A DNA stretch of 64,000 nucleotides, taken from NCBI GenBank assembly GCA_903915655.1, contig CAIWTU010000083.1:62001-126000 (forward strand), written 5' to 3'. The notes below the pieces were generated by a model. The model saw only the letters and a program-made list of their open reading frames with translations. It was not told where the DNA came from and ran no database searches. A program made the position numbers and the translations under genes. Source of the DNA: an uncultured Geobacter sp. GTDB lineage: Bacteria; Desulfobacterota; Desulfuromonadia; Geobacterales; Geobacteraceae. Shown here piece by piece: positions 1 through 64,000 of the stretch (within the stretch, counting starts at the first letter, position 1; each line of letters begins with the position of its first letter).

Positions 1-1116
1 TTGATGTGCCCACGAGATTATCTCAGTTCGTACATGAAGATCGGCGTGATGCTCGTGCTGGCGGTCGGGATCTTGCTTGTCAACCCAGAGTTGCGCATGC
101 CGGCGATCACCCCTTTCCTCTCTGGCGGAACGATCATCAAGGGATCTGTCTGGCCTTTTCTTTTCATAACTATCATGTGCGGCGCCGTTTCCGGATGGCA
201 TTCCCTTGTTTCTTCCGGCACAACGCCAAAGATGTTGAACCGGGAGACCGATGCTCTCTTCATCGGCTATGGAGCTATGCTGACTGAAGGATTTGTAGCC
301 GTTCTGGTGCTCGTCGCCGCCTGCGCCTTGCATCCAGGAGACTATTTCGCAATAAACATGCCCAGGGACAATGCGGGACAGAGAGCGACCTACATGAAAT
401 TCGTGGAGCAGCACTCCTCTTCCCCCGCCTTTGATCCCCGTCCCCGTGACCTTGATCTCCTCCAGACCGAAATAAAGGAAAACCTCGTCGGGCGCACCGG
501 CGGTGGGGTAACACTCGCTGTGGGAGTGGCCGACATTTTCTCGCGTCTTCCCGGGATGCGCACCATGGCGTCGTACTGGTATCATTTCATCATCATGTTC
601 GAGGTACTGTTCATTTTGACCCTTCTTGAGACCGGAACGAGGGTCGGTCGCTATATTGTGCATGATATGATACGGATCGTCCGACCAAGCAAAAACCCCA
701 CGGGCAGATATGACTGGACCATGAACATTGTTACCAGCACGATTGTCTGTCTCTGCTGGGGATACCTCCTATACACCGGTACGCTCGATTCATTATGGGT
801 TCTGTTCGGCATTGCAAATCAATTACTTGCCGCTATCGCTTTGGCAGTTGGAACCGGCTGGATTCTCGATAAAGCGCCCAGAAAAATTTACGCGCTGACT
901 ACGGCATTACCCTTCGGGTTTCTTATTATCACCGCCTCTACAGCAACGGTAGAGCGCATATTTGACTGGGCAGCCGTAATCCCCGCAATTCCCGCTGAAG
1001 AACCTGCTCGACTGATTCTGCAGTATCTGCTGATCATAATGAGCGTGGTTCTGATCAGTTCCACCCTCTGGATAACGGGGCTACTCTTCCTCCGATGGCG
1101 AAAGGGAATGCTTTGA
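1..1116 (+). CDS. cstA: CstA-family carbon starvation/peptide transporter, C-terminal part
   Basis: The reading frame is open from the first base, so the gene starts outside the window; only the last ~371 residues are seen. The sequence resembles the C-terminal half of CstA proteins: a 'CPRDYLSSYMKIG' segment, the 'GWHSLVSSGTTPKML' stretch, and several long hydrophobic helices (for example around residues 195-215, 240-262, 270-288, 297-320 and 340-365). CstA proteins are inner-membrane transporters linked to uptake of peptides or pyruvate when carbon is short. The family is clear; the substrate here cannot be told. The ATG near base 4 is internal, not a start. Confidence 0.9.
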   Translation: MMCPRDYLSSYMKIGVMLVLAVGILLVNPELRMPAITPFLSGGTIIKGSVWPFLFITIMCGAVSGWHSLVSSGTTPKMLNRETDALFIGYGAMLTEGFVAVLVLVAACALHPGDYFAINMPRDNAGQRATYMKFVEQHSSSPAFDPRPRDLDLLQTEIKENLVGRTGGGVTLAVGVADIFSRLPGMRTMASYWYHFIIMFEVLFILTLLETGTRVGRYIVHDMIRIVRPSKNPTGRYDWTMNIVTSTIVCLCWGYLLYTGTLDSLWVLFGIANQLLAAIALAVGTGWILDKAPRKIYALTTALPFGFLIITASTATVERIFDWAAVIPAIPAEEPARLILQYLLIIMSVVLISSTLWITGLLFLRWRKGML

Positions 1117-1207
1117 AGCTTTTACAAGGTCACCCAGGGAGATCCTTTCCCTATTTCCCATCAGGAACGCTCGAATATACAATTAAAACAGCTGATCAAG
1201 GAGAGGT

Positions 1208-1900
1208 ATGATCTATTCGTCAGAGGTGGAACAGATGACCTGTGTAGCCAAAGGGCCGAATCACGGCCCTGCACCGATCCCGCAGGAAGGTCGTTGGGTA
1301 CAGGCAAAAGATGTCAGCGATATCGCCGGACTGACCCACGGCGTAGGGTGGTGCGCTCCCCAGCAAGGGGCCTGCAAGCTGACCCTCAACATTAAGGAGG
1401 GGCTCATTCAGGAGGCGCTGGTAGAGACCATCGGTTGCTCAGGCATGACCCACTCAGCGGCTATGGCAGCAGAGATCCTGCCGGGCAAGACCATTCTGGA
1501 GGCACTTAACACCGACCTGGTCTGCGACGCCATCAACACCGCCATGCGGGAGCTGTTTCTGCAGATTGTCTATGGCCGATCCCAGACCGCTTTTTCCGAG
1601 GGAGGACTTCCGATCGGCGCCGGTCTTGAGGACCTGGGGAAGGGGATGCGCAGTCAGGTTGGCACCATGTACGGTACGCTGGCCAAGGGGGTGCGTTACC
1701 TGGAGATGGCTGAAGGGTATGTGACGAGACTTGCATTGGACGACAACAGTGAGGTGATCGGCTATGAGTTCGTCCAGATGGGGAGGATGATGGAGATGAT
1801 TCAGAAAGGGATGGATGCCAATGAAGCCCTTAAAAATGCAACTGCCTGTTATGGCCGTTTCGACGAAGCGGTCCGAACCATCAATCCGCGGCACGAATAG
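1208..1900 (+). CDS. IscU/NifU-like iron-sulfur scaffold protein, partner of GGGtGRT protein
   Basis: A 230-residue protein of the NifU N-terminal/IscU fold type. Cysteines likely to hold the cluster are seen at about 49, 56 and 77 ('WCAPQQGACK', 'IGCSGMTHS'). It is not the usual IscU: it has an N-terminal extension and no iscS, iscA or hscBA nearby. The start has a good ribosome site (AAGGAGAGG) 2 bases before the ATG; a second in-frame ATG at codon 10 is possible. It lies 17 bp ahead of the GGGtGRT gene, a pairing known in many anaerobes. A role in building or carrying an Fe-S cluster for that partner is an inference. Confidence 0.85.
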   Translation: MIYSSEVEQMTCVAKGPNHGPAPIPQEGRWVQAKDVSDIAGLTHGVGWCAPQQGACKLTLNIKEGLIQEALVETIGCSGMTHSAAMAAEILPGKTILEALNTDLVCDAINTAMRELFLQIVYGRSQTAFSEGGLPIGAGLEDLGKGMRSQVGTMYGTLAKGVRYLEMAEGYVTRLALDDNSEVIGYEFVQMGRMMEMIQKGMDANEALKNATACYGRFDEAVRTINPRHE

Positions 1901-1917
1901 AGAGGGGGGAACCGGTT

Positions 1918-2916
1918 ATGGCGCTGTTTGAAGGATATGAACGAAGAATTGAAAAGATTTCGGCTCTGTTGAACGAGTACGGTATCTCCTCTCTGGAGCA
2001 GGCTCGCTCGTTGTCTGAAGAGAAGGGTCTGGATGTCTACGGAATTGTCAGGGGAATTCAGGCGATCTGCTTTGAGAACGCCTGCTGGGCCTACATTGTC
2101 GGTGCAGCCATTGCGATAAAAAAGGGGGAGAAGAGGGGGGTGGATATTGCCAGGACCCTCGGGGAAGGGTTGCAGGCCTTCTGCATTCCCGGTTCGGTGG
2201 CGGAGGATCGCAAAGTTGGCATCGGCCACGGCAACCTGGCCGCCATGCTACTGTCCGAGGATACAAGATGTTTTGCTTTTCTGGCCGGGCATGAATCTTT
2301 TGCTGCTGCTGAGGGGGCCATCGGCCTCGCCAGGTCGGCCAATAAGGCCCGCACCGAGCCGCTGCGGGTGATCCTGAATGGCCTGGGGAAGGATGCCGCC
2401 CAGATAATCTCACGCATTAACGGCTTTACCCATGTGGAGACAAAGTTCGACTATGCCTCCGGAAACCTTGCAATTGTCCGTGAAACAGCCTACTCAAAGG
2501 GGGATAAGGCAAAGGTACGCTGCTACGGTGCGGACGATGTGCGTGAAGGGGTGGCAATCAACCATCACGAAGGGGTGGATGTCTCCATCACCGGCAACTC
2601 GACCAATCCGACCCGTTTTCAACACCCGGTTGCCGGGACATACAAGAAGGAATGCCAGGAACAGGGGAAGAAGTACTTTTCCGTGGCATCGGGCGGAGGT
2701 ACCGGGCGCACACTTCACCCGGACAATATGGCTGCCGGACCTGCATCCTATGGGATGACCGATACCATGGGGAGGATGCACTCGGACGCTCAGTTCGCCG
2801 GGTCGTCCTCTGTCCCTGCCCATGTGGAAATGATGGGGTTTCTTGGCATGGGTAACAATCCGATGGTTGGGGCTTCAGTAAGCGTGGCAGTAGCTCTGGA
2901 AGTGGCGCTGAAGTGA
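1918..2916 (+). CDS. GGGtGRT family protein
   Basis: A 332-residue soluble protein carrying the family's signature GGGTGRT at about residues 259-265. It also has conserved-looking glycine-rich stretches near the end ('GFLGMGNNPMVGASVSVAV'). The biochemical function of this family is not established as far as I know. It is regularly encoded beside an IscU-like scaffold, as here, so it may receive or use an iron-sulfur cluster. A GGGG-rich ribosome site precedes the ATG. The two genes appear to form a small operon, since the next gene is on the other strand. Confidence 0.85.
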   Translation: MALFEGYERRIEKISALLNEYGISSLEQARSLSEEKGLDVYGIVRGIQAICFENACWAYIVGAAIAIKKGEKRGVDIARTLGEGLQAFCIPGSVAEDRKVGIGHGNLAAMLLSEDTRCFAFLAGHESFAAAEGAIGLARSANKARTEPLRVILNGLGKDAAQIISRINGFTHVETKFDYASGNLAIVRETAYSKGDKAKVRCYGADDVREGVAINHHEGVDVSITGNSTNPTRFQHPVAGTYKKECQEQGKKYFSVASGGGTGRTLHPDNMAAGPASYGMTDTMGRMHSDAQFAGSSSVPAHVEMMGFLGMGNNPMVGASVSVAVALEVALK

Positions 2917-2995
2917 TGGTCAACGTCAATTGAATATATCTCGTTTTTCTATCTCCGGGGGATATGGCCCGATTTATCGCTTGCCGGAAATCTTG

Positions 2996-3730
2996 TCATC
3001 TGCCGGGGATCCCTTTCTTGAACATGAGCAGCCGTTCGACCTCTGATGGAGTCAGCATTCTGTATTCGCCCGGCATGAGTTTCCCAAGTTCAAGGAAACC
3101 ATACCGGGACCTTTTTAGCCTGACCACGTTGAGATTCACCGCCTCGCACATACGGCGCACCTGGCGATACCTCCCTTCATGTATGGTGATCGAAATCCAG
3201 GCATTTTTTTCACTTTCGCGCAGCCTCTTGACGTAACCGGGAGCCGTCATGCCGTCGTCAAGCTCTACCCCCTCGGCAAGATGCCGGAGCTGTTCCGCCG
3301 AGACCTTTCCCTGCAGCCTTACATGGTACTCCTTGTCAACCTCGTGGCGCGGATGGGCAAGCCTGTTTGCCCATTCACCGTCATTGGTTAGGAGGAGCAG
3401 CCCCTCGGTATTGAAGTCTAGCCTCCCCACAGGGTAAACGCGCTCCTTTATATCTTTAAGCAACTCCGTTACTATCGGACGACCTTCGGGATCCTTCAAA
3501 GTAGTCATATACCCTGCCGGTTTATAGAGCATGATATAGACCTTGTTTGTTTCCAGGCGAATTTCAGCCCCATCCACGGTTATCCGGTCCTTCCCGGCAT
3601 CTGCCTTGACCCCCATTTCGGAAACTGTCACACCATTCACGGCAACCCTGCCGGAACTGATGATATTCTCCGCTTCACGGCGGGAAGCAATGCCAGCCTT
3701 GGCAAGTATCTTTTGCAAACGCTCCTGCAT
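2996..3730 (-). CDS. rluB: 23S rRNA pseudouridine synthase, RsuA/RluB family
   Basis: A 244-residue enzyme that turns a uridine in ribosomal RNA into pseudouridine. An S4 RNA-binding domain occupies about residues 1-60 ('RLQKILAKAGIASRREAENII'). The catalytic domain follows, with the family motif GRLDFNTEG at 102-110; Asp105 is the expected nucleophile. The length fits RluB or RsuA; the S4 start 'ERLQKILA' and the overall form favour RluB (23S position 2605 in E. coli), but the exact target cannot be proved from sequence. The ATG has a GGAGA ribosome site. It is a single gene, divergent from the MFS transporter. Confidence 0.88.
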   Translation of the reverse strand: MQERLQKILAKAGIASRREAENIISSGRVAVNGVTVSEMGVKADAGKDRITVDGAEIRLETNKVYIMLYKPAGYMTTLKDPEGRPIVTELLKDIKERVYPVGRLDFNTEGLLLLTNDGEWANRLAHPRHEVDKEYHVRLQGKVSAEQLRHLAEGVELDDGMTAPGYVKRLRESEKNAWISITIHEGRYRQVRRMCEAVNLNVVRLKRSRYGFLELGKLMPGEYRMLTPSEVERLLMFKKGIPGR

Positions 3731-3980
3731 TCCATATTCTCCATAAAAAGCAATGATGTAAGAAATCTGCGGGTAATAAGGGTGTTTTCCACCGTAGTAC
3801 CGAATCGCCTATCAGATATAGCATACCTCACGCGGAGTTGCATATAAAATGATACCGGGCTGCATGGATGAGAATACCCGTGGCAAGAACCTGCAAATCA
3901 TTACACCTTTAAAATTCGGTTTTTTGCTGTAAACTGTCGCTAATAGTGGTCGGCAGACTGGATAGTTCGAGGGGGTTTTC

Positions 3981-5153
3981 ATGTTTTTCAAAGGCATTAC
4001 TGGAAATGTCATGATCCTCGGTCTGGTCAGCTTCCTGACAGACTTTTCCAGTGAAATGATCTATCCTCTTCTGCCGCTCTTCCTGACTACTGTCTTGGGT
4101 GCAGGTCCTGCTTTTCTTGGTATAATCGAGGGGGTCGCCGAGTCTACTGCCTCCCTTTTGAAACTTGTTTCGGGAATCGTTTCCGACCGGGTCAAGGACC
4201 GTAAAAAGCTGATACTCTACGGCTACGGACTCTCCTCATTTGCCCGGCCGCTGATTGCTGCTGCCACCGGTCCGCTGGCGGTCCTTTTGATCCGCTTCGC
4301 CGATCGGATCGGCAAAGGTGTAAGGACATCTCCCCGTGACGCCCTCATTGCCGATTCAGTCGACCCTGGCATACGCGGCAAGGCATATGGGTTCCATCGT
4401 TCCATGGACCATGCCGGCGCAATTGTCGGACCCCTGGCTGCCACCTTTCTACTCGTCTACTTCACCAAAGATTTGCGCACCGTTTTCTGGCTAGCTGCCA
4501 TCCCTGGAATCCTGACAGTACTATTGATCATTTTCAAACTCAGAGAAGTAGAAGGGAGAGAGATAACCAGCAACGGAAGCCTGATGCGCATTTTCCCCAA
4601 AGGGAAGCTGAGGCTCTATCTCATAATACTCTTCATCTTCACTCTCGGCAACTCTTCCGATGCCTTCCTCCTTTTAAAAGCCGGCGAAATCGGGGTTTCA
4701 GTAATTCAGATCCCGCTCCTCTGGGCCTTTTTCCATGTTGTAAAGATGCTCTCTTCCATGCCTTTCGGCGCGCTCTCCGACCGGATCGGCAGGCGCAATA
4801 TCATTGTAGCCGGCTGGTGCGTGTATGCCCTGGCCTATGCAGGCTTCGCCCATGCCTCCTCAGCACTTCACATCTGGCTTCTTTTCGCCTTTTACGGCCT
4901 GTTTTACGGCATGACCGAGGGAGTGGAAAAGGCCCTTCTGGCCGACATCGCTGACTCCGGTGAGAGAGGTGGAGCATTCGGCTGGTACAATTTCGCCATC
5001 GGGGCCGGCGCATTGCCCGCCAGCCTGCTGTTCGGTTTTTTATGGCAGAAACTCGGCTCACAGGTCGCCTTCGTGGTAGGCGCATCATTCGCGGTTGTAG
5101 CCGCGCTGCTGCTGATTATCCTTGTCAAGCCGACGGTTCCATTGAAAGTTTGA
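3981..5153 (+). CDS. Major facilitator superfamily transporter
   Basis: A 390-residue integral membrane protein with about 12 hydrophobic segments. The first carries 'FSSEMIYPLLPLF', typical of an uncharacterised branch of bacterial MFS proteins. A loop 2-3 motif of the MFS type is seen around residue 70 ('SDRVKDRKKLILYG') and again in the second half ('GALSDRIGRRNII'). The family moves small solutes using the proton gradient; substrate unknown. GAGGGGG precedes the ATG. The 3731-3980 spacer upstream separates it from rluB and must hold both promoters; I could not pick a clear -35/-10 pair for either. Confidence 0.85.
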   Translation: MFFKGITGNVMILGLVSFLTDFSSEMIYPLLPLFLTTVLGAGPAFLGIIEGVAESTASLLKLVSGIVSDRVKDRKKLILYGYGLSSFARPLIAAATGPLAVLLIRFADRIGKGVRTSPRDALIADSVDPGIRGKAYGFHRSMDHAGAIVGPLAATFLLVYFTKDLRTVFWLAAIPGILTVLLIIFKLREVEGREITSNGSLMRIFPKGKLRLYLIILFIFTLGNSSDAFLLLKAGEIGVSVIQIPLLWAFFHVVKMLSSMPFGALSDRIGRRNIIVAGWCVYALAYAGFAHASSALHIWLLFAFYGLFYGMTEGVEKALLADIADSGERGGAFGWYNFAIGAGALPASLLFGFLWQKLGSQVAFVVGASFAVVAALLLIILVKPTVPLKV

Positions 5154-5200
5154 TATAATTAACCAGTTTCCGGATGAATACTGATTAGGAGGTAACCACC

Positions 5201-6081
5201 ATGGAGAGAAGGACATTTTTGAGGCTGCTCGGTCTGACTTCCGTATTTTATCCAAGATTGTTGCAGGAAGCCTGGGCAGAAGAGTCGGCGGTCGTGGCAG
5301 TTGCCGAGGGAAAAGATTACGCGCAAATCACCAGAAATGCAATTGACGCACTCGGAGGGATAAAACGGTTTGTCAGGAAAGGGAATATTGTTGTGGTCAA
5401 GCCGAACATTGGCTGGGACAGGAGTCCCGAGCAGGGCGCCAACACCCACCCTCTGGTTGTCCGCTCGGTCGTCCAGGAATGTCTGCGCGCCGGGGCAAAA
5501 AAGGTAAAGATCTTTGACCGCACCTGCAACGACGAACGGCGCTGTTATGTTAACAGCGGCATTGCCGCAGCACTGAAAGGAATGGAAAAGGTGAGCTGAA
5601 ATATATCGAGAACGAACGTTTTAGAAAAATCGCCATCAACGGCTCAGTACTCAAGGAGTGGGATCTGTACGATGAGGCCATTTTAGCCGACGTCCTCATC
5701 AACATCCCTGTAGCAAAACAGCACGGCTTGACACGGTTAAGTCTGGGAATGAAAAACATGATGGGGGTGATAGGGGGCAATCGGGGGAGCATCCACAAGA
5801 ATATCGCTCCTGCAATGGCTGATATCAACAGTGTAATCAAAAGCCACCTTGTTTTAATCGACGCTACCCGGATCCTGACCGCGCACGGCCCGCAAGGAGG
5901 AAACCTGGAAGATGTAAAGGTCCTCAACAAGGTCATAGCCTCCACGGACATTGTTGCCGCCGACGCCTTTGCCACCACACTGTTCGGTCTCAAACCCTCT
6001 GACATATCAACCACCGTGGCCGCTTACCGGAAAGGGCTGGGTGAAATGAACCTCGACAGAGTTCGAATCGTGAGGGTGTAG
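5201..6081 (+). pseudogene. Tat-exported DUF362 protein, split by a frameshift
   Basis: Codons 1-132 (5201-5599) and the continuation 5600-6081 (frame -1 to the first) together make one DUF362 protein. The N terminus has a twin-arginine signal (RRTFLRLLG, then a hydrophobic stretch ending AWAEE), so export of a folded, probably cofactor-bearing protein is expected. The first frame stops with TGA at 5597 while homologous-looking sequence (GELKYIENERFRK) resumes in the other frame from 5590. One extra G near 5590 would restore the frame. It is either a true pseudogene, a base error in the assembly, or a -1 slip at the GGAAAAGG run. DUF362 proteins often work with ferredoxins, and the next gene is a polyferredoxin. 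Confidence 0.8.
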
Positions 6082-6145
6082 AAGGAGAAGAGCAGATGCC
6101 GATCATTGAACATAATTTTAATCCCCTTTACCCCGTGCAGAGAGT

Positions 6146-7696
6146 ATGAAAAAAAGATCAACCGTACGATTAAGTCAATTGCTCTTTTTGTTCCTCTTTC
6201 TGCTCCTCTTTATCAAGACAGAATACAGGGGGAGCGACCAGATTTCCGTGGCCGTGAACGGTTTTTTCCGCTGCAACCCGCTGGTTCTTGCGGGTTATCT
6301 TTTCGCTGCCAAGCAGTTCACCCTGCTCCTTCTCCCCGGCCTAATCATGCTGCTTTTTACGATGGTTCTTGGACGTTTTTTCTGCGGCTGGATCTGTCCG
6401 CTCGGAACCCTTCTCGATCTCCTCACAAGCAGGATCAGAAAAACCACTCCACTCCGCTTTTTACAGGGGGACCTGAAATACTGGCTTTTGATCCCCCTAT
6501 TGTCGGCAGCACTGTTCAACATAAACCTGGTCGGCCTGTTAGACCCCATCGCCATCCTGATCCGGGCGCTTACCCTTTCCCTCTACCCTCTGTTAGGCGA
6601 CACGATCAGCCGGGGATGGGTCGGCCTGTACAGAGTGACAGGAGACAATCGCGATTACCTGGCTCCCGCTTATTCCCTGTTTCATGATCATATCCTTCCC
6701 TTCCGTGAAACACTCTATCCTCTGGGATCTATTTCGCTCCTTCTTCTACTGCTGATATTTTTTCTGGAAAGGTATGAGAAGCGCAACTGGTGCCGGAATC
6801 TATGCCCTCTCGGGACCCTCCTCTCTCTGGCAGGCCGGTTTTCGCTCTTCAGGCGACACCCTCTTCAACTTTGCATAGAGTGTCGGGCCTGCAGAGAAAC
6901 CTGTCCGTCACTCTCCAGCCACGGCATCGTACGGGAGGGAGCATGCATGCGCTGTATGGAATGCATACGCAACTGCAGCTTCAAAGGGTCCGGATTCTAC
7001 TTTGGGATGCCAAAGCTTGACAGGCCATATCTCCCGGAACGACGGCTCCTCCTGGGAGGCATCCTTTCGGGATTTTTCCTTGCGCGATTATTCCACTTCA
7101 GCTCTCCAGAGAGAAAGACACGTCTGCTGCGACCCCCCGGGGTACGCAATGAGGGCGAATTTTTAAAGAAATGCGTCAGATGCGGAGAATGCATGAAGGT
7201 CTGCCTTAAAAGCGCCCTTTATCCGGCAGTTCTGCAGGGAGGTCTGGAGGGGCTGTTCACACCGATGCTCATCCCCCGCCTCGGTTACTGTGAATACGAT
7301 TGCACCCTCTGCGGGCAGGTTTGCCCTACAGCAGCGATCCCCAACCTTCCGAAAGAGCTGAAAAAAAAAGAAGTGATCGGCAAGGCTGTCTTTGACAAGA
7401 ACCACTGCATCCCTTTTGCAAAGAGAATTGACTGTATTGTCTGTGAAGAGCACTGCCCGATCCCCCAAAAGGCAATCCGCTCTGAAATAGTTAAAGCCGC
7501 GGATTTCAATGGAAGGATTACAGAGGTAAAAATGCCTTATCTTGTTGACAATCTCTGTAACGGCTGCGGGATTTGCGAAAATGTCTGTCCACTGGAGGGA
7601 AAGTCCGGAATCGAGGTATTTGCCGTCAAGGAGAAGACCCCTTTGAAGGATGAAGCAGGTACGACATCACCAGGAGAAGCAGACCCCTACAGATAG
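6146..7696 (+). CDS. Membrane polyferredoxin, NapH/NosR-like
   Basis: A 516-residue protein. The first ~200 residues contain about four membrane spans and two CxxxCP motifs of the NapH/CcoG type (CGWICPLG and CRNLCPLG). The rest is rich in four-cysteine [4Fe-4S] motifs, including CIECRACRETCP, CMRCMECIRNC, CVRCGECMKVC, CTLCGQVCP, CIVCEEHCP and CNGCGICENVCP. It should carry electrons between the membrane quinone pool and a soluble or exported partner. The intact gene starts 64 bp after the broken DUF362 gene; the two probably formed one redox unit. The ATG at 6146 gives a positively charged start (MKKRSTVR). The partner enzyme is not known. Confidence 0.85.
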   Translation: MKKRSTVRLSQLLFLFLFLLLFIKTEYRGSDQISVAVNGFFRCNPLVLAGYLFAAKQFTLLLLPGLIMLLFTMVLGRFFCGWICPLGTLLDLLTSRIRKTTPLRFLQGDLKYWLLIPLLSAALFNINLVGLLDPIAILIRALTLSLYPLLGDTISRGWVGLYRVTGDNRDYLAPAYSLFHDHILPFRETLYPLGSISLLLLLLIFFLERYEKRNWCRNLCPLGTLLSLAGRFSLFRRHPLQLCIECRACRETCPSLSSHGIVREGACMRCMECIRNCSFKGSGFYFGMPKLDRPYLPERRLLLGGILSGFFLARLFHFSSPERKTRLLRPPGVRNEGEFLKKCVRCGECMKVCLKSALYPAVLQGGLEGLFTPMLIPRLGYCEYDCTLCGQVCPTAAIPNLPKELKKKEVIGKAVFDKNHCIPFAKRIDCIVCEEHCPIPQKAIRSEIVKAADFNGRITEVKMPYLVDNLCNGCGICENVCPLEGKSGIEVFAVKEKTPLKDEAGTTSPGEADPYR

Positions 7697-7796
7697 AAGT
7701 AGTTGAGTATAAACTTTTCCGACACTTTAGACGAAAAACTTTCCACTCTGTACAAATTCACACCAAATTTATCCTCTCAATTCAACCCTCACAATA

Positions 7797-7811
7797 TGGC
7801 ACGTTTTTTGC
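7797..7811 (+). promoter_or_regulatory. Sigma-54 (-24/-12) promoter of the PilZ gene
   Basis: TGGCAC (7797-7802), five bases, then TTGC (7808-7811): GG and GC are exactly 10 bases apart, as RpoN promoters require. Only the base after TTGC (G rather than A/T) departs from consensus. Transcription should start near 7823, leaving a leader of about 35 bases before the ATG at 7858. Confidence 0.8.
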
Positions 7812-7857
7812 GTATAGTTAGTTGCCGTCTCAAATTTGCGCGAGGGGGGGGATACTT

Positions 7858-8169
7858 ATGCCGAACAGATTTAACCGTCGAGTAGACATCAATGATGAGA
7901 TTGAAGTGGTTACCCCGAATGGTATGCTCAGATGTATGCTGGAGAATATCAGTCTTGGCGGATTATTTATCAGGACAGACAAAAACATACACGTTGGAGA
8001 TGAAATAGAAATAGCTACCCCTATCCACAATGATTCAAGAATGATGATATTGGCAGCAAAATTAAAAGCAATCCGGATTGAAAATAGAGGTATCGCTTTC
8101 AAATTCGATGATATTGACCATCAAAACTTCTGGACTTTACAGTCTTTTATTCAATCCGTGCATTCCTGA
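7858..8169 (+). CDS. Small PilZ-domain protein
   Basis: A 103-residue protein made of one PilZ domain, which usually binds cyclic di-GMP. The N-terminal arginine cluster (NRFNRR, residues 3-8) and the N-x-S-x-x-G motif (NISLGG, about 33-38) are the two expected ligand-contact sites. I chose the ATG at 7858; an upstream in-frame TTG at 7822 lies at the predicted transcription start of the sigma-54 promoter and has no ribosome site. The gene stands alone. Likely a c-di-GMP effector for motility, pili or surface life, under RpoN control; its target is unknown. Confidence 0.85.
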   Translation: MPNRFNRRVDINDEIEVVTPNGMLRCMLENISLGGLFIRTDKNIHVGDEIEIATPIHNDSRMMILAAKLKAIRIENRGIAFKFDDIDHQNFWTLQSFIQSVHS

Positions 8170-8262
8170 TTTTTTCTATTTCGGACGCCGGCTTTTATCC
8201 TGACCGACCTCTCCGATTTCAGATTAGCCAGGACTTTTCAGACGTGAATATGCAGAAATTCC

Positions 8263-8291
8263 TTGACACTCCTCCCCCGTGATGATAAGAA
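8263..8291 (+). promoter_or_regulatory. Likely sigma-70 promoter of rpsT
   Basis: A perfect -35 TTGACA (8263-8268), a 17-base spacer, and TAAGAA (8286-8291) as -10. Start would be near 8298, giving a leader of about 58 bases. Confidence 0.6.
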
Positions 8292-8355
8292 TACAGCTTT
8301 CCGCAAACATATAGACGATAAAAAGACTTACCAAATAGATTTCTGGAGGCACAGA

Positions 8356-8622
8356 TTGGCACATCACAAATCGGCACTGAAGAGAATTAAGCAAAACGCA
8401 AAGAAGGCTGAACAAAACAAGCATGTCCGCTCTACACTGCGTACCTTTATAAAGCGCGTTCGCGAGGCTGTAGCCGCAAAAAATGATCTTCTTGCAAAAG
8501 AGTCGTTGACGGCAGCTATTCCGATCATTGATTCCGCTGCCACCAAAGGTGTAATCCACCGCTCAAATGCTTCGCGCAATATTTCGCGTCTAACCAAGCT
8601 GGTAAACACTCTGGCACAATAA
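8356..8622 (+). CDS. rpsT: 30S ribosomal protein S20
   Basis: An 88-residue basic protein with the S20 start ([14 protein letters not shown]; the usual form is MANHKSALKR) and end. S20 binds 16S rRNA early in 30S assembly. The start is TTG at 8356, 6 bases after GGAGG; longer readings upstream run through the promoter and have no support. E. coli rpsT also starts with UUG, where the weak start helps the protein limit its own synthesis; the same may hold here (inference). A stem-loop follows the gene. Confidence 0.95.
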
Positions 8623-8685
8623 ACTCACCGCCCCGCTCTCCCTTTTCCTTCTGGCGCCCCAGGGTGGATGCAGGCAAACCTCCGA

Positions 8686-8720
8686 CAGCAAGGGAACTTT
8701 ACACGAAGGTTCCCTTGTTG
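8686..8720. terminator. Stem-loop between convergent rpsT and holA
   Basis: CAAGGGAAC (8689-8697) and GTTCCCTTG (8709-8717) form a perfect 9-bp stem that can grow to about 12 bp with one G-U pair; loop of 11 bases. No long T run follows on either strand, so it is at best a weak or factor-aided terminator serving both genes. Confidence 0.55.
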
Positions 8721-8805
8721 CATTACCCTCTCCATACTTGCTTCTCGAGTCATGTCCACCGCGGACTCCTCTGCAGCCTAGCTACTTTCACGATTCGGGC
8801 CGACA

Positions 8806-9801
8806 TTACCCGTTGCCACAAATTTCCATCACCAGCCGCTCCAGCGCCAATGCCGGGTTCCACCTCCCTGATTTAAGTGCCAGGTCGAGGGCAAAAAACT
8901 TTTCAAAAATTCCGCTAAGTTCTCGAACCCTGAAATTTCTGGATTGGCGTAGTACTCCCTGCAGGAAGTAGGGATGTACACCGACCCTCTTCCCTATTTC
9001 TGCTGCAGGCACCCTCTTTTCAATCAGTTCAAGTATCTTCCAAAGTTGACGAAAGTGTCGCGTAAGCATGGAGAGAATCAGGAGGGGCGCTTCCCCATCG
9101 TGCATCAAGCTTTGGAGGTTACGAAGACCCTTTTCAAGGTTCTTTTCTCCAATGGAATTAGCGAGTTCAAATACGGTATTCACCCTGGTATCTGAAACTA
9201 CCGCTTTCACATCATCAACTTCAATTATGCCCCGATCCCCGGCATAAAGAGCTATCTTTTCGATCTGTGAAACCAATTCCTGCAAATTGTTGTCAGAAAA
9301 GCAGATAAGCATTTCCGCCGCATCCGGCCGAAATTTTTTACCCTGTTCAGCAGCCTCACCCATGATGAAAGGGAGCATCTGGTTTTCGTAGAGACGCTTG
9401 AACTCTACAAGTTCGCCTCTTTTTTTTATTTCCGTAAAAAATTTTTTTCTCTGGTCGATCTTCTCGCCCAGAAAAAGAAGACATGTAGTCGGAGATGGGT
9501 TTCTCACATAATTTGAGAGGGTCTCTAGTGCAATGGGAGGAAGCTTGTCTGAGTTCTTAACCAGAACAACTCGCCATTCGGCAAACATCGGCAACGTTTG
9601 CGCAGTCGCAACGATCTCATTCGCCGAACATTCATTGCCGTAATAGAGATTAAGGTTAAAATCGCGCAAATCTTCCGGAACCAGTCGGGAAAGGAGCTTT
9701 TTCACACCCTTTCCGATCAGATATGATTCATCACCATACAGAAAATAAAGGGGACGAATATCCCCTTTGTCTATAGATCTTATAAATTCTTCCGACTTCA
9801 T
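8806..9801 (-). CDS. holA: DNA polymerase III delta subunit
   Basis: A 331-residue protein of the HolA family, the clamp-loader subunit that opens the beta sliding clamp. The N terminus 'IRPLYFLYGDESYLIGKGVKKL' is the family hallmark, followed by the degenerate AAA domain without Walker motifs, and a C-terminal collar region (about 230-331). It lies 55 bp after lptE on the same strand, an order (leuS-lptE-holA-rpsT) widely seen in proteobacteria; rpsT here faces the other way, as usual. Confidence 0.93.
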   Translation of the reverse strand: MKSEEFIRSIDKGDIRPLYFLYGDESYLIGKGVKKLLSRLVPEDLRDFNLNLYYGNECSANEIVATAQTLPMFAEWRVVLVKNSDKLPPIALETLSNYVRNPSPTTCLLFLGEKIDQRKKFFTEIKKRGELVEFKRLYENQMLPFIMGEAAEQGKKFRPDAAEMLICFSDNNLQELVSQIEKIALYAGDRGIIEVDDVKAVVSDTRVNTVFELANSIGEKNLEKGLRNLQSLMHDGEAPLLILSMLTRHFRQLWKILELIEKRVPAAEIGKRVGVHPYFLQGVLRQSRNFRVRELSGIFEKFFALDLALKSGRWNPALALERLVMEICGNG

Positions 9802-9856
9802 GGAAAACAGCCCTCATATGGAGAAAAAGTTACCGACCTAGGCAGGAACCGTCTGC

Positions 9857-10372
9857 TCAGAAATCCTGCACAATCTTCAGATACAACTGCTGTGCAATCC
9901 TGCGACAAATCTCCTGAATCGCTGAATCTTCAGCGTTCTGCTGCAAACCTATATTCACATTGGCAGGATATGTCTGATCCCAAGAGAGATCACCCTTCCA
10001 GAGTACCTGCTGATTGCTGTTCCTGCGCAGGGTTGCATTCAGTTTCATGCTCGAAGAATACTGCATCACCGTATCGCTACGCGAATAAGAGGACGCCGTT
10101 GAGATATAAGAAAAAACTTCACCTGAAAGGGTCATCTCCGCAGCGGCCGCATCGGTGATCTGAAGTCCGCGCCTTTTGGCAAATTCTTCGATTATGGCAT
10201 TCGCAAAGACGCTTTCCAGGTTTGACTTGTAGGTCTTGTTGGCAAACAAGGGAATACTTATCGTTTTCCCAGCGCTGATCTTTTTGCTCGAACTCGTATT
10301 TAGCGAGTGATAACCGCATCCGGACAAACCAAACAGAACCAGCAGAAAAAATCCAAGATAATGTTCTTTCAA
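9857..10372 (-). CDS. lptE: LPS-assembly lipoprotein LptE
   Basis: A 171-residue lipoprotein. The signal peptide ends in the lipobox LSGC (Cys19), so it is lipidated and sent to the outer membrane. Family features include GYHSL after the cysteine and the 'ISIPLFANKTY' stretch. LptE plugs and helps assemble LptD, which inserts lipopolysaccharide into the outer leaflet. Position between leuS and holA agrees with this. Sequence conservation in this family is low, so context counts for much of the call. Confidence 0.88.
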   Translation of the reverse strand: MKEHYLGFFLLVLFGLSGCGYHSLNTSSSKKISAGKTISIPLFANKTYKSNLESVFANAIIEEFAKRRGLQITDAAAAEMTLSGEVFSYISTASSYSRSDTVMQYSSSMKLNATLRRNSNQQVLWKGDLSWDQTYPANVNIGLQQNAEDSAIQEICRRIAQQLYLKIVQDF

Positions 10373-10389
10373 AGAAACCTCACGTTAGG

Positions 10390-10417
10390 ACCAGTTACCA
10401 GTTACCGGTGACAGGTG
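10390..10417. repeat. Heptameric tandem repeat (4 units)
   Basis: Four 7-base units in a row: ACCAGTT, ACCAGTT, ACCGGTG, ACAGGTG, lying in the short gap between leuS and lptE. Similar heptad-periodic stretches occur at 19353-19380, 33801-33835 and 38941-38975. Confidence 0.6.
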
Positions 10418-10422
10418 ATTAT

Positions 10423-12897
10423 TTACAGTGTCACAATATTGACCAACTTACCTGGAACGCAAACAACCTTTTTAACAGCCTTGCCATCGGTGAATGATTT
10501 CACCCTTTCGTCAGCCAGCGCTGCAGCCTTAATTTCGTCTTCCTTTGCTGAAGCATCTACCGTTATCTTTCCTCGCAACTTGCCGTTAACCTGGACGATA
10601 ATAAGCAACTCTTCATCTGCTGCAGCAGCCTCGTCGAAAGATGGCCACCCCGCAGCCTCAACCCCACCTTGATAGCCGAGACATTCCCATAATTCTTCGC
10701 AGATGTGGGGGACAAAAGGTTCCAGAAGAAGGACAACACTCTCTACCGCTTCCTTCAGTACCGTTCGGTTGGCGGGGTGGGCCTTCGGCTCGAATGCGAA
10801 AATTGAGTTAACCAGTTCCATGATCGCAGCAATGGCTGTATTGAAATGGAAACGATCTTCAATATCGCCGGTAACCTTCCTGATGGTCTTATGGAGAATT
10901 CGCCGCAATTTTCTACCTTCTGCGGAGAGAGAATCGTGTCTGATTTCGCCAGCCACCCTGAAGAGCGGTCCGGTTTCATAGACCATTTTCCATATGCGGT
11001 TGAGAAAACGGAAGCTCCCTTCCACCCCCTGGTCACTCCAGTCCAGATCCTTCTCCGGCGGAGCTGCAAAGAGGGAAAAAAGCCTCGCCGTATCCGAACC
11101 GAAGGCGGAGATGATAGCATCAGGATCAACCACATTCCCCTTGGATTTGCTCATCTTGGCGCCATCCTTGATAACCATCCCCTGGGTAAGAAGATTAAGA
11201 AACGGTTCATCGATATCCACGTAACCGAGATCCCTCAGCATCTTGGTAAAGAAGCGAGCATACAGCAGGTGGAGAACGGCATGCTCAATACCGCCAATAT
11301 ACTGGTCCACCGACATCCACTCTTCTGTCTCCTCCTTGTCCAGCGGCCCGGCATCGAACTCCGGACAGCAGTAGCGGAGGAAGTACCAGGAAGACTGGAC
11401 AAAGGTATCCATGGTATCGGTCTCACGGCGAGCCATTCCACCACACTCTGGACAAGCTACATTCGCAAATGAAGGGACTTTCGAAAGAGGGTTGCCCCCT
11501 TCCCCTGAAAAAACGGCATCCATGGGGAGCACCACAGGGAGGTCCTGCACCGGGACCGGAACAGTGCCACACAGCTCGCAGTAAATGACCGGGATAGGAT
11601 TACCCCAGTAGCGCTGGCGGGAAATCCCCCAGTCACGCAGCCGGAAATTCACTGTTTCTTTGCCGAGCCCCTCTTTTTCCAGGTGGGCAGAGATCTTTTT
11701 CTTTGCCTCCTGGTTCTGTAAACCGTCAAAACAGCCTGAATTAACCAGTATTCCTTCTCCTGTGAAGGCCGAGGTCATGGTTTCCGGATCAACAGTCTCT
11801 CCTTCGGGCTGGATTACCACCTGAAGGGGTAGAGAATATTTCTTGGCAAACTCGAAATCGCGCTGATCATGGGTCGGCACGGCCATAACCGCACCCGTTC
11901 CATAATCGGTAAGGACAAAATTAGCCAGAAAGACCGGCATGCGCCGGTTGGTCAAAGGATTGACGCAGTAAGAGCCGGTAAAGATCCCTTCTTTTTCCAT
12001 ATCCTCGGCCGTACGCTCCATTTTGTCGGTTTTCTTTACCTTCTCAATGAAGTCGCCGACTTTTTCTTGATTCTCAGGAGTGGCCAACTTCAGTGCTAGA
12101 GGGTGTTCCGGCGCCAGCGACATGAATGTGGCCCCACACAAGGTATCCTGACGGGTAGTGAATACCGTTATGCCGTGCGACTCCCCCTCAAGCGGAAAAT
12201 AGATCTCACAGCCGCGGCTTTTCCCTATCCAGTTGCGTTGCATGGTCAGAACCCGTTCCGGCCAACCGGGGAGCTTATCTGTATAGTCGAGGAGTTCCTC
12301 TGCATAGTGTGTGATCCTAAAAAACCACGAGTCCAGCTCCTTCTGTTGCACCTCACTGCTGCAACGCCAGCAGCAACCGGCCTCTACCTGTTCGTTGGCA
12401 AGCACCGTTTCGCATTTCGGGCACCAGTTGACAAAAGAGGTTTTCTTGTATGCCAGGCCTTGCTTGTACATCTGCAAAAAAATGAGCTGTTCCCACTTAT
12501 AGTACGCCAGATCGCAGGTTGCAAATTCCCGGTCCCAATCATAGGAAAACCCCATTTTTTTCAGCTGGGTTCGCATGTAGTCGATATTTTCGTATGTCCA
12601 TTTGGCAGGGTGGCTTTTATTCTGGATCGCCGCATTCTCGGCAGGCATGCCGAAAGCATCCCATCCCATCGGATGTAAGACATTATAGCCCCGCATCCGC
12701 TTGAAACGCGCAAGCACGTCACCTATGGAATAATTGCGGACATGCCCCATATGGATGCGTCCGGACGGATAGGGGAACATCTCCAGCAGATAATATTTTT
12801 CCCTTCCACTATTCTTCGTCGCCTTGAAACTTTTCCCGCTTTCCCAATTTGCCTGCCATTTCTTTTCGACTTTACTGGGACTATATTTCTCCTCCAC
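10423..12897 (-). CDS. leuS: Leucyl-tRNA synthetase
   Basis: An 824-residue class I enzyme that charges tRNA-Leu. The HIGH motif appears as HMGH in '[14 protein letters not shown]' (about residues 44-57) and the KMSKS loop as '[14 protein letters not shown]' near 580. The large editing (CP1) domain lies between, with zinc-like cysteine pairs ('CPKCETV', 'CELCGTVP', 'CPECGG'). The full length matches bacterial LeuRS. The start is GTG at 12897, preceded by GGAGG at a good distance. A stem (12933-12950) lies in the 72-base leader; it is too short for a T-box. Confidence 0.97.
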
Positions 12898-12932
12898 TAG
12901 ATACCTCCGGATAAATTCTTATTACCTGAACC

Positions 12933-12950
12933 ACCCCCCGATAAGGGGGT
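12933..12950. other. Short GC stem-loop upstream of leuS
   Basis: ACCCCC and GGGGGT pair around a 6-base loop (CGATAA). No T run follows on either strand. It could end transcription of the gene upstream or sit in the leuS leader; function unclear. Confidence 0.35.
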
Positions 12951-12969
12951 ATTACTCTACATGGCTGCG

Positions 12970-13794
12970 CTACTTGGTTAACAAATCAATAAACCCCTGT
13001 ATTGTTGACAATTTTCGTTCAGATTCGGAGTAGAGCTTGGAACTGAATATGGCAGTGGCGGAATGTCCGGCCAACAAAGTAAAGAGCTCGTAATCAAGGT
13101 CTGCAAAATTCTTTTTCTGGACAAGCAACTTATAAATAACTATGACTCCTATCACTTGATCTTTGATTTTAAGGGGGATACAGACCATGGGGTTAAGGAT
13201 ATCAACTTTATACGTGTCGATCTCTCCGGCAAAGTAATTATCGCCACTCCTGGCCACACCGCCGATTATTCCATTACCGTATCTGACCGGAGGGATTTCA
13301 TCCAGGGAAACCCCTTCAGAGGAAACTGCTGTTAATTCATTGGTCTTTTCGTCAAGAAGCATAATAGCAAACTCCTCGGCTCCGATCAGATTAATGACGA
13401 TTTCCATGATAATCTGCAGGACTTCCCCGAAATCAAGGGTCGAATGGAGCTGGTAACTGGCAATGTAAAGGTTGGCCAGATTATTATTCTCCGCCTCAAT
13501 CTCCAGATAGCGTAAAGCAAAATCCTGGTTCTCCTTCTGAATCTGCCGGATTCTACCAAGAACCTCCTCTTTCTCGTTCTCCAGTTCCGCAATTCGCGAC
13601 AGAAGCATTTTGTTCTCGACCGTAGGCACCCCGACTTCAGGGCCTCCCCGCAAAGCCTCCTCCAGCTGAAGCACCTGGTAACGGAGCCGCTCGTTTTCTT
13701 TTAAAAGCTCCTGGGTAAACTCGGCCCCCTTCTTAAAGACCTGGAGAAATTCCTCTCCCCGGCTGGAAACCCCTTTTTCATCTTCAGTTGACAT
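12970..13794 (-). CDS. GAF-domain protein with N-terminal coiled coil
   Basis: A 274-residue soluble protein. Residues ~15-120 are rich in E, K, L and R in heptad-like order (for example 'LLKENERLRYQVLQLEEAL'), a long coiled coil. A GAF domain follows (~125-265; 'LHSTLDFGEVLQIIMEIVI', 'VCIPLKIKDQVIGVIVIY'), a fold that senses small ligands. There is no output domain, so it may act by contact with another protein. I chose the ATG at 13794, which has AGGAG 6 bases upstream, over the longer reading. It sits just after cheB on the same strand and may serve that system (inference). Confidence 0.75.
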   Translation of the reverse strand: MSTEDEKGVSSRGEEFLQVFKKGAEFTQELLKENERLRYQVLQLEEALRGGPEVGVPTVENKMLLSRIAELENEKEEVLGRIRQIQKENQDFALRYLEIEAENNNLANLYIASYQLHSTLDFGEVLQIIMEIVINLIGAEEFAIMLLDEKTNELTAVSSEGVSLDEIPPVRYGNGIIGGVARSGDNYFAGEIDTYKVDILNPMVCIPLKIKDQVIGVIVIYKLLVQKKNFADLDYELFTLLAGHSATAIFSSKLYSESERKLSTIQGFIDLLTK

Positions 13795-13935
13795 ATTCTG
13801 CTCCTGTATTAATGCAGCATTGTATATTGCTACCGGAGGACCTAAATATCGAGTCATAGCGTTCCCGGCAGTCAGCTGTCACAGAGAACGGTGCAGAATT
13901 GAAAAATTTTATAACCGGTATAGATCCAATCAGCC

Positions 13936-15012
13936 TCAATTGCAGGTGACCCGGCAACGGTGCATTATCTCACCCGGCATTCGTTCAAGAGTAAGCACCT
14001 TGTCAACCAGACCGGTGGCAATTGCTTCCCTTGGCATACCGAAGATCACTGCCGAATCTTCCGCTTCCGCCAGCACCTGTCCGCCGGCAGCCTTGATAGC
14101 CTTCACTCCCTTACTTCCATCATTACCCATTCCGGTCAGCACGACCCCGAGAAGGTGCGGACCGAACAACCCCGCGCAGGAGGTAAACATGCGGTCCACG
14201 GAAGGTATATAGTGTTCCGCCGGATACGGATCCTGAAGTGATACCACCACACTATCCGCATCTTCCCGAAAAAGCATATTGCGCCCACCTGGAGCAATAA
14301 GGACTTTACCCCGCTGCAAAAGGTCACCTTCTTCCGCTTCCTTTATCTCGAAAACTGACGAACGGTTCAACCTCTCGGCAAACGCACGGGTAAACCCGGA
14401 GGGCATGTGCTGTGAAACCACCACGGCAAAAGAAGGCGGCCCGGTAAATGTTGAAAATATCCCCTGCAGCGCCGTGGGGCCACCAGTAGAGGCGCCTATG
14501 GCAACCACGCTGATGCCGGCGTAATTTGTTTTAAGAGATAATCCTGCCCCCTTCTTTTTCGTTTTGGATGGCCCGTTGTCGAACACCAGGGATTCCCGGA
14601 TCTTGATACCAGACATGTTGAGTTTGAAAACATTTTTGACTTTGTCAAGCAGATTGTCCCTGATTTTAAGCAATTCATCCGAGATAACGGTGGTCGGTTT
14701 GGCAATAAAGTCGATTGCGCCAAGCTCCAGCGCCTTGAAGACCTGATCATCGCCCCCTCTGGAACTGACAACGATAACCGGTGTCGGACAGCGGCTCATG
14801 ATGATGCGAAGCAGGGTAAAGCCGTCCATCCTCGGCATCTCGATATCAAGGGTGACAAGATCCGGTTTCAACGCCAGTATCTTCTGGATCCCCTCTTCAC
14901 CGTCAACCGCATAACCGACTACCTCAACCTCGGGAAGGCCCTCGAGCATTCTGGTTATCGCCCTCCGGTTGTAGGCTGAATCATCAATAACCACCACCCT
15001 TATCTTTTTCAA
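13936..15012 (-). CDS. cheB: Chemotaxis response regulator and protein-glutamate methylesterase CheB
   Basis: A 358-residue two-domain protein. The receiver domain (1-125) has the acidic pair near 10-11 and phospho-acceptor Asp56 in '[14 protein letters not shown]'. The C-terminal methylesterase has the catalytic triad motifs [10 protein letters not shown] (Ser), SQHMPSGFT (His) and GMGNDGS (Asp). It removes methyl groups from chemoreceptors and may deamidate them. Its ATG overlaps the cheR stop by 4 bases, so the two opposed enzymes are translationally coupled. Confidence 0.95.
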
Positions 15013-15860
15013 GAAGAACCTCCGGAATGTGCATCGCTGCGGTTTTTCTGATATACCATGTCATTTTTCAAGTGACGCAGAGTAAAAGGAGTGGAATTAT
15101 TCAACAGCGATTCCGCATGCCCGAGGAGAAGAAAACCCCCTTCGCGAAGCGATTTGTAAAATATTTCGACAACCTTTTTTTTGGCTGGCAAGTCGAAGTA
15201 TATTATAACGTTACGGCAAAAAATTACATCCATTTTCCCGAGCAGCTCTACCCGGTTTTCATCAAAGAGGTTCAGATGACAGATGGTAACCATCCGCTTG
15301 ACTTCATCGTCTAACCTGAAAAAACCTTCCTGTTCCAAAAAGTGACGCTTTATATACCGGGATTCGGTAGCTCTGAAGGATGTTTTGCCATAGACGGCTT
15401 TTCGAGCACGATTCAACACCCGATTACTGATGTCGGTGGCGATTATCTCCACTCTCCAGCCTGCAAAAGATCCTGTTTCCAGGAGAAGCATCGCAATCGT
15501 GTACGCCTCTTCACCTGTAGAGCAGCCAGCGCTCCAGATCCTGAGTTCCCGCTCCCCTTTTTCCTCCTTGGCAGCGAATATTTCCGGGAGAATTTCGTCG
15601 GTGAAGGCCTTTAACTGGAATGACTCGCGGAAAAAATAGGTTTCGTTGGTCGTAAGGAGATCCATAATAGCGGACAACTCCTGCTCCCTCCCCTTTCCAT
15701 ATTTTAAATGATTGTAGTATTCACGGAAACTTGCCATCTGATGTTCCAGAAGCCGCTTGCCAAGCCTTTTTTCCAGCAGATATTTTATGTCAAGATCAAA
15801 ATATAGTCCGCAATGATCGTGAAGAAGATCCCTTATCAGGCGAAACTCTTCTTCGGACAT
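15009..15860 (-). CDS. cheR: Chemoreceptor methyltransferase CheR
   Basis: A 283-residue SAM-dependent enzyme that methylates receptor glutamates. The N-terminal helical domain is followed by the SAM site '[18 protein letters not shown]' and '[13 protein letters not shown]'. I prefer the ATG at 15860, with GAGG well placed, over an in-frame ATG at 15896 that overlaps the preceding cheW and has no clear ribosome site. It lies between cheW and cheB in one minus-strand operon. Confidence 0.94.
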
Positions 15861-15886
15861 CGTAACCTCGGAGTCGGCGGCAAGTA

Positions 15887-16438
15887 TCATTGGCATATGC
15901 CGAAATCTTCAACTACAGGCTTCTTCACCAGGGCATCATCCAGAGAAGTGGCGCAATCCTTTATCCCGGCAGAAACCATGGTCTCATAAAGCGCCGTCCC
16001 TTCCTGCGGACAGATAATCAGATCAAGGTTTAACAGCATGACAGGATCCCCCTTCAACAGAAAAACAGCCACGATATTTTCTCTGGAGACGCCATCATTG
16101 AAGTATGGCGGCGGGCGCAGATCATCCACTGGAACGGCTGTTACTTCCGTAACTTCATCCACTGCCAGGCCAACGGTCTGTCCCGTCAGACAAACTATCA
16201 GCAGCCTCTTCTTCTGATCTGCCGGCTGGCCAGGCAATATGAATCTACTGTGAAGATCAATGATCGGAATAACCGTACCCCGAAGATTTATGACCCCTTC
16301 AACAAAAGCGGGGGCGTATGGCAATCTGGCAGAGGGCCTCGGCTTTACTATCTCCTTGATCCGCATTATGTCCGCAGCGTACAGATCGCTGCCTAGCCGG
16401 AAACAGAGCAGCTGAATTTTCTGGATATCCGTATTCAT
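15887..16438 (-). CDS. cheW: CheW-type coupling protein
   Basis: A 183-residue protein with one CheW domain (about 8-150: 'LLCFRLGSDLYAADIMRIKEIVKP', 'PAFVEGVINLRGTVIPIIDL'). CheW links receptors to the kinase CheA. It has a ~30-residue C-terminal tail beyond the domain. Two CheW proteins are encoded side by side here, which suggests either different receptor partners or different positions in the array. Confidence 0.92.
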   Translation of the reverse strand: MNTDIQKIQLLCFRLGSDLYAADIMRIKEIVKPRPSARLPYAPAFVEGVINLRGTVIPIIDLHSRFILPGQPADQKKRLLIVCLTGQTVGLAVDEVTEVTAVPVDDLRPPPYFNDGVSRENIVAVFLLKGDPVMLLNLDLIICPQEGTALYETMVSAGIKDCATSLDDALVKKPVVEDFGICQ

Positions 16439-16461
16439 GAAATACCCTTTGTCAACCCTGA

Positions 16462-17190
16462 TTATTGAAGAGCAACGTCCAGAATCTTTTCGAGATCGAT
16501 AAGGATGAGCAGTCGATCACCCTGGCGGACGATTCCGCTTATGAATTCGCGCTTTGTTCCTTCCAGAACAGCTGGCGGAATCTCGACAGACTGTTGCTCC
16601 AGCCGGACGACCTGAAACACCTCATCCACCAGGAGTCCGTAACATTGATCCATCATTCTTACTATGATGATACGTTTCTTGCCAGAGGGTGTAGAAGTTG
16701 CGAAACCGAGTCTTGCAGAAAGATCGAATACAGGGAGAATAATCCCCCTCAAGGATATAATCCCCAGCACAAAAACCGGGGCGCGCGGAACCTCCGTAAT
16801 TTCCCGCAACCTGATGATCTCCTTTATCTCCATCAGATTAATCGCATATTTCTCAGTCCCTACCCGAAAACTGATGTAGTTAAGGGGGGGGCGCCTCACC
16901 TCTTCCTGGTCGGATGGTGGCGCCGGAAGATTATCACCGGAGCAGTCGGCCGCCTGGCGACCGTCGAGCAGAACCGCGAGGGGGTCAAAAGTTATCGGCA
17001 ACGTTCCAGTTTCTTCACGGCGCCCTGCTCCCTCCGGATCGACAGAGAGAGCATATTGATTCCCGGCTTCCCAATGGAGAGGGATATAGTCGCCAGACTC
17101 CAGGGAAGGCCGAGTGCGGTTCGTAGCAACAGCACCCTTTGCCGCATCTTTCTCCAGCTGCGCTTTTTTCCTGGTTTCCGCCAGATTCAT
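16462..17190 (-). CDS. CheW-domain protein with ~90-residue N-terminal extension
   Basis: A 242-residue protein. The CheW domain fills about residues 100-240 ('NYISFRVGTEKYAINLMEIKEI', 'VFVLGIISLRGIILPVFDL'). The first ~95 residues are of low complexity, charged then proline-rich, and look disordered; classical CheW lacks them. The extension starts 'NLAETRKKAQLEKDAAKG'. It could be a docking arm or tether for another component of this cluster. Start: ATG at 17190; the region just upstream (17191-17288) has no gene. Confidence 0.85.
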   Translation of the reverse strand: MNLAETRKKAQLEKDAAKGAVATNRTRPSLESGDYIPLHWEAGNQYALSVDPEGAGRREETGTLPITFDPLAVLLDGRQAADCSGDNLPAPPSDQEEVRRPPLNYISFRVGTEKYAINLMEIKEIIRLREITEVPRAPVFVLGIISLRGIILPVFDLSARLGFATSTPSGKKRIIIVRMMDQCYGLLVDEVFQVVRLEQQSVEIPPAVLEGTKREFISGIVRQGDRLLILIDLEKILDVALQ

Positions 17191-17288
17191 ATCAACCTTG
17201 GCATTCTAACGTCAGATTTTTGAAGAGAGGATCTGCCAGCGCCTTACGGAAAGGCTTCTCTCTGAGGCCGTGGAATCTTCTGAAGATC

Positions 17289-19337
17289 CTACTCTGCACT
17301 CCTTGTCGACTCGTTAATAATAGCAGCAATATCAAGGATAAGGATAGTGCGCTGGTCACCCAGGTCGGCCACGCCCGAAAACCCTTTTATTCCCCTGAAG
17401 GTATCGCCAAGGGGCTTGATGACGATATCCCGCTGACCGAGGAGGTCATCAACCACCACTCCGACTCGTTTTTCCCCCACCCTTACCACTATTACGTAAA
17501 ATTCTTCGGGGGAGGCACCCCCCTCCCCTTTCCTGAAAAACTTTGCGAGGCGTAGCAGGGGAAGAGTTATATCGCGCAAATTGATAACTTCTTTCCCCTC
17601 TACGGTCAAGAGAGAGCGTCTCTCGATGGAAATGGTCTCCTGAACCGAAGTAATCGGGATGGCATAGGTACGTCCGGCGGCAGTAATCAGCAGAACCTTG
17701 ATAATAGCCAGAGTTATCGGGAGAGTTATTGTTACCCGGGTTCCCCTGCCAGATTCACTATCAACCTCGACCAGACCGGAAAGGGCGGCAATATTGTTCC
17801 TCACCACGTCCATCCCGACACCACGACCGGATATTTCACTTACCTTGTCAGCAGTGGAAAACCCGGGGAGGAAGAGAAGTTCCAGGAGGTCCTTATCGGC
17901 AAGGCCCTGTATGCTCCGAATATGTCCGGATCGCAAGGCCAGCTGCTTTACCCTGTCGAAATCTACCCCCCTTCCATCATCTTCTACGTCAATTACGACA
18001 TGATTCCCCTTCTGCCTTGAGGATAGGGTAATTATTCCTTTCCGGTCCTTCCCTTGCCTGACCCGTTCTTCGGGGGACTCTATACCATGGTCAATGGAAT
18101 TTCTTATGATATGCATGAGCGGATCAGAGATATCCTCGATAATCATCTTGTCCAGTTCGGTATCGGCGCCGGAAATCTTGAGCTCGACAAGTTTCCCCTG
18201 TTCACGGGAGACCTTGCGGACAATGCTGGTCATTCTGTCGAACAGTTGGCCTACCGGAGTCATTCGGATCTCCATGACCCCCTTCTGCAGTTCATTCAAT
18301 TTTCTCTCAAGTCCCTTGGCTGCCTTGTCCAGTTCGATGGCAAGAGTGGAAAAACCCTGACTTCGCAAACGGTTCGAAAGGTCGGCAATTACTGATTGCG
18401 AGAGAAGGAGTTCGCCGACAATATTCATAAGTTCATCCAGCTTGCCAATGTCAACCCGCGTCGTAAGAGTCAGATTCCTGGCAGAATGACCCTGTTCCTC
18501 TAACGCCGGAAGTAATGCTGCAGAAAGTTCCCGCACCGGGTCAGGGTCCTCCCCCGTTTTTACTGCGGGAACGTTCTGCGCAGGGGGGCCGAGACGGCGT
18601 ACAACGGTGTTTTCCTTGTAAAGAAAGGCATTAACGGCAGGGATATCCCTTTCCGAACCAAACAGGATATCAAAAGATATGGAGTTTTCCAGATTACCTT
18701 CCGCACTCGGGAGGGTGCTGATAACTTCACCCACGGTTTTAAGGAGATCGAGTAAATCCCCCAGTTCCCGGTCAAATGTGTCAAGACTGTACGAAACCGA
18801 TACCGAGTAGATATTCCGGCCTTTATTGACGTTTTCCAGCAGCCGGTGTTCCTCATACTCGGTCAGAGACCTCAGAACCTTGTCCGGAAGGGCGAGTTGT
18901 CCCAGCGGAGCAACCTTGGTGACCTGTTGGGCACGTGCAATGAGGGCATTCGTCCTTTTAACAGCCGGAGAAATATCTATTTCGCTCGAGTTTTCCGTTC
19001 CTGCATTCCTGACAAGAGTACCGAGAACCTCCATCGAATCAAAAAGAACAGTTACTGCGGAATAGTCAAGAGGGATCTTACCCAGACGAAGGAGGTCCAG
19101 AAGATTTTCCAGACTGTGGGCCAGTTCCACGATCCCCGCAAATCCGAACATCCCAGCCAGACCTTTGAGGGAGTGTGTGCTCCGGAAAATGGAATTGACA
19201 ACATCAGGATCGGAATCGCCCCTGTCGGCACAGTCGCTGAGCTTGACGAGTTCCAGGCTCAACTGATTAATTATTTCTTCGCTCTCGGCCAGGAAATCGT
19301 TGATTCCCCTGCCTGATCGATTGTTTGACATGGACAT
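17289..19337 (-). CDS. cheA: Chemotaxis sensor histidine kinase CheA
   Basis: A 682-residue kinase. Order: HPt/P1 with phospho-accepting His55 in 'FRSTHSLKGLAGMFGF'; a linker with an additional domain near 170-250; P3 dimerisation helices ('DIGKLDELMNIVGELLLSQ'); the HATPase/P4 domain with 'HIIRNSIDHGIE' and GRGVGMDVV; and a C-terminal CheW-like P5. It phosphorylates CheB and a CheY partner. No chemoreceptor and no stand-alone CheY are encoded nearby, so this may control something other than flagella (type IV pili or gene expression), as several Geobacter Che clusters are thought to do. Confidence 0.95.
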   Translation of the reverse strand: MSMSNNRSGRGINDFLAESEEIINQLSLELVKLSDCADRGDSDPDVVNSIFRSTHSLKGLAGMFGFAGIVELAHSLENLLDLLRLGKIPLDYSAVTVLFDSMEVLGTLVRNAGTENSSEIDISPAVKRTNALIARAQQVTKVAPLGQLALPDKVLRSLTEYEEHRLLENVNKGRNIYSVSVSYSLDTFDRELGDLLDLLKTVGEVISTLPSAEGNLENSISFDILFGSERDIPAVNAFLYKENTVVRRLGPPAQNVPAVKTGEDPDPVRELSAALLPALEEQGHSARNLTLTTRVDIGKLDELMNIVGELLLSQSVIADLSNRLRSQGFSTLAIELDKAAKGLERKLNELQKGVMEIRMTPVGQLFDRMTSIVRKVSREQGKLVELKISGADTELDKMIIEDISDPLMHIIRNSIDHGIESPEERVRQGKDRKGIITLSSRQKGNHVVIDVEDDGRGVDFDRVKQLALRSGHIRSIQGLADKDLLELLFLPGFSTADKVSEISGRGVGMDVVRNNIAALSGLVEVDSESGRGTRVTITLPITLAIIKVLLITAAGRTYAIPITSVQETISIERRSLLTVEGKEVINLRDITLPLLRLAKFFRKGEGGASPEEFYVIVVRVGEKRVGVVVDDLLGQRDIVIKPLGDTFRGIKGFSGVADLGDQRTILILDIAAIINESTRSAE

Positions 19338-19352
19338 GTTGGTTAATTGGTC

Positions 19353-19380
19353 GCTAGCCGCCAGCCGCTAGCCGCTGCTT
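19353..19380. repeat. Heptameric tandem repeat upstream of cheA
   Basis: Units GCTAGCC, GCCAGCC, GCTAGCC and GCTGCTT follow each other with period 7 between cheA and the DUF4388 gene. Related in form to the repeats at 10390, 33801 and 38941. Confidence 0.6.
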
Positions 19381-19442
19381 TACCATCACGGATACCTGCG
19401 GATCAATTCAAGAAGTAGTTAGTCAGTATCTCTTTGATCGAA

Positions 19443-21200
19443 CTATTGCTCCTTTTCTTTCAGTCTGCGCAGCAAGAGAGCTCTCTCCATCGCCATACCG
19501 GCCTGAGAGAGAAATATTTCCAGGGGATTGGTATCGCCAATCTGCACCATCTCGGGAAGATTATCCCCATACAAGAGAGCAACTACCTTCCCCTCGCTGA
19601 CAATGGGACCAAGAAAAATCTCGCCAGGAACGCCACCGCCGAGCTGTTGGAAAAGATAGGCATGCCAAGGGGATTCATCCAGGGTGAGCTTTGCCGCCTG
19701 TTGCGAATCTATAGCCGCCCGGAATATCGAATCTTCCCCAGTTGGAATACGTATATTCCTCACTCGTGCGTCAGCGCGGCCATCACTGTTTACGACACCA
19801 AACTGACCAAGGCCCACTACCTCTTCCCTTTTGACGATAAATATTACGGCACGATTCATGAATTCCGAAGCAAAACGAAGGACAAGGAGAATGATTCCCC
19901 CTCCAAGAGATGGATTGTTCAACTCCTCAAGGATCCCCCGCAACAGTGCGATTCCCGAGCCTCGCTCCGGCGGGGGGAAGCTGGTTGCAGGCTTATCACC
20001 CATTTCCAGGCGCAGCTCATCGCCAAGGTTAATGCTGGCGGCAGGGTTCTCTCTCCCGTCATCTGCATCAGTCTTGGCTCCGGCAGTCAATCGGCCCAGA
20101 TCGGCCAGCAGATTCCCGGTAAACTGCCGCATGCATTTCAGATCAGCAATCTCTTCCCGGCGAGGCTTGAGAATGAACGGATAGTTCATTTCGCTGACCT
20201 TTCTCTCTACATTAATGTTGTGATAATCAGCCATGACCTGCACCGGGATGTCCGGGAAATTTGCATGAATAAGCTCGACAAGTTCCAACCCGCCGAGAAT
20301 ACCTGAACCATCCATCTTGGGCATGATCAGGTCAATAAGTACAACGGGTCGCTTACCGCTGCGATAAAGGGTGTCAAGCCGGATCAAGGCTTCTTCGCTT
20401 TTGGCAAAGGGGGAAACCTTGAAATCCCTGCTTTCCAGAAACCTGACAACGGCCTCGCGGGTAGCTGCGTCATCATCCACCAGCAAGACAAAGCGATTCT
20501 CCTCGTCATGAACCGTTTCCTTTACAGTGGTCTCCCCTTGGGCAACTTCAGGTGGGATCTCCTGGATTTCGACTTCAGGGAGGGGGTGCTGCAGAAGATT
20601 AAAGGCAAAATCTACATTCTCCTCGATAAGGGCAGAATCCCTCTCGGAGAAATCCGAGACTTCAGTTGAGAGACGGTCGCCACCATGCCGCATTTCATCA
20701 ATCAGTCTGGTCCCCTCCAATGCCAAAAACTGGGGATTAAGTCCCTGTTCAAGCATAAATTCGAGCGGATTGATATGAGTAACATCGACAACCTCCGGGA
20801 GATCCTGCAATTCAAAATCAAAGGACCCTTCCGACCAGGCAAAAAGCGAATAGACGACTTTTTCTATCTGCTCACCGACCACTCTCTCTACAATCTCAAT
20901 GGAGATGCCAAACCGCTGGCTCAAAACAGTCCCAAGCCGCGCCGTTCCGGTGCCTTCCCGCTGAATAGCGAGTGCTTTTCTGAGGCAATGACGGTCGACC
21001 AATCCTCTCCGCACCAGCAGTTCGCCAAGGCTCTCCTGAAAAGAGGTAGACGCAGCACTGACGACCTGACCATTCCGAAAAACGATTTTTCCCTCTCGTC
21101 CCCTGCTGTGAAGTGAAAGAGATCCCGATTTTCGACTGAGGCTGACTATCTGCAGAATTTCACCGAGGCCGAGATCCTCTAAATTTCCGACAAGACTCAT
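19443..21200 (-). CDS. DUF4388 (PATAN)/receiver/GAF-like regulatory protein
   Basis: A 585-residue protein. Residues 1-~165 form a DUF4388 domain ('MSLVGNLEDLGLGEILQIV', 'SGSLSLHSRGREGKIVFRNG'), common in Geobacter and Myxococcus regulators. A receiver domain follows at about 240-370, with acidic residues in 'VLLVDDDAATRE' and the phospho-acceptor Asp in 'VLIDLIMPKMDG'. The C terminus (~410-585) resembles a GAF fold. It lies upstream of cheA in the same direction, so it is the likely phosphate acceptor of this chemosensory system in place of a plain CheY. I took ATG at 21200; a GTG at 21230 in frame is possible. Confidence 0.78.
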   Translation of the reverse strand: MSLVGNLEDLGLGEILQIVSLSRKSGSLSLHSRGREGKIVFRNGQVVSAASTSFQESLGELLVRRGLVDRHCLRKALAIQREGTGTARLGTVLSQRFGISIEIVERVVGEQIEKVVYSLFAWSEGSFDFELQDLPEVVDVTHINPLEFMLEQGLNPQFLALEGTRLIDEMRHGGDRLSTEVSDFSERDSALIEENVDFAFNLLQHPLPEVEIQEIPPEVAQGETTVKETVHDEENRFVLLVDDDAATREAVVRFLESRDFKVSPFAKSEEALIRLDTLYRSGKRPVVLIDLIMPKMDGSGILGGLELVELIHANFPDIPVQVMADYHNINVERKVSEMNYPFILKPRREEIADLKCMRQFTGNLLADLGRLTAGAKTDADDGRENPAASINLGDELRLEMGDKPATSFPPPERGSGIALLRGILEELNNPSLGGGIILLVLRFASEFMNRAVIFIVKREEVVGLGQFGVVNSDGRADARVRNIRIPTGEDSIFRAAIDSQQAAKLTLDESPWHAYLFQQLGGGVPGEIFLGPIVSEGKVVALLYGDNLPEMVQIGDTNPLEIFLSQAGMAMERALLLRRLKEKEQ

Positions 21201-21313
21201 ATATAACTCTGTTAGTTTCCATCCGGACACTCTTTAACTTTTTTCAAAAAAACGCATAATCCGTGCCCATCATAGACCATCAGAAAACCCAAGTAAAGCG
21301 ATTTGCAAAGCTT

Positions 21314-22627
21314 TCAACGCTCCCTTCCCTTGAAAAGAAGGCGTAATGGGGTCCCGGAAAAGTCGAAGGCTTCCCTCAGCTTATTCATCAGGTAACGCTC
21401 ATAGGAGAAATGTATCCCGTCAGGACTGTTGGTAAAAAAGACAAAGGTAGGCGGTTTTACGCTTACCTGAGTAGCGAAGAAGAATTTGACGCGCCTCCCG
21501 CTGGCCAGGGGGGGGTGGTGAGCCTCAACAGCCGCTCCCAGGATCTTGTTCAGATCAGCGGTAGAGACCCTCTTGGTATACTGGGCCATAACCCTGTCAA
21601 CTTCCTCCATGACCTTCCCTATGCGCTGTCCAGTCAAGGCGGAAACAAATACGATAGGGACAAAGGGGAGATATTTGAATTGCATTCTTATCTGCTCGAT
21701 AAATTTCCCCACAGTGGAATTGTCTTTTTTCAGGAGATCCCACTTGTTAACCACAAATACGCAGGACTTGCCGGCTTCGTAAGCATATCCGGCAATCTTT
21801 GCGTCATGCTCGACAACACCATCTTCGGCGTTCAGTACTATCAGAACCACATCGGCACGTTCGATACTGCGCAAGGAATCGACCACGCTGTAGGTCTCGA
21901 CTTTCAGGCTGACCCTCCCCTTACGCCTTATTCCGGCCGTATCGACCAGATGATACCGTTTCTTGTTATGTTTAAAGAGCGTATCGATGGAATCCCGCGT
22001 GGTACCGGGGGTCGGATTGGCAACAACCCGTTCATAGCCAAGCAGATTATTCACCAGTGTTGATTTACCTACATTCGGCCTGCCGACAACCGCAATTCTG
22101 GTGATATCCTCGTCCTCTTCGATCGCGGCAGCTTGCGGAAGAGCCTGCTCCACCTCTTCCATCAACTCGCCGATTCCCAGGTTATGCTCTGCGGAAACCG
22201 AATAGATGTGTTCAATCCCGAGCGTGTAGAAATCAGCTACATCGGCCTCCTGCTTTTCACTCTCGACCTTGTTTGCCAGATAGAATACCGGCTTGTTCAC
22301 CCGACGCAACATATCGACAACTTCCCTGTCGGCGGGGGTCAACCCTTCCCTGGCGTCCATTACGAACAGGATGACATCAGCCTCTTCTATTGCCAGGTGG
22401 GCCTGTTCCCGCATCTGCTGCAGGAGGCGGTCGCTGCTTACCGGCTCGAACCCACCGGTATCGATAAGGGTGAATGGGATGTCAAAGCGGTCTACATCGG
22501 CATAGTTGCGGTCTCGGGTGACACCCGGATAATCATCCACAATGGCTTTGCGCCGGCCCAGAAGCCTGTTGAACAGGGTGGACTTTCCCACGTTCGGCCG
22601 TCCTACTATTGCAACTATCGGTTTCAT
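21314..22627 (-). CDS. der: Ribosome-assembly GTPase Der (EngA)
   Basis: A 437-residue protein with two tandem GTPase domains, the mark of Der. The first P-loop is [12 protein letters not shown] at about 8-19, the second [12 protein letters not shown] near 182-193, each with DTAG/DTGG and NKxD motifs (NKVE, NKWD). A C-terminal KH-like domain follows. Der is needed for 50S subunit maturation. The ATG overlaps the era stop by 4 bases, so the two ribosome GTPases are coupled. Confidence 0.96.
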
Positions 22628-23520
22628 TCGTATCCAAACTCCTTTAGCATCTGTACATTTTCACTCCAGTCCCTGCTCACCCGGACGAATAGTTCGAGAA
22701 AAATCTTGGCACCAAGAAGCTGCTCGATATCCCTGCGCGCCTGGGTACCGATCTTTTTCAGCATATCTCCCCTTCTGCCGATTATGATACCTTTTTGTGA
22801 ATCCCTCTCCACATTTATCGTTGCGGCAATCGAGATCAATCCATCATTTTCCCGTTCCTTGAAACTTTCCACCAGCACCGCGACGCAATATGGTACCTCA
22901 TCGTGGGTGAGGCGGAAAACCTTTTCCCTGATAATCTCGGCTACGATGAACCGTTCCGGTTGATCGGAAAGGATATCATCCGGGAAATACCTGGGACCTT
23001 CGGGGAGAGAGGGGAAGATCAGCTCCACCAGCTGCTTGGTCCCGTCACCGGTAAGGGCGGAAACAGGCACAATTTCCTTGAAGGGATAGAGACGGGAAAA
23101 TGAGTCCATTACCTGGAGAAGGGCTTCTTTTTTCACCAGGTCGATTTTGTTGACCACCAGTATCACAGGGGTATCCGTCTCGGCTAGAAGTTCCAGGATC
23201 AACTCTTCCCGCTCCAGGGAAGAGGAGTCGGCTTCAACCAGAAAGAGAATAACGTCCACCCCCTTGAGCGACGAGTGAGCCGCCTCCATCATATACTTGT
23301 TGAGCCTTGACCTGGGGCGATGTATGCCCGGAGTATCGATAAAGACGATCTGGGCGCCAGGGATATTGCTGATCCCCTGGACACGGTTGCGCGTGGTCTG
23401 GGGTTTATCCGAGGTAATGGCGATCTTGTCGCCAAGGATACTATTGAGCAGGGTCGATTTCCCCACGTTGGGGCGGCCTATTATGGATACGAAACCCGAA
23501 CGGAACGGTTTTTCAGACAT
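22624..23520 (-). CDS. era: GTPase Era
   Basis: A 298-residue protein. The G domain holds [12 protein letters not shown] (~13-24), DTPGIH and NKID; the C-terminal KH domain ('[24 protein letters not shown]') binds the 3' end of 16S rRNA. Era checks 30S maturation. The true start is the ATG at 23520 ([10 protein letters not shown]); the frame stays open upstream into the radical SAM gene but has no matching sequence there. It overlaps that gene's end by 8 bases. Position after rnc is the common rnc-era arrangement, with one gene inserted. Confidence 0.96.
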
Positions 23521-24592
23521 GTGTAATGACCTCCCGGGAATAGTCCAGATCCCGTATGATATTTGCTGTGCACTCCACTCCGCCGGAAGCGATGCACAAT
23601 TCCGAGGGGGATAATTTCTCATCACCCCTGACAGCGGCAACAGTTATTCCGTAGCGACTGGAAAGACGATGCATGTTAACTTTCCTCTGTCCAACGACAT
23701 CGGAGACCCTGAAGGGAGAACAGTTTATGGTTAGTGGCCCTTCCCCGCAAACAGAAGTTGTAGTGAGTTTCACCAGCAGATCGAAGCAGAGTTCCCCTTC
23801 CACCAGCTGCCTGAAGGCAGGATGAAACGGTCCTGCAATAATAACCCCCGGATACTGGAGTTCGGCAGTCGGCTGAACCCCTATGCGGATAACCGGTACA
23901 CCCGACCGCAAGGCTCTATGCAACATGACCTTGCAGAGGTCAACCGCCCCGGCAAGGGTCATTGGCCGGAAAGATCCGCTGTTATAGAGGTTTTCAAGCG
24001 GAGTACCAGCAATGACAATTGTTGGATAAATGCGCAGGAAATCGGGTCTCATCCCAAGTACAGTCTGGAGCGAGTCGAGAGATCTGGCAGGGGTATCCCC
24101 TGGGAGGCCGGGCATGAGCTGCAAACCCACCGTTATCCCTGCATCTTTCAGAAAGGAAACCGCCTCATGCACAGACTGACTGTTATGACCACGGCCCGCT
24201 AAGAGGAGCACTTCATCGGACATCGACTGAACGCCAAGCTCTACGGTGGAGACACCCATTCCCTTCAGGTAGGCCGCATTCAAGGCATTAACCGCATCTG
24301 GACGGGTGGAAACCCTTACGGAATCTACCCGACCATCGGCTATGAGAGGTTGCAGCGGGAGCAGCAGCTGCTCCTGCTCCTCGACAGGGAGAGCTGTAAA
24401 GCTGCCACCGAAAAAGGCCACCTCAACTGCTGCAAACCGAGAGGATTTGCGATAGGCAATAACTGTATCAATAATCTCGCTTATAGCAGGGAATTGATTC
24501 TTTGACCCGGAAATTTTCAGTTGGTCACAGAACACGCACCTGTGCGGACAACCCCGATGTGCAATAAAGAACGGAACTATACAACGCTTCAT
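23513..24592 (-). CDS. Radical SAM protein (Elp3/YhcC-like)
   Basis: A 359-residue protein with the radical SAM cluster motif CPHRCVFC (about residues 15-22) and the usual glycine-rich SAM-binding stretch ('[11 protein letters not shown]'). The region '[20 protein letters not shown]' is typical of the Elp3/HemN-like branch. The C-terminal ~90 residues do not include an acetyltransferase, so it is not full Elp3. Inserted between rnc and era with 4- and 8-base overlaps. The reaction is not known; a role in tRNA or rRNA modification is only a guess from its neighbours. Confidence 0.82.
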
Positions 24593-25314
24593 GAAACCTG
24601 GGGGGGGTGTACGATACGCAAATTTACCAGACCTTCCCTGGCAGCCGCCTGCTCCGCCTCCTTCTTGCTCCTCCCTGCGCCCTTTCCCATGCAGGCATCA
24701 GAGACAAAAGCCGCCACAGTGAAAAGGCGTTCGTGGGGCGGGCCAGAGGTCTCCTCCAGAAGATAGCGCGGAGGAAACCCGGACAACTCTTGCGCAAGTT
24801 CCTGGAATTGCGTTTTATAATCCTTTCCGCTCAACCTTTCGGTACTTTCATCCAGGAGGGGGCGGAAGTCTCTTGCCACCATACTCTCTGCAGCAGGGAG
24901 TCCGCCATCGAGATAAACGGCCGCCACCAGCGCCTCATAGGCATCGGCCAGTACCGACTGCTTGTCACGACCGCCCGTTTTTTCTTCCCCGCGGCCCAGC
25001 CGGAGATATCTGCCGAGCATGACTCTCCTCGCAAGTCCGGCAAGGGTTTCTTCGTCAACCAGGGCTGCCCGAATCTTTGACAACTTCCCCTCAGCGACAG
25101 CGGGGAACCGTTCCATAAGCTCGGCACTGACAAAAAACCCGATTACGGCATCGCCGAAAAATTCAAGTCTCTGATTATCCTTTCCCTGCCTGCCATCAGT
25201 TTCATTTACAAAGGACTTATGGGTTAAAGCCTCAAAAAGGAGCTCACGGTTCCGGAAACGGTATCCGACCGCGGCCTCCAGGTCACAATAAAGATTGTCT
25301 TCTTCCCTTTTCAT
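24589..25314 (-). CDS. rnc: Ribonuclease III
   Basis: A 241-residue double-strand RNase. The catalytic domain has the signature NQRLEFFGDAVIG (about 46-58) and the second acidic site in 'DAYEALVAAVYLDGG'; the C-terminal dsRNA-binding domain covers ~165-235 ('DYKTQFQELAQ', 'GKGAGRSKKEAEQAAAREGL'). It processes rRNA precursors and structured mRNAs. It heads the rnc-radical SAM-era-der group. A perfect inverted repeat lies 63-93 bases upstream. Confidence 0.96.
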   Translation of the reverse strand: MKREEDNLYCDLEAAVGYRFRNRELLFEALTHKSFVNETDGRQGKDNQRLEFFGDAVIGFFVSAELMERFPAVAEGKLSKIRAALVDEETLAGLARRVMLGRYLRLGRGEEKTGGRDKQSVLADAYEALVAAVYLDGGLPAAESMVARDFRPLLDESTERLSGKDYKTQFQELAQELSGFPPRYLLEETSGPPHERLFTVAAFVSDACMGKGAGRSKKEAEQAAAREGLVNLRIVHPPQVS

Positions 25315-25376
25315 AAAGTTGATAAGATCTATCCGCCCTTCCCTGCCGTCATATAAAACCGAATTTAATGTCGACC

Positions 25377-25407
25377 TGCAAGCTGAACAATTTTCCTTCA
25401 GCTTGCA
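25377..25407. repeat. Perfect inverted repeat between rnc and tmk
   Basis: TGCAAGCTGAA (25377-25387) and TTCAGCTTGCA (25397-25407) pair over 11 bases with a 9-base loop. It lies between two divergent genes with no T run on either side. It could be an operator or, if inside the rnc leader, an RNA stem. Confidence 0.55.
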
Positions 25408-25465
25408 AGTATAAAGGAGAATCCAGATTTTATCAATAGATATGCGACCTGGCAGGATTTTAGGC

Positions 25466-25494
25466 TTGATAAAATCAAGTCACTGCCATATAAT
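25466..25494 (+). promoter_or_regulatory. Sigma-70 promoter of tmk
   Basis: TTGATA (25466-25471), 17 bases, TATAAT (25489-25494): one base from the full consensus. Start near 25501, leader of about 30 bases. Confidence 0.75.
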
Positions 25495-25530
25495 CCGAAG
25501 TTTGAAGAGATTTTTTCATGGAGCGCTGCG

Positions 25531-26199
25531 ATGGGCCTGTTTATTACATTTGAAGGAATAGAAGGGTGCGGCAAAACCACTCAGATGAAGCTCCTCGCCA
25601 AAGATCTTGAAGAAAAAGGGCGCACGCCGGTAATGACGCGGGAACCGGGGGGATGCCCTATTGCCGACCAAATCCGCAATCTCCTCCTTGACGCGGCCAA
25701 CAGCCGCATGGTACCGCTGGCCGAATTATTCCTCTACTCCGCGGCACGCGCACAGCATGTCTCCGAAGTTATAACACCGGCCCTTGCGGCAGGAAAAATT
25801 GTTCTCTGTGACCGATTTACCGATGCCACCATCGCCTACCAGGGTCACGGTCGGCAGCTGGACCTTCTCCTGATCGAACAGCTCAACCTTCTGGCAACCA
25901 CTCTGGTTCGCCCGCAACTGACCATACTCCTGGACTGTCCGGTGGAGGTCGGGTTGGGAAGGGCAATGGCACGGATCAGCTCGACGACAGGCGCGAAAGA
26001 GGAACGATTTGAACAAGAATCGGTATTGTTTCACAACAGGGTAAGGAACGGCTACCTGCAGCTGGCAACGGCGGCGCCTGACCGGTTTATCATAATAAAC
26101 GGGGACGGCAACATTAAAGAGGTCCACGCCGCAATAGCATCTGCCGTTTTACCCAGGCTTGCCGGAGGGGCAGGATCATGCCGTTCTCCGATATTATAG
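25531..26199 (+). CDS. tmk: Thymidylate kinase
   Basis: A 222-residue enzyme that phosphorylates dTMP to dTDP. P-loop GIEGCGKTTQMK (about 9-20), the DR(F/Y) motif in 'CDRFTDATIAYQGHGR' (~92-107) and a lid region with arginines near 150. Length fits bacterial Tmk, slightly long at the C terminus. It overlaps holB by 22 bases; tmk-holB-PSP1(yaaT)-metG is a classic order found also in Firmicutes. Confidence 0.95.
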   Translation: MGLFITFEGIEGCGKTTQMKLLAKDLEEKGRTPVMTREPGGCPIADQIRNLLLDAANSRMVPLAELFLYSAARAQHVSEVITPALAAGKIVLCDRFTDATIAYQGHGRQLDLLLIEQLNLLATTLVRPQLTILLDCPVEVGLGRAMARISSTTGAKEERFEQESVLFHNRVRNGYLQLATAAPDRFIIINGDGNIKEVHAAIASAVLPRLAGGAGSCRSPIL

Positions 26200-27140
26200 G
26201 TCAGGAAACCCCGGTTTCCGTACTCAGGCGCTCACTGGCCACCGGAAAGATCGCCCATGCGTATATCTTCGACGGCATCGAAGGATGCGGAAAAATGAAG
26301 ACCGCCATGGCTTTCATCACAGCCATTTTCTGCAACGGTACGGAGGGGTGTGGTCACTGTTCCGTCTGTCGCAGATTAGCCGCATGCCAACACCCGGATC
26401 TGCACATGGTGGAACCCGATGGCGCCTTCATAAAAATCGACCAGATCCGTAATCTGCAGAAGGAGCTCTCCTACCGCCCCTATGAAGCAAAGAAGAAGGT
26501 CTGCATCATTGAGGCTGCGGACAAGATGAACCTCTCCTCCGCCAACGCCTTCCTGAAAACCCTTGAGGAACCACCGGGCGATGCGTTGCTGATACTTCTA
26601 ACATCCAGCCTCGGCTCTATTTTGCCCACCATACTATCCAGATGTCAGCGCCTCTCTTTCTCCTCCATCCCGGAAGCGGCTATAGAGGCCTATCTTTGCG
26701 GAACAGGGATTCCAGAAGAAACAGCACGCATAGCTGCCTCACTTGCAGGTGGAAGCCTGAAATCGGCGCTTGAAATAACCCTGGAACAAACAGTACCTAA
26801 CCGGAAGAACCTGCTGGAAAGAACAATCGCCCTTTCACTCAGCGAGATAGCCCCACTTTTCGAGCTTGCTGAAGAACAGGGCAACGACAGGGATAAGACC
26901 CTCGAACTGCTTGACATCTTGACCGTATTCTGGCGGGACGTATTGCTCCTGCTGAGTGGCAGCCCCCAGGTGGCGAACAAAGACCTCCTGCCGCTCCTTC
27001 GGAAAGAGGCCGACCGGACATCCCTCGAAAAAGTCATGGAGCGGATAGAACTGGTTTTTCGTTCCAGGCAGGCATTGCAGCGCAACGTAAATCCACGGCT
27101 GGCGCTGGAAGTTCTTTTTATGGGGCTGGCAAGGTCGTAG
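26178..27140 (+). CDS. holB: DNA polymerase III delta-prime subunit
   Basis: A 320-residue clamp-loader protein. The Walker-A-like region reads GIEGCGKMKTA: the Lys is there but Met replaces the usual Ser/Thr, as expected for a delta-prime that does not hydrolyse ATP. Four cysteines (CGHCSVCRRLAAC, with another Cys just before) make the family's zinc site. 'NAFLKTLEEPP' is the SRC-proximal hallmark. Starts inside the end of tmk. Confidence 0.93.
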   Translation: MPFSDIIGQETPVSVLRRSLATGKIAHAYIFDGIEGCGKMKTAMAFITAIFCNGTEGCGHCSVCRRLAACQHPDLHMVEPDGAFIKIDQIRNLQKELSYRPYEAKKKVCIIEAADKMNLSSANAFLKTLEEPPGDALLILLTSSLGSILPTILSRCQRLSFSSIPEAAIEAYLCGTGIPEETARIAASLAGGSLKSALEITLEQTVPNRKNLLERTIALSLSEIAPLFELAEEQGNDRDKTLELLDILTVFWRDVLLLLSGSPQVANKDLLPLLRKEADRTSLEKVMERIELVFRSRQALQRNVNPRLALEVLFMGLARS

Positions 27141-27258
27141 TTGAGGTTAAACTCATGACCGCCCCTGATTATTTTCCTCACAATGACCACTATTCTGTTT
27201 GATTAATTAAAGATTATTCCGGATTTGACCGGATAATGGGAATTCCCTGGAGGTTCTT

Positions 27259-28206
27259 TTGGCAAAAGTTGTAAAAATTCAGTTCAATACCGCCGGCAAA
27301 CTGTATGATTTCAATACTGGCGGAATCGATTTGCATTGTGGCGATAAGGTCATTGTTGAAACCGAACGAGGAAAAAGCATCGGCTCCGTGGTAAAAGGAC
27401 CGTTCGACCTTGTTGAGCGGCACTCGACCGACGGGTTGAAATCGATCCTCAGAAAAGCACAGCCGGAGGACCTGCAAGCCGCAGCGGGAAACGCCGCAAA
27501 GGAAAAAGAGGCCTACACCTTTTGTCAGGCGCGCATCAAAGAACGCGGCATGGATATGAAGCTGGTCAAGGCCGAATATCTGTTCGACGGCAGTAAAGCG
27601 ATCTTCTATTTCACCGCCGATGGACGGATCGATTTTCGTGAACTGGTCAAAGACATGGCTCACGCTTTTCATACCCGGATTGAGATGCGTCAGATCGGGG
27701 TAAGAGACGAATCGGGGATGGTGGGTGGTCTCGGAATCTGCGGCAGGGAACTCTGTTGTTCCTCTTTTCTGCGCGAATTCGAACCGGTATCGGTAAAGAT
27801 GGCTAAAGAGCAGAGTCTCGCCCTGAACCCTTCGAAAATTTTCGGCCAATGCGGCAGATTGCTCTGCTGTCTCGGTTATGAGTTTGAGACCTATTGTTCT
27901 CTCAGGAAATGTCTCCCGAAATGCGGCCGGCGTGTACAGAGTGGAGAATCGGTTGGTGAGGTTATAAAACTGAATATCCTGGAAGGGACCGTAACGATAA
28001 GAACCGATGACAACCAAGAGGTTCTGGTCAGAGGAGAGGATATCACTCCCGGGGATGCCGCCGAGCGGACGAAAAAACCGGTAAAACCGGCCGAAACCAA
28101 GCCTAGAAACACCCCAAATAGCCACCAGCCGGCGAACCGCGCTGCGCCGAGACAGCGTCGAATGGATGTGAAAGAAAAGGACAAGTATAAAAAGGAGAAA
28201 CCATGA
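27259..28206 (+). CDS. PSP1-domain protein (YaaT/RicT family)
   Basis: A 315-residue protein with the PSP1 domain ('YLFDGSKAIFYFTADGRIDFRELVKD') and a conserved cysteine cluster: CGRELCCSSFL, CGRLLCCLGYE, CSLRKCLPKCG. In Bacillus, YaaT (RicT) with YlbF and YmcA forms a complex carrying two [4Fe-4S] clusters that aids RNase Y; whether the same partners exist here is unknown. A basic, disordered tail (about 270-315) follows. The start is TTG at 27259 with GGAGG 7-8 bases before. The stop overlaps the metG start by 4 bases. Confidence 0.88.
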   Translation: MAKVVKIQFNTAGKLYDFNTGGIDLHCGDKVIVETERGKSIGSVVKGPFDLVERHSTDGLKSILRKAQPEDLQAAAGNAAKEKEAYTFCQARIKERGMDMKLVKAEYLFDGSKAIFYFTADGRIDFRELVKDMAHAFHTRIEMRQIGVRDESGMVGGLGICGRELCCSSFLREFEPVSVKMAKEQSLALNPSKIFGQCGRLLCCLGYEFETYCSLRKCLPKCGRRVQSGESVGEVIKLNILEGTVTIRTDDNQEVLVRGEDITPGDAAERTKKPVKPAETKPRNTPNSHQPANRAAPRQRRMDVKEKDKYKKEKP

Positions 28207-29735
28207 GTAGGACCTTTTATATAACAACCCCCATATATTACGTAAACGACGTTCCCCATATCGGTCATGCCTATACAACTCTGGCTGCTGACGTGCTGGC
28301 CCGGTACAAACGGATGAAAGGGTATGAGGTCTTTTTTCTCACCGGTACCGACGAGCACGGCCAGAAGGTCGAAAAAGCGGCCAACACAGCGGGAGAGACA
28401 CCTCTGGAACTCGCAGACAGGGTCGTAAAAAGGTTTCAGGCCCTATGGGAGAAGCTGAACATAAATTACTCTGATTTTATCCGTACCACCCAGGAAAGAC
28501 ACAAGAAGGGAGTTTCCCACCTTTTTACCGATCTCATGGCCAAGGGTGATATCTATCTGGGCGAATATGAAGACTGGTATTGTACGCCGTGCGAAACGTT
28601 CTGGACCGAAACGCAGCTGATCGATTTCAAATGCCCCGACTGCAACCGGCCGACCGAAAAATTGAAAGAAGAATCTTTCTTTTTTCGCATGAGCAAGTAT
28701 CAGGAGGCGCTTCTCGCCCATATCGAGGCAAACCCCGAATTTATCCAACCGAAATCCCGGCGCAACGAAATCCTCTCTTTTGTCCGGGAAGGGCTCAGGG
28801 ACCTTTCCATCTCACGTACCACTTTCCAGTGGGGTATTCAGGCGCCGGGCAATGACAATCATGTTGTATATGTCTGGTTCGACGCACTGGCGAACTATAT
28901 TACGGCTCTAGGCTACCCCGAAACTGCCGGCAAACTGAAGGATTTCTGGCCTGCTGATGCCCAGCTGATAGGAAAAGACATTCTCCGTTTCCATGCCGTA
29001 TACTGGCCGACCTTTCTCATGTCGGCAGGTCTCCCTCTTCCGAAGAGGATCTTCGCCCACGGCTGGTGGACGGTCGAAGGACAAAAAATGAGCAAGAGCC
29101 TGCAGAATGTAGTCGAACCGAATATGCTGATCGATAAATACGGTGTTGACGCAATTCGCTATTTTCTCCTGCGGGAAGTTCCGTTCGGCCTGGATGGAGA
29201 TTTCTCCCACTCTGCACTGATCCACCGCATAAATTCCGACCTGGCCAACGATCTCGGCAATCTACTGAACCGTTCCACAGCAATGATTCAGAAATACTTC
29301 GGGGGTATCGTACAGGCGCCTCTGGAAATGACCGGTATCGATCAGGGGTTCAAGGCAAAGACCGAGGCGGCGGTTAACCAGGTCGAATCCTGTCTGGAGG
29401 AACTTGCCTTTAGCAAGGCGCTGCAGTCTATCTGGGAGGTCATTTCCGCGGGAAACAAGTACGTTGACGAGACCGCACCCTGGGCACTGGCCAAGGATCC
29501 TGCCCAAAAAGAACGTCTAGGCACCGTCATCTATTGCGTACTCGAATCACAGCGCATCGTCTACCACCTTCTTTCCCCCTTCATGCCGGACACGGCAAAG
29601 AAGGGTCTGGATTATCTCGGCTGGAGCGGAGCACCGTCGGAAGATCAGTTGCAGTGGGGTCTGCTACGGCCGGGCACAAAGATTATCAAGGCTGAGGCGC
29701 TTTTCCCAAGGATTGAGGAGAAGGGAGATATTTAG
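28203..29735 (+). CDS. metG: Methionyl-tRNA synthetase
   Basis: A 510-residue class I enzyme. The HIGH-like motif is HIGHAYTTL (about residues 18-26), the zinc knuckle is 'CTPCETF...CPDC' near 128-148, and KMSKSLQN lies near 296-303. It ends after the anticodon-binding helices; the extra C-terminal tRNA-binding/dimer domain found in some MetRS is absent, which suggests a monomer. It closes the tmk-holB-PSP1-metG operon. Confidence 0.97.
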   Translation: MSRTFYITTPIYYVNDVPHIGHAYTTLAADVLARYKRMKGYEVFFLTGTDEHGQKVEKAANTAGETPLELADRVVKRFQALWEKLNINYSDFIRTTQERHKKGVSHLFTDLMAKGDIYLGEYEDWYCTPCETFWTETQLIDFKCPDCNRPTEKLKEESFFFRMSKYQEALLAHIEANPEFIQPKSRRNEILSFVREGLRDLSISRTTFQWGIQAPGNDNHVVYVWFDALANYITALGYPETAGKLKDFWPADAQLIGKDILRFHAVYWPTFLMSAGLPLPKRIFAHGWWTVEGQKMSKSLQNVVEPNMLIDKYGVDAIRYFLLREVPFGLDGDFSHSALIHRINSDLANDLGNLLNRSTAMIQKYFGGIVQAPLEMTGIDQGFKAKTEAAVNQVESCLEELAFSKALQSIWEVISAGNKYVDETAPWALAKDPAQKERLGTVIYCVLESQRIVYHLLSPFMPDTAKKGLDYLGWSGAPSEDQLQWGLLRPGTKIIKAEALFPRIEEKGDI

Positions 29736-29848
29736 AAGCTGACTGTGAAGTTGCCACATTTCTGCCAAACTGGAGATACGACTGAGACGGAGAACTCCTT
29801 GGTAAGAACTTCCATCTGAATGCCGGTTTTTTTGTATGCGCAACTCTT

Positions 29849-30448
29849 TTACATTCCAGTTAATGGACGCAGCTCGCCGGGGGCGACCAGAAAAAAAACC
29901 CTGAAAAGAGTGTACTTGTAAAACTCGCTGAAAAGGAGGCGGAAGCTCCCGCCATGACTCCACCATTCCTCTTTCAGGTTCTTGCTGTCGACCGGGCAGG
30001 GATAGATGGCGATATTCTTTGGCAGGACATTCTGGAAAATCAGCACAGCCCGCTTCATGTGATAGCGGGAGGTAATAAGCTGAATCGAGGCAACCTTTTT
30101 ATCAAGGATAAACCCCCTTGCCTGCAGAGCGTTTTCCAGGGTATTTCGGGAAACCTTTTCCAGAAACACCCCCTCCCCTCTCCGTTCTCCGATCCTTTCC
30201 CGATACAGATCGGTCTTGCGCACCGAGGGATCCACACCGACAAGAAAGAGCCAGCGGGCATGGTCTTTCCGGTAGAGTTTCACCCCTTCTTCGACACGCC
30301 CCCGGCCTCCGGTCAGTACGACAATGGCATCCGTTCTCAACTCCCGCTGGCGAACTGAATAGGTCCCATAGGTGAAATCGATAAAGAGTAGCGTTACGGC
30401 AGTCAGCAGAATCAACAGCAGTATCAAAAATCCTTTAACAAAAGACAC
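29849..30448 (-). CDS. DUF218/YdcF-like membrane-anchored protein
   Basis: A 199-residue protein. One N-terminal membrane helix (about 5-25, '[20 protein letters not shown]'-like) anchors a DUF218 domain with '[19 protein letters not shown]' and '[18 protein letters not shown]'. Related proteins (SanA, YdcF, ElyC) act in or near cell-envelope synthesis, but the reaction is not settled. Convergent with metG; divergent from rpmB. Confidence 0.82.
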
Positions 30449-30576
30449 GTCGGGAAGACCTCGGACAAGATAAGTTTATTCAATACGGTATGGCGATAAA
30501 ATTTTTCTTGCATATAATCAGACTATTTGTTAAGTTTCTACACTTTAGGATACTACTACTCAGAGGAGATGAAGAT

Positions 30577-30768
30577 ATGGCTAAAATCTGCGCAATATGT
30601 GGCAAGGGTCCCAGCTTCGGCAACAATGTGAGCCATGCCCACAATAAAACGGCAAAAATCTGGTATCCCAACCTTCAGAAAATCAAGGCGTTACGGAATG
30701 GAACGGTTAAAAGCATCAAGGTATGCACCCGCTGCATACGTTCAGGGCATGTTACCAAGGCGCTGTAG
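30577..30768 (+). CDS. rpmB: 50S ribosomal protein L28
   Basis: A 63-residue basic protein with two CxxC pairs ([11 protein letters not shown] near the start, CTRCIRSG near the end), the zinc-binding form of L28. The ATG at 30577 has GAGGAG upstream; the frame stays open further but without support. A TATAAT at 30513-30518 is a likely -10, with a poor -35. A strong terminator follows. Confidence 0.95.
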
Positions 30769-30798
30769 CCGGCGCCCTGACCAGACAACGTTCAACAG

Positions 30799-30827
30799 GC
30801 CGCACGAGAAATCGCTGCGGCTTTTTC
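30799..30827 (+). terminator. Rho-independent terminator of rpmB
   Basis: GCCGCACGA, a GAAA tetraloop and TCG-C-TGCGGC form a stem with one bulged base, followed at once by TTTTTC. This has every mark of an intrinsic terminator. Confidence 0.8.
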
Positions 30828-30850
30828 TTTTGGAGACACTCCCCTCACTC

Positions 30851-31234
30851 TTACCTGCAGAGGGCGGTCACTTCTATCTCTACCGCAGCTCCCCTCGGCA
30901 GCCCTTTTACTTCAACTGTTGAACGTGCAGGGGGATTCAGCGGAAACCTCCTGCCATATATCTCGTTAACCGCAGCAAAATTTGCCAGATCGGTCAAGTA
31001 TACGGTACTCTTCACCACATCGGCAAAATCCAGGCCGGCGGCCTCAAGCAGAGCGGCAATATTTTCCATGACCAGTTCGGCTTGGCTGGCAACATCAGTC
31101 GTCAGCAACTGTCCATTCGCAGGGTCAAGAGGGATCTGACCGGAGAAAAAGACAAAACCGCCCCCTTTCACCCCTTGAGAATATGGTCCGATAGCCTCTG
31201 GCGCCCCCTTGGTAAAAACTATTTCCTTAGCCAT
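30851..31234 (-). CDS. ridA: RidA-family 2-iminobutanoate/2-iminopropanoate deaminase
   Basis: A 127-residue protein. The family signatures are 'KGAPEAIGPYSQGV' near the start and 'RSTVEVKGLPRGAAVEIEV' near the end, where the Arg and Glu form the active site. RidA clears reactive imines made by PLP enzymes. It lies just downstream of rel on the same strand with a 70-base gap. Confidence 0.93.
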   Translation of the reverse strand: MAKEIVFTKGAPEAIGPYSQGVKGGGFVFFSGQIPLDPANGQLLTTDVASQAELVMENIAALLEAAGLDFADVVKSTVYLTDLANFAAVNEIYGRRFPLNPPARSTVEVKGLPRGAAVEIEVTALCR

Positions 31235-31304
31235 TTAGAATCCCTCTTTTTCTGAATTTTTCAAAATATCGGTCAACCGAACGCATCCTCTATTCCCGTC
31301 CACT

Positions 31305-33455
31305 TTATCTTTTCAACCGGTCCACTTTGATAACACCACTGACCTTCATTATGTTGTTAATTACCCGGTTCAAGTGGTCCAAATCGGTAACTTCAACCTG
31401 AAAAATATTGACCCCTCGCTTGTCTACAGTACTCTGCACAAAGGCACTGGCAATGTTTGCCTCACAATTTGTGATCACCTGGGTGATATTGGCCAGTATC
31501 CCCTTCTGGTCATGGCATGAGACGCGTATTTTAACAGGGAGTACCGTACCTTTATCCTGATTCCAGGCGACGTCTACACGTCGCTCAGGATCGATTTCCA
31601 GGGCAAACTGACAATCGGCAGCATGCACTGTAACGCCGCGGCCACGCGTAATGAAACCGACTACCTCATCCCCCCGCACCGGATTGCAGCATTTGCCGAA
31701 ACGGACCAGGACATCTTCGATACCGCTGATCTGGATCGCATCGGATGACTTCCGAGTCAGCTTGTTCAAAACCTTCGTGAGACGGGTTTCCTTGCGCTCC
31801 TTCTGCTCCTCCATCTTGTGATCGGGTATCAGCTTACCGATCAGCTGATTGCAGGAAAGTTTTCCGTAGCCGACTGCGGCCATCAGATCTTCATCACCAA
31901 CAAGCCCGAACTCCGTCGCTACCTTTTTCAGTTCGCCGATCTTCTGCAGCTTGCCGAAGTTGAGATTATAACGCCTGAACTCCTTTTCGCAGATTTCTCT
32001 CCCCAGGGCTATACTCCGCTTCCGTTCCTCGGTCTTTATCCAGGCTCGAATCTTGTTCCTGGCCCGCGAACTCTTGACTAATTTCAGCCAGTCCTTGCTC
32101 GGGGTGTGATGGGGCGAAGTAACTATTTCTACGATGTCACCGATTTTCAGTTCATATTTGAGCGGAACCAGCTTTCCGTTCACCTTGGCGCCCACACAGC
32201 GGTGACCGACATCGGTGTGGACACTGTAGGCAAAATCAACGGGCGTGGCGCCTTTGGGAAAACCCTTCACATCGCCATTCGGGGTAAAGACGTAGACTTC
32301 TTCAGGGAACAACTCCACCTTTACGGTTGCCATGAACTCCGATGAATCCTGCAGTTCCTGCTGCCACTCAAGGAGCTGCCTGAGCCAGGCGAACCGCTTT
32401 ACTTCACGCTCATCGTACCCTTTCCCTTCCTTGTACTTCCAGTGGGCAGCAATCCCTGCCTCGGCAACCCTGTGCATCTCCAAGGTACGGATCTGCACCT
32501 CCATTCGCTCGCCATAGGGACCGATTACTGTCGTATGAAGCGACTGGTACATGTTCCCCTTCGGCATCGCAATGTAATCCTTGAAGCGTCCAGGGATAGG
32601 TTTCCATGTAGAATGTATTATGCCGAGAACCCCATAGCACTCACGGATATCTTCCACCAGGATGCGGATAGCAACCAGATCGTAAATCTCATCAATATCT
32701 ACGTTGCGACTCTCCATCTTGTTATAGATTGAATAGAGATGCTTGCTCCGACCGGAAACGTCCCCCTTTATCCCATGTTCTACAAGTTTTTTGGCGATAA
32801 TCTCCTGGACATCCACCACATAACTTTCCCGCTCCATCTTTTTCTTGGTGACCTTGGCGGCAAGATCGTAGTAAAGCTGCGGGTTCAGATAGCGGAACGA
32901 AAGGTCCTCCAGTTCGCCCTTCAACCTTGATATTCCTAAACGGTGAGCCATCGGAGCGTAGATGTCGAGGGTTTCCTTGGCAATAGTGCGCTGTTTGGGC
33001 TCGGGGTGGTACTGAAGCGTGCGCATATTGTGGAGTCGATCCGCCAACTTTACCAGTAATACCCGGATGTCATTCGCCATAGCCAAAAGCATCTTGCGGA
33101 AATTTTCCGCCTGGCTTTCCTCTTTGGTCTTGAAATAAATCTTGCTGATCTTGGTGACACCGTCAACCAGATTGGCCACCTCGGCGCCGAATACATTCAC
33201 CAGCTCTTCGTAGGTGGTCAGGGTATCTTCAAGGGTGTCATGCAGGAGGCCGGTTACTACGGTCGGGACATCAAGCTTGAGTTCGGCCAGAACCGCTGCC
33301 ACCTCCATCGGATGGATGAGATAAGGCTCTCCCGACAGGCGTATCTGTCCCTGGTGCACCTTGGCACAAAAGACATAAGCCTTTTTGATCATATCGAGGT
33401 CGGCTGCAGGATTATACGAAGCGACCCTGTCAAGAATATCGTTTAACCTAATCAT
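31305..33455 (-). CDS. rel: Bifunctional (p)ppGpp synthetase/hydrolase Rel
   Basis: A 716-residue protein with all domains of the long Rel/SpoT family: the HD hydrolase ('HPMEVAAVLAEL', 'HDTLEDT'), the synthetase ('DLVAIRILVEDIRECYGVLG', 'GRFKDYIAMPKGNMYQSLHT'), TGS ('VYVFTPNGDVKGFPKGATPVD'), a helical and zinc-finger part ('GKCCNPV') and a C-terminal ACT domain. Intact HD residues point to both making and breaking ppGpp. The true start is ATG at 33455; the open frame above it runs into the rpoZ terminator. Confidence 0.95.
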   Translation of the reverse strand: MIRLNDILDRVASYNPAADLDMIKKAYVFCAKVHQGQIRLSGEPYLIHPMEVAAVLAELKLDVPTVVTGLLHDTLEDTLTTYEELVNVFGAEVANLVDGVTKISKIYFKTKEESQAENFRKMLLAMANDIRVLLVKLADRLHNMRTLQYHPEPKQRTIAKETLDIYAPMAHRLGISRLKGELEDLSFRYLNPQLYYDLAAKVTKKKMERESYVVDVQEIIAKKLVEHGIKGDVSGRSKHLYSIYNKMESRNVDIDEIYDLVAIRILVEDIRECYGVLGIIHSTWKPIPGRFKDYIAMPKGNMYQSLHTTVIGPYGERMEVQIRTLEMHRVAEAGIAAHWKYKEGKGYDEREVKRFAWLRQLLEWQQELQDSSEFMATVKVELFPEEVYVFTPNGDVKGFPKGATPVDFAYSVHTDVGHRCVGAKVNGKLVPLKYELKIGDIVEIVTSPHHTPSKDWLKLVKSSRARNKIRAWIKTEERKRSIALGREICEKEFRRYNLNFGKLQKIGELKKVATEFGLVGDEDLMAAVGYGKLSCNQLIGKLIPDHKMEEQKERKETRLTKVLNKLTRKSSDAIQISGIEDVLVRFGKCCNPVRGDEVVGFITRGRGVTVHAADCQFALEIDPERRVDVAWNQDKGTVLPVKIRVSCHDQKGILANITQVITNCEANIASAFVQSTVDKRGVNIFQVEVTDLDHLNRVINNIMKVSGVIKVDRLKR

Positions 33456-33522
33456 ACCTGGGCTGCACCGTAAATTTAAAGAGTGATTGAATCTGTCGGC
33501 AGAAAATAGAAGGGCTTGAGAT

Positions 33523-33553
33523 AAAAAAAAGGCGGCAGCTGTTGAGCTCCGCC
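33523..33553 (-). terminator. Rho-independent terminator of rpoZ
   Basis: On the minus strand GGCGGAGCT, a CAAC loop and AGCTGCCGCC pair with one bulge, followed by a run of eight T (33523-33530). It ends transcription of the yicC-gmk-rpoZ group before rel, so rel needs its own promoter or read-through. Confidence 0.8.
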
Positions 33554-33568
33554 CCCTGACTACAGGCT

Positions 33569-33778
33569 TCACCTATTCTTTTTGGGTACTATCTCATAAC
33601 CGAGCTCGCCCGATGCTATCTCACGCAACGCAATAACGATGTTCTTGTTGCTCGCTTTGTTCTCGATGAGGGGTTTTGAATTCTTGAATAACTGCTTAAC
33701 CCTCTTTGCTGCCAGCATAACCAACAGAAACCTGTTTTCTACCTTTTCGAGACAATCTTCAACTGTAACCCTTGCCAT
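33569..33778 (-). CDS. rpoZ: RNA polymerase omega subunit
   Basis: A 69-residue protein with the omega signature '[20 protein letters not shown]' (first 20 residues) and 'AAKRVKQL'. Omega folds beta-prime and forms part of the ppGpp site, which fits its place beside rel. The start is ATG at 33778; the longer open frame upstream reads through a heptamer repeat. Confidence 0.95.
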
Positions 33779-33800
33779 AAATACTCCTTTTAATAAATAA

Positions 33801-33835
33801 GTCGCCGGTCGCCAGCATCTGACCGCCAGCCACCG
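33801..33835. repeat. Heptameric repeat between gmk and rpoZ
   Basis: Units GTCGCCG, GTCGCCA, GCATCTG, ACCGCCA, GCCACCG keep a 7-base period in the short gap between the two genes. Same form as the arrays at 10390, 19353 and 38941. Confidence 0.55.
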
Positions 33836-33841
33836 TGACAT

Positions 33842-34453
33842 TCATTGTATATCGAAAATCTCTGAAACCGCTTTTAAAACCCTTCCCGTACGGCAATGCT
33901 CGGCAAGCAGAACCGATTTAAGCTCATCTGCTGCCTGTTGAAACAGCACATTTACGATTATGTAGTCGTACCAGCGGGATTCCCTGATTTCATCAGTGGC
34001 AGCTTCAAGTCGGCGTTCTATCGTCTCGGGAGTTTCAGAATTCCTCTGGTTCAGCCTGCGACGCAGCTCCTGTAAGTCGGGGGGGAGGATAAAAATATAT
34101 ACACCGCAGCCAAAGCGTTCCTTTAATTTCAGCGCACCTTGACAGTCTATGTCGAGAATTACATCAACACCGTCGTGGCGAAACTCCTCAAGGGTCTTTA
34201 TTGCCGTGCCGTACATATTCCCATGGACATGAGCCCACTCTGCGAACTCGCCCGCATCCACCATCCGCAAAAATTCTCCCGGTGAAACAAAGAAATAGTC
34301 GACCCCGTGAATCTCACCTGGCCTTGCAGTACGGGTGGTGTGACTTACAGAATGCCGCAGGTTAGGCAAAATGTCAACGACTTCCTTACAGAGAGACGTC
34401 TTGCCGGCACCTGATGGCGCTGAAACGATATACAGTAATCCTTCCCTTTTCAT
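33842..34453 (-). CDS. gmk: Guanylate kinase
   Basis: A 203-residue enzyme that turns GMP into GDP. P-loop SAPSGAGKTSL (about 10-20); GMP-binding residues in 'SHTTRTARPGEIHGVDYFF'; lid 'RLNQRNSETPETIERRL'. Belongs to the yicC-gmk-rpoZ operon common to proteobacteria; it also feeds the ppGpp pathway. Confidence 0.96.
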   Translation of the reverse strand: MKREGLLYIVSAPSGAGKTSLCKEVVDILPNLRHSVSHTTRTARPGEIHGVDYFFVSPGEFLRMVDAGEFAEWAHVHGNMYGTAIKTLEEFRHDGVDVILDIDCQGALKLKERFGCGVYIFILPPDLQELRRRLNQRNSETPETIERRLEAATDEIRESRWYDYIIVNVLFQQAADELKSVLLAEHCRTGRVLKAVSEIFDIQ

Positions 34454-34493
34454 CCTTCATCCCCAATTGTGGATCACAGATAATTCGATGCCG

Positions 34494-35369
34494 TTATTCG
34501 ATATTCTGGACCTGTTCGCGAATCTTTTCGATCTCGGTCTTCAATTCAACAACAAGGTATGTTATCTCAGCATCGTTGGCCTTTGATCCTATAGTATTTA
34601 TCTCACGTCCCATCTCCTGGAGAAGAAAATCGAGCTTTCTACCAACTGGTTCAGCAAGGGAGAGCGCCATATCAAACTGCTTGAAATGGCTGTCAAGCCT
34701 GACCAATTCCTCTGTAATATCAGAACGGTCGGCCATAAGGGCAACTTCCTGGGCCAGGCGCTCTGGATCCAGATTACTGTCGAGTTCAAATCGCGCCAGA
34801 CGTTCTTTCAGCTTCTGCCAATAGCCAGCTACAACTTCAGGTGCCCGCATGGCTACCTTGCCGGTGACAAAGGAGACAATCTCTCTCCTTTTGCGCAGAT
34901 CAGCCAGCAAGGCCTCCCCCTCCCGCATCCGCATGGAGTAAATAGAGTCAACGGCATCGCCTACAGCGGCGAACAACGCGTCCTGCAGCGCTTCATCTAC
35001 TAGCAAGCTATCGCTGGCGATCAACACATCTCTCTGGGTGGCGATAAGAGAGAGGGTAACCTCATCGGCAAGACCAAGTTCGGTTTTCAGGGCAGCAAAC
35101 GCATCGTGATAGGCCCTGGCCAGCGGCAGGTTGACGGTAACTGGAGAGCTTTCCATTTCTATATCGTGCTGGATGAAAACCTCGATTTTGCCCCGCTTGA
35201 GCCGGTCTGCAACGGCTTTCTTGATCTCGCTTTCAAAGCAGGTCAGATTCCTGGGCAACCTTACGGAAATCTCTCCATAACGGTGGTTTACCGAACGTAT
35301 CTCGACAGTTATCCGTCCTCTCCCGTAGGTGGATTCTGACTTGCCGTAACCGGTCATGCTCTGTACCAT
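34494..35369 (-). CDS. YicC-family protein (endoribonuclease YicC type)
   Basis: A 291-residue protein with the family ends: 'QSMTGYGKSE' at the start and 'EINTIGSKANDAEITYLVVE' near the C terminus. YicC proteins are ribonucleases in some species; the target here is unknown. I took the ATG at 35369, which overlaps the preceding stop (TGATG) and has GGAGGGGG upstream; GTG at 35372 is the alternative. Confidence 0.9.
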   Translation of the reverse strand: MVQSMTGYGKSESTYGRGRITVEIRSVNHRYGEISVRLPRNLTCFESEIKKAVADRLKRGKIEVFIQHDIEMESSPVTVNLPLARAYHDAFAALKTELGLADEVTLSLIATQRDVLIASDSLLVDEALQDALFAAVGDAVDSIYSMRMREGEALLADLRKRREIVSFVTGKVAMRAPEVVAGYWQKLKERLARFELDSNLDPERLAQEVALMADRSDITEELVRLDSHFKQFDMALSLAEPVGRKLDFLLQEMGREINTIGSKANDAEITYLVVELKTEIEKIREQVQNIE

Positions 35370-36025
35370 CACACCCCCTCCTTCTTTGCTGCGCCAAGCA
35401 ACGCCAGGATATCCTGATGCCGGTCAATCCTTGCCAGACACGGCATATCCGACTTATAGGCAATAAACGGGACCCCGGCCGCCCGTGAAGCCTGACAATC
35501 AAGCTCGGAATCTCCGACAAAGAGCGCCTCACCCGGTTCGATAGCGTAATATTCCAGCAGTTTCAACAATGGCTCAGGATGGGGTTTTGGATGACTCACC
35601 CTGGCTGCCGTCATAACACAGCTGAAGTAGCTGGCCAGTCCGAAATGCTCCAGCAGCATTTCCATTGAAGTCGAACGATTGGTGCATATCGCCAACCGGA
35701 CTGAACCCTGCAGCGAATCGACTGTTTCCCGAAAACCGTCCTCCAACTTCATGTAGGGGAGCAGAAGACGATAATCTATCGTTCCGGCAAAATTCAGGGC
35801 CGCTTTGCATCGGCCGTCACTTTCAAAAAAATGCGCCAGGACTTCCCTGCTGGCACTGGTGTGCAGCAGGTGCATGATCTCTTTGTTTTCCCTGTCCGGT
35901 GGCTGTAGGCCGAAATGTTCCAGAATTATTGAGTAAAAAATAAAGTTAGCTTCCAGTGAATCGAAAATCACCCCATCACAGTCGTAAATCAGAGCACTGA
36001 AGCCGTTCAGCCGTTTTTCTCTCAC
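35369..36025 (-). CDS. HAD-superfamily phosphatase (phosphoglycolate phosphatase-like)
   Basis: A 218-residue HAD hydrolase. Motif I is YDCDGVIFDS (Asp nucleophile near residue 14), motif II 'ICTNRS', motif III/IV 'KPHPEPLLKLLEYY' and 'FVGDSELDCQASRAAG'. A cap-type C1 helical insert lies after motif I. It most resembles Gph/PpaX-type enzymes, but substrate cannot be told. Coupled to yicC by a TGATG overlap and abuts the HNH gene. Confidence 0.87.
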   Translation of the reverse strand: MREKRLNGFSALIYDCDGVIFDSLEANFIFYSIILEHFGLQPPDRENKEIMHLLHTSASREVLAHFFESDGRCKAALNFAGTIDYRLLLPYMKLEDGFRETVDSLQGSVRLAICTNRSTSMEMLLEHFGLASYFSCVMTAARVSHPKPHPEPLLKLLEYYAIEPGEALFVGDSELDCQASRAAGVPFIAYKSDMPCLARIDRHQDILALLGAAKKEGV

Positions 36026-36328
36026 TCAATATGCCCCATCGATTTCTAGATATTCCTCCCACTCCAGAGGAAGGAGGTATTTCTTTTTGCTGTTGCACTC
36101 CTTACAGGCCGGAGCAACATTACCGCGGGTACTCTTGCCGCCGCGGATTATCGGCACGAGGTGATCCATGGTCAGTTCATCGGCAGGAAAGGCACCGCGA
36201 CAGTAGTGACAGGAACCCTGCGCCAATCGGTTCTGCCACCAGCGTGACCTGCGCAATTCCCTGGCCTTATCTTTCTCCCGTTTTATTTCCTGTTCGGAAA
36301 CCTCGATAATGAAGTGATCCTGTATCAT
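36026..36328 (-). CDS. HNH endonuclease-domain protein
   Basis: A 100-residue protein. The HNH motif is complete: CHYCRGAF, then 'LTMDHLVPIIRGG' (His), 'NVAPACKECNSKKKY' (Asn, second zinc pair). The N terminus is basic and helical. Such small chromosomal HNH proteins are widespread with unknown targets. The stop is followed without a gap by the HAD gene. Confidence 0.85.
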   Translation of the reverse strand: MIQDHFIIEVSEQEIKREKDKARELRRSRWWQNRLAQGSCHYCRGAFPADELTMDHLVPIIRGGKSTRGNVAPACKECNSKKKYLLPLEWEEYLEIDGAY

Positions 36329-36334
36329 CCGGGT

Positions 36335-36781
36335 TCAGATCCCCATCCGTTTCTTATAATCCTCGATGGCGGATCTTGCCAGCAGATCGCACCGTTCATT
36401 TTCCAGGTGACCATCGTGGCCCCGTACCCAGGTCCAGGAGACCCTGTGTATTTTATCCTGCGCCAGCAGGCGCTCCCAGAGATCCCGGTTGAGCACCGGT
36501 TCTCTCCTGCTGTTTTTCCACTCCTTCTTTACCCATCCCCTGATCCACTCCGTCATCCCCTTGACCAGATACTGGGAATCGGTCGTAACTGTCACCTCGC
36601 AGGGGCGTTTGAGAGATTCCAGGGCCACTATGGCGCCGGTCAGCTCCATCCGGTTGTTGGTTGTCAGTTGTTCAGCTCCGGAAAGTTCCTTTTCTTTGGC
36701 GCCGCACCGCAGAACAGTACCGAACCCCCCAATCCCGGGGTTACCGCTGCAGGCGCCGTCGCAGAAAATTTCAACCTTCAT
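36335..36781 (-). CDS. rnhA: Ribonuclease HI
   Basis: A 148-residue enzyme that cuts RNA in RNA-DNA hybrids. The acidic catalytic residues are seen in '[12 protein letters not shown]' (Asp), '[14 protein letters not shown]' (Glu), 'TDSQYLVKG' (Asp) and '[11 protein letters not shown]' (Asp). The start ATG at 36781 has GAGGGAG upstream and overlaps the end of plsC by 11 bases. Confidence 0.95.
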
Positions 36782-37424
36782 TAACGTAGGCTCCCTCAGC
36801 TTTAAGCAGGTCGGCAATCCCGGCCATTACACGTTCAACTATCAGGATGTGTGTTTCCTTGCAATTCTGACGCTCCAAAAGATCGAAGAAATCTATCTGA
36901 CTGCCGAAAACGACCTTGGCCTGCTGCCCCATTCCTGGAAATTTCCAGTTATTAAGGCCGATTATCGCAGTCGGGATAACTATAGGGTGGGTATCGTAAA
37001 TAAGTTTGCCCACCCCACGGTTGCCTTTCCCAAGGACCCCTTTTTTATTTCTGGTTCCTTCCGGGAAAAGCATCACCTTTTGGTTGCCAAGAAGATCCGC
37101 AAGAACCTTCCCTGCCCTCACATCCCGCCCCCTTTTCACAGGGAAAGCCCCCCAGGATGAGTAGATCAGTCGCTGAAAGGGGTTGATAAACAATTCTTCC
37201 TTGGCCGGCGCCCAGAGCATCTGCATGGGGTGCTGCCTAAGGACTGCCCATGGAAGGAAAATGGTATCGTAGGCTGAAATGTGATTGGACGCAAAAAGAA
37301 CGCCGCCTTCCCCCGGGATATGTTCACTCCCCTTGACAAGAAAATGGTTAATGGTGGAAGCATAAAAACCAACTACGTGTGCCGAAAAAGTGACCCAGAA
37401 CCGACGAAAAAAAGATACTTTCAC
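36771..37424 (-). CDS. plsC: 1-acyl-sn-glycerol-3-phosphate acyltransferase
   Basis: A 217-residue membrane-associated acyltransferase making phosphatidic acid. The HX4D motif is '[10 protein letters not shown]' and the second block '[11 protein letters not shown]'. A hydrophobic N-terminal segment anchors it. The start is GTG at 37424 with AGAGG upstream. Some members of this family act on ornithine lipids instead, so the substrate is likely but not certain. Confidence 0.88.
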
Positions 37425-37713
37425 ATAAACCTCTACTTAATCAGGAATAAACTCCACCGGTAAAAAAATAGGGCAGAAAAAAACAGCCGTTACAAGGAAC
37501 GAATCCCTCGAAAAAGCAGCGCTCAGATAGCTGCATCGTAATCCCAGAGGTTATAAGGCAACAGTGTAAAGAGGCTTTTTCAAAACCGCCTACATTTTAT
37601 AGCATTTTTCCGGGGGTCACGGCAACCCTTATGCTTGCCGCCACGCAATTTCACTTCCGTATGGGTGATCCCTTGGCGTAGAACTGACGAAGTGCCAGAT
37701 AACAGCCTAACCA
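37425..37713. other. Non-coding gap upstream of plsC
   Basis: 289 bases without a convincing gene. It must hold the promoter of the plsC group and the end of the Fe-S protein gene. I see no clear -35/-10 pair, terminator or repeat. Confidence 0.4.
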
Positions 37714-38547
37714 CTACCGTTTCCCAACAGGAATTGCCGACTCGCACGGTACGCCGGTCTGGCAGAGCCCGCAACCGACGGCATCGACACAATACTCTTT
37801 GCCGACCGCACCGGTTATTTCCCTGTAAGTATAAAGGTAGCATTTCTTTTTGTCGTGCCCATCCCCGGAAATCGCGTCAGCCGGGCACCTGGCAATGCAG
37901 GCGCCGCATTGACCCTTATCATAGAAGAGACAGTTTCCCACCCGCCCCCTGTATGGACGAAGCGAGGAGGGTAGCACAAGGTCGGTAATCACGCTGCCGC
38001 AACGGTGGGCCACGCCCCTTTCCGTAATGAAGCCGTCATTAAGGCTGAACGTGCCGAGCCCCGCGGCATAGGCCGCATGCCGCTCGGACCAGGAGGAAGA
38101 AAGACCTTCGGAGGTTTTAACCATATGCCATCCCCCTGTCAGAATCGGAGCTACTCCCCGCTGGCCGATATTGGTCAAAAATTTCACCATATGCTCCCTG
38201 AGCAGGTTGTTGAACAGCTCCCCGTAGTTGCGGGTATATGCCCATTCACGTGACGGCCAGCGCTTCTGCCCGCGGTTGCTTGCACGGGTCTTAAAGGATA
38301 TGGGGAGTATCCAGCAGATCACCGTCCCCTCCACTTTCCGCAGGGGACCGGAAGCCGATTCCAGCAGTTCCAGCGGCGTCAGATGGTAGTCGCCTATTAT
38401 CCGTTTGTATTCCAGGAATAACGGATCGCCAATGGCTGCAAACCCGATAAGAGGTGCATCGAAGTAAGGATTTACGCTCTCCGGATGCCGGTTGGCCGGA
38501 CTTTCCAGTACAAATCGTGTAATCTCCTCGCAGATAGTTTTTCCCAT
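37714..38547 (-). CDS. 4Fe-4S protein related to epoxyqueuosine reductase (QueG-like)
   Basis: A 277-residue protein. The C-terminal ferredoxin part has 'CGACIARCPADAI' and further cysteines ('CVDAVGCGLCQTGVPC'), enough for two [4Fe-4S] clusters. The middle part ('GVAHRCGSVITDLVL') resembles QueG-type reductases, including the cobalamin-binding half, but the match is partial and I see no clear QueG active-site motif. It is probably an oxidoreductase of unknown substrate. Confidence 0.7.
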   Translation of the reverse strand: MGKTICEEITRFVLESPANRHPESVNPYFDAPLIGFAAIGDPLFLEYKRIIGDYHLTPLELLESASGPLRKVEGTVICWILPISFKTRASNRGQKRWPSREWAYTRNYGELFNNLLREHMVKFLTNIGQRGVAPILTGGWHMVKTSEGLSSSWSERHAAYAAGLGTFSLNDGFITERGVAHRCGSVITDLVLPSSLRPYRGRVGNCLFYDKGQCGACIARCPADAISGDGHDKKKCYLYTYREITGAVGKEYCVDAVGCGLCQTGVPCESAIPVGKR

Positions 38548-39025
38548 ATCGATATTATTCCCGCAGATGGTTGTATTCCTCCTGAGATCGATCGAACTGG
38601 TCAGACGGGTCCTTGCCGAAGGAGTAGCTTCCCGGATTCAGGTAGACAGGAGAATCCACTTCAGAGTTGCAGCTGTCATCGAAGAGAAGAAGTGTACTGT
38701 CCTCCGAGATATTTTCTGGGATGGTTTCACCATATTCGCCAAAAATTTTATCAGCGGAAAAGGTGACCGGCCATCGGTCCGATGGAGACAAAGCGGGGGG
38801 AGAGAAAAGGAATCTGCTGGTGAAGGGGCATTCCCTGTTGTTAAGAAACTCCAAAAGGCGCTGAGAGTAGCGGTGACCCGATAGGCGATAAATCACTTTA
38901 TCCAGTGCCCAATGATCCTTCAAAAACGCGGTTTTTAACAGTCACCAATTGCCAACCGCTAGTTCAGGGTGACAGAGTTTAATCCCGGAAATCATATCTG
39001 CCATAAAGGAGGTTGTAAAGCCCCC
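38548..39025. other. Gap between Fe-S protein and gvpJ, no convincing gene
   Basis: 478 bases. A 122-codon frame on the minus strand (38555-38923) begins with TTG and has no ribosome site; an overlapping plus-strand frame is no better. A heptamer-type repeat lies at 38941-38975. The gap marks the edge of the gas-vesicle locus and may hold gene remnants. Confidence 0.4.
38941..38975. repeat. Heptameric repeat at the edge of the gas-vesicle locus
   Basis: GTCACCA, ATTGCCA, ACCGCTA, GTTCAGG, GTGACAG: period 7, more decayed than the other three arrays in the window. Confidence 0.45.
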
Positions 39026-39355
39026 CTATCCATCTCCAACCTTCACCCCGGACGCAAGCGAGGTTTCGATACGTGCAAGTCGTTCCTCAAGCCTCTCCAT
39101 AACCTCCGGGAGCTCCTGCTGTTTTTTCGACCCGGAACAGAATGCGGGGTTGTTCACCCACCAGTCCATCCCCATCTCCTTGGCCTTATCAACAGAACAG
39201 ATGACGAGTCGGATCTGGATCGACAGTAATTCTACGTCGACGAGGTTGATGCGTATGTCACCAGCGATAACTATCCCTTTGTCCAGGATCCTTTCGAGAA
39301 GATCCGCGAGATTTGTACTTCCCAAAGAATGTCGGGCACCGCGTTCGATTGCCAT
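39026..39355 (-). CDS. gvpJ: Gas vesicle protein GvpJ (GvpA family)
   Basis: A 109-residue member of the GvpA fold family: '[20 protein letters not shown]' followed by 'INLVDVELLSIQIRLVICSVDKAKEMGMDWW'. The longer C-terminal tail with the WW and a charged helix distinguishes it from the shell protein GvpA and fits GvpJ, a minor protein thought to nucleate the vesicle tips. It is the last gene of the operon. Confidence 0.9.
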   Translation of the reverse strand: MAIERGARHSLGSTNLADLLERILDKGIVIAGDIRINLVDVELLSIQIRLVICSVDKAKEMGMDWWVNNPAFCSGSKKQQELPEVMERLEERLARIETSLASGVKVGDG

Positions 39356-39382
39356 TTAGTTTTCCTCCTTTTCACTAAGCTG

Positions 39383-39769
39383 CTACAACAGTTTCCCCAA
39401 TGGCCCCAAATCGAGGTTCAAATCTTCATTTTCGAGACCAAATTCAGTGGCAATCTTGGCGATTTCCTCCGACTGACGCATCAAGGTAAAGCCAAGACGC
39501 TCGATCTCTTCGTCTGTAAGCCCCCCCCCGTCAATCCTGCGAATCGCCTGCTTTTCCAGTAGTTCATGAAGGAGTTTTACCACGGTCAGGACAAGCTGAG
39601 CCAGACCGTTCTTTTTTTTATCCTCAGCGAGGTTGATTCGGCGCGAAGAGTCGTTTTTTTTGCGGGGTTTCAAACTTCGGGACGGGGAGCTATTAACCCG
39701 TGGTGCGATTATTTTGGTAAAATCGCTTCTGTCCGGTGACTCCACCCCGGATCCTCTGTTAACACTCAT
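39383..39769 (-). CDS. gvpK: Gas vesicle protein GvpK
   Basis: A 128-residue protein. The conserved core is 'KNGLAQLVLTVVKLLHELLEKQAIRRID' and 'LTDEEIERLGFTLMRQSEEI', typical of GvpK. The first ~45 residues are basic and variable. GvpK is needed for vesicle formation, probably as an accessory factor. ATGA overlap with the gene before it. Confidence 0.92.
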   Translation of the reverse strand: MSVNRGSGVESPDRSDFTKIIAPRVNSSPSRSLKPRKKNDSSRRINLAEDKKKNGLAQLVLTVVKLLHELLEKQAIRRIDGGGLTDEEIERLGFTLMRQSEEIAKIATEFGLENEDLNLDLGPLGKLL

Positions 39770-39960
39770 AGCGGCAGCCCCTCTTTCTGTCGGACTGTTT
39801 CTACTGAGGTCAGGATGACCTGCAGGCCGAGGTAAACAAGATCGATGTCGGCAACAGAAATCATGACATCACCGACAATTACGGCGCCTTTGTTGAGGAT
39901 TCTGTCAAGAACCTCGCTAAGACTTACATGTTCATTTTCGTCTATCTTGTAATCTGACAT
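39766..39960 (-). CDS. Gas vesicle GvpM/GvpS-type protein (GvpA family)
   Basis: A 64-residue GvpA-family protein: 'SLSEVLDRILNKGAVIVGDV' then 'VMISVADIDLVYLGLQVILTSVE'. The 'ISVADIDLVYLGL' sequence is the GvpM/GvpS variant, not shell GvpA. These minor paralogues act in assembly. Whether to call it M or S depends on a tree I cannot run. Coupled to gvpK. Confidence 0.85.
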   Translation of the reverse strand: MSDYKIDENEHVSLSEVLDRILNKGAVIVGDVMISVADIDLVYLGLQVILTSVETVRQKEGLPL

Positions 39961-40070
39961 CCCTTACCCTGCTTTCAGTCGACCCGGGTTAACCAGGAAC
40001 AGCGTTATTATATCGGCTATATTTTAATCAGCTTCCCGCCGGCGGAGAAAAGAAGAATTTCGAATCCGCA

Positions 40071-42029
40071 TCACTTTGAATGACGATACAGGAGCTGCCC
40101 CAGTACGTCAAGATTTTCAATCCCCCGGGGTTCGCTTTGACGATACACTACCGTCTGGCTGATATGTGGGAATTTCATTAAAAACCGTTCACGGACGACA
40201 GATTCCCTCCGGAACAATGAGCCGCAAAGTGGATCCGGGCTTTCAGGCGTTGCCATATTCAAAAAAAGATGAGGAACCTGAATTTTCAGACGCCCGCAGG
40301 CTGCGACAAGATCGGTAGTTTCGGCAAAGGACATTTCCGTAAGAATGCTGACCGCGTACAGTGCCGACCTGGACGGGTCGCTCAGCACCGACCTCAAGCG
40401 CTTCAAATCCTTGGACAGCCTGACCAGACGCTCAGAGATACCCGGCAACCAGAAGATTTTCCGGTACTTCAGAAAAAGGGTAAAGACCGCCTTCAACCAT
40501 CCCGCAATGATCTCCGGCAATTCTAACAGTCTTACCAGATGGCCCGTCGGTGCCGCGTCGAGAATAAGGAGGTCATAATTCTCCGGGGTCAAGAAATACA
40601 TCATCGCCGTCAGGGCCATCAACTCATCGATCCCGGGAGGGGAGAGATCCATGATCCGCTCCATGACTTCACGATCAAACGTCAAATCGTGGTTCGGCAT
40701 CAACTGTGAGAGAAATTGCGTCAGCTCTTCCCTGTATTGTTTTTTAAGAGCGACAAAATCAGCAGTGGCGTCCATTTCCATGGCCCATAGTCCCGGCGCC
40801 ACAAGCTTCGGCTCGGGGCCGAGAGGGATGTTCAGACAATCAGAAAGAGAATGAGCAGGATCGGCCGAAAAGAGGAGGATCCGCTTTCCTGTATAAGTGC
40901 GAGCGAGACGTAAGGCGGTTGCGCAGGCGAGGGTGGTCTTGCCGACACCCCCTTTCCCTGCAAAAACCAGCATCGACATAGCCGGCGCCGGCAGAGGAGG
41001 GGGACTGTCAACGCGGGGGGAGAGCAAAGGGAGGGATAAAGGGTCTTCTCCGGAAACCGGTTTTATCTCTTTCAGCCCTTTCCAGAAAAATCTGAGTGAT
41101 TCCATCCCTCTGATCTCCTCTGGATAAAGAGGAACCCCCCAGAGCCGAAGCCTGGAAAAACCTGGATCATTAAAAATACGGCACAGTTCCTCGAGCTGGC
41201 GGGCACGGATATTACGGCATGTAAGACAAGAACTTTCCGGGTAGAGACGGTTGATAACCAGATCCTCAACGCCTATCTGGAGGCGGTGCAATTCCCGTAT
41301 CAAATCCAGTGTCTCCTCGATGCTCAACGTCTCGGCCAACATAACAGGGACAAACCTGCACTCTTTACGATCCTTGAGGAGGAGTTCCATCTCCCTCACC
41401 GAAGCAGCGAGTCCTTCAACAAAGTGATCAAGGTCGTCCCTGTCATAGGACCCCCGAAAGAGCTTCTTCATGTACCGCTGTTTTGCCAGCAGGGTGTCCA
41501 ATGCCGCTAGCCAGTTGCGGATCGTATCGGGCATTTCCATGAGGCGCAGGGCGTGCCCCGTCGGCGCTGTATCCATTATGATCAGGTCATAGGCTCCTTC
41601 CTTGATCCATCGGCTGATCTCTAGGAAAGCCATCAACTCGTCCATTCCCGGAAGGGATAACTCGAGAAAACGGTTGATGTCCTCTTCGTCCAGGAAGGTC
41701 CCCCGTGAGGCGATTTCCATCAGCCTCTGACGGTTTTTCACCTGAAACTCTCGAAGATAGACCATGGCGTCAAGTTCCATGACCTGAAGATTCGGTGGGA
41801 GGGGGGCCCCGGCTAAACTGTCCTGAAGGGAATGTGCTGGATCGGTGGAAACCAGAAGAAGGGATCGCTCCGGATGACGAAGAGCTAGCTCAAGCGCTGT
41901 AGCCGCCGAAGCCGTGGTCTTCCCCACACCGCCTTTGCCACCGAACAGCAGAAGACGAATGCTCGGATCTGATAAAAAAAAAGGAGACTTTCGAGGGGAT
42001 TTCATAACCTGTCCCATTTTTTGTGACAT
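40071..42029 (-). CDS. Double ArsA/Get3-type ATPase in the gas-vesicle operon
   Basis: A 652-residue protein made of two ArsA/Get3 halves. Each has a deviant Walker A (GGKGGVGKTT near 30-39; AGKGGVGKTT near 353-362), switch II-type 'STDPAHSLQDSL' / 'SADPAHSLSDCL', and 'DTAPTGHALRLMEMP' / 'DAAPTGHLVRLLELP'. A CxxC (CLTC) in the first half is the Get3 zinc-site type; the second half lacks it. ArsA proteins expel arsenite with ArsB; Get3 proteins carry hydrophobic tail-anchored proteins. No ars genes are nearby. In this place it may escort the very hydrophobic GvpA family proteins (inference). Confidence 0.85.
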   Translation of the reverse strand: MSQKMGQVMKSPRKSPFFLSDPSIRLLLFGGKGGVGKTTASAATALELALRHPERSLLLVSTDPAHSLQDSLAGAPLPPNLQVMELDAMVYLREFQVKNRQRLMEIASRGTFLDEEDINRFLELSLPGMDELMAFLEISRWIKEGAYDLIIMDTAPTGHALRLMEMPDTIRNWLAALDTLLAKQRYMKKLFRGSYDRDDLDHFVEGLAASVREMELLLKDRKECRFVPVMLAETLSIEETLDLIRELHRLQIGVEDLVINRLYPESSCLTCRNIRARQLEELCRIFNDPGFSRLRLWGVPLYPEEIRGMESLRFFWKGLKEIKPVSGEDPLSLPLLSPRVDSPPPLPAPAMSMLVFAGKGGVGKTTLACATALRLARTYTGKRILLFSADPAHSLSDCLNIPLGPEPKLVAPGLWAMEMDATADFVALKKQYREELTQFLSQLMPNHDLTFDREVMERIMDLSPPGIDELMALTAMMYFLTPENYDLLILDAAPTGHLVRLLELPEIIAGWLKAVFTLFLKYRKIFWLPGISERLVRLSKDLKRLRSVLSDPSRSALYAVSILTEMSFAETTDLVAACGRLKIQVPHLFLNMATPESPDPLCGSLFRRESVVRERFLMKFPHISQTVVYRQSEPRGIENLDVLGQLLYRHSK

Positions 42030-42045
42030 CTTTCAGGAAAAGAAC

Positions 42046-42306
42046 CTATTCCCCGGCTTTCTGATCCTCCCCGCCTGCTGCCCCCTCCCTGATAGCGTCG
42101 AGGCGATCGAGTAGTGTCTTTTCTTCGGCGTCGAATTCCGCCTCCGTCAATTGCCCGGTCTCCAGCATCATGTAGAGTTCACTGAGTCTGGCCGTTATGG
42201 TTTCCGCCTCGTTAGCCTGCTCCTCTTCAGCCGCACTGTAAATCTTCTCGAATACCCAGAAGAGGCCTCGCGCGGGTGCCAGGAGGATGTCATCAATGAT
42301 AAACAT
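42046..42306 (-). CDS. gvpG: Gas vesicle protein GvpG
   Basis: An 86-residue protein beginning 'MFIIDDILLAPARGLFWVFEKIY', followed by a helical, acidic stretch ('LSELYMMLETGQLTEAEFDA'). This is the GvpG form, an assembly factor that binds GvpF/L in known systems. It lies 16 bp before the ArsA gene and 51 bp after gvpF/L. Confidence 0.92.
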   Translation of the reverse strand: MFIIDDILLAPARGLFWVFEKIYSAAEEEQANEAETITARLSELYMMLETGQLTEAEFDAEEKTLLDRLDAIREGAAGGEDQKAGE

Positions 42307-42357
42307 TTCTATCCTCCGCAGGGGCGAACTTTAGTGCGTGGCTCCGACTGGGGGGAT

Positions 42358-43119
42358 TCAGAAGCGCAGCTCCACGTCGACAAAATTGTGGGGTGCCCAT
42401 GGTCCATTGAAATCGAATGTAAAATTGTTATCAAACCCGTGCGCCGCCTCGAATACGGCAGCCTCGAAATCCCCACTCACCGCCTCTCGTCCGACCAGGC
42501 AGGCCAGGTTCATGACGTCCCGTTCGGTCCGCGTTGAATTTCTTTTAATTTCAAAGCAGGCGGAGGAAAGAATCGACTCGACCCGGTCCATATGTTCATC
42601 CCGGTCCTCCTGAAGTATCCGGTCGAAGAGGCGTCCAACTTCAATCTTGTCTTCCTGTGTAGGGACACGACTCTTCCCAAGGAACTGGTCCCTCGCCGCC
42701 CGAATCTCCGCATGGGTGGTGACAAAATACTCAAATATATTCGGCACATCCCATGCAACCCGCAAGCCCATCTCCACCTTGCCGGAAACGCGGTGAAGCT
42801 GCTCGGTAAAGGATTTACGGTTGAGTGACAAGATACGTTTAATCGCTTTTGGCCCTTCCGCAATGACGCCGAAAGTGATAGGGAGGGGGGTTTCTTCTTC
42901 CATGAGACGCTTCAGAACGGCCTGGTGCGCTGCAATATGACGGCGTTCCGGTCGGATCTTTCCATTGCCGTAATCACTGACTACTGCGGCGACCTGGTTA
43001 TCCGTAATAAGATAAACCGCTCCCCCGTCAACTCCAATATTGCCAAACTCGCGGTCCCCTGTTGCCGGGATGATGGCATAAAGGTACTTAGAGCCATTTG
43101 TCACTTCCTTACCACCCAT
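42358..43119 (-). CDS. Gas vesicle protein GvpF/GvpL (copy 1)
   Basis: A 253-residue protein of the GvpF/L family: 'YLYAIIPA' at the start, 'PLPITFGVIA' in the N domain, and 'FNGPWAPHNFVDVEL' at the end. GvpF binds GvpA in cyanobacteria and is thought to chaperone it. One of three such genes here; GvpF and GvpL cannot be told apart by eye. A GAGGGA site precedes the ATG. Confidence 0.9.
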   Translation of the reverse strand: MGGKEVTNGSKYLYAIIPATGDREFGNIGVDGGAVYLITDNQVAAVVSDYGNGKIRPERRHIAAHQAVLKRLMEEETPLPITFGVIAEGPKAIKRILSLNRKSFTEQLHRVSGKVEMGLRVAWDVPNIFEYFVTTHAEIRAARDQFLGKSRVPTQEDKIEVGRLFDRILQEDRDEHMDRVESILSSACFEIKRNSTRTERDVMNLACLVGREAVSGDFEAAVFEAAHGFDNNFTFDFNGPWAPHNFVDVELRF

Positions 43120-43295
43120 ATGACTGTCCCTCTCATTCTATGTTCTGATTCAGAAAATATGCTCCCTAGATACCGCTTCGCATGACGCAAACAGAAACGA
43201 GCCCGCAGCTGCTGGCAGCCCGGCCCACGCCGCGTCACTATCGGTTTACCGCCTCTGCGGAAATTAAATATTGCGGTGAGGAATAATTCCTTCTG

Positions 43296-43475
43296 CTACA
43301 TCTCAGCCGACGTACTGCGTGTCAGCTTGATGAATTTAACGTACTTGATAAGGTTATCCTCCAGTTTTACCTCAAGAAGGGCGCTACAGGTATAGCACTT
43401 CACCTGCCCTTCATAGTCACTGTAAGCCTCATCTAGGTCAATTGTGTGCCCACAGGATAGACAGTTAATCTTCAT
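43296..43475 (-). CDS. Small zinc-ribbon-like protein in the gas-vesicle operon
   Basis: A 59-residue protein. Two cysteine pairs (CLSC near residue 5-8 and CYTC near 28-31) could hold one zinc. The middle is acidic ('TIDLDEAYSDYEG'), the end a short helix with basic residues. I chose the second ATG (43475) because GGAGG lies 6-8 bases before it. No function known. Separate from gvpN and the gvpF/L copy by 304- and 176-base gaps. Confidence 0.75.
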   Translation of the reverse strand: MKINCLSCGHTIDLDEAYSDYEGQVKCYTCSALLEVKLEDNLIKYVKFIKLTRSTSAEM

Positions 43476-43779
43476 CTTTGCTCCTCCATTGTTCATCAGA
43501 ACTTACGCGCGAAATCTCGAATGCTCATACAGGAGGCTATCCCTGGAAGGCCGATCCTCGGGTTTTTACAATCTCTTCATGTCGGGCCCACTGCGCGATC
43601 AGCCAGGCAAAGCGTATCCGGCGGTTGGCCAGCGCGATGATTTCGTGATTGACTCTCCGCGACTCCCCGGCACCCAGGAAAAAACCGGTATTAGACCTGC
43701 ATGCTCGATGGCCCGCAACGGAGCGGTTCGTAGAAATGTGATGTGAATCTTTAATAGTCAGCATATCGTCCCAGCCCTT
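43476..43779 (-). other. Gap with a possible small ORF or transposase remnant
   Basis: 304 bases between the zinc-ribbon gene and the small coiled-coil gene. A 75-codon frame (43537-43764) starts 15 bases after the stop of the gene before it. Its C-terminal half ('EIIALANRRIRFAWLIAQW') recalls the end of IS110-family transposases, with good codon use; its first half does not look like a protein. I cannot decide between remnant and chance. No -24/-12 promoter with proper spacing is visible. Confidence 0.3.
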
Positions 43780-44103
43780 TCAGTATCTGATCTTGAATGC
43801 TCCTGTTGTTGTTCGTGGCGCCACCGTTGTACGAGGCTTATCTATCCCCGGCAGGGAGTTGCGAGTAATCCCTTTCCCCCCCAGTGAATTAACTATCTCC
43901 TGTCTTTGCGCCTCGATCTCTCTGAAACGCTGATCGATATGTTGGACCCTTTCCAGTGCGCTCTGTTTTTCCTTACCCCGACGAAACTTTTCCATTTCTA
44001 GAATGCTGAGCTTCATATAGGCCTTGTAAGGAATCGACCCTTCATCGGCGCGGCCAGAGAGCGTCTTTATATCCTGCACCCCTCTCAAGATCTTTTTAGT
44101 CAT
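43780..44103 (-). CDS. Small coiled-coil protein downstream of gvpN, unknown
   Basis: A 107-residue basic protein. Residues ~30-72 form a probable helix/coiled coil ('LSILEMEKFRRGKEKQ', 'QHIDQRFREIEAQRQEIVNS'); the tail is Thr/Arg-rich and ends 'GAFKIRY'. I do not recognise the family. Its ATG overlaps the gvpN stop by 4 bases, so it is made together with GvpN and may bind it. Confidence 0.8.
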   Translation of the reverse strand: MTKKILRGVQDIKTLSGRADEGSIPYKAYMKLSILEMEKFRRGKEKQSALERVQHIDQRFREIEAQRQEIVNSLGGKGITRNSLPGIDKPRTTVAPRTTTGAFKIRY

Positions 44104-45098
44104 AGGATGGCCTCTTTAACTTTATCTTTGACCGGCTTAACGGACCCGCAGTATTTGCTGATCACTTCTTCCACCTTTTGCATCATCACTGGCTGACCGC
44201 CACGGGTAATCTTAGCAGTGTCCGTAGCCAGGACATCCTTACAGATCATCTGGAAAAAGGAATCATCTGCGCGGGCGCGACGGTTTTGAGAAGCAAGTAT
44301 CCGGCCGATGGCGATTCCTGCACGAATGGTCGGGCGGTTATTGTTCACGCCGAACATCCTCAATTCCCTTACGATATCGACAATCCGCTCGGCATCTTCC
44401 GGCGGGAGTCCTGATTTCTTCGTAACGATCATGATTTCCGTATCCCGGTCGTAGTGTTCCAACTGGATGGTAATCAAACGGTCCATCAAAGCGTCCTGGG
44501 TTTTGTGAACACCTGCGTATTCTTCCGGGTTAGAGGTAAAGATCGCCCGAAACGCGGGATGCACCGCCATGTACCCATCCCCGGAGCGCCGCAGTTTAGG
44601 GAGGTTCAGAATCCCCTCGGAGAGAACGCTGAGGAGGGCATTGTTCGCTTCCGGCCGCGAGCGATTAAACTCGTCATAAATTAGAATTTCCCCTCGCTCA
44701 CAGGCCGTAGTCAGCCGGTTATCCACCCAGAGGCTTTTCATTTCTTCCTCAGTCTTCAGTACCGAGTGGATATAGTTGTCCACGACTTTATTTTTCCGGT
44801 AGCCGGAGTCCTTCCCCACCAGATCAGAACTGCCAAATTCATCGTCCCCGTGGACCAGGGTGACAGGCCGTCCCAGTTTGGAAGCGACGTGAAAAGCCAT
44901 GGTCGTCTTGCCAGTTCCTGCTACGCCAGAAAAATGGACAGGATAACCTGCCACCAGATAGGCCAGGGCCCGCTGCGTGACCTGCTCCACATAGGGAGAA
45001 GAAATAAAGCTATCGCTTGGCTCGGGTTGAACGCTGTCCACCCCTGCCTTTTCGCGTACCGTTGACGTAGCGACTATTTTTGCGGAATTCTTATTCAT
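44100..45098 (-). CDS. gvpN: Gas vesicle protein GvpN, MoxR-type AAA ATPase
   Basis: A 332-residue AAA+ ATPase. Walker A is GVAGTGKTT (58-66), Walker B 'EILIYDEFNR', sensor 1 'AIFTSNPEEYAG', and an arginine-finger-like 'ALMDRLITI'. GvpN is required for full-size vesicles in known systems. The first ~35 residues are a variable arm. It sits 25 bp after the zinc-finger gene. Confidence 0.93.
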   Translation of the reverse strand: MNKNSAKIVATSTVREKAGVDSVQPEPSDSFISSPYVEQVTQRALAYLVAGYPVHFSGVAGTGKTTMAFHVASKLGRPVTLVHGDDEFGSSDLVGKDSGYRKNKVVDNYIHSVLKTEEEMKSLWVDNRLTTACERGEILIYDEFNRSRPEANNALLSVLSEGILNLPKLRRSGDGYMAVHPAFRAIFTSNPEEYAGVHKTQDALMDRLITIQLEHYDRDTEIMIVTKKSGLPPEDAERIVDIVRELRMFGVNNNRPTIRAGIAIGRILASQNRRARADDSFFQMICKDVLATDTAKITRGGQPVMMQKVEEVISKYCGSVKPVKDKVKEAIL

Positions 45099-45123
45099 GA
45101 ACTAACTTCCCCTTTCTTACTCG

Positions 45124-45480
45124 TTAACGGTTCAATATCCATCCTTTTCCCCTACACTTAAGACAGGCCATTGCCGGGGCCGAAGAGTCATCGCCTGAAC
45201 CTCTACACACAGGACAGGAAACAGTCGACTGCTGCGGTCGATAGACAGAACCCCTGCCGCCACAGGTGGTACAGGTAAGAGTCTTGACTGCCCCGGTACC
45301 CTGGCAATGGGCGCAAAGCACCGCCGGCGATTGGACTAAAACTTTGCCACTCCCCCCACAGACACAGCAGGTGGATAGGGAAGACATGACATCGAAGGGG
45401 TCTCTGCCCCGACCGCTACAAAAAGCACACGTCAGCTCCTCACAGGCCACCGACCCCCGGCTGGTACGCGCATTGTTCAT
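45124..45480 (-). CDS. DnaJ-type zinc-finger protein without J domain
   Basis: A 118-residue protein built of six CxxCxGxG units: CAFCSGRG, CCVCGGSG, CAHCQGTG, CTTCGGRG, CPVCRGSG and CLKCRGKG. DnaJ itself has four, binding two zinc ions. There is no J domain and no substrate-binding C domain, so it cannot drive DnaK alone. It may hold or pass unfolded gas-vesicle subunits. Placed between the GvpC-like and gvpN genes. Confidence 0.85.
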   Translation of the reverse strand: MNNARTSRGSVACEELTCAFCSGRGRDPFDVMSSLSTCCVCGGSGKVLVQSPAVLCAHCQGTGAVKTLTCTTCGGRGSVYRPQQSTVSCPVCRGSGDDSSAPAMACLKCRGKGWILNR

Positions 45481-45541
45481 GCCATCCCCCTAAATTAAAA
45501 ACCTTGCAGTACCGCTCAGGCACCGGATCCCGGGCATCCCG

Positions 45542-46204
45542 TTATTTCTTGCCCCGCTTCCCTCTTGGCCCTGTTTTTGGAGGTTTTACATCCAGCCAGC
45601 TCACCTGCTCAGTGGTGGGTTCGACCATCGGGGGTTCTAACACCACAGCCATTTCTGTCACCTCAACTGCAGTTTCCAGCAGAGAGACCGATGTTTCCTC
45701 CACCGAAGCGACCGGCATCGCCTCCAGTTGCTCTTCGACCCCAGGCAGCTCGATCGGTGGCGCAGGCGTCACGATGACTAGTTCCTTCTTCATCTTTAGT
45801 TGAACAGGGTGGGAAACAACATTCTGGCAGCGCCAGGCAAGTCGCCCCCCCATCAGGTCGTCCGCCGTCTCTTTGCGCATGGTCGTGACCTGTCTTCTCA
45901 TCTCTGCCAGGAAGGCCCCCCGTTCGCCTCTCCCCTTGAGACCCATACTGTACCGGTCTCTGGAAAAATTGTCCAGCAGGGAATTCACCTCATTGGCCAC
46001 GGCAGCCACAAAAGCCGTCCGCTCCCCACGGGCCAGTTTTGCCATTGCGGAGTGAGCAGCGGCAAAATCAGCCTGCATGGTTGAAACCGTGAAGGCCAGT
46101 TCTTTGGCCCCACGTGCCATCTCCCGCATCAGTGCACCCCGATCACTCCGAAGGGCATCAATCTCCCCACGCAATCGGGTCATGTCATCGGTCAAATTGC
46201 CCAT
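45542..46204 (-). CDS. GvpC-like protein with ~33-residue repeats (long form)
   Basis: A 220-residue protein. Residues 1-123 are helical and repetitive: an 'RGALMREMARGAKEL' block, then a 33-residue unit at 61-93 starting ERTAFV, and a related unit from 94 starting ERGAFL. The tail (~135-220) is rich in Pro, Val, Glu and Thr and ends in basic residues. The 33-residue period and the place after gvpA match GvpC, which winds round and stiffens the GvpA shell. Sequence identity to known GvpC is low by eye, so this is an inference. Confidence 0.6.
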   Translation of the reverse strand: MGNLTDDMTRLRGEIDALRSDRGALMREMARGAKELAFTVSTMQADFAAAHSAMAKLARGERTAFVAAVANEVNSLLDNFSRDRYSMGLKGRGERGAFLAEMRRQVTTMRKETADDLMGGRLAWRCQNVVSHPVQLKMKKELVIVTPAPPIELPGVEEQLEAMPVASVEETSVSLLETAVEVTEMAVVLEPPMVEPTTEQVSWLDVKPPKTGPRGKRGKK

Positions 46205-46233
46205 GATGATTCTCCTTCACTCTCTCAGAACGC

Positions 46234-46280
46234 GAAAAAGCCTGTGCAAAGCGGAGGAATAATCCCCCCGCCCCACAGGC
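46234..46280 (-). terminator. Intergenic hairpin with T run after gvpA copy 1
   Basis: GCCTGTG/CACAGGC (46240-46246 with 46274-46280) plus an inner GCGG/CCGC stem, followed on the minus strand by TTTTTC (46234-46239). This looks like an intrinsic terminator or attenuator placed between gvpA and the GvpC-like gene, so most transcripts may stop here. Confidence 0.7.
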
Positions 46281-46295
46281 ATTTTTCACTTATTG

Positions 46296-46514
46296 TCAAG
46301 CCGGAGTTGCTGCGCTGGCGGTAAGACCAATCGCCTCAGCATACTTGAGGTAGGTCTCAACCGAAGCAATAACCACTCTAGCCTCGATGGAAAGCAACTC
46401 AATGCCGACCAGAGATACTTTCACCCAAGCATCGATCACGATACCTTTGTCCAAGATACGATCGACAACTTCTGCCAAACTCGAAGAATCTGTTGATTTC
46501 TGTACTTTTGCCAT
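46296..46514 (-). CDS. gvpA: Major gas vesicle shell protein GvpA (copy 1)
   Basis: A 72-residue hydrophobic protein: '[20 protein letters not shown]' then '[21 protein letters not shown]', the classic GvpA sequence. Many copies pack into ribs that form the vesicle wall. Its protein sequence is identical to copy 2; the DNA differs at about eight silent sites and in the stop codon. Ribosome site GAGGGA upstream. Confidence 0.97.
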
Positions 46515-46544
46515 CGCTATTCCCTCACTTTCGTCTGTTATCGT

Positions 46545-46835
46545 TTATTTCGCTTTACCTAACCAGGCGCGAGAGGCACCTGCAAGGTCCGAGGCATTCT
46601 CTTTTCTCATCCTGCCGACCTGCTTTTTGATTCGTGCAACGTACGAGGCACGTTCCCTGCTGCTTTTTCTTGCCATTGCGGTGTGGGCTGCTGCAAAATC
46701 AGCCTGCATGGCCGAAACCGTGGAGGCCAGTTCCTTGGCCCCACTCGCCAATTCCCGCATCAGAGCCCCTCGATCACTCCGAAGGGCGTCAACCTCCCCG
46801 CGCAAACGGGTCATATCATCGGTTAAATTGCCCAT
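46545..46835 (-). CDS. GvpC-like protein, short form
   Basis: A 96-residue paralogue of the 220-residue protein. Its first 60 residues are nearly the same; it then lacks exactly the 33-residue unit (61-93 of the long form) and resumes at ERASYV, matching the long form's ERGAFL unit. It has no Pro/Val tail. The pair shows loss or gain of one whole repeat. Placed between gvpA copy 2 and gvpA copy 1. Confidence 0.6.
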   Translation of the reverse strand: MGNLTDDMTRLRGEVDALRSDRGALMRELASGAKELASTVSAMQADFAAAHTAMARKSSRERASYVARIKKQVGRMRKENASDLAGASRAWLGKAK

Positions 46836-46872
46836 GATGGTTCTCCTTCACTTCCTCTGTTTACAGGTAGGG

Positions 46873-46914
46873 CCCATGAAAGGCGGATGCTCTCGACAAG
46901 CACCGCCTCATGGG
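46873..46914 (-). promoter_or_regulatory. Strong intergenic stem-loop after gvpA copy 2
   Basis: CCCATGA/TCATGGG, GGCGG/CCGCC and TGCT/AGCA stack into a ~16-bp stem with small bulges and a 7-base loop. No T run follows, so it is more likely to protect the gvpA mRNA 3' end than to stop transcription. Confidence 0.65.
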
Positions 46915-46930
46915 TATCCTTCAATCAGTC

Positions 46931-47149
46931 TTATGCCGGAGTTGCTGCACTCGCGGTAAGACCAATCGCCTCGGCGTACTTGAGGTAGGTCTCAACCGAA
47001 GCAATAACCACCCTAGCCTCGATGGAAAGCAGCTCAATACCGACCAGAGATACTTTCACCCAAGCATCGATCACGATACCTTTGTCCAAGATACGATCGA
47101 CGACTTCTGCCAAACTCGAAGAATCTGTTGATTTCTGTACTTTTGCCAT
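46931..47149 (-). CDS. gvpA: Major gas vesicle shell protein GvpA (copy 2, promoter-proximal)
   Basis: A 72-residue protein identical to copy 1. Being the first gene after the sigma-54 promoter and followed by a stabilising stem, it is expected to be the most highly made gene of the locus. Ribosome site AAGGAGG. Tandem copies of gvpA raise shell supply, as in several cyanobacteria. Confidence 0.97.
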
Positions 47150-47225
47150 CGCGATTTCCTCCTTCTTTTGATGTTGTTACGATTTTTGAAGAAAACTCTC
47201 AGCATGCACGCTTGTCTTTATACTT

Positions 47226-47241
47226 AGCAACATTTGTGCCA
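47226..47241 (-). promoter_or_regulatory. Sigma-54 promoter of the gvpA operon
   Basis: On the minus strand TGGCAC-AAATG-TTGCT, a full match to the RpoN consensus (GG and GC 10 bases apart). Start near 47215, leader ~65 bases to the gvpA ATG at 47149. No other -24/-12 element of this quality is seen in the locus. Confidence 0.88.
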
Positions 47242-47333
47242 ATCGTCAAATATATAGTTTAAAAGTCTAACTTACCGTATTTGCCGGATAATTACCGTTG
47301 GGAAAAAGTAGTCTAAAAATCCTCCGAAGGAGT

Positions 47334-47384
47334 TATGGAATCGTAACTATGGAATCCATTCCTAGTATGACAGGAAGGCATTCC
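47334..47384. promoter_or_regulatory. Likely activator-binding array (UAS) for the gvpA promoter
   Basis: GGAA-N4-TTCC palindromes at 47351-47362 and 47373-47384, centres 22 bp (two helix turns) apart, plus a TATGGAA half-site at 47334-47340. They sit about 130-165 bp upstream of the predicted start, right after the receiver gene stop. Same arms and 4-base spacer as the palindrome at 55487-55504. Confidence 0.7.
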
Positions 47385-47765
47385 CTACCCTGTAGCGTAG
47401 CGGGTAAGCACGGAGACAATCTCATCATGATCGAAGGGTTTGCCGACGAATGCTGTGATCAGCCCCGACTGGATGGCCCCCTCAATTGTCAGGTCATCCT
47501 GGTAGAAATAGCCGGAAACGATGACGATGGGGAGATGGGCTTCGGTTTTGCGGAGTTGTCGTGCCAATTCAAGACCGTCGATATCCGGGAGTTTGGCGTC
47601 GAGAAAGGCCATTCCGAATTTATTGCTCTCTGTCAGGGCAATTGCTTCTGTGGCGCTCAAAGCCTTCATGCTGACGAAACCCGCTTTGCTGATGATATTT
47701 TCAAGAATCCAGCACATCTCGGGCTCGTCATCCACAACGAGAATCGGGGCGTATTTTCCGTTCAT
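47385..47765 (-). CDS. Single-domain response regulator (CheY-like)
   Basis: A 126-residue receiver. Acidic pair 'VVDDEPEM' at 11-16, phospho-acceptor Asp56 in 'AFLDAKLPDIDG', and Lys in 'VGKPFD'. No output domain, so it passes phosphate or binds a partner. The ATG at 47765 overlaps the kinase stop by 4 bases; the longer open frame is the kinase's shadow. The activator sites begin right after its stop. Confidence 0.9.
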   Translation of the reverse strand: MNGKYAPILVVDDEPEMCWILENIISKAGFVSMKALSATEAIALTESNKFGMAFLDAKLPDIDGLELARQLRKTEAHLPIVIVSGYFYQDDLTIEGAIQSGLITAFVGKPFDHDEIVSVLTRYATG

Positions 47766-49264
47766 GATTCGTTCCCTGCAAAACAGATCGGTAATATTAT
47801 GGTAAAGGTGCTCCCCCGGTTTTCTACGCTTTCCACAGTGATGGTCCCCTGGTGTTGCCTTACGATAGAATAGCAGAGAGAGAGACCGAGCCCGGTACCT
47901 TTTCCCATAACGGAAGTCGTATAAAAAGGATCGAAGATTTTTCCGATTTCCCGGGAGGAGATGCCGCAACCGGTATCCGTAACATCAACCTGGACCTCGG
48001 AGCGGATCGTCTTAACTTCAATTCCGAGGCGACCACCGTTCGGCATGGCGTTGATGGCATTCAGGAAAAGATTCATGTAAACCTGTTGCAGCAGTGTGGC
48101 CACCCCTCTCACCATCACCGGTTCCTGAGGATAGGATGAATTGATTTCGATCTTGAGGATATTAGCATGATAGGTTACCAGTGTCAGGGTTTCCCTGATC
48201 AGGGAAACCAGATTAACCAGGGTGGTTCGGGTCGTTGTCGAAGGATGAGAATATTTCAGGAGATTCTCTATGATCAGCGAGGTCCGCTGGATCCCCTTGT
48301 GGATCTTTTCCGCGCACTCCTGGCGAAACTCCGGCGTGCCGTCCTCTTCCATAAGAAACTGGGCACTCGATGAGCAGACGGCCAGGGGATTTCTGATTTC
48401 GTGGGCGATGCCGCCCGCCATAACCCCGAGGGCGGCAAATTTCTGGGACTGATGCAGTTCTGTCTCAAATTTCCGTCTTTCGGTCAAGTCCCGGCCTACA
48501 GCGACAACACCCGCCGTCTGATTGAAGCTGTCCTTCATCGGAGAAAAGGCCCAGGAAACGGTAATGAATGTCCCGGTGCTTGTCCGCAAGGGGCATTCCT
48601 TCATCTGGGTATGTTTGCTGGTATCGATGTGGGACAGAATGTCCTGGATCTCCTTGCGGTCCTCATCAAGACAGAAGTCGGTAAAGAGGCGTTCCCGCAC
48701 CAAAGCCGCGGTATAACCGGAGAGTCTCTCCGCCGACGAGTTCCAGGTCAGGATAACACCGTTTCTGTCCATAGAGAGAATAAGGTCGCTTGCGCTCTCG
48801 ACGATACTCGCCAGGTGCCGCTCCACCCGCTGGACCTCTCTGCTCAGACGCACCTGCTCCGTCACATCGTCCATAAGGAGGACCGCCCCTTCCACCCGGC
48901 CCAGCCAGGTAAAGGGGAGTATGCTGTAGTAATAGATGCGGATAGGCACCCCGGGAGCACGGTATGTCATCCGCTCCCCCTTGGACGGTTGATTTTTTTC
49001 GATAACCTGGAGGATCCGCTTGGTAATATCCATCTGGTCGAGGATGATGGAAGGGAATACCTCTTCCAACCGGTAGCCTACAGTATTCGCGAGAGTCCGT
49101 TGTCCCTTTTCGAGAAAATTGCGATTCGCCGAGACGATCCGCATGCTTTGGTCGATCAGGAGGACGGACGATGGGATAGCATCCAGTAGCATGGCATAAA
49201 GCCGCTCGTATCTTCCTGAAAGCTCATCTCCTGAAGCAATCGATGTTTTGTATTCCATTGTCAA
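47762..49264 (-). CDS. PAS-domain sensor histidine kinase in the gas-vesicle locus
   Basis: A 500-residue soluble kinase: no membrane span. Two PAS domains (~20-135, ~148-265), then HisKA with phospho-His288 in 'GGIAHEIRNPLAV' and an HATPase domain with 'NLFLNAINAM', 'DTGCGIS' and 'GKGTGLGLSLCYSIV'. PAS domains may bind haem, flavin or another ligand, so it senses a cytoplasmic signal. Pairs with the receiver gene by a 4-base overlap. Confidence 0.92.
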   Translation of the reverse strand: MTMEYKTSIASGDELSGRYERLYAMLLDAIPSSVLLIDQSMRIVSANRNFLEKGQRTLANTVGYRLEEVFPSIILDQMDITKRILQVIEKNQPSKGERMTYRAPGVPIRIYYYSILPFTWLGRVEGAVLLMDDVTEQVRLSREVQRVERHLASIVESASDLILSMDRNGVILTWNSSAERLSGYTAALVRERLFTDFCLDEDRKEIQDILSHIDTSKHTQMKECPLRTSTGTFITVSWAFSPMKDSFNQTAGVVAVGRDLTERRKFETELHQSQKFAALGVMAGGIAHEIRNPLAVCSSSAQFLMEEDGTPEFRQECAEKIHKGIQRTSLIIENLLKYSHPSTTTRTTLVNLVSLIRETLTLVTYHANILKIEINSSYPQEPVMVRGVATLLQQVYMNLFLNAINAMPNGGRLGIEVKTIRSEVQVDVTDTGCGISSREIGKIFDPFYTTSVMGKGTGLGLSLCYSIVRQHQGTITVESVENRGSTFTIILPICFAGNES

Positions 49265-49344
49265 CCTCTCATTTCATTGAAAAGATGATCTCCCCTTCGG
49301 AGGGTGAGGTCCGGGTCAGGGGTGAACCGGTAATCGGTTCTCCC

Positions 49345-50067
49345 TTATTTACTGGTATCTGTTATGACAAAATTATACGGGGGCCAGGGTCCGCTCAGGA
49401 TGACCTCGTCGTTCTCCTTCGCGATTATATCTTCGAAATTTTTACGGAAGCGGCAGATGGCACTCTCTGGTGCAAGAAAGTAGAGAGACAAAATGACTGC
49501 GCCGTTTTTTGTGTCCGTTTCTGTCCGGTGTCTGGCGTAAAGGCCTGTAAAGGCCTGCATATAACGATCTATATACGCCTGTCTATCCTGAAAGGTCTCC
49601 TCCTCTCTCTGGTAATGGAGCTTCCGGAGAGCAAGATAGGCACGGCCGTTGACTGCCAATTTTTCATCAGGGATGCCAGTCGCTTCCGGGGAGATATTTT
49701 CGCATTCCCTTTCGGGTAGAAAGATCCGGATCCCCATTTCGACATGGCCGTCCAGTTCCGCAAGCAGAGTCTCATACTGACGGTATCTCGCCCTCAACAG
49801 GTCCCGAATCGCCGGGATCCCGTCCAGAAAAGAGCCGTATCTCATCGGAACAACCGCTTGGCTGCGATGGAGCGCCTCCACAACCTCGGCATAGGCAAGC
49901 AGTTCGGCAACCGGCGGCGCCCCCTCTTCGGCTTCCAACTCCGATACAGCGGCGCAGAGGCCATGAGCCTCGACAAAGCAGACCGGCTTGCCTTTAAAAC
50001 CGGTTAAATTCCTGTCTATTTCAGGATGCGGAGGGTCTTTAACAATGCCGTATATCAGATAAGCCAT
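49345..50067 (-). CDS. Gas vesicle protein GvpF/GvpL (copy 2)
   Basis: A 240-residue GvpF/L protein: 'YLIYGIVKD' start, 'VVPMRYGSFLDG' in the N domain and 'LSGPWPPYNFV' near the end. It is the closest of the three to the classic 'GPWPPYNFV' motif. It follows copy 3 by 52 bases and lies upstream of the kinase. Confidence 0.9.
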   Translation of the reverse strand: MAYLIYGIVKDPPHPEIDRNLTGFKGKPVCFVEAHGLCAAVSELEAEEGAPPVAELLAYAEVVEALHRSQAVVPMRYGSFLDGIPAIRDLLRARYRQYETLLAELDGHVEMGIRIFLPERECENISPEATGIPDEKLAVNGRAYLALRKLHYQREEETFQDRQAYIDRYMQAFTGLYARHRTETDTKNGAVILSLYFLAPESAICRFRKNFEDIIAKENDEVILSGPWPPYNFVITDTSK

Positions 50068-50119
50068 AATCCCCTCAACCCGCGCAGAAAGCGCAGAAAA
50101 CAGCTTCTACCTTATTAAC

Positions 50120-50908
50120 TTACTGAAGCGCCGGGACGAAGTGGTAGGGGGGCCAGGGACCGTGAAGCTCGATTTGAAGCCCCTCGGATTCGTGACTTCG
50201 GTTCCATTCATCGATAATTTGCTCCAGGATGGCAACGGCCCCGTCTGGAACGAGGAGGGCAGTGTGAAAAAAGAGCTCTTCGTCCCTCCCCGTGACCTCC
50301 CGTGACTGGAGACGACATTTACTTAACCCCACCGACGTCTCCTTAGCCAACGCTTCGATATCTTCCCCAATTCCATTCAGCCAGGAGGTCATCGCCTTAT
50401 CGACCGTCCCCTTTATTTTCTGCTCCAGAAGATAACGTCTCCCTGGAGGGAGTCCTTCCAACTGTTCCTGTTCCGCTTCCATACGCTCTGCAGTAATCCT
50501 CGCCCGGGCCTGGAGTAGGTCGGCATACCCCTTGAGGGTCCATTCCTTCTTACCCTCAGTATCCTGAAAAAACTTCTTCAAGACCTCCTGATTCTGCCAG
50601 AGTGGTTCCGCCGCAGCCAGCGAGGAGAATACCGTGCCAAACCGGACGGGGAGGACGGGGCCCTGCTCCATGGCGGCCATGACGACCTCTTCGTGTCGCA
50701 GCGCCCTGGGGGCCACCCACGCCAGATTTTCCAGTTTCTCACAGGCAGAGGGGCTGGAAAAGTCGTCAAGATCGACCTCGGCCAGGACGGCGGCGACCTC
50801 CCCGACGACCTCGACAAAAAGGGGATGTTCCCCGTCAATCCCGTTCCCGGAGAGCTCCGGAAGGGGGTCGGCCGGGGTCAGACAAAAAAGATAGATCCCC
50901 GGGTTCAT
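50120..50908 (-). CDS. Gas vesicle protein GvpF/GvpL (copy 3)
   Basis: A 262-residue GvpF/L protein with 'YLFCLTPA', 'VLPVRFGTVFSS' and 'LHGPWPPYHFVP'. Its ATG overlaps the stop of the CDC48-type gene by 4 bases, so the two are co-translated; direct contact between them is plausible. Confidence 0.9.
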   Translation of the reverse strand: MNPGIYLFCLTPADPLPELSGNGIDGEHPLFVEVVGEVAAVLAEVDLDDFSSPSACEKLENLAWVAPRALRHEEVVMAAMEQGPVLPVRFGTVFSSLAAAEPLWQNQEVLKKFFQDTEGKKEWTLKGYADLLQARARITAERMEAEQEQLEGLPPGRRYLLEQKIKGTVDKAMTSWLNGIGEDIEALAKETSVGLSKCRLQSREVTGRDEELFFHTALLVPDGAVAILEQIIDEWNRSHESEGLQIELHGPWPPYHFVPALQ

Positions 50909-53040
50909 ACCATTCCCCTGCGCACTTCCTCTATGGCCTCTTCGATATCCTGAAGCCGGATAAGGATGACCGGTTCTCCCTCCCCAGCATTTTCCAGGGT
51001 CGCAACCGCACGGCGCACGGCGGTCATGGCAGCCTTGCGTACAACGGCTGCGATGTCGGCCCCGCTGAAGCCTTCTGTTTTCCGGGCCAAAGCGGCAACT
51101 TGTATCTTTTTGGCCAGCGGTTTCTGACGGAGATGTACGGCAAAGATCGCCTCCCTGTCATTCTCGTCAGGCATTTTCATTTCGACGATGTCGTCGAAGC
51201 GCCCCGGTCTGACGACCGCAGCGTCGAGCATATCCAGTCGGTTGGTCGCCCCAAGGACGAGAACCCCCCGGAGTTCGTCGATCCCGTCAAACTCTGCCAG
51301 GAACTGGCTCAAGATCCGCTCCGAGACATGAGAATCCGACGACCCTGCACTCCTGGTCGGCACAAGGGCATCGATCTCATCGAAGAATATGATGCAGGGG
51401 GCAGCCTGTCTCGCCTTGTGAAATATTTCCCTCACCCCTTTTTCCGACTCCCCGACCCATTTGGACATCAGGGCCGGTCCCTTGACAGAGATGAAATTCA
51501 CCCGGCTTTCCGTAGCAATAGCCTTGGCCATCATGGTTTTACCGCACCCCGGTGGTCCAACAAGCAGAATACCCTTTGGCGGCGTTACACCCCCTTTTTC
51601 AAAAAGGTGGGGATACTTCAGTGGCCACTCTACGGCCTCTATCAGGCGCTCCTTCAGTGAACCAAGACCACCCACATCCTCCCAGTGGACATTAGGGGAT
51701 TCAACGAAGACTTCCCGGATAGCCGAGGGTTCAATCTCACGCAGGGCCGTCAGGAAATCATCCATCCGGACCTCGAGCTTCGCAAGGGTTTCGTAGGGAA
51801 TCCCGGTCTGACCGAAATCGATATCCCCCATGATCTGGCGGAGGCAACTCATAGCCGCCTCACGGCAGAGGGCCTCCAGATCCGCCCCGACGAAACCGTG
51901 GGTGATTTCGGCCAGGTGTTCCATCTGTACATCGCTGGCGAGAGGCATCCCCCGGCTGTGGATCTCAAGTATCTCGAGACGGCCGCACCGATCCGGGATC
52001 GGAATAACGATTTCCCGGTCAAAACGGCCCGGACGCCGCAGAGCCGGGTCGAGTGCGTTAGGGATGTTGGTTGCAGCGATGACGATCAGATTCTGCCTTT
52101 TGTTCAGGCCGTCCATAAGGGCAAGAAGCTGGGCCACAACCCGCTTTTCAACATCTCCGACAACGTTTTCCCGGCGGGGCGCAATGGCGTCAATCTCGTC
52201 AAGAAAGAGGATACTCGGTCCCTTCCGGGACGCCTCTTCGAAGATCTTCCGCAGATGGGCCTCGCTTTCGCCGTAGAACTTGTGGATGATCTCCGGCCCG
52301 CTGACGGAAAAGAAATTGGCCTCCGTCTCGTGGGCAATGGCACGCGCAATGAGGGTCTTCCCGCACCCAGGGGGGCCATAGAGGAGAACCCCCTTTGGGG
52401 CATCGATCCCGAGACGCTCAAAAACCTCCGGATAGCGAAGAGGGAGTTCGATCATCTCCCGGATGCGCTGGAGCTGGGATTTCAAACCACCAATATCTTC
52501 ATAGGCAAGGGTGCGACCGCCCCCTTCTTCTCCCTGAGACTTGCCAATGACGAGGATAGTGGTCGGATTGATGATAACCGGACCCTTGGGGGTCACAGAT
52601 TCTACCTTGAAAAAGGCGGCACGACTGCCAAAGAGGGCCGCCTGGATCTTGGCCCCCTCCATAACCGGAAGGCCGTCCAACAGGCTCCCGATGTACTGAA
52701 GATCCCGCTCCGACGGGGTGACGTTGGTCGGGGTCAGGACAATCCGTTCAGCCGCACGACACTTCATTTTGCTGATTTTAACCGTTTCGTCGAGGCCAAC
52801 GCCGGCGTTCTCGCGGGTCAGGCCGTCCAACTGGACCCGGGACTGGCCGCGGATCTCTTTATAGGCCGGCATCACCTTGCAGATGGCCTTACGCTTTCCC
52901 TCCACTTCCACCGTATCGCCGATCTCCGCCTGGAGTCGTTCGATATCTTCCGGCCCCATCCGGACAAGGGCGCGTCCGACATCCTTGGTCAATGCTTCCG
53001 TTACTTTCAGCTTGACAAACGGTCTTTCGGTCTCTTTCAT
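50905..53040 (-). CDS. CDC48/VAT-type double AAA ATPase
   Basis: A 711-residue protein. An N domain of the CDC48 kind (~8-165; 'DIERLQAEIGDTVEVEGKRK') precedes two full AAA modules. Walker A is GPPGCGKT at 222-229 and near 494-501; Walker B is 'LFLDEIDAIAP' and 'IFFDEIDALVP'; arginine fingers are in 'RRPGRFD' and 'VRPGRFD'. CDC48 proteins unfold or extract proteins. They are common in archaea and eukaryotes and rare in bacteria. Here it likely remodels gas-vesicle proteins. Confidence 0.92.
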   Translation of the reverse strand: MKETERPFVKLKVTEALTKDVGRALVRMGPEDIERLQAEIGDTVEVEGKRKAICKVMPAYKEIRGQSRVQLDGLTRENAGVGLDETVKISKMKCRAAERIVLTPTNVTPSERDLQYIGSLLDGLPVMEGAKIQAALFGSRAAFFKVESVTPKGPVIINPTTILVIGKSQGEEGGGRTLAYEDIGGLKSQLQRIREMIELPLRYPEVFERLGIDAPKGVLLYGPPGCGKTLIARAIAHETEANFFSVSGPEIIHKFYGESEAHLRKIFEEASRKGPSILFLDEIDAIAPRRENVVGDVEKRVVAQLLALMDGLNKRQNLIVIAATNIPNALDPALRRPGRFDREIVIPIPDRCGRLEILEIHSRGMPLASDVQMEHLAEITHGFVGADLEALCREAAMSCLRQIMGDIDFGQTGIPYETLAKLEVRMDDFLTALREIEPSAIREVFVESPNVHWEDVGGLGSLKERLIEAVEWPLKYPHLFEKGGVTPPKGILLVGPPGCGKTMMAKAIATESRVNFISVKGPALMSKWVGESEKGVREIFHKARQAAPCIIFFDEIDALVPTRSAGSSDSHVSERILSQFLAEFDGIDELRGVLVLGATNRLDMLDAAVVRPGRFDDIVEMKMPDENDREAIFAVHLRQKPLAKKIQVAALARKTEGFSGADIAAVVRKAAMTAVRRAVATLENAGEGEPVILIRLQDIEEAIEEVRRGMV

Positions 53041-53222
53041 AGTCCCTCACCTATCCTGTCTGACTGCCAGCAAAATGCTGGAGGAAACCTTTCTCGTCAT
53101 TGCTGTCTTGAGCCATAATCCGGGGTTCAAAACGCTAAATTCCCACCTCCTGATGAAGCCGGATGAGGCATGCAAATACAAATATGGATCGCTGGATGCC
53201 GATCAGACACCATTCCCACAAT
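53041..53222 (-). other. Gap between gvpH and the CDC48-type gene
   Basis: 182 bases. A near-match to the palindrome (GGAA-N4-TTCT, 53083-53094) is present but could be chance. A TGGC-like pair at ~53110 has 9-base spacing, so it is not a valid -24/-12 promoter. Confidence 0.35.
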
Positions 53223-53912
53223 TTATCCTGACTTCTCGCAGCGTATGGTCACGATACCGTTGTTGCAGGTAACCGTTATTTTTTCCCTTATAAGCGCGTG
53301 ACTCAGAAGTATCTCCTTCCGATATTTCTTTTCCCCCTTTTCGGCGGATATCGTCAGGACGTCGTCCCGGACTTCGAGACTGATATCATCCGGCCCTACG
53401 CCCGGCATTTCCGCAATCAGGGTGGTGGCTACAGCATCCTCAAAGAGATCGATAAGCGGTTCGTGGATCTCCTGCACCACCACCGCGCCGGTTTTCTTGT
53501 CCTTGCGGATATTGCCGAACGGCTCTACCTTGATCCGGTCATCCTTCCCCCCAAGGGCTGTTTTAAAGGTAAAACCATAGACCCCCTTGACACCCCCTTC
53601 TTTGGAGGGGAAGGTAAACTCCCCCTTCTCGGAAACGTTCTCCCCTTTTTCCGAGATCTCGTTGAGTTTTTCGGCGATGTCGGTCAGACCGCTGAGGATG
53701 CGGCTGAACCTGCTCTCGCCCCCCCCTTTTTCTCCGGCAGAGCCTTCTGCGTCCACCCGATCCTCTTTTGCCCCCTGGCGCTTGGAAAGGCGTTCCCCCG
53801 CTTCGGCCAGACTACCAAGGTTGTTAATGAACCCTGACAAACCACTGAAAATTCCGCCCACTACGTCGCCCCGGTCGGAGTCCGTTTTCTTCTTATCTGA
53901 TTTGCGTTTCAT
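53223..53912 (-). CDS. gvpH: Gas vesicle protein GvpH (Hsp20-like)
   Basis: A 229-residue protein. The first ~130 residues are charged and Gly/Ser-rich, with a short hydrophobic-Gly stretch ('GGIFSGLSGFINNLGSLAE'). The C-terminal part (~145-225) is an alpha-crystallin-like domain ('EMPGVGPDDISLEVRDDVLTIS'). This layout is that of bacterial GvpH. Small heat-shock type holding of GvpA is the likely role. The ATG at 53912 lies inside the 3' end of the NtrC-type gene (20-base overlap). Confidence 0.88.
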   Translation of the reverse strand: MKRKSDKKKTDSDRGDVVGGIFSGLSGFINNLGSLAEAGERLSKRQGAKEDRVDAEGSAGEKGGGESRFSRILSGLTDIAEKLNEISEKGENVSEKGEFTFPSKEGGVKGVYGFTFKTALGGKDDRIKVEPFGNIRKDKKTGAVVVQEIHEPLIDLFEDAVATTLIAEMPGVGPDDISLEVRDDVLTISAEKGEKKYRKEILLSHALIREKITVTCNNGIVTIRCEKSG

Positions 53913-55323
53913 CGTCACTCTCCCCTCCGATTTGCTCAATGCCGAATTTTTTTGCCTTTGTGTGCATGGTCTTGTAATCAACCCGCAACAACCTGGCAGC
54001 CCGTGCCTTATTGCCGCCGGTAAATTTGAGCACCTGGGAGAGAACTTCCTTTTCCACGGCAAGGACGGACTGCTGGACAATTTCACCTAATGATGCGTTC
54101 TCCCAGGGCATTAGCACAACCTTTGAGGAAAAGGCGAGTCTAGGCGTGGAGGCCGGTTTGATGCTGAGATCCTCTGCCATGATTGTCTCACCGGCCGCCA
54201 GGGCCGCCCGCCGAATGACCGAACGGAGCTGGCGGACATTTCCCGGCCAGTTGTATGAAACCAACAGTTCCATCGCCTCGGCGGTAAAGGAGGTGATCAT
54301 TTTTTTCAGTTCTACGTTGGCCAGATCAAGAAAACGCTTGGCCAGGTAAGGAATATCTTCTTTTCGATCCCTAAGCGCCGGAACATGGATAGTAAATTCA
54401 CTCAGGCGGTAATAGAAATCCTTTCTGAAGGTGCCGCTCGCTGCCATTTCTTCAAGGTCCTCGTTGGTCGCCACAATGAGGCGAATATCGACCGGCACCG
54501 GTTTGGTCCCACCAACCCTGTTAAGCTGCCGGTCCTGAAGCACCCGGAGAAACTTCGCCTGGGAACCGATGGGCATATTCCCTATCTCGTCCATAAACAG
54601 GGTGCCACCGTGCGCCAGCTCGAATTTGCCTATTTTCAGCCGATCCGCCCCCGTGAAGGATCCTTTCTCGTGGCCAAAAAGTTCGCTCTCCAGAAGATTC
54701 TCAGGGATGGCGCCGCAATCCACCGCCATGAAAGGCGCCGCCACCCTGCCGCTGTCTCCATGGATTGCCCTCGCGACAAGTTCTTTTCCCGAACCCGTTT
54801 CGCCTGTAATGATCACTGAAAAATCCGATTTAGCCACCCGGTGAATATCGGCGGCGAGGCGGTTGATCTCGTCGCTCGGCCCCATGCTCTCGATGAGGCT
54901 GAAGTTTCCATGATATTGATCAGCCATTTTTTTCAATCTTTTATTCAATTGGCCTTCCGCCAGGGCCCTACGGGCAATCCAGAGAACCTCGTTATTGTCG
55001 AACGGCTTGGCAACGTAATCATAGGCCCCACCTTTCATGACCTCGACGGCCTGGCGAATATCGGTGTACGCCGTGATGAGTACTACCGGCAGACCGTCAT
55101 CTATATCCTTTATTTTTTTGAGGACTTCTATGCCGCTGAGACCCGGCATGCGGACATCCAGAAGGACAAGATCCGGGTTCTCCTGGGAGATCTGTCGCAT
55201 CGCCTGAAGACCGTCCGGTGCGGTGACAACCCGAAATCCCTCTTTTACCAGAAGTCGCGTCAAAATCTTCCTGATTTCCTCTTCATCATCAACTACCAGA
55301 ACACATGCCGTTGGATCAGACAT
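53893..55323 (-). CDS. NtrC-family sigma-54 activator in the gas-vesicle locus
   Basis: A 476-residue response regulator: receiver (1-120, phospho-acceptor Asp56), AAA+ domain (Walker A GETGSGKE ~174-181; sigma-54 contact loop GSFTGA at 221-226, one change from the usual GAFTGA), and a Fis-type HTH at the end ('GGNKARAARLLRVDYKTMHTK'). It should turn on RpoN promoters when phosphorylated. The palindrome upstream of its gene matches the array before gvpA, so both may be its targets. Overlaps gvpH. Confidence 0.95.
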   Translation of the reverse strand: MSDPTACVLVVDDEEEIRKILTRLLVKEGFRVVTAPDGLQAMRQISQENPDLVLLDVRMPGLSGIEVLKKIKDIDDGLPVVLITAYTDIRQAVEVMKGGAYDYVAKPFDNNEVLWIARRALAEGQLNKRLKKMADQYHGNFSLIESMGPSDEINRLAADIHRVAKSDFSVIITGETGSGKELVARAIHGDSGRVAAPFMAVDCGAIPENLLESELFGHEKGSFTGADRLKIGKFELAHGGTLFMDEIGNMPIGSQAKFLRVLQDRQLNRVGGTKPVPVDIRLIVATNEDLEEMAASGTFRKDFYYRLSEFTIHVPALRDRKEDIPYLAKRFLDLANVELKKMITSFTAEAMELLVSYNWPGNVRQLRSVIRRAALAAGETIMAEDLSIKPASTPRLAFSSKVVLMPWENASLGEIVQQSVLAVEKEVLSQVLKFTGGNKARAARLLRVDYKTMHTKAKKFGIEQIGGESDDETQIR

Positions 55324-55706
55324 ATACTTTTTTCCCCTTATAATAAGGACGTTTCATCGGAGTAATGCCCCCGGATATCTGCCGGCAGAAAGCGTACACT
55401 GGCGTACGGATACGAATGGCTCTGCGCGATTGGAACGTACGGGAGAGTTCGTGAGCCGTGACACTTTTCCACCGAAGGAGACAAAATATGGAATTACTTC
55501 CATAGAATCATTTCCCTATCTATAAGGAACCCGGATCGATCGGCCCGCGCAATTTCCTATCGAACAGCAGAGGCATCGCGACACTGTCAGGGGTGATGAC
55601 CCGTTACACGCAACTCTACCACCTGCTTGTCTGCATTAACCATACCCTGGAGAAAATAAGGCTGCGCTGGGGAACCGGCAGGCGGTCCTGCGAAGTGACC
55701 CCGGCG
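55324..55706 (-). other. 383-base regulatory gap before the NtrC-type gene
   Basis: No gene. Holds the 18-bp palindrome at 55487-55504 and a weaker AGAA-N4-TTCC at 55504-55515. Near the gene a TATTAT/TATAAG stretch could be a -10. I see no -24/-12 pair with correct spacing, so this gene is probably read by sigma-70. Confidence 0.5.
55487..55515. promoter_or_regulatory. Palindromic operator upstream of the NtrC-type gene
   Basis: TATGGAATTACTTCCATA is a perfect 18-bp palindrome of the form TATGGAA-N4-TTCCATA. A second, weaker AGAA-N4-TTCC overlaps its edge 14 bp on. Same core as the gvpA array. Probably autoregulation. Confidence 0.65.
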
Positions 55707-57629
55707 TCACTCGTCAGATAGGGGGAGCTCCACGATAAATGACGCCCCACCCAGATCATTATTCTCGACGCAAAGCGTCCCTTTGTGAAGCGAAACGATG
55801 TTCCTGCAGATGGTCAGGCCGAGCCCGGTACCTTTTCCTGTATCTTTGGTCGTAAAAAAGGGATCAAAAATTCTGTTCATCTCCCCTGCAGCAACACCGC
55901 AACCATTATCGGCGACAATCACGCGGACAGAGGCCGGCTTATCGGTACCGATTGTAGATTGAACGGTAATAAGGAGTCGCTTCTCCTCGGTACGGCAGAG
56001 GGCGTCGCAAGCGTTGAAGATGAGGTGGGTCATCAGCTTGAGCAGACCGTCCATTCCCATCTTGACGGGGATGCGCGCCAGCGGGGGGGTGTAAACAACA
56101 GAGACCTGCTCCTCCCGCGTTCTGCTCTCGGAGATAATAAGACTTAAGGCAATCACCTCTCGCAGATCACAAATCAACTGTACCATCGGCGGAGAGGGGG
56201 ACAATTGATTCAACTTTTGGCTGATCGTAACGATCCTTTTCAGCTGTTCCCGGCAGATACGCACCCCCTCCAGAGCCTCACAGGGGAGCGGTTCTTCTTG
56301 CATGAATTGGAGTCGCGAGGAGATGATGCTGACGGGATTCAGGAGTTCGTGGGCAACGCCGGCCACCAGACGGCCGACCGCAGCCTCCTTCTCGAACTGG
56401 ATCAGCCAGTCCCTTGCCTCCTGCATCTCCTGCATGTTATCGACAAGGGCCTGTTCATTCAGCTTGCGGTCCGTGATGTCCTGATGGGTACCCATCACCA
56501 GGAATGGCCTCCCCTCCTGCGTCCAGTCGGTCACCCTGCCCCGATCGAGGACCCAGACCCAGCTGCCGTTCCGGTGTTTCATCCTGACCTCGCACTCGTA
56601 GTAGTCAAGTTCTCCCCGGAAATGTTTCTCCATCAGAGCGTAACTGGTCTCAAGATCGTCCGGGTGAGTAAATTTGGCCCATGTATCGATGGAGGTGGGA
56701 GATAGCTCCTCCAGGGTGTAGCCGATAATCTCCGCCCAACGTTCGCTGAAGACTGTCGCACCGGTTTGCACGTTCCACTCCCAGGTCCCGACACGGGTAT
56801 TATAGATGATGGCAACAAGCTTCCTACGCTCTTCCAGCAGCGTCTTCTCCGTCTGTTTGAGGGGAGTAATGTCCACCATTGTGGTCAACAAACAGGGAGC
56901 ATTCCCTGACATAATACGATCGGCGGAAAAAAGCCCGTGGCGGATAGTTCCGTCCTTGCAGCGGACCCTTGTCTCCACTCCCCGGGCGCGCCCTTCCCTT
57001 TCCAGCATCTCAAGAACTTCGGCCCGCGTGCAAGGATCGACCATGATCCTAAGTTCCCCTGCCGTCTTGCCTACGACCTCGGAAAGGGGGTATCCCAGTG
57101 TCGTCAGGAAAACCTCGTTGACCTTGATAAAACGGTCATCGGACAGGGAGGAAACCGCCATGAGCACCGGATTGCTATGAAATGACCAAGAAAATAGCTC
57201 TTCCGACTGCTTCAGCAGCGACATATCCTTTACCACGGCGAACAACGCCAGTTTCCCATTCCACTCCCCCTGAACGATGCGGGTCTCCACCGGGATTTCC
57301 GTACCATCCCGGGCGACAATGGGAACCAGGCAGAAGTCGGCCGGCACGGCAGTCACAAGGCGCGCAGCCTCGTCCCGAAGATCGGGCGAATAAATGGAGA
57401 GAAACGGACGGCCGACAAGCTCTGCTTCGCCATAACCGAGGCGCCGGCAGGCCACCTGGTTAACATGGATCATCACGCCGTCCGGATCCAGCACGAACAA
57501 CAGGTCATTGATAGTATTGAACAAAGCCTCGAAATCGTCTTGAGAGCGGGCCAACGCCTGACGGCAGAGGATATCCAGAGGAGTTGGCGGAGGAGGTGCC
57601 TCAACGTGGCAGTTATCCTTGCTGGTCAT
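55707..57629 (-). CDS. Multi-PAS sensor histidine kinase
   Basis: A 640-residue soluble kinase with three or four PAS domains (~30-140, ~145-260, ~275-395; 'GVMIHVNQVACRRLGYG', 'GTWEWNVQTGATVFSERWAE'). The H-box is 'GVAHELLNPVSII' with His near 426, then an HATPase with 'DNGCGVA' and 'GKGTGLGLTICRNIV'. It is the likely partner of the NtrC-type regulator just downstream, with the operator between. Confidence 0.92.
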   Translation of the reverse strand: MTSKDNCHVEAPPPPTPLDILCRQALARSQDDFEALFNTINDLLFVLDPDGVMIHVNQVACRRLGYGEAELVGRPFLSIYSPDLRDEAARLVTAVPADFCLVPIVARDGTEIPVETRIVQGEWNGKLALFAVVKDMSLLKQSEELFSWSFHSNPVLMAVSSLSDDRFIKVNEVFLTTLGYPLSEVVGKTAGELRIMVDPCTRAEVLEMLEREGRARGVETRVRCKDGTIRHGLFSADRIMSGNAPCLLTTMVDITPLKQTEKTLLEERRKLVAIIYNTRVGTWEWNVQTGATVFSERWAEIIGYTLEELSPTSIDTWAKFTHPDDLETSYALMEKHFRGELDYYECEVRMKHRNGSWVWVLDRGRVTDWTQEGRPFLVMGTHQDITDRKLNEQALVDNMQEMQEARDWLIQFEKEAAVGRLVAGVAHELLNPVSIISSRLQFMQEEPLPCEALEGVRICREQLKRIVTISQKLNQLSPSPPMVQLICDLREVIALSLIISESRTREEQVSVVYTPPLARIPVKMGMDGLLKLMTHLIFNACDALCRTEEKRLLITVQSTIGTDKPASVRVIVADNGCGVAAGEMNRIFDPFFTTKDTGKGTGLGLTICRNIVSLHKGTLCVENNDLGGASFIVELPLSDE

Positions 57630-57672
57630 GGTTTATGACTCCTTGATTTTCCAATGCGCTGCCGGAACGGCA

Positions 57673-58563
57673 TCATCGACCTCCCTCTCCATCGTTGTAT
57701 CCCCTGATTTTCAGGCGGCCTGCGAGGTCATCTATAAACTGTCGCGCCGACCGACCTGAACGCTGTCCTTTGCTGAGAGCCCAGCGTAGCGCGTCGGTAC
57801 GGAGGAGATCTTTTTCTATTGGCAAAGCCATCCGGGCGGCGTAGTGCTCGACGACGGCAAGATAAGTCTCCTGGCTGAAGGCGTAGAAACTCAGATTCAG
57901 GCCGAACCTGTCGGCAAGTGACAGTTTTTCAGAGAGTGCCTCCTCCGGATGAATTTCACGGCCAAGATTATCGTCCATCGGTTCGGGCATCAGGTGACGT
58001 CGGTTTGAAGTTGCGTAGAGGAGCACATTCTCAGGTTTCTGCTCAATCCCCCCTTCCAGAACCGCCTTCAGCTCCCGATATGAAATCTCTCCTTCGTCAA
58101 AGGAAAGGTCATCGCAGAACATGATGAACCGGTAAGGGATGCCGCGCAAAGACCTGACGATGCTTGTAAGGGAAAGAAGATCGTTTTTCTGCACCTCGAT
58201 AAGACGGAGCCCCTTCGGGGCAAAGATCCGGAGCAACCCCTTGACGCAGGACGATTTGCCGGTCCCCCTTTCACCCCAGAGCAGTACGTTATTGGCCGGG
58301 TATCCATCAACGAACTGGGCACTGTTTCTGATCAACTCAGCCCTCGCGGCATCGACACCTACAAGGTTATCAAGATCAAACAGATGCGGATGTTCCACCG
58401 GAATTATACTACCCGCGTCCTTCCTCTTTACCCAGCGAAAGGCGATATGGCTCTCAAAGATCGAAGGGTCCAAGTCCGGCAGAGGGGAAACCGTTTGGAG
58501 GATCCCTTCAACTTTGTCCAGCAGCCGATCCATTTTAGAGATAATTCTGTCCCACTTTTCCAT
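57673..58563 (-). CDS. DUF815-type AAA ATPase
   Basis: A 296-residue ATP-binding protein. Walker A 'WGERGTGKSSCVKG' (~95-108) and Walker B 'FIMFCDDLSFDEGE' fit the DUF815 family, related to DnaA/ClpX-type AAA. The end 'RSGRSARQFIDDLAGR' is typical. Function unknown. It is 43 bp before the PAS kinase on the same strand and may be co-transcribed. Start at ATG 58563 with GGAAGGGG upstream. Confidence 0.85.
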   Translation of the reverse strand: MEKWDRIISKMDRLLDKVEGILQTVSPLPDLDPSIFESHIAFRWVKRKDAGSIIPVEHPHLFDLDNLVGVDAARAELIRNSAQFVDGYPANNVLLWGERGTGKSSCVKGLLRIFAPKGLRLIEVQKNDLLSLTSIVRSLRGIPYRFIMFCDDLSFDEGEISYRELKAVLEGGIEQKPENVLLYATSNRRHLMPEPMDDNLGREIHPEEALSEKLSLADRFGLNLSFYAFSQETYLAVVEHYAARMALPIEKDLLRTDALRWALSKGQRSGRSARQFIDDLAGRLKIRGYNDGEGGR

Positions 58564-58667
58564 GCATCCCCTTCCAGTCAAAGTGCTAAATGTATATCCC
58601 TTGAGGTGACAAACCCCCTCCCCCACAGGACGGCCGTCTCACGGTATCTCCGGGAAGGAATCTATCC

Positions 58668-59552
58668 TTACCTCTGGAGTCGGGGGTCAATCGCATCCCT
58701 GATTCCCTCTCCCAGCAGATTGTACGCAAGGACCGTTACGAGAATTGCAAGTCCGGGGTAGAGAGAGAGCCACCAGGCAAACTCGATATAATCTTTTCCT
58801 GAGGTAAGTATATTACCCCAGCTTGGCGTAGGGGGCTGAACCCCGATACCGAGAAACGAAAGAGCCGATTCGGTCAGTATGGCGCCGGCTACGCCGAGAG
58901 TTGCGGCAACCAGCACCGGGGCCATGGCGTTGGGGAGGATATGACGGAATATGATGCGCAGGTCGGAGGCCCCTATCGACCTGGCAGCCAGGATAAAATC
59001 CCGTTCCTTCAGTGAAAGCACTTCAGCCCGTACCAGCCTGGCAACACCCATCCAGCCGGTTACCCCTATCACCATCATGATATACCAGATAGACGGTTCC
59101 AGTACAGCAATAACCGCCAGAATCAGAAAGAAGGTTGGAAAACAGAGCATTATATCGACCATCCGCATAAGAAGAGTGTCGATCCAGCCGCCATAGTAAC
59201 CTGAGAGCAACCCGACGACGGTCCCGATAAGCATAGCTATTCCTACCGCCACGAAACCGACTTTCAGAGATATGCGCGCACCAAAAATCACCCTTGTGAA
59301 TACATCGCGACCAAGCTCATCGGTCCCCATCCAGTGTGCCGTGGAAGGGGGCATGAGAACGTTGTATGCGTCAATAACCGCAGGATTATAAGGAGCTATG
59401 TATGGGGCAAGAAAGGAGAGAAAGAAAAGTAAAATAACAATCAGACCACCGGCTAGGGCAAACCGGTTTCGCGCGAACCTTTTCCAGAAAACTTCATAAA
59501 AATAGCTGTTTTTCAGATGCCTCACTCCCAACTCCCTATCAGCCCTTGCCAT
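58668..59552 (-). CDS. ABC peptide/nickel transporter permease (DppC/OppC type)
   Basis: A 294-residue membrane permease with ~6 spans and the EAA loop ('[20 protein letters not shown]'). The N-terminal cytosolic arm and '[21 protein letters not shown]' are hallmarks of DppC. It follows the other permease with a short overlap; GTG at 59525 is a possible alternative start with a better ribosome site. No ATPase genes are in the window. Confidence 0.92.
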
Positions 59553-60519
59553 GGCGAATACGTGGATCGGCAAATGCGTAGCTGATATCTGCAAGCAGAT
59601 TCCCCACAAGTGTAAGCAGAGCGCCAATCACCAGTATCCCCATAACCAATGGGTAATCCCTGGACATTACCCCCATGTAAAAAAGCTGCCCCATTCCCGG
59701 GATGGCAAAAATGGTCTCGAAAATCACGCTTCCTCCAATCAGGCCTGGGAGTGAAAATCCGAGCAGTGTAATTACGGGGAGGAGGGCATTGCGGAGGGCA
59801 TGCCGGAAAATCACCGACCTCTCGGTGAGTCCCTTGGCACGCGCTGTGGTAATGTAATCCTGGCGGATTACCTCCAGCATGGTGGAGCGCATATAGCGTG
59901 ACAGGCCGGCCAGGCTTCCGAAGGTGGCAATTATTATCGGAAGCAGGAGATGTTTAAGCATGTCCCAGAACCATCGGATTGCACCGAAACTTTCGCTTCC
60001 GAGCGAATGAAGACCCGATATCGGAAGCCAGGCAAGTTTTACCCCGAACAGATACATGAGGAGAAGCGCCAGCCAGAATGTCGGGACCGCAAAACCGGCA
60101 AAGACGAACACCGTTATCCCCTTGTCCAGCGCTGTATCCTGGTGTGTGGCGGCAAATATGCCAATGGGAATAGCCAGACAGAATTCAATTATGAGAGCCA
60201 TGATACTGAGTGAAAGAGTTATCGGAATCCGCTCGGAAATCTTGTCGATGACCGGGCGGTTATCCGGGGCGAAGGATCGGCCGAAATCAAGCACGGAGAG
60301 GCGCTTCAGCCAGGAGAGATACTGAACGTGGAGCGGTTTGTCAAGCCCATAAAATGTCCGCATCCGCTCTCTGGCCGCAGCAGAGACCTTCGGGCTCATG
60401 GCAGTCTGCATCTCTACAGGTTCGCCTGGCGCCAGGTGGATCACTGTGAAGGTGATGAGTGTAATCCCGAGAAAAAGCGGAAACATCATGAGAAGACGTT
60501 TTATCAGGTAGTTGGTCAT
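59539..60519 (-). CDS. ABC peptide/nickel transporter permease (DppB/OppB type)
   Basis: A 326-residue permease: '[19 protein letters not shown]' start, 'VIHLAPGEP', and the EAA loop '[20 protein letters not shown]'. It pairs with the DppC-type protein to form the membrane channel. 46 bp after the binding-protein gene. Confidence 0.93.
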
Positions 60520-60565
60520 CAGGTCCCGTACCGCAAATTATGTCTGGTTTCCATCCGGAAACGGT

Positions 60566-62185
60566 CTAGTAAATCTGAGCTTCTTTTGGCGCATACCAGC
60601 GTATAAAATTGTACCTGATCCCTGCCGGGGCCGGTTCAATACCCTGGAAACGAGAATTCACCACCGGTAATGCATCTGGTACGTACAAAAAAGTGTACGG
60701 CTGATCTTCGGCGAATATCTCCTGGATTCGAAAATAGGAGCGCCGCCGTTTCCGCCAGTCAAAGGTGCTCCTCCCCTCTTCGAGGAGACGGTCAACCTCT
60801 GGATTGCTGTAGCCTATGAAATTCAGCTCCTTAGGCCCCGTCTTGCTGGAATGCCAGACATCGTAGAGATCCGGGTCCTGGCCGATGGTCCATCCCATGA
60901 TTACCGCATCGAAATTTCGTTTATCGATATACTGGCTGAGAAATGCGGCCCACTCGATTATACGCGGTTTAACCTCTATCCCTACGTCTTTAAGTCGCTG
61001 CTGGATGATCTGCAGGGTTTTTGCCCGTTCGGCGTTCCCCTGATTGGTGATGATGACAAACTGGAATGGCTTTCCATCCTTAACCAGGATCCCTGCGCCG
61101 TTTTTCTCCTTCCAGCCAGCCTCGGCCAGCAGGCGCTTTGCCCTTTCGGGATTATAGTCAAAATCCTTGATCCCTGGATTGAAGGCAAGGGTACCAGGCT
61201 TGTACGGACCATGGGCAATCTGCCCCATACCAAGCAGAACGCCATGGATGATTTCATCCTTGTTGATTGCGGATGTGATGGCCTGACGCACACGCCTGTC
61301 GGAAAAGAGGGGATTCTTGAGATTATACCCGAGATAGGTATAGGCAGACGCAGGATAACGGTACTTGCCGAAGCCCTCTCTGAACCGTGTCGAACCGGTT
61401 TCACGCTGATACTGAACCGGTGACAATCCCATCATATCTACCCCCCCGGCCTTGAGTTCCATGAACATGGTGGAACTGTCCGGAATTATACGGTAGACAT
61501 AACGGTTTATATAAGGCCGGCCTTCATAGTAGTCAGGATTGAATTCAAGGGTCAGTTTCTGCCCCGGGACCCATTCCCTGAAACGATAGGGGCCAGTCCC
61601 GACGGGATGCCGCGAAAGTGGGCTTCTGGTGATATCATTCCCTTCCAGCAGGTGAGCAGGGAGAATCGACATTCCCCAGGACTCGAGGGCAGGTGCGTAC
61701 GGCCTTGCATAGGTAACGCGAAAAGTATACGGATCGGGGGCCTCGGCCTTTATCACCTGTTTAAAAGATTCCGCATAGGCGGTCGGGGTTTTGGGGTCTA
61801 TTGTCACACGATAGGAATAAAGGACATCCCTCGAAGTGAAATCACGTCCGTCGTGCCACTTTACCCCCCTGCGGAGATGGAAAGTCATAACAAGACCATC
61901 CGCTGAAATATCCCAAGAACGCGCAAGATCGCCTTCAAGCTGCAGATTCCTGTCATACCGGACAAGACCGTTATATATCAGCCCCGCCACCTCATGTGAA
62001 GCACTGTCCGAGGCAAGGGTAGGGATGAGTGTCGAAGGTTCTCCGATACTGCCGGTAACCATGGTATCGCCGTATGCGGGTTTCCCCGTTTTAGGGGGCA
62101 AAGGCCCGGATCTTTCACTCTTATTACAGGAGGCGAGCGCTACAAAAAGCAAGAGAATCAAGCCTGAAAGCCACCTCTCTCTCAT
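60566..62185 (-). CDS. Peptide-binding lipoprotein of an ABC transporter (family 5)
   Basis: A 539-residue protein. Signal peptide with lipobox LASC (Cys20). The SBP-bac-5 signature lies around 'WDISADGLVMTFHLRRGVKWHDGRDFTSRDV'-type region (near 90-120). It catches peptides or other ligands outside the inner membrane. Its ATG overlaps the TPR gene stop by 4 bases. Confidence 0.92.
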   Translation of the reverse strand: MRERWLSGLILLLFVALASCNKSERSGPLPPKTGKPAYGDTMVTGSIGEPSTLIPTLASDSASHEVAGLIYNGLVRYDRNLQLEGDLARSWDISADGLVMTFHLRRGVKWHDGRDFTSRDVLYSYRVTIDPKTPTAYAESFKQVIKAEAPDPYTFRVTYARPYAPALESWGMSILPAHLLEGNDITRSPLSRHPVGTGPYRFREWVPGQKLTLEFNPDYYEGRPYINRYVYRIIPDSSTMFMELKAGGVDMMGLSPVQYQRETGSTRFREGFGKYRYPASAYTYLGYNLKNPLFSDRRVRQAITSAINKDEIIHGVLLGMGQIAHGPYKPGTLAFNPGIKDFDYNPERAKRLLAEAGWKEKNGAGILVKDGKPFQFVIITNQGNAERAKTLQIIQQRLKDVGIEVKPRIIEWAAFLSQYIDKRNFDAVIMGWTIGQDPDLYDVWHSSKTGPKELNFIGYSNPEVDRLLEEGRSTFDWRKRRRSYFRIQEIFAEDQPYTFLYVPDALPVVNSRFQGIEPAPAGIRYNFIRWYAPKEAQIY

Positions 62186-63903
62186 TTCTCACCTATCTCG
62201 GCCTTGATTTTCCTGATCCTTTCGATATAGTCCCTGTTGTCCCGCTCGATTTCAAGGGCGCGCTGGAAAAGGGAGATGGCGCGCCGGTTTTCGCGCCGGG
62301 CGTAATAAACCTCAGCAAGATGTGCGAGAATAGTGGCGTCATCATCAACCAGTCTGGACGCCTTCTCCAGACTGGTTGCGGCATCATCGTAACGCTTCAG
62401 ACGGAAATAGACCCAGCCAAGACTGTCCAGGATAAAACCGTCATCAGGTCGGAGGGAGACGGCCTTTTTCAGATATATTAATGCCTCTTCAAGATTCACC
62501 CCCATCTCTGCGTAAGTATATCCGAGATAGTTGAGTACCTGGGGATCATCAGGGGTGAGGAGAAGAACTTTTTTCAGCCGTGCTATACTGGCACCCTTGT
62601 CGCCCAGTTTATCGTAGAGGATGCCTATCCGGAATTGAATCGCCGGGTCATCGGGAATAGTTGATTCAACGCCAGTCAGCAGGTCGAGACTCTCCCGGAG
62701 ACGTTCAAGAGATTCATAGAGCCCTGCCAGATAAAGATAGAGGTCCATCCGCTTCGGCTGTTCGGCGATGGCCTCCTTCAGCAGTTTAATACCTTTTTCA
62801 GGCTCCCCCTTGTCCTTGTAGACAAAGGCGGTCTGCGCCTGAGCTTCGTAGAAATTGAACGCTGATTTCGGTATCTTGGCAAATTCCACGATAGCTCGGT
62901 CGTAATCTTCTTTTTCTTCGTAGGCGGATGCCAGGTAAAAGCGGATGTTGTAGGCTTGCGGTTCCTCTTTCAGGATTGCCTCAAATTCAGTGATCGATTC
63001 ATCATAACGCTCCAGCTCAAAATAAATCAACCCCATTTTCCGGTGTATCTCAAGACCGGTGGGACCCCTGGAGGAAACCTTTTTCAACAGGGCAAGGGCA
63101 TCGTCCAGACGCTCCTGCTGAACATAGAGCTGGACAAGTTGCTGCAGAACATTCAGATTGGCAGGATTATTATCAAGGAGATCCCTATAGACAGCAATGG
63201 CCTGATCGGGAAGACCCTGCCCCTCCAGAGAAAGGCCGAGATCGATCAAGGCCTGCTCGAAATCCGGTCTCAACTCTAAAGCCTTTTTATAGTAATCTGA
63301 TGCTTCCCGGAAAAGCTTCATCTGGTCATAGGTTTTCCCAAGGTAATAGTAACCTGACACGGAGTCGGGTGCCACCTTTAAAAGTTCCTTCAAGGTATTG
63401 ACGCCACTCTCATACTCAAAGAGCTTGACATAGGAAACAGCCAGATTAATATAGGCGTCCTCATTTGCCAAATCTAGTTCCATCGCTTTTTTTAAATGCG
63501 GAATAGCCTCCTTGTCCCGGCCAAGGGCTGCAAGCATGACTCCTGCCAGAAATTGTGCCGGACGGTATTCAGGGTCACAGGTGAGAGCTTTTTCGCACGC
63601 TGCAAGGGCTTCCTTTGGTCTGTTCATCTTAAGATAAATATCAGCCATTTTCTTGTAGAGAAAGGCCGACTCCGGATCTTCACTGATAGCGTCCCGCAAC
63701 AGAGCCAGTGCGCCATCCATGTCACCGTCGATAACGTGCAGTCGCGCTGTGGCGTATCGGTATAATGCCCTGGAAGTAGCCTTCGATGTAGTCATCTTCT
63801 GAGGAACAGTCATGGATGTCGACGGTTTTATGTCGTCATTTGAGGCCAAAGCCGGAAGAGAGGCGCCGAAAAGGGTCACGATGATTAAATATTTTATATC
63901 CAT
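62182..63903 (-). CDS. Exported TPR-repeat protein
   Basis: A 573-residue protein. A signal peptide ('YLIIVTLFGASLPALAS') is followed by about 14 tetratricopeptide repeats, for example 'AFLYKKMADIYLKMNRPKEAL' and 'AYINLAVSYVKLFEYESG'. TPR arrays bind other proteins. It leads the transporter operon; a link to peptide uptake or to the envelope is an inference. Confidence 0.88.
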   Translation of the reverse strand: MDIKYLIIVTLFGASLPALASNDDIKPSTSMTVPQKMTTSKATSRALYRYATARLHVIDGDMDGALALLRDAISEDPESAFLYKKMADIYLKMNRPKEALAACEKALTCDPEYRPAQFLAGVMLAALGRDKEAIPHLKKAMELDLANEDAYINLAVSYVKLFEYESGVNTLKELLKVAPDSVSGYYYLGKTYDQMKLFREASDYYKKALELRPDFEQALIDLGLSLEGQGLPDQAIAVYRDLLDNNPANLNVLQQLVQLYVQQERLDDALALLKKVSSRGPTGLEIHRKMGLIYFELERYDESITEFEAILKEEPQAYNIRFYLASAYEEKEDYDRAIVEFAKIPKSAFNFYEAQAQTAFVYKDKGEPEKGIKLLKEAIAEQPKRMDLYLYLAGLYESLERLRESLDLLTGVESTIPDDPAIQFRIGILYDKLGDKGASIARLKKVLLLTPDDPQVLNYLGYTYAEMGVNLEEALIYLKKAVSLRPDDGFILDSLGWVYFRLKRYDDAATSLEKASRLVDDDATILAHLAEVYYARRENRRAISLFQRALEIERDNRDYIERIRKIKAEIGEK

Positions 63904-64000
63904 AGTTGCTATTCCTGCAGAAAAAACCAGACAAACGAATAACGGCTTACTCTATAGGCAAATAATCCGCTCTCATTGTCTGGCTCTAATCATGCTTGGC

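Follow-up and report, generated by a model that had tools for sequence, protein, structure and literature searches.

The gas vesicle (gvp) locus of this uncultured Geobacter sp. raises the question of how its gvpA operon is switched on, and whether buoyancy is thereby linked to RpoN (sigma-54), as proposed in the initial annotation. We address this for the window, i.e. the whole 64-kb stretch of DNA analysed, and for the genome to which it belongs, which is known as an assembly of 171 contigs. The gvp genes are all on the minus strand, as are the features given below, and follow the order second PAS kinase, gvrA, gvpH, a CDC48-type ATPase gene, two gvpF/L genes, gvrB, gvrC, the promoter, gvpA and then structural and assembly genes to position 38555. 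Specifically, Pfam identifies a gvrA-like NtrC-type activator (53893..55323) with a receiver, a sigma-54 AAA+ domain carrying a GSFTGA loop and a Fis-type HTH, a gvrB-like PAS histidine kinase (47762..49264), a gvrC-like single receiver domain (47385..47765; Response_reg) and, upstream of gvrA, a second PAS histidine kinase (55707..57629). This agrees with the initial annotation, in which an NtrC-type activator and two PAS kinases had been placed in the locus. The gvpH gene is located at 53223-53912 and the CDC48-type ATPase gene at 50905-53040.

The first gvpA copy (46931..47149; PF00741) encodes 72 amino acids. The remaining gvpA operon (38555..46835) comprises a gvpC-like pair (46545-46835 and 45542-46204), the second gvpA copy (46296..46514), a gene for a DnaJ-type zinc protein (45124-45480), gvpN, gvpV-like, gvpF/L, gvpG, ArsA-like ATPase and gvpK genes, a gvpA-like gene (39026-39355) and the last operon gene (38555-38923). 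The two gvpA copies (46296-47149) encode identical proteins and each precedes a gvpC-like gene, these two genes being related at the start; the doubled gvpA and gvpC-like unit is also present in L030, L168, L171 and L172. A double ArsA-like ATPase of 652 amino acids (40071-42029) is encoded inside the operon and has relatives in other clusters; perhaps it handles membranes or tail anchors in vesicle assembly.

Inside the 235-bp gap between gvrC and gvpA, and oriented toward gvpA, lies the predicted -24/-12 promoter TGGCACAAATGTTGCT (47226..47241, read from 47241 to 47226). Direct reading shows that it agrees with 11 of the 12 consensus positions of TGGCACG-N4-TTGCW, the single mismatch being at the G after TGGCAC, and that the GG-GC spacing is exactly the 10 nt that sigma-54 requires. 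The gvpA start codon is the ATG at 47149, preceded by a good ribosome site (AGGAGG), and the coordinates bear out the initial annotation, which had the site 77-92 bp 5' of the first gvpA and in the right direction. Counting the C at 47227 as -12 predicts transcription to start at 47215, the same value as had been proposed. The 64-kb window contains a single exact TGGCAC-N5-TTGCW (mean 0.04 in shuffles), and the 3.36-Mb genome contains eight, compared to one match for the reversed control pattern. With one mismatch permitted there are two sites in 64 kb against 1.7 expected, and because the pattern alone is then not significant, the weight rests on exactness and position. Upstream of the second gvpA copy a search gave no sigma-54 site with GG. 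Two of the other seven exact genomic sites (G000:C38:25694-25709, L111, and C7:8153-8168, L108) stand before genes for a secreted protein and a class II glutamine amidotransferase-like protein and are plausible members of the RpoN regulon.

Conservation of the site was studied in 80 genome loci with a close gvpA, further loci of the same phylum and five plasmid loci; after dereplication (L131, for example, duplicates L045, a Desulfarculus assembly of the same phylum as the window, by inference Desulfobacterota), a site was counted if GG was kept, at least 9 of 12 positions matched and it lay 35-120 bp before the start codon. Of 48 loci having gvrA or gvrB, 36 carry such a site, compared with 4 of 40 lacking them (Fisher 4e-10), where the shared ancestry of the loci means that the counts overstate independence; some of the four exceptions are short or partial loci. 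Earlier hand-sorted sets gave 24/37 versus 1/38, with none on the reverse strand and less than 2 percent in shuffles. No gvpA of this type was found on viral contigs. L010, L080, L081, L084 and L095, Bacteroidota among them, have sites resembling TGGCAT/TGGCTT whose -12 part reads TTTGTA or TTTGAA, which suggests a variant -12 element. Taken together, gvpA very probably has a true sigma-54 promoter in front of it, and a promoter of this kind has been shown to function in Serratia.

The factors that such a promoter calls for are encoded in the genome. There is one copy of rpoN with an intact DNA-binding domain (Sigma54_DBD, 206 bits). In GvrA the GSFTGA loop is a variant of the GAFTGA type, the phosphoacceptor Asp motif is intact, and its solved structural relatives are NtrC-family proteins. 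Moreover, the order gvrA-gvpH-AAA ATPase-gvpF-gvpF-gvrB-gvrC matches that given for Serratia (PMC4982088), and on the basis of position and domains we infer that 53893-55323 is the counterpart of Serratia GvrA. In Serratia sp. ATCC 39006 (Ramsay 2011; Tashiro 2016, PMC4982088) the gvpA1 start has been mapped behind a sigma-54 consensus, the gvpA1 and gvrA operons are separate, and full gvpA1 transcription needs gvrA, which encodes the NtrC-like GvrA, together with gvrB and gvrC. According to the account in PMC11778176, citing Hill 2021, an rpoN insertion abolishes vesicles and lowers transcription of gvpA1 and not that of gvrA; low oxygen raises expression (PMC11778176). The two loci are thus alike in having a sigma-54 consensus before the first gvpA and in grouping gvrA with gvpH, the AAA ATPase gene, two gvpF, gvrB and gvrC. 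They differ in that the gvrA operon here is upstream of gvpA in one direction, an inversion that has likewise been described in Psychromonas ingrahamii and Desulfomonile tiedjei; the locus here also has two gvpA copies and an additional PAS kinase gene ahead of gvrA. Comparative evidence, together with the Serratia precedent, strongly supports control of gvpA by sigma-54 through the 53893-55323 gene, but the link between buoyancy and RpoN is not new, since both the mapping of the gvpA1 start and the rpoN mutant in Serratia are already published (PMC4982088; PMC11778176).

The GvrB-like kinase (47762-49264) is a regular component of gvrA-type clusters. For the second PAS kinase (55707-57629), the position next to gvrA is shared by just two relatives of the same order (L162 and L163), and the kinase may therefore be a lineage-specific input. 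In most loci a conserved protein of ~210 amino acids is encoded directly before gvrA (e.g. L075:1097-1690, L030:912-1493 and L045:1505-2089); the gene is absent from the window, L162 and L163. The protein carries the motifs …YIPIIHT..DMG…YQDGLPVC…MGTESAELL…, has no match in NCBIfam, and is possibly an unnamed gas vesicle regulator.

An all-dyad search was carried out on 32 upstream regions. GGAA-N4-TTCC was present in 10 of them (0.18 expected), whereas across 60 shuffled sets the highest count reached by a dyad was 4, and the fitted matrix is CTATGGAAT-NN-ATTCCATAG. In the window, dyad search and matrix predict a GvrA enhancer (UAS1; 47347..47366), ACTAGGAATGGATTCCATAG, centred at about -141 from the predicted start, with an overlapping second dyad or half-site, CCATAGTTACGATTCCATAA, 14 bp nearer the promoter (47333..47352). 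The left arm of UAS1 is imperfect, with ACTAGG where the matrix has CTATGG, and a pattern search allowing at most one mismatch gave no other match to UAS1 in the genome. Among held-out loci, 11 non-duplicates have a site that beats all 100 shuffles, 82-127 bp before the promoter or the equivalent point. Counted simply as 12 of 16 matching letters, the palindrome is present in 19 of 48 gvrA-type loci (0.67 expected) and in 1 of 40 others, this one (L169) ending at a contig edge where gvrA would be; in L054 (Phycisphaerales) a nearly perfect palindrome is located at -404. A free half-site accompanies 17 of 39 sites at exactly 14 bp and six at 22 bp, with hardly any elsewhere. In the clusters of cyanobacteria, Chloroflexi and Firmicutes gvpA and gvpN are conserved, as here, but gvrA is lacking and the sigma-54 site and palindrome are missing almost without exception. 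By comparison between loci, the conserved palindrome near -141 would be the upstream enhancer expected of a sigma-54 system, and CTATGGAAT-NN-ATTCCATAG most likely represents the GvrA enhancer. The text of PMC4982088 names no enhancer sequence; new here is a palindrome that gvp loci of several phyla share and that is likely the docking site of their dedicated activator.

The matrix, which was trained on gvpA upstream regions only, has its next best matches in the window, after UAS1, at 55486-55519. This second predicted GvrA site (UAS2; 55486..55519) is made up of two dyads that overlap at a distance of 14 bp and lies 163-196 bp upstream of gvrA; TATGGAA-N4-TTCCATA occurs in the genome exactly here and nowhere else within one mismatch. 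A site scoring at least 13 lies within 850 bp of gvrA in 10 of the 25 loci that have a close GvrA, usually before the gene for the ~210-amino-acid protein. Searching up to 400 bp from gvrA recovered the palindrome in the window alone, a distance that is too short because this gene separates palindrome and gvrA in most loci. Upstream of gvrA we detected no convincing sigma-54 promoter. Since a palindrome also precedes the gvrA operon, GvrA is predicted to regulate its own operon through UAS2, and our guess as to the direction is repression of a sigma-70 promoter.

The palindrome could instead belong to another regulator, or be an RNA element. We consider this unlikely, even if binding by GvrA is a prediction and one third of the loci in which the recognition helix of GvrA is DYKT are without a recognisable dyad. 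The position near -140, the dyad symmetry and the doubled arrangement all argue for an activator site, as does the association with the GvrA helix, the dyad being present in 20 of 30 loci with DYKT as opposed to 1 of 10 carrying a different helix (Fisher 0.003), a correlation that is partly based on loci that trained the matrix. Furthermore, the palindrome is upstream of the predicted start and therefore outside the gvpA transcript.

It is more doubtful still that, at a real promoter, another activator is at work, e.g. a true NtrC that would tie buoyancy to nitrogen, although the genome encodes some 16 strong sigma-54 activator domains and weak matches in addition. Across phyla gvrA is accompanied by the palindrome and the promoter, the genome's two best palindromes both fall within the gvp locus, and Serratia requires GvrA (PMC4982088). 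The suggestion that RpoN would bring nitrogen, surface or energy signals to this operon is likewise unsupported: the high-quality predicted site is confined to the gvp locus, and GvrA scores below the curated cut-offs for both NtrC, the nitrogen regulator NR(I) (436.6 versus 558.6 bits), and AtoC (448 versus 714). At glnA-type enhancers NtrC uses dyads about 100-140 bp before a -24/-12 promoter, its site is TGCACC-N5-GGTGCA, and it controls its own operon. GvrA resembles it in the receiver, AAA+ and Fis-type domains, in the upstream dyads and in the predicted control of its own operon; unlike NtrC, it falls under the NtrC cut-off and its predicted site, CTATGGAAT-NN-ATTCCATAG, differs from the NtrC site. 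Because a high-quality GvrA site was found only in the gvp locus of the genome, the predicted wiring looks dedicated rather than shared with a nitrogen regulon.

Finally, it is very improbable that the sigma-54 match arose by chance, with a sigma-70 promoter or read-through from the gvrA operon driving gvpA instead. That operon is on the same strand across the 235-bp gap, with just a weak hairpin (CTCC-TTC-GGAG, then T5; 47315-47332) that was unlisted by the terminator scan. However, no sigma-70-like site is listed in the gap, the sigma-54 site keeps its distance in most gvrA clusters, and the Serratia operons are separate, though in the other order (PMC4982088).

Just after the predicted start there is a further palindrome, AGCGTGCATGCT (47201..47212), with GCATGC at +9. 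In 18 of 44 loci, against 1.08 expected, the predicted gvpA transcript carries GCATGC, often as GGCATGCC, at about +3 to +9; these loci include the window, L019, L029, L030, L121, L127 and L129. An RNA fold was considered as the reason and rejected, the leader folds being not unusual (mean z -0.5; window +1.1) with L138 as the sole exception. In L138, unlike in other loci, the corresponding position of the leader is taken by a perfect hairpin, GGAGGCATGTC...GACATGCCTCC, with a z of -5.3. A repressor of gvpA may use GCATGC as its operator.

We thus regard it as highly probable that the gvpA operon is transcribed from an RpoN-read -24/-12 promoter that GvrA opens from the upstream palindrome, with the second palindrome serving self-regulation. 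The sequence itself gives the promoter and its conservation, the palindromes with their spacing, and intact rpoN and activator genes. RNA polymerase with sigma-54 would sit closed at the gvpA promoter; GvrB, the neighbouring PAS kinase, probably phosphorylates GvrA, with GvrC in the relay. GvrA would then bind CTATGGAAT-NN-ATTCCATAG about 140 bp upstream together with the further half-site 14 bp away, loop to the polymerase and open the promoter by ATP hydrolysis via its GSFTGA loop, and the copy of the palindrome before gvrA would let it control its own operon. Binding of the palindrome, looping, the GvrB/GvrC phosphorelay, autoregulation and the signal are what we infer within this scheme.

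A broader proposal, for and against which we see the balance as even, is that gvp clusters spread between phyla as self-contained modules consisting of GvrA, a tandem 14-bp CTATGGAAT-NN-ATTCCATAG enhancer and the sigma-54 promoter, with an enhancer before gvrA closing a self-regulation loop and GCATGC (+3 to +9) acting as an undescribed repressor operator. With GvrA, enhancer and promoter moving together, the new host would have to supply only RpoN. Now that an enhancer sequence can be named, the GvrA target and its tuning, long an open question, become directly testable, and such knowledge would be useful for moving gas vesicle clusters between bacteria as acoustic reporters. RpoN control of flotation has so far been known from one enterobacterium; our comparison of sequences suggests that it is the rule for gvrA-bearing gas vesicle clusters in Desulfobacterota and several other phyla, and that it is not used by cyanobacteria, Chloroflexi and Firmicutes.

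Follow-up and report, generated by a model that had tools for sequence, protein, structure and literature searches.

A probable palindromic operator shared by gvpA and the operon of an adjacent NtrC-type regulator suggests autoregulation in a gas-vesicle gene cluster

Results

A perfect palindrome in the leader of a regulator operon is probably an operator (enhancer site) for the adjacent NtrC-type regulator, serving both the gas-vesicle shell gene gvpA and the regulator's own operon. Found by motif search and matrix score in the window, the whole 64,000-nucleotide stretch of DNA that we analyzed, the palindrome TATGGAA-N4-TTCCATA (TATGGAATTACTTCCATA; 55487..55504; no strand was assigned to this or any other operator site) consists of two 7-bp arms around a 4-bp spacer and lies between a gene for a PAS-rich histidine kinase and that of the regulator, starting 181 bp before the regulator's ATG. 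Because the same motif stands before the shell gene and the regulator and recurs in relatives, the regulator probably governs vesicle formation as well as its own expression, and the array in the leader of its own operon makes control of its own level very likely.

The perfect palindrome that the first-pass annotation had placed at 55487-55515 was confirmed over positions 55487-55504, whereas the end at 55515 falls inside a second, imperfect site (CATAGAATCATTTCCCTA; 55501..55518) that overlaps the perfect one at an offset of 14 bp. A weak half-site, TAAGGAA (55523..55529; TTCCTTA at offset -36), follows at the 22-bp offset known from related arrays. The 14-bp offset is common to the gvpA array and the regulator-leader array; the 22-bp offset can be seen clearly before the window's gvpA and in the L041-L044 regulator leaders, and the window's own regulator leader has only the half-site at 55523-55529. 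In relatives, the regulator-leader site is kept at the same position within differing flanks.

The gvpA array comprises a half-site (TATGGAATCGTAACTATG; 47334..47351), an operator site found by motif search and matrix (TATGGAATCCATTCCTAG; 47348..47365) and a further operator site found by matrix at a 22-bp offset (ACAGGAAGGCATTCCCTA; 47370..47387). The palindrome had been described as a repeat of the arms and spacer of this array; arms and spacer are indeed common to both, although no gvpA copy is perfect. The array lies about 110-146 bp upstream of a predicted sigma-54 promoter (TGGCACAAATGTTGCT; 47226..47241, minus strand), the window's best sigma-54 match with a score of 15.3, and the promoter precedes the first copy of gvpA (72 aa; 46931..47149, minus strand). 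This order of operator, sigma-54 promoter and gene is the usual layout at gvpA, where a sigma-54 match of at least 12.8 lies between operator and gene, at -57 to -171, in all 20 of the 20 gvpA regions with an operator. Both marks of a bEBP target, a predicted -24/-12 promoter and an inverted-repeat site about 100 bp or more away, are thus present at gvpA.

The regulator (53893..55323, minus strand) has the AAA+ sigma-54 interaction domain and the HTH of a bEBP, with Pfam matches to PF00158 at 1e-67, HTH_8 at 6.8e-09 and a receiver at 1.9e-32, and its order of receiver, sigma-54 AAA+ domain and Fis-type HTH is that of NtrC/AtoC-type response regulators. Against NCBIfam it scores 448 of 714 bits for AtoC and 437 of 559 for NtrC, well below the cut-off of every named equivalog among the 25 models listed, and so is none of those by name. 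Its likely partner is the PAS-rich histidine kinase (55707..57629, minus strand), whose counterpart at the same place in L039 and L040 is 58-60% identical. A genome contig scan found regulator orthologs at 50-84% identity in L039-L055 and L091, the next matches reaching 43%; all orthologs precede hsp20- and cdc48-type genes, mostly with gvpF/L-type genes next and, in several longer contigs, gvpA later. No ortholog was found in 57 close relatives, where the best identity among the matches listed was 46%, and GvpN scored above its cut-off in 27 of 395 genomes of the phylum, among which the window's genome is the sole member of its family, order or class. This distribution indicates that the cluster has probably moved between lineages. 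The cluster regulator also occurs in assemblies named Lentisphaerae, Calditrichaeota, Terriglobia and Deltaproteobacteria (L046, L049, L050, L054 and others), which suggests transfer between phyla. The Hsp20-like protein and CDC48-type AAA+ ATPase encoded after the regulator (window 50905-54086) form a pair that is constant in the clusters, the CDC48 protein being 71-94% identical across them.

Palindromy alone is weak proof of an operator, since arithmetic predicts about four palindromes of this form (7-bp arms, 4-bp gap) per window (64,000/4^7); what counts is the match to the gvpA array. The exact 18-mer occurs at one place in the 3.36-Mb genome to which the window belongs. Allowing up to two mismatches gave 12 places in that genome versus 14 in a reversed control, an absence of excess that gives no sign of a wider regulon, and allowing three gave 5 matches in the window against a shuffle mean of 2.69, which is not unusual. 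With the mismatch searches unenriched, the evidence rests on the exact site, a matrix test and conservation. A weight matrix was trained on nine sites upstream of gvpA from eight loci and applied to everything else; it gave the window's regulator site a score of 22.4. In a control of 968,726 bases from 62 loci with only distant relatives of the regulator, two matches reached 15 and none reached 17. The window, L039-L055 and L091 together held 15 matches of at least 16, some of the gvpA matches among them being training sites, of which 14 lay upstream of gvpA or a regulator operon; the other, a strong match at L055:4874, lies inside an ORF and was set aside. In a further 29 stretches, considering the best three matches of each, at least 13 matches reached 16, every one upstream of gvpA or a regulator operon. 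The three other exact matches to TATGGAA-N4-TTCC in the window's own genome were rejected as members of a regulon outside the cluster, as they lie in stop-free stretches of 870-1419 nt that are probably coding.

Conservation before gvpA follows the recognition helix of the cluster's regulator. Counting those gvpA regions for which the upstream sequence sufficed and the cluster's regulator was known, taking the best gvpA copy of each and setting the site threshold at 14, we found an operator in 20 of the 23 clusters whose NtrC-type regulator has the window's helix, [IV]DYKT (window, L039, L040, L042, L044, L046, L048, L050, L155, L157, L159, L160, L161, L163, L164, L165, L169, L170, L171 and L181; in L160, L161, L163, L165 and L181 the regulator is on another contig of the same genome, and a single genome contains both the L165 and the L181 cluster). 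The remaining [IV]DYKT clusters have no good gvpA operator (L156, 10.3; L162, 6.8; L168, 7.5). None of the six clusters with another helix has the operator (L158, L166, L167, L173, L176 and L177; the L158 regulator is its genome's best match rather than a neighbor), and exclusion of the eight training loci leaves 12 of 15 versus 0 of 6. From this co-occurrence and the HTH domain we infer that the motif is very probably the binding site of the cluster's NtrC-type regulator, in agreement with the first-pass annotation, which had called it a probable binding motif and proposed looking for it at related loci, where its absence would have counted against the idea. In L166, L167, L173 and L177, the activator adjoining gvpA has the helix IDRMT or IDRVT and gvpA lacks such an operator; these form another class of cluster, in which a different operator is to be expected.

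At the regulator operon, scored with the same threshold of 14 upstream of the first gene (the regulator or an immediately preceding gene of about 200 aa), the operator is present in 11 of 23 loci (window, L039, L040, L041, L042, L043, L044, L055, L155, L157 and L164), all 11 sites being outside the training set. It is absent from the other 12 (L046, L047, L048, L051, L052, L054, L156, L168, L170, L171, L184 and L185), including L171, which was counted as lacking it despite a 14.7 site between its small gene and the regulator. Duplicates were removed before counting (L172 repeats the L048 contig, L186 that of L051 and L187 that of L156), and the count at the regulator also leaves out truncated loci (L045, L049, L050, L053, L091 and L159) and distant regulators (L162, L166, L167, L169, L173, L176, L177, L188 and L190). 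Most of the named loci are metagenome assemblies, and the loci are related to each other: on the regulator tree, the operator trait lies in three separate parts and requires three changes; among the window's closest relatives, every one with upstream sequence carries the site. The suggested autoregulation is thereby rendered likely, with an operator before 11 of 23 regulator operons, though not universal. In most related clusters (L041-L044, L046-L048, L051, L052, L054 and L055; e.g., L044:9385-9996), the conserved gene of about 200 aa separates the operator position from the regulator, but the window, L039 and L040 do not have it; its product has no Pfam match except a sub-threshold one to TraB/PrgY for the L157 copy.

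The two places where the operator occurs differ in layout. The usual order of operator, promoter and gene holds at gvpA, whereas at the regulator the promoter-like element precedes the operator. Here the window has a sigma-54-like -24/-12 element (GGGTATGGTTAATGCA; 55632..55647, minus strand) that is conserved in L039-L044, and in all 11 regulator operons with the operator the best same-strand sigma-54 match lies upstream of it, 103-233 bp away start to start (window 143, L039 129, L040 127, L041 140, L042 168, L043 233, L044 145, L055 165, L155 210, L157 211 and L164 103 bp). By our own simple weighting, which is not a published matrix, the element scores 11.8 in the window, L039, L040 and L044, 13.3 in L041-L043 and 13.8-14.3 in L055, L155, L157 and L164, so that 7 of 11 reach at least 13.3. 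Random 450-bp stretches reach 11.8 in 35% of cases, 13.3 in 4.7% and 13.8 in 2.1%; the window's element is therefore not significant by score alone, and the case for it rests on conservation. In an alignment of seven loci, the columns that do not vary across the kinase-to-gene interval are concentrated in [AG]GG[CT]AT[AG][AG]TT[CA]ATGCA and in the array. The 12 operons without an operator have element scores of at most 11.3 in 11 cases and 14.8 in L171; for the pairing of operator and element, the tree offers no more than two or three independent contrasts, a number that does not permit a test.

No sigma-54 promoter was found in the interval from the palindrome to the regulator gene, where the best scores are 7.5-10.8 in the 11 operons, and a sigma-70 scan of the intergenic region gave no match on the regulator strand and one weak match on the plus strand. 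In L041-L043 the element is almost a palindrome and might instead be a site for another regulator; a C-to-T change in its left half that is unmatched in the right half speaks for a -24/-12 element. With a sigma-54-like element upstream, the operator would sit in the transcribed leader: sigma-54 transcription starts about 12 bp after the GC element, which places the array inside the predicted transcript. In all 11 operons the position of the site would suit a 3' enhancer, although the window's putative promoter scores weakly (11.8).

Discussion

The DNA itself displays an operator common to gvpA and the regulator, the conservation of that operator, a sigma-54 match in front of gvpA and the opposite order of elements before the regulator, and we propose a mechanism that would account for these features. 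Sigma-54 activators bind paired sites as phosphorylated dimers, assemble into hexamers and, through a DNA loop, open the polymerase complex by ATP hydrolysis, a scheme that fits gvpA directly. In the window, the neighboring kinase would probably phosphorylate the regulator, which would occupy arrays of TATGGAA-N4-TTCCATA in the form of adjacent dimers. From an array about 91-312 bp upstream of the sigma-54 promoter of gvpA, the regulator's AAA+ domain would open the polymerase complex by looping and so allow synthesis of shell protein. At the putative operon of regulator, hsp20, cdc48 and gvpF/L-type genes, the array would lie in the leader, 103-233 bp downstream of an element that may act as the promoter.

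As to the sign of the feedback, we favor self-activation from downstream with possible self-limitation, activation from this position being somewhat more likely than repression. In its fullest form, which we put forward tentatively, a conserved downstream enhancer would use one operator in two opposite layouts, the regulator activating its own operon until bound activator blocks elongation and thereby timing buoyancy, an arrangement kept or regained in three lineages. Somewhat less probable is negative autoregulation, in which the leader array would act as a roadblock for polymerase arriving from the sigma-54-like promoter or by read-through from the kinase, capping the level of regulator. Such a roadblock agrees with the location of the array inside the predicted transcript, where it follows the promoter-like element in 11 of 11 operons, with sigma-54 scores that do not exceed 10.8 in the interval from array to gene, and with the precedent of Caulobacter FlbD, which reportedly both activates and represses through ftr sites. 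A sigma-54 promoter nonetheless requires an activator, and every operon with the operator also has the upstream sigma-54-like element, a constant company that suggests joint action of the two.

Less plausible still is that an outside sigma-54 activator or other DNA-binding protein owns the motif while the neighboring regulator reads something else. Genomes of this group encode tens of such activators (27 scored in the window's own genome), yet the motif tracks the helix type of each cluster's regulator (20 of 23 versus 0 of 6) and shows no excess elsewhere in the window's own genome. That the palindrome acts as a hairpin in the leader RNA is highly improbable, even though the predicted transcript of the regulator operon includes the array and the predicted fold has the 7-bp arms paired with each other: the sites at gvpA are upstream of the promoter, the TAGGGAA...TTCCATA form that recurs there would break the pairing, and the leader is no more folded than its shuffles (z -0.34) and matches no Rfam family, the two results by which we rejected an RNA element. 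A chance palindrome, for which the roughly four expected per window and the unenriched three-mismatch search could be cited, hardly deserves consideration, given that the sequence is that of the gvpA array, that its position is kept in relatives that differ around the site, and that its presence in 11 regulator operons already refutes the idea.

The favored reading, self-activation from downstream, resembles the FlbD/ftr system of Caulobacter, where the sites of a sigma-54 activator are reportedly 3' enhancers downstream of the promoter and one type of site serves several promoters with different outcomes. The Caulobacter system differs in controlling flagellar genes in a different cluster, and the sequence of the FlbD site is said to differ from the window's operator. 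FlbD is, moreover, described as controlled by FliX rather than by phosphorylation (PMC3096577).

Control of gas vesicles by sigma-54 and an NtrC-family regulator is already known from the published account of Serratia sp. ATCC 39006, according to which gvpA1 is preceded by a sigma-54 promoter and depends on the NtrC-family protein GvrA, while the mapped gvrA promoter is of the sigma-70 type (PMC4982088); expression of gvrA is reported as unchanged in an rpoN mutant (PMC11778176). As with GvrA, the regulator here is encoded inside the gvp cluster and a predicted sigma-54 promoter precedes the first gvpA (PMC4982088); unlike gvrA with its sigma-70-type promoter, the regulator operon here has a sigma-54-like element and an operator. 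In the accessible portions of the Serratia reports no operator of such kind is described (PMC4982088, PMC11778176). The operator sequence, the pairing of helix and operator and the layout of the regulator operon are what our analysis adds. In the open-licence literature we recognized no described gvp operator for the present group, the Serratia work being the only relevant account; a report on RpoN3 and gas vesicles in Cereibacter was set aside because, in the part available, it ties gvpN to CtrA and not to such an operator (PMC11999139).

Drawn entirely from sequence comparison, these findings supply a concrete candidate operator for what is probably the gas-vesicle on-switch of a large group of anaerobic bacteria from lakes and groundwater, together with a helix-to-operator rule that is open to testing in vitro. 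The reversed order of promoter and operator offers a natural case of a sigma-54 activator that may act from within a transcribed region, and, as gas-vesicle genes serve as ultrasound reporters, a defined native switch would be useful.

Two further features of the cluster were observed. A second kinase and receiver pair (window 47385-49264), kept in many related clusters, lies directly upstream of gvpA, so that two signaling pairs frame the gas-vesicle genes, and positions 45124-45480, between gvpN and the gvpA region, encode a small protein that is rich in cysteine and matches a DnaJ-type zinc finger.
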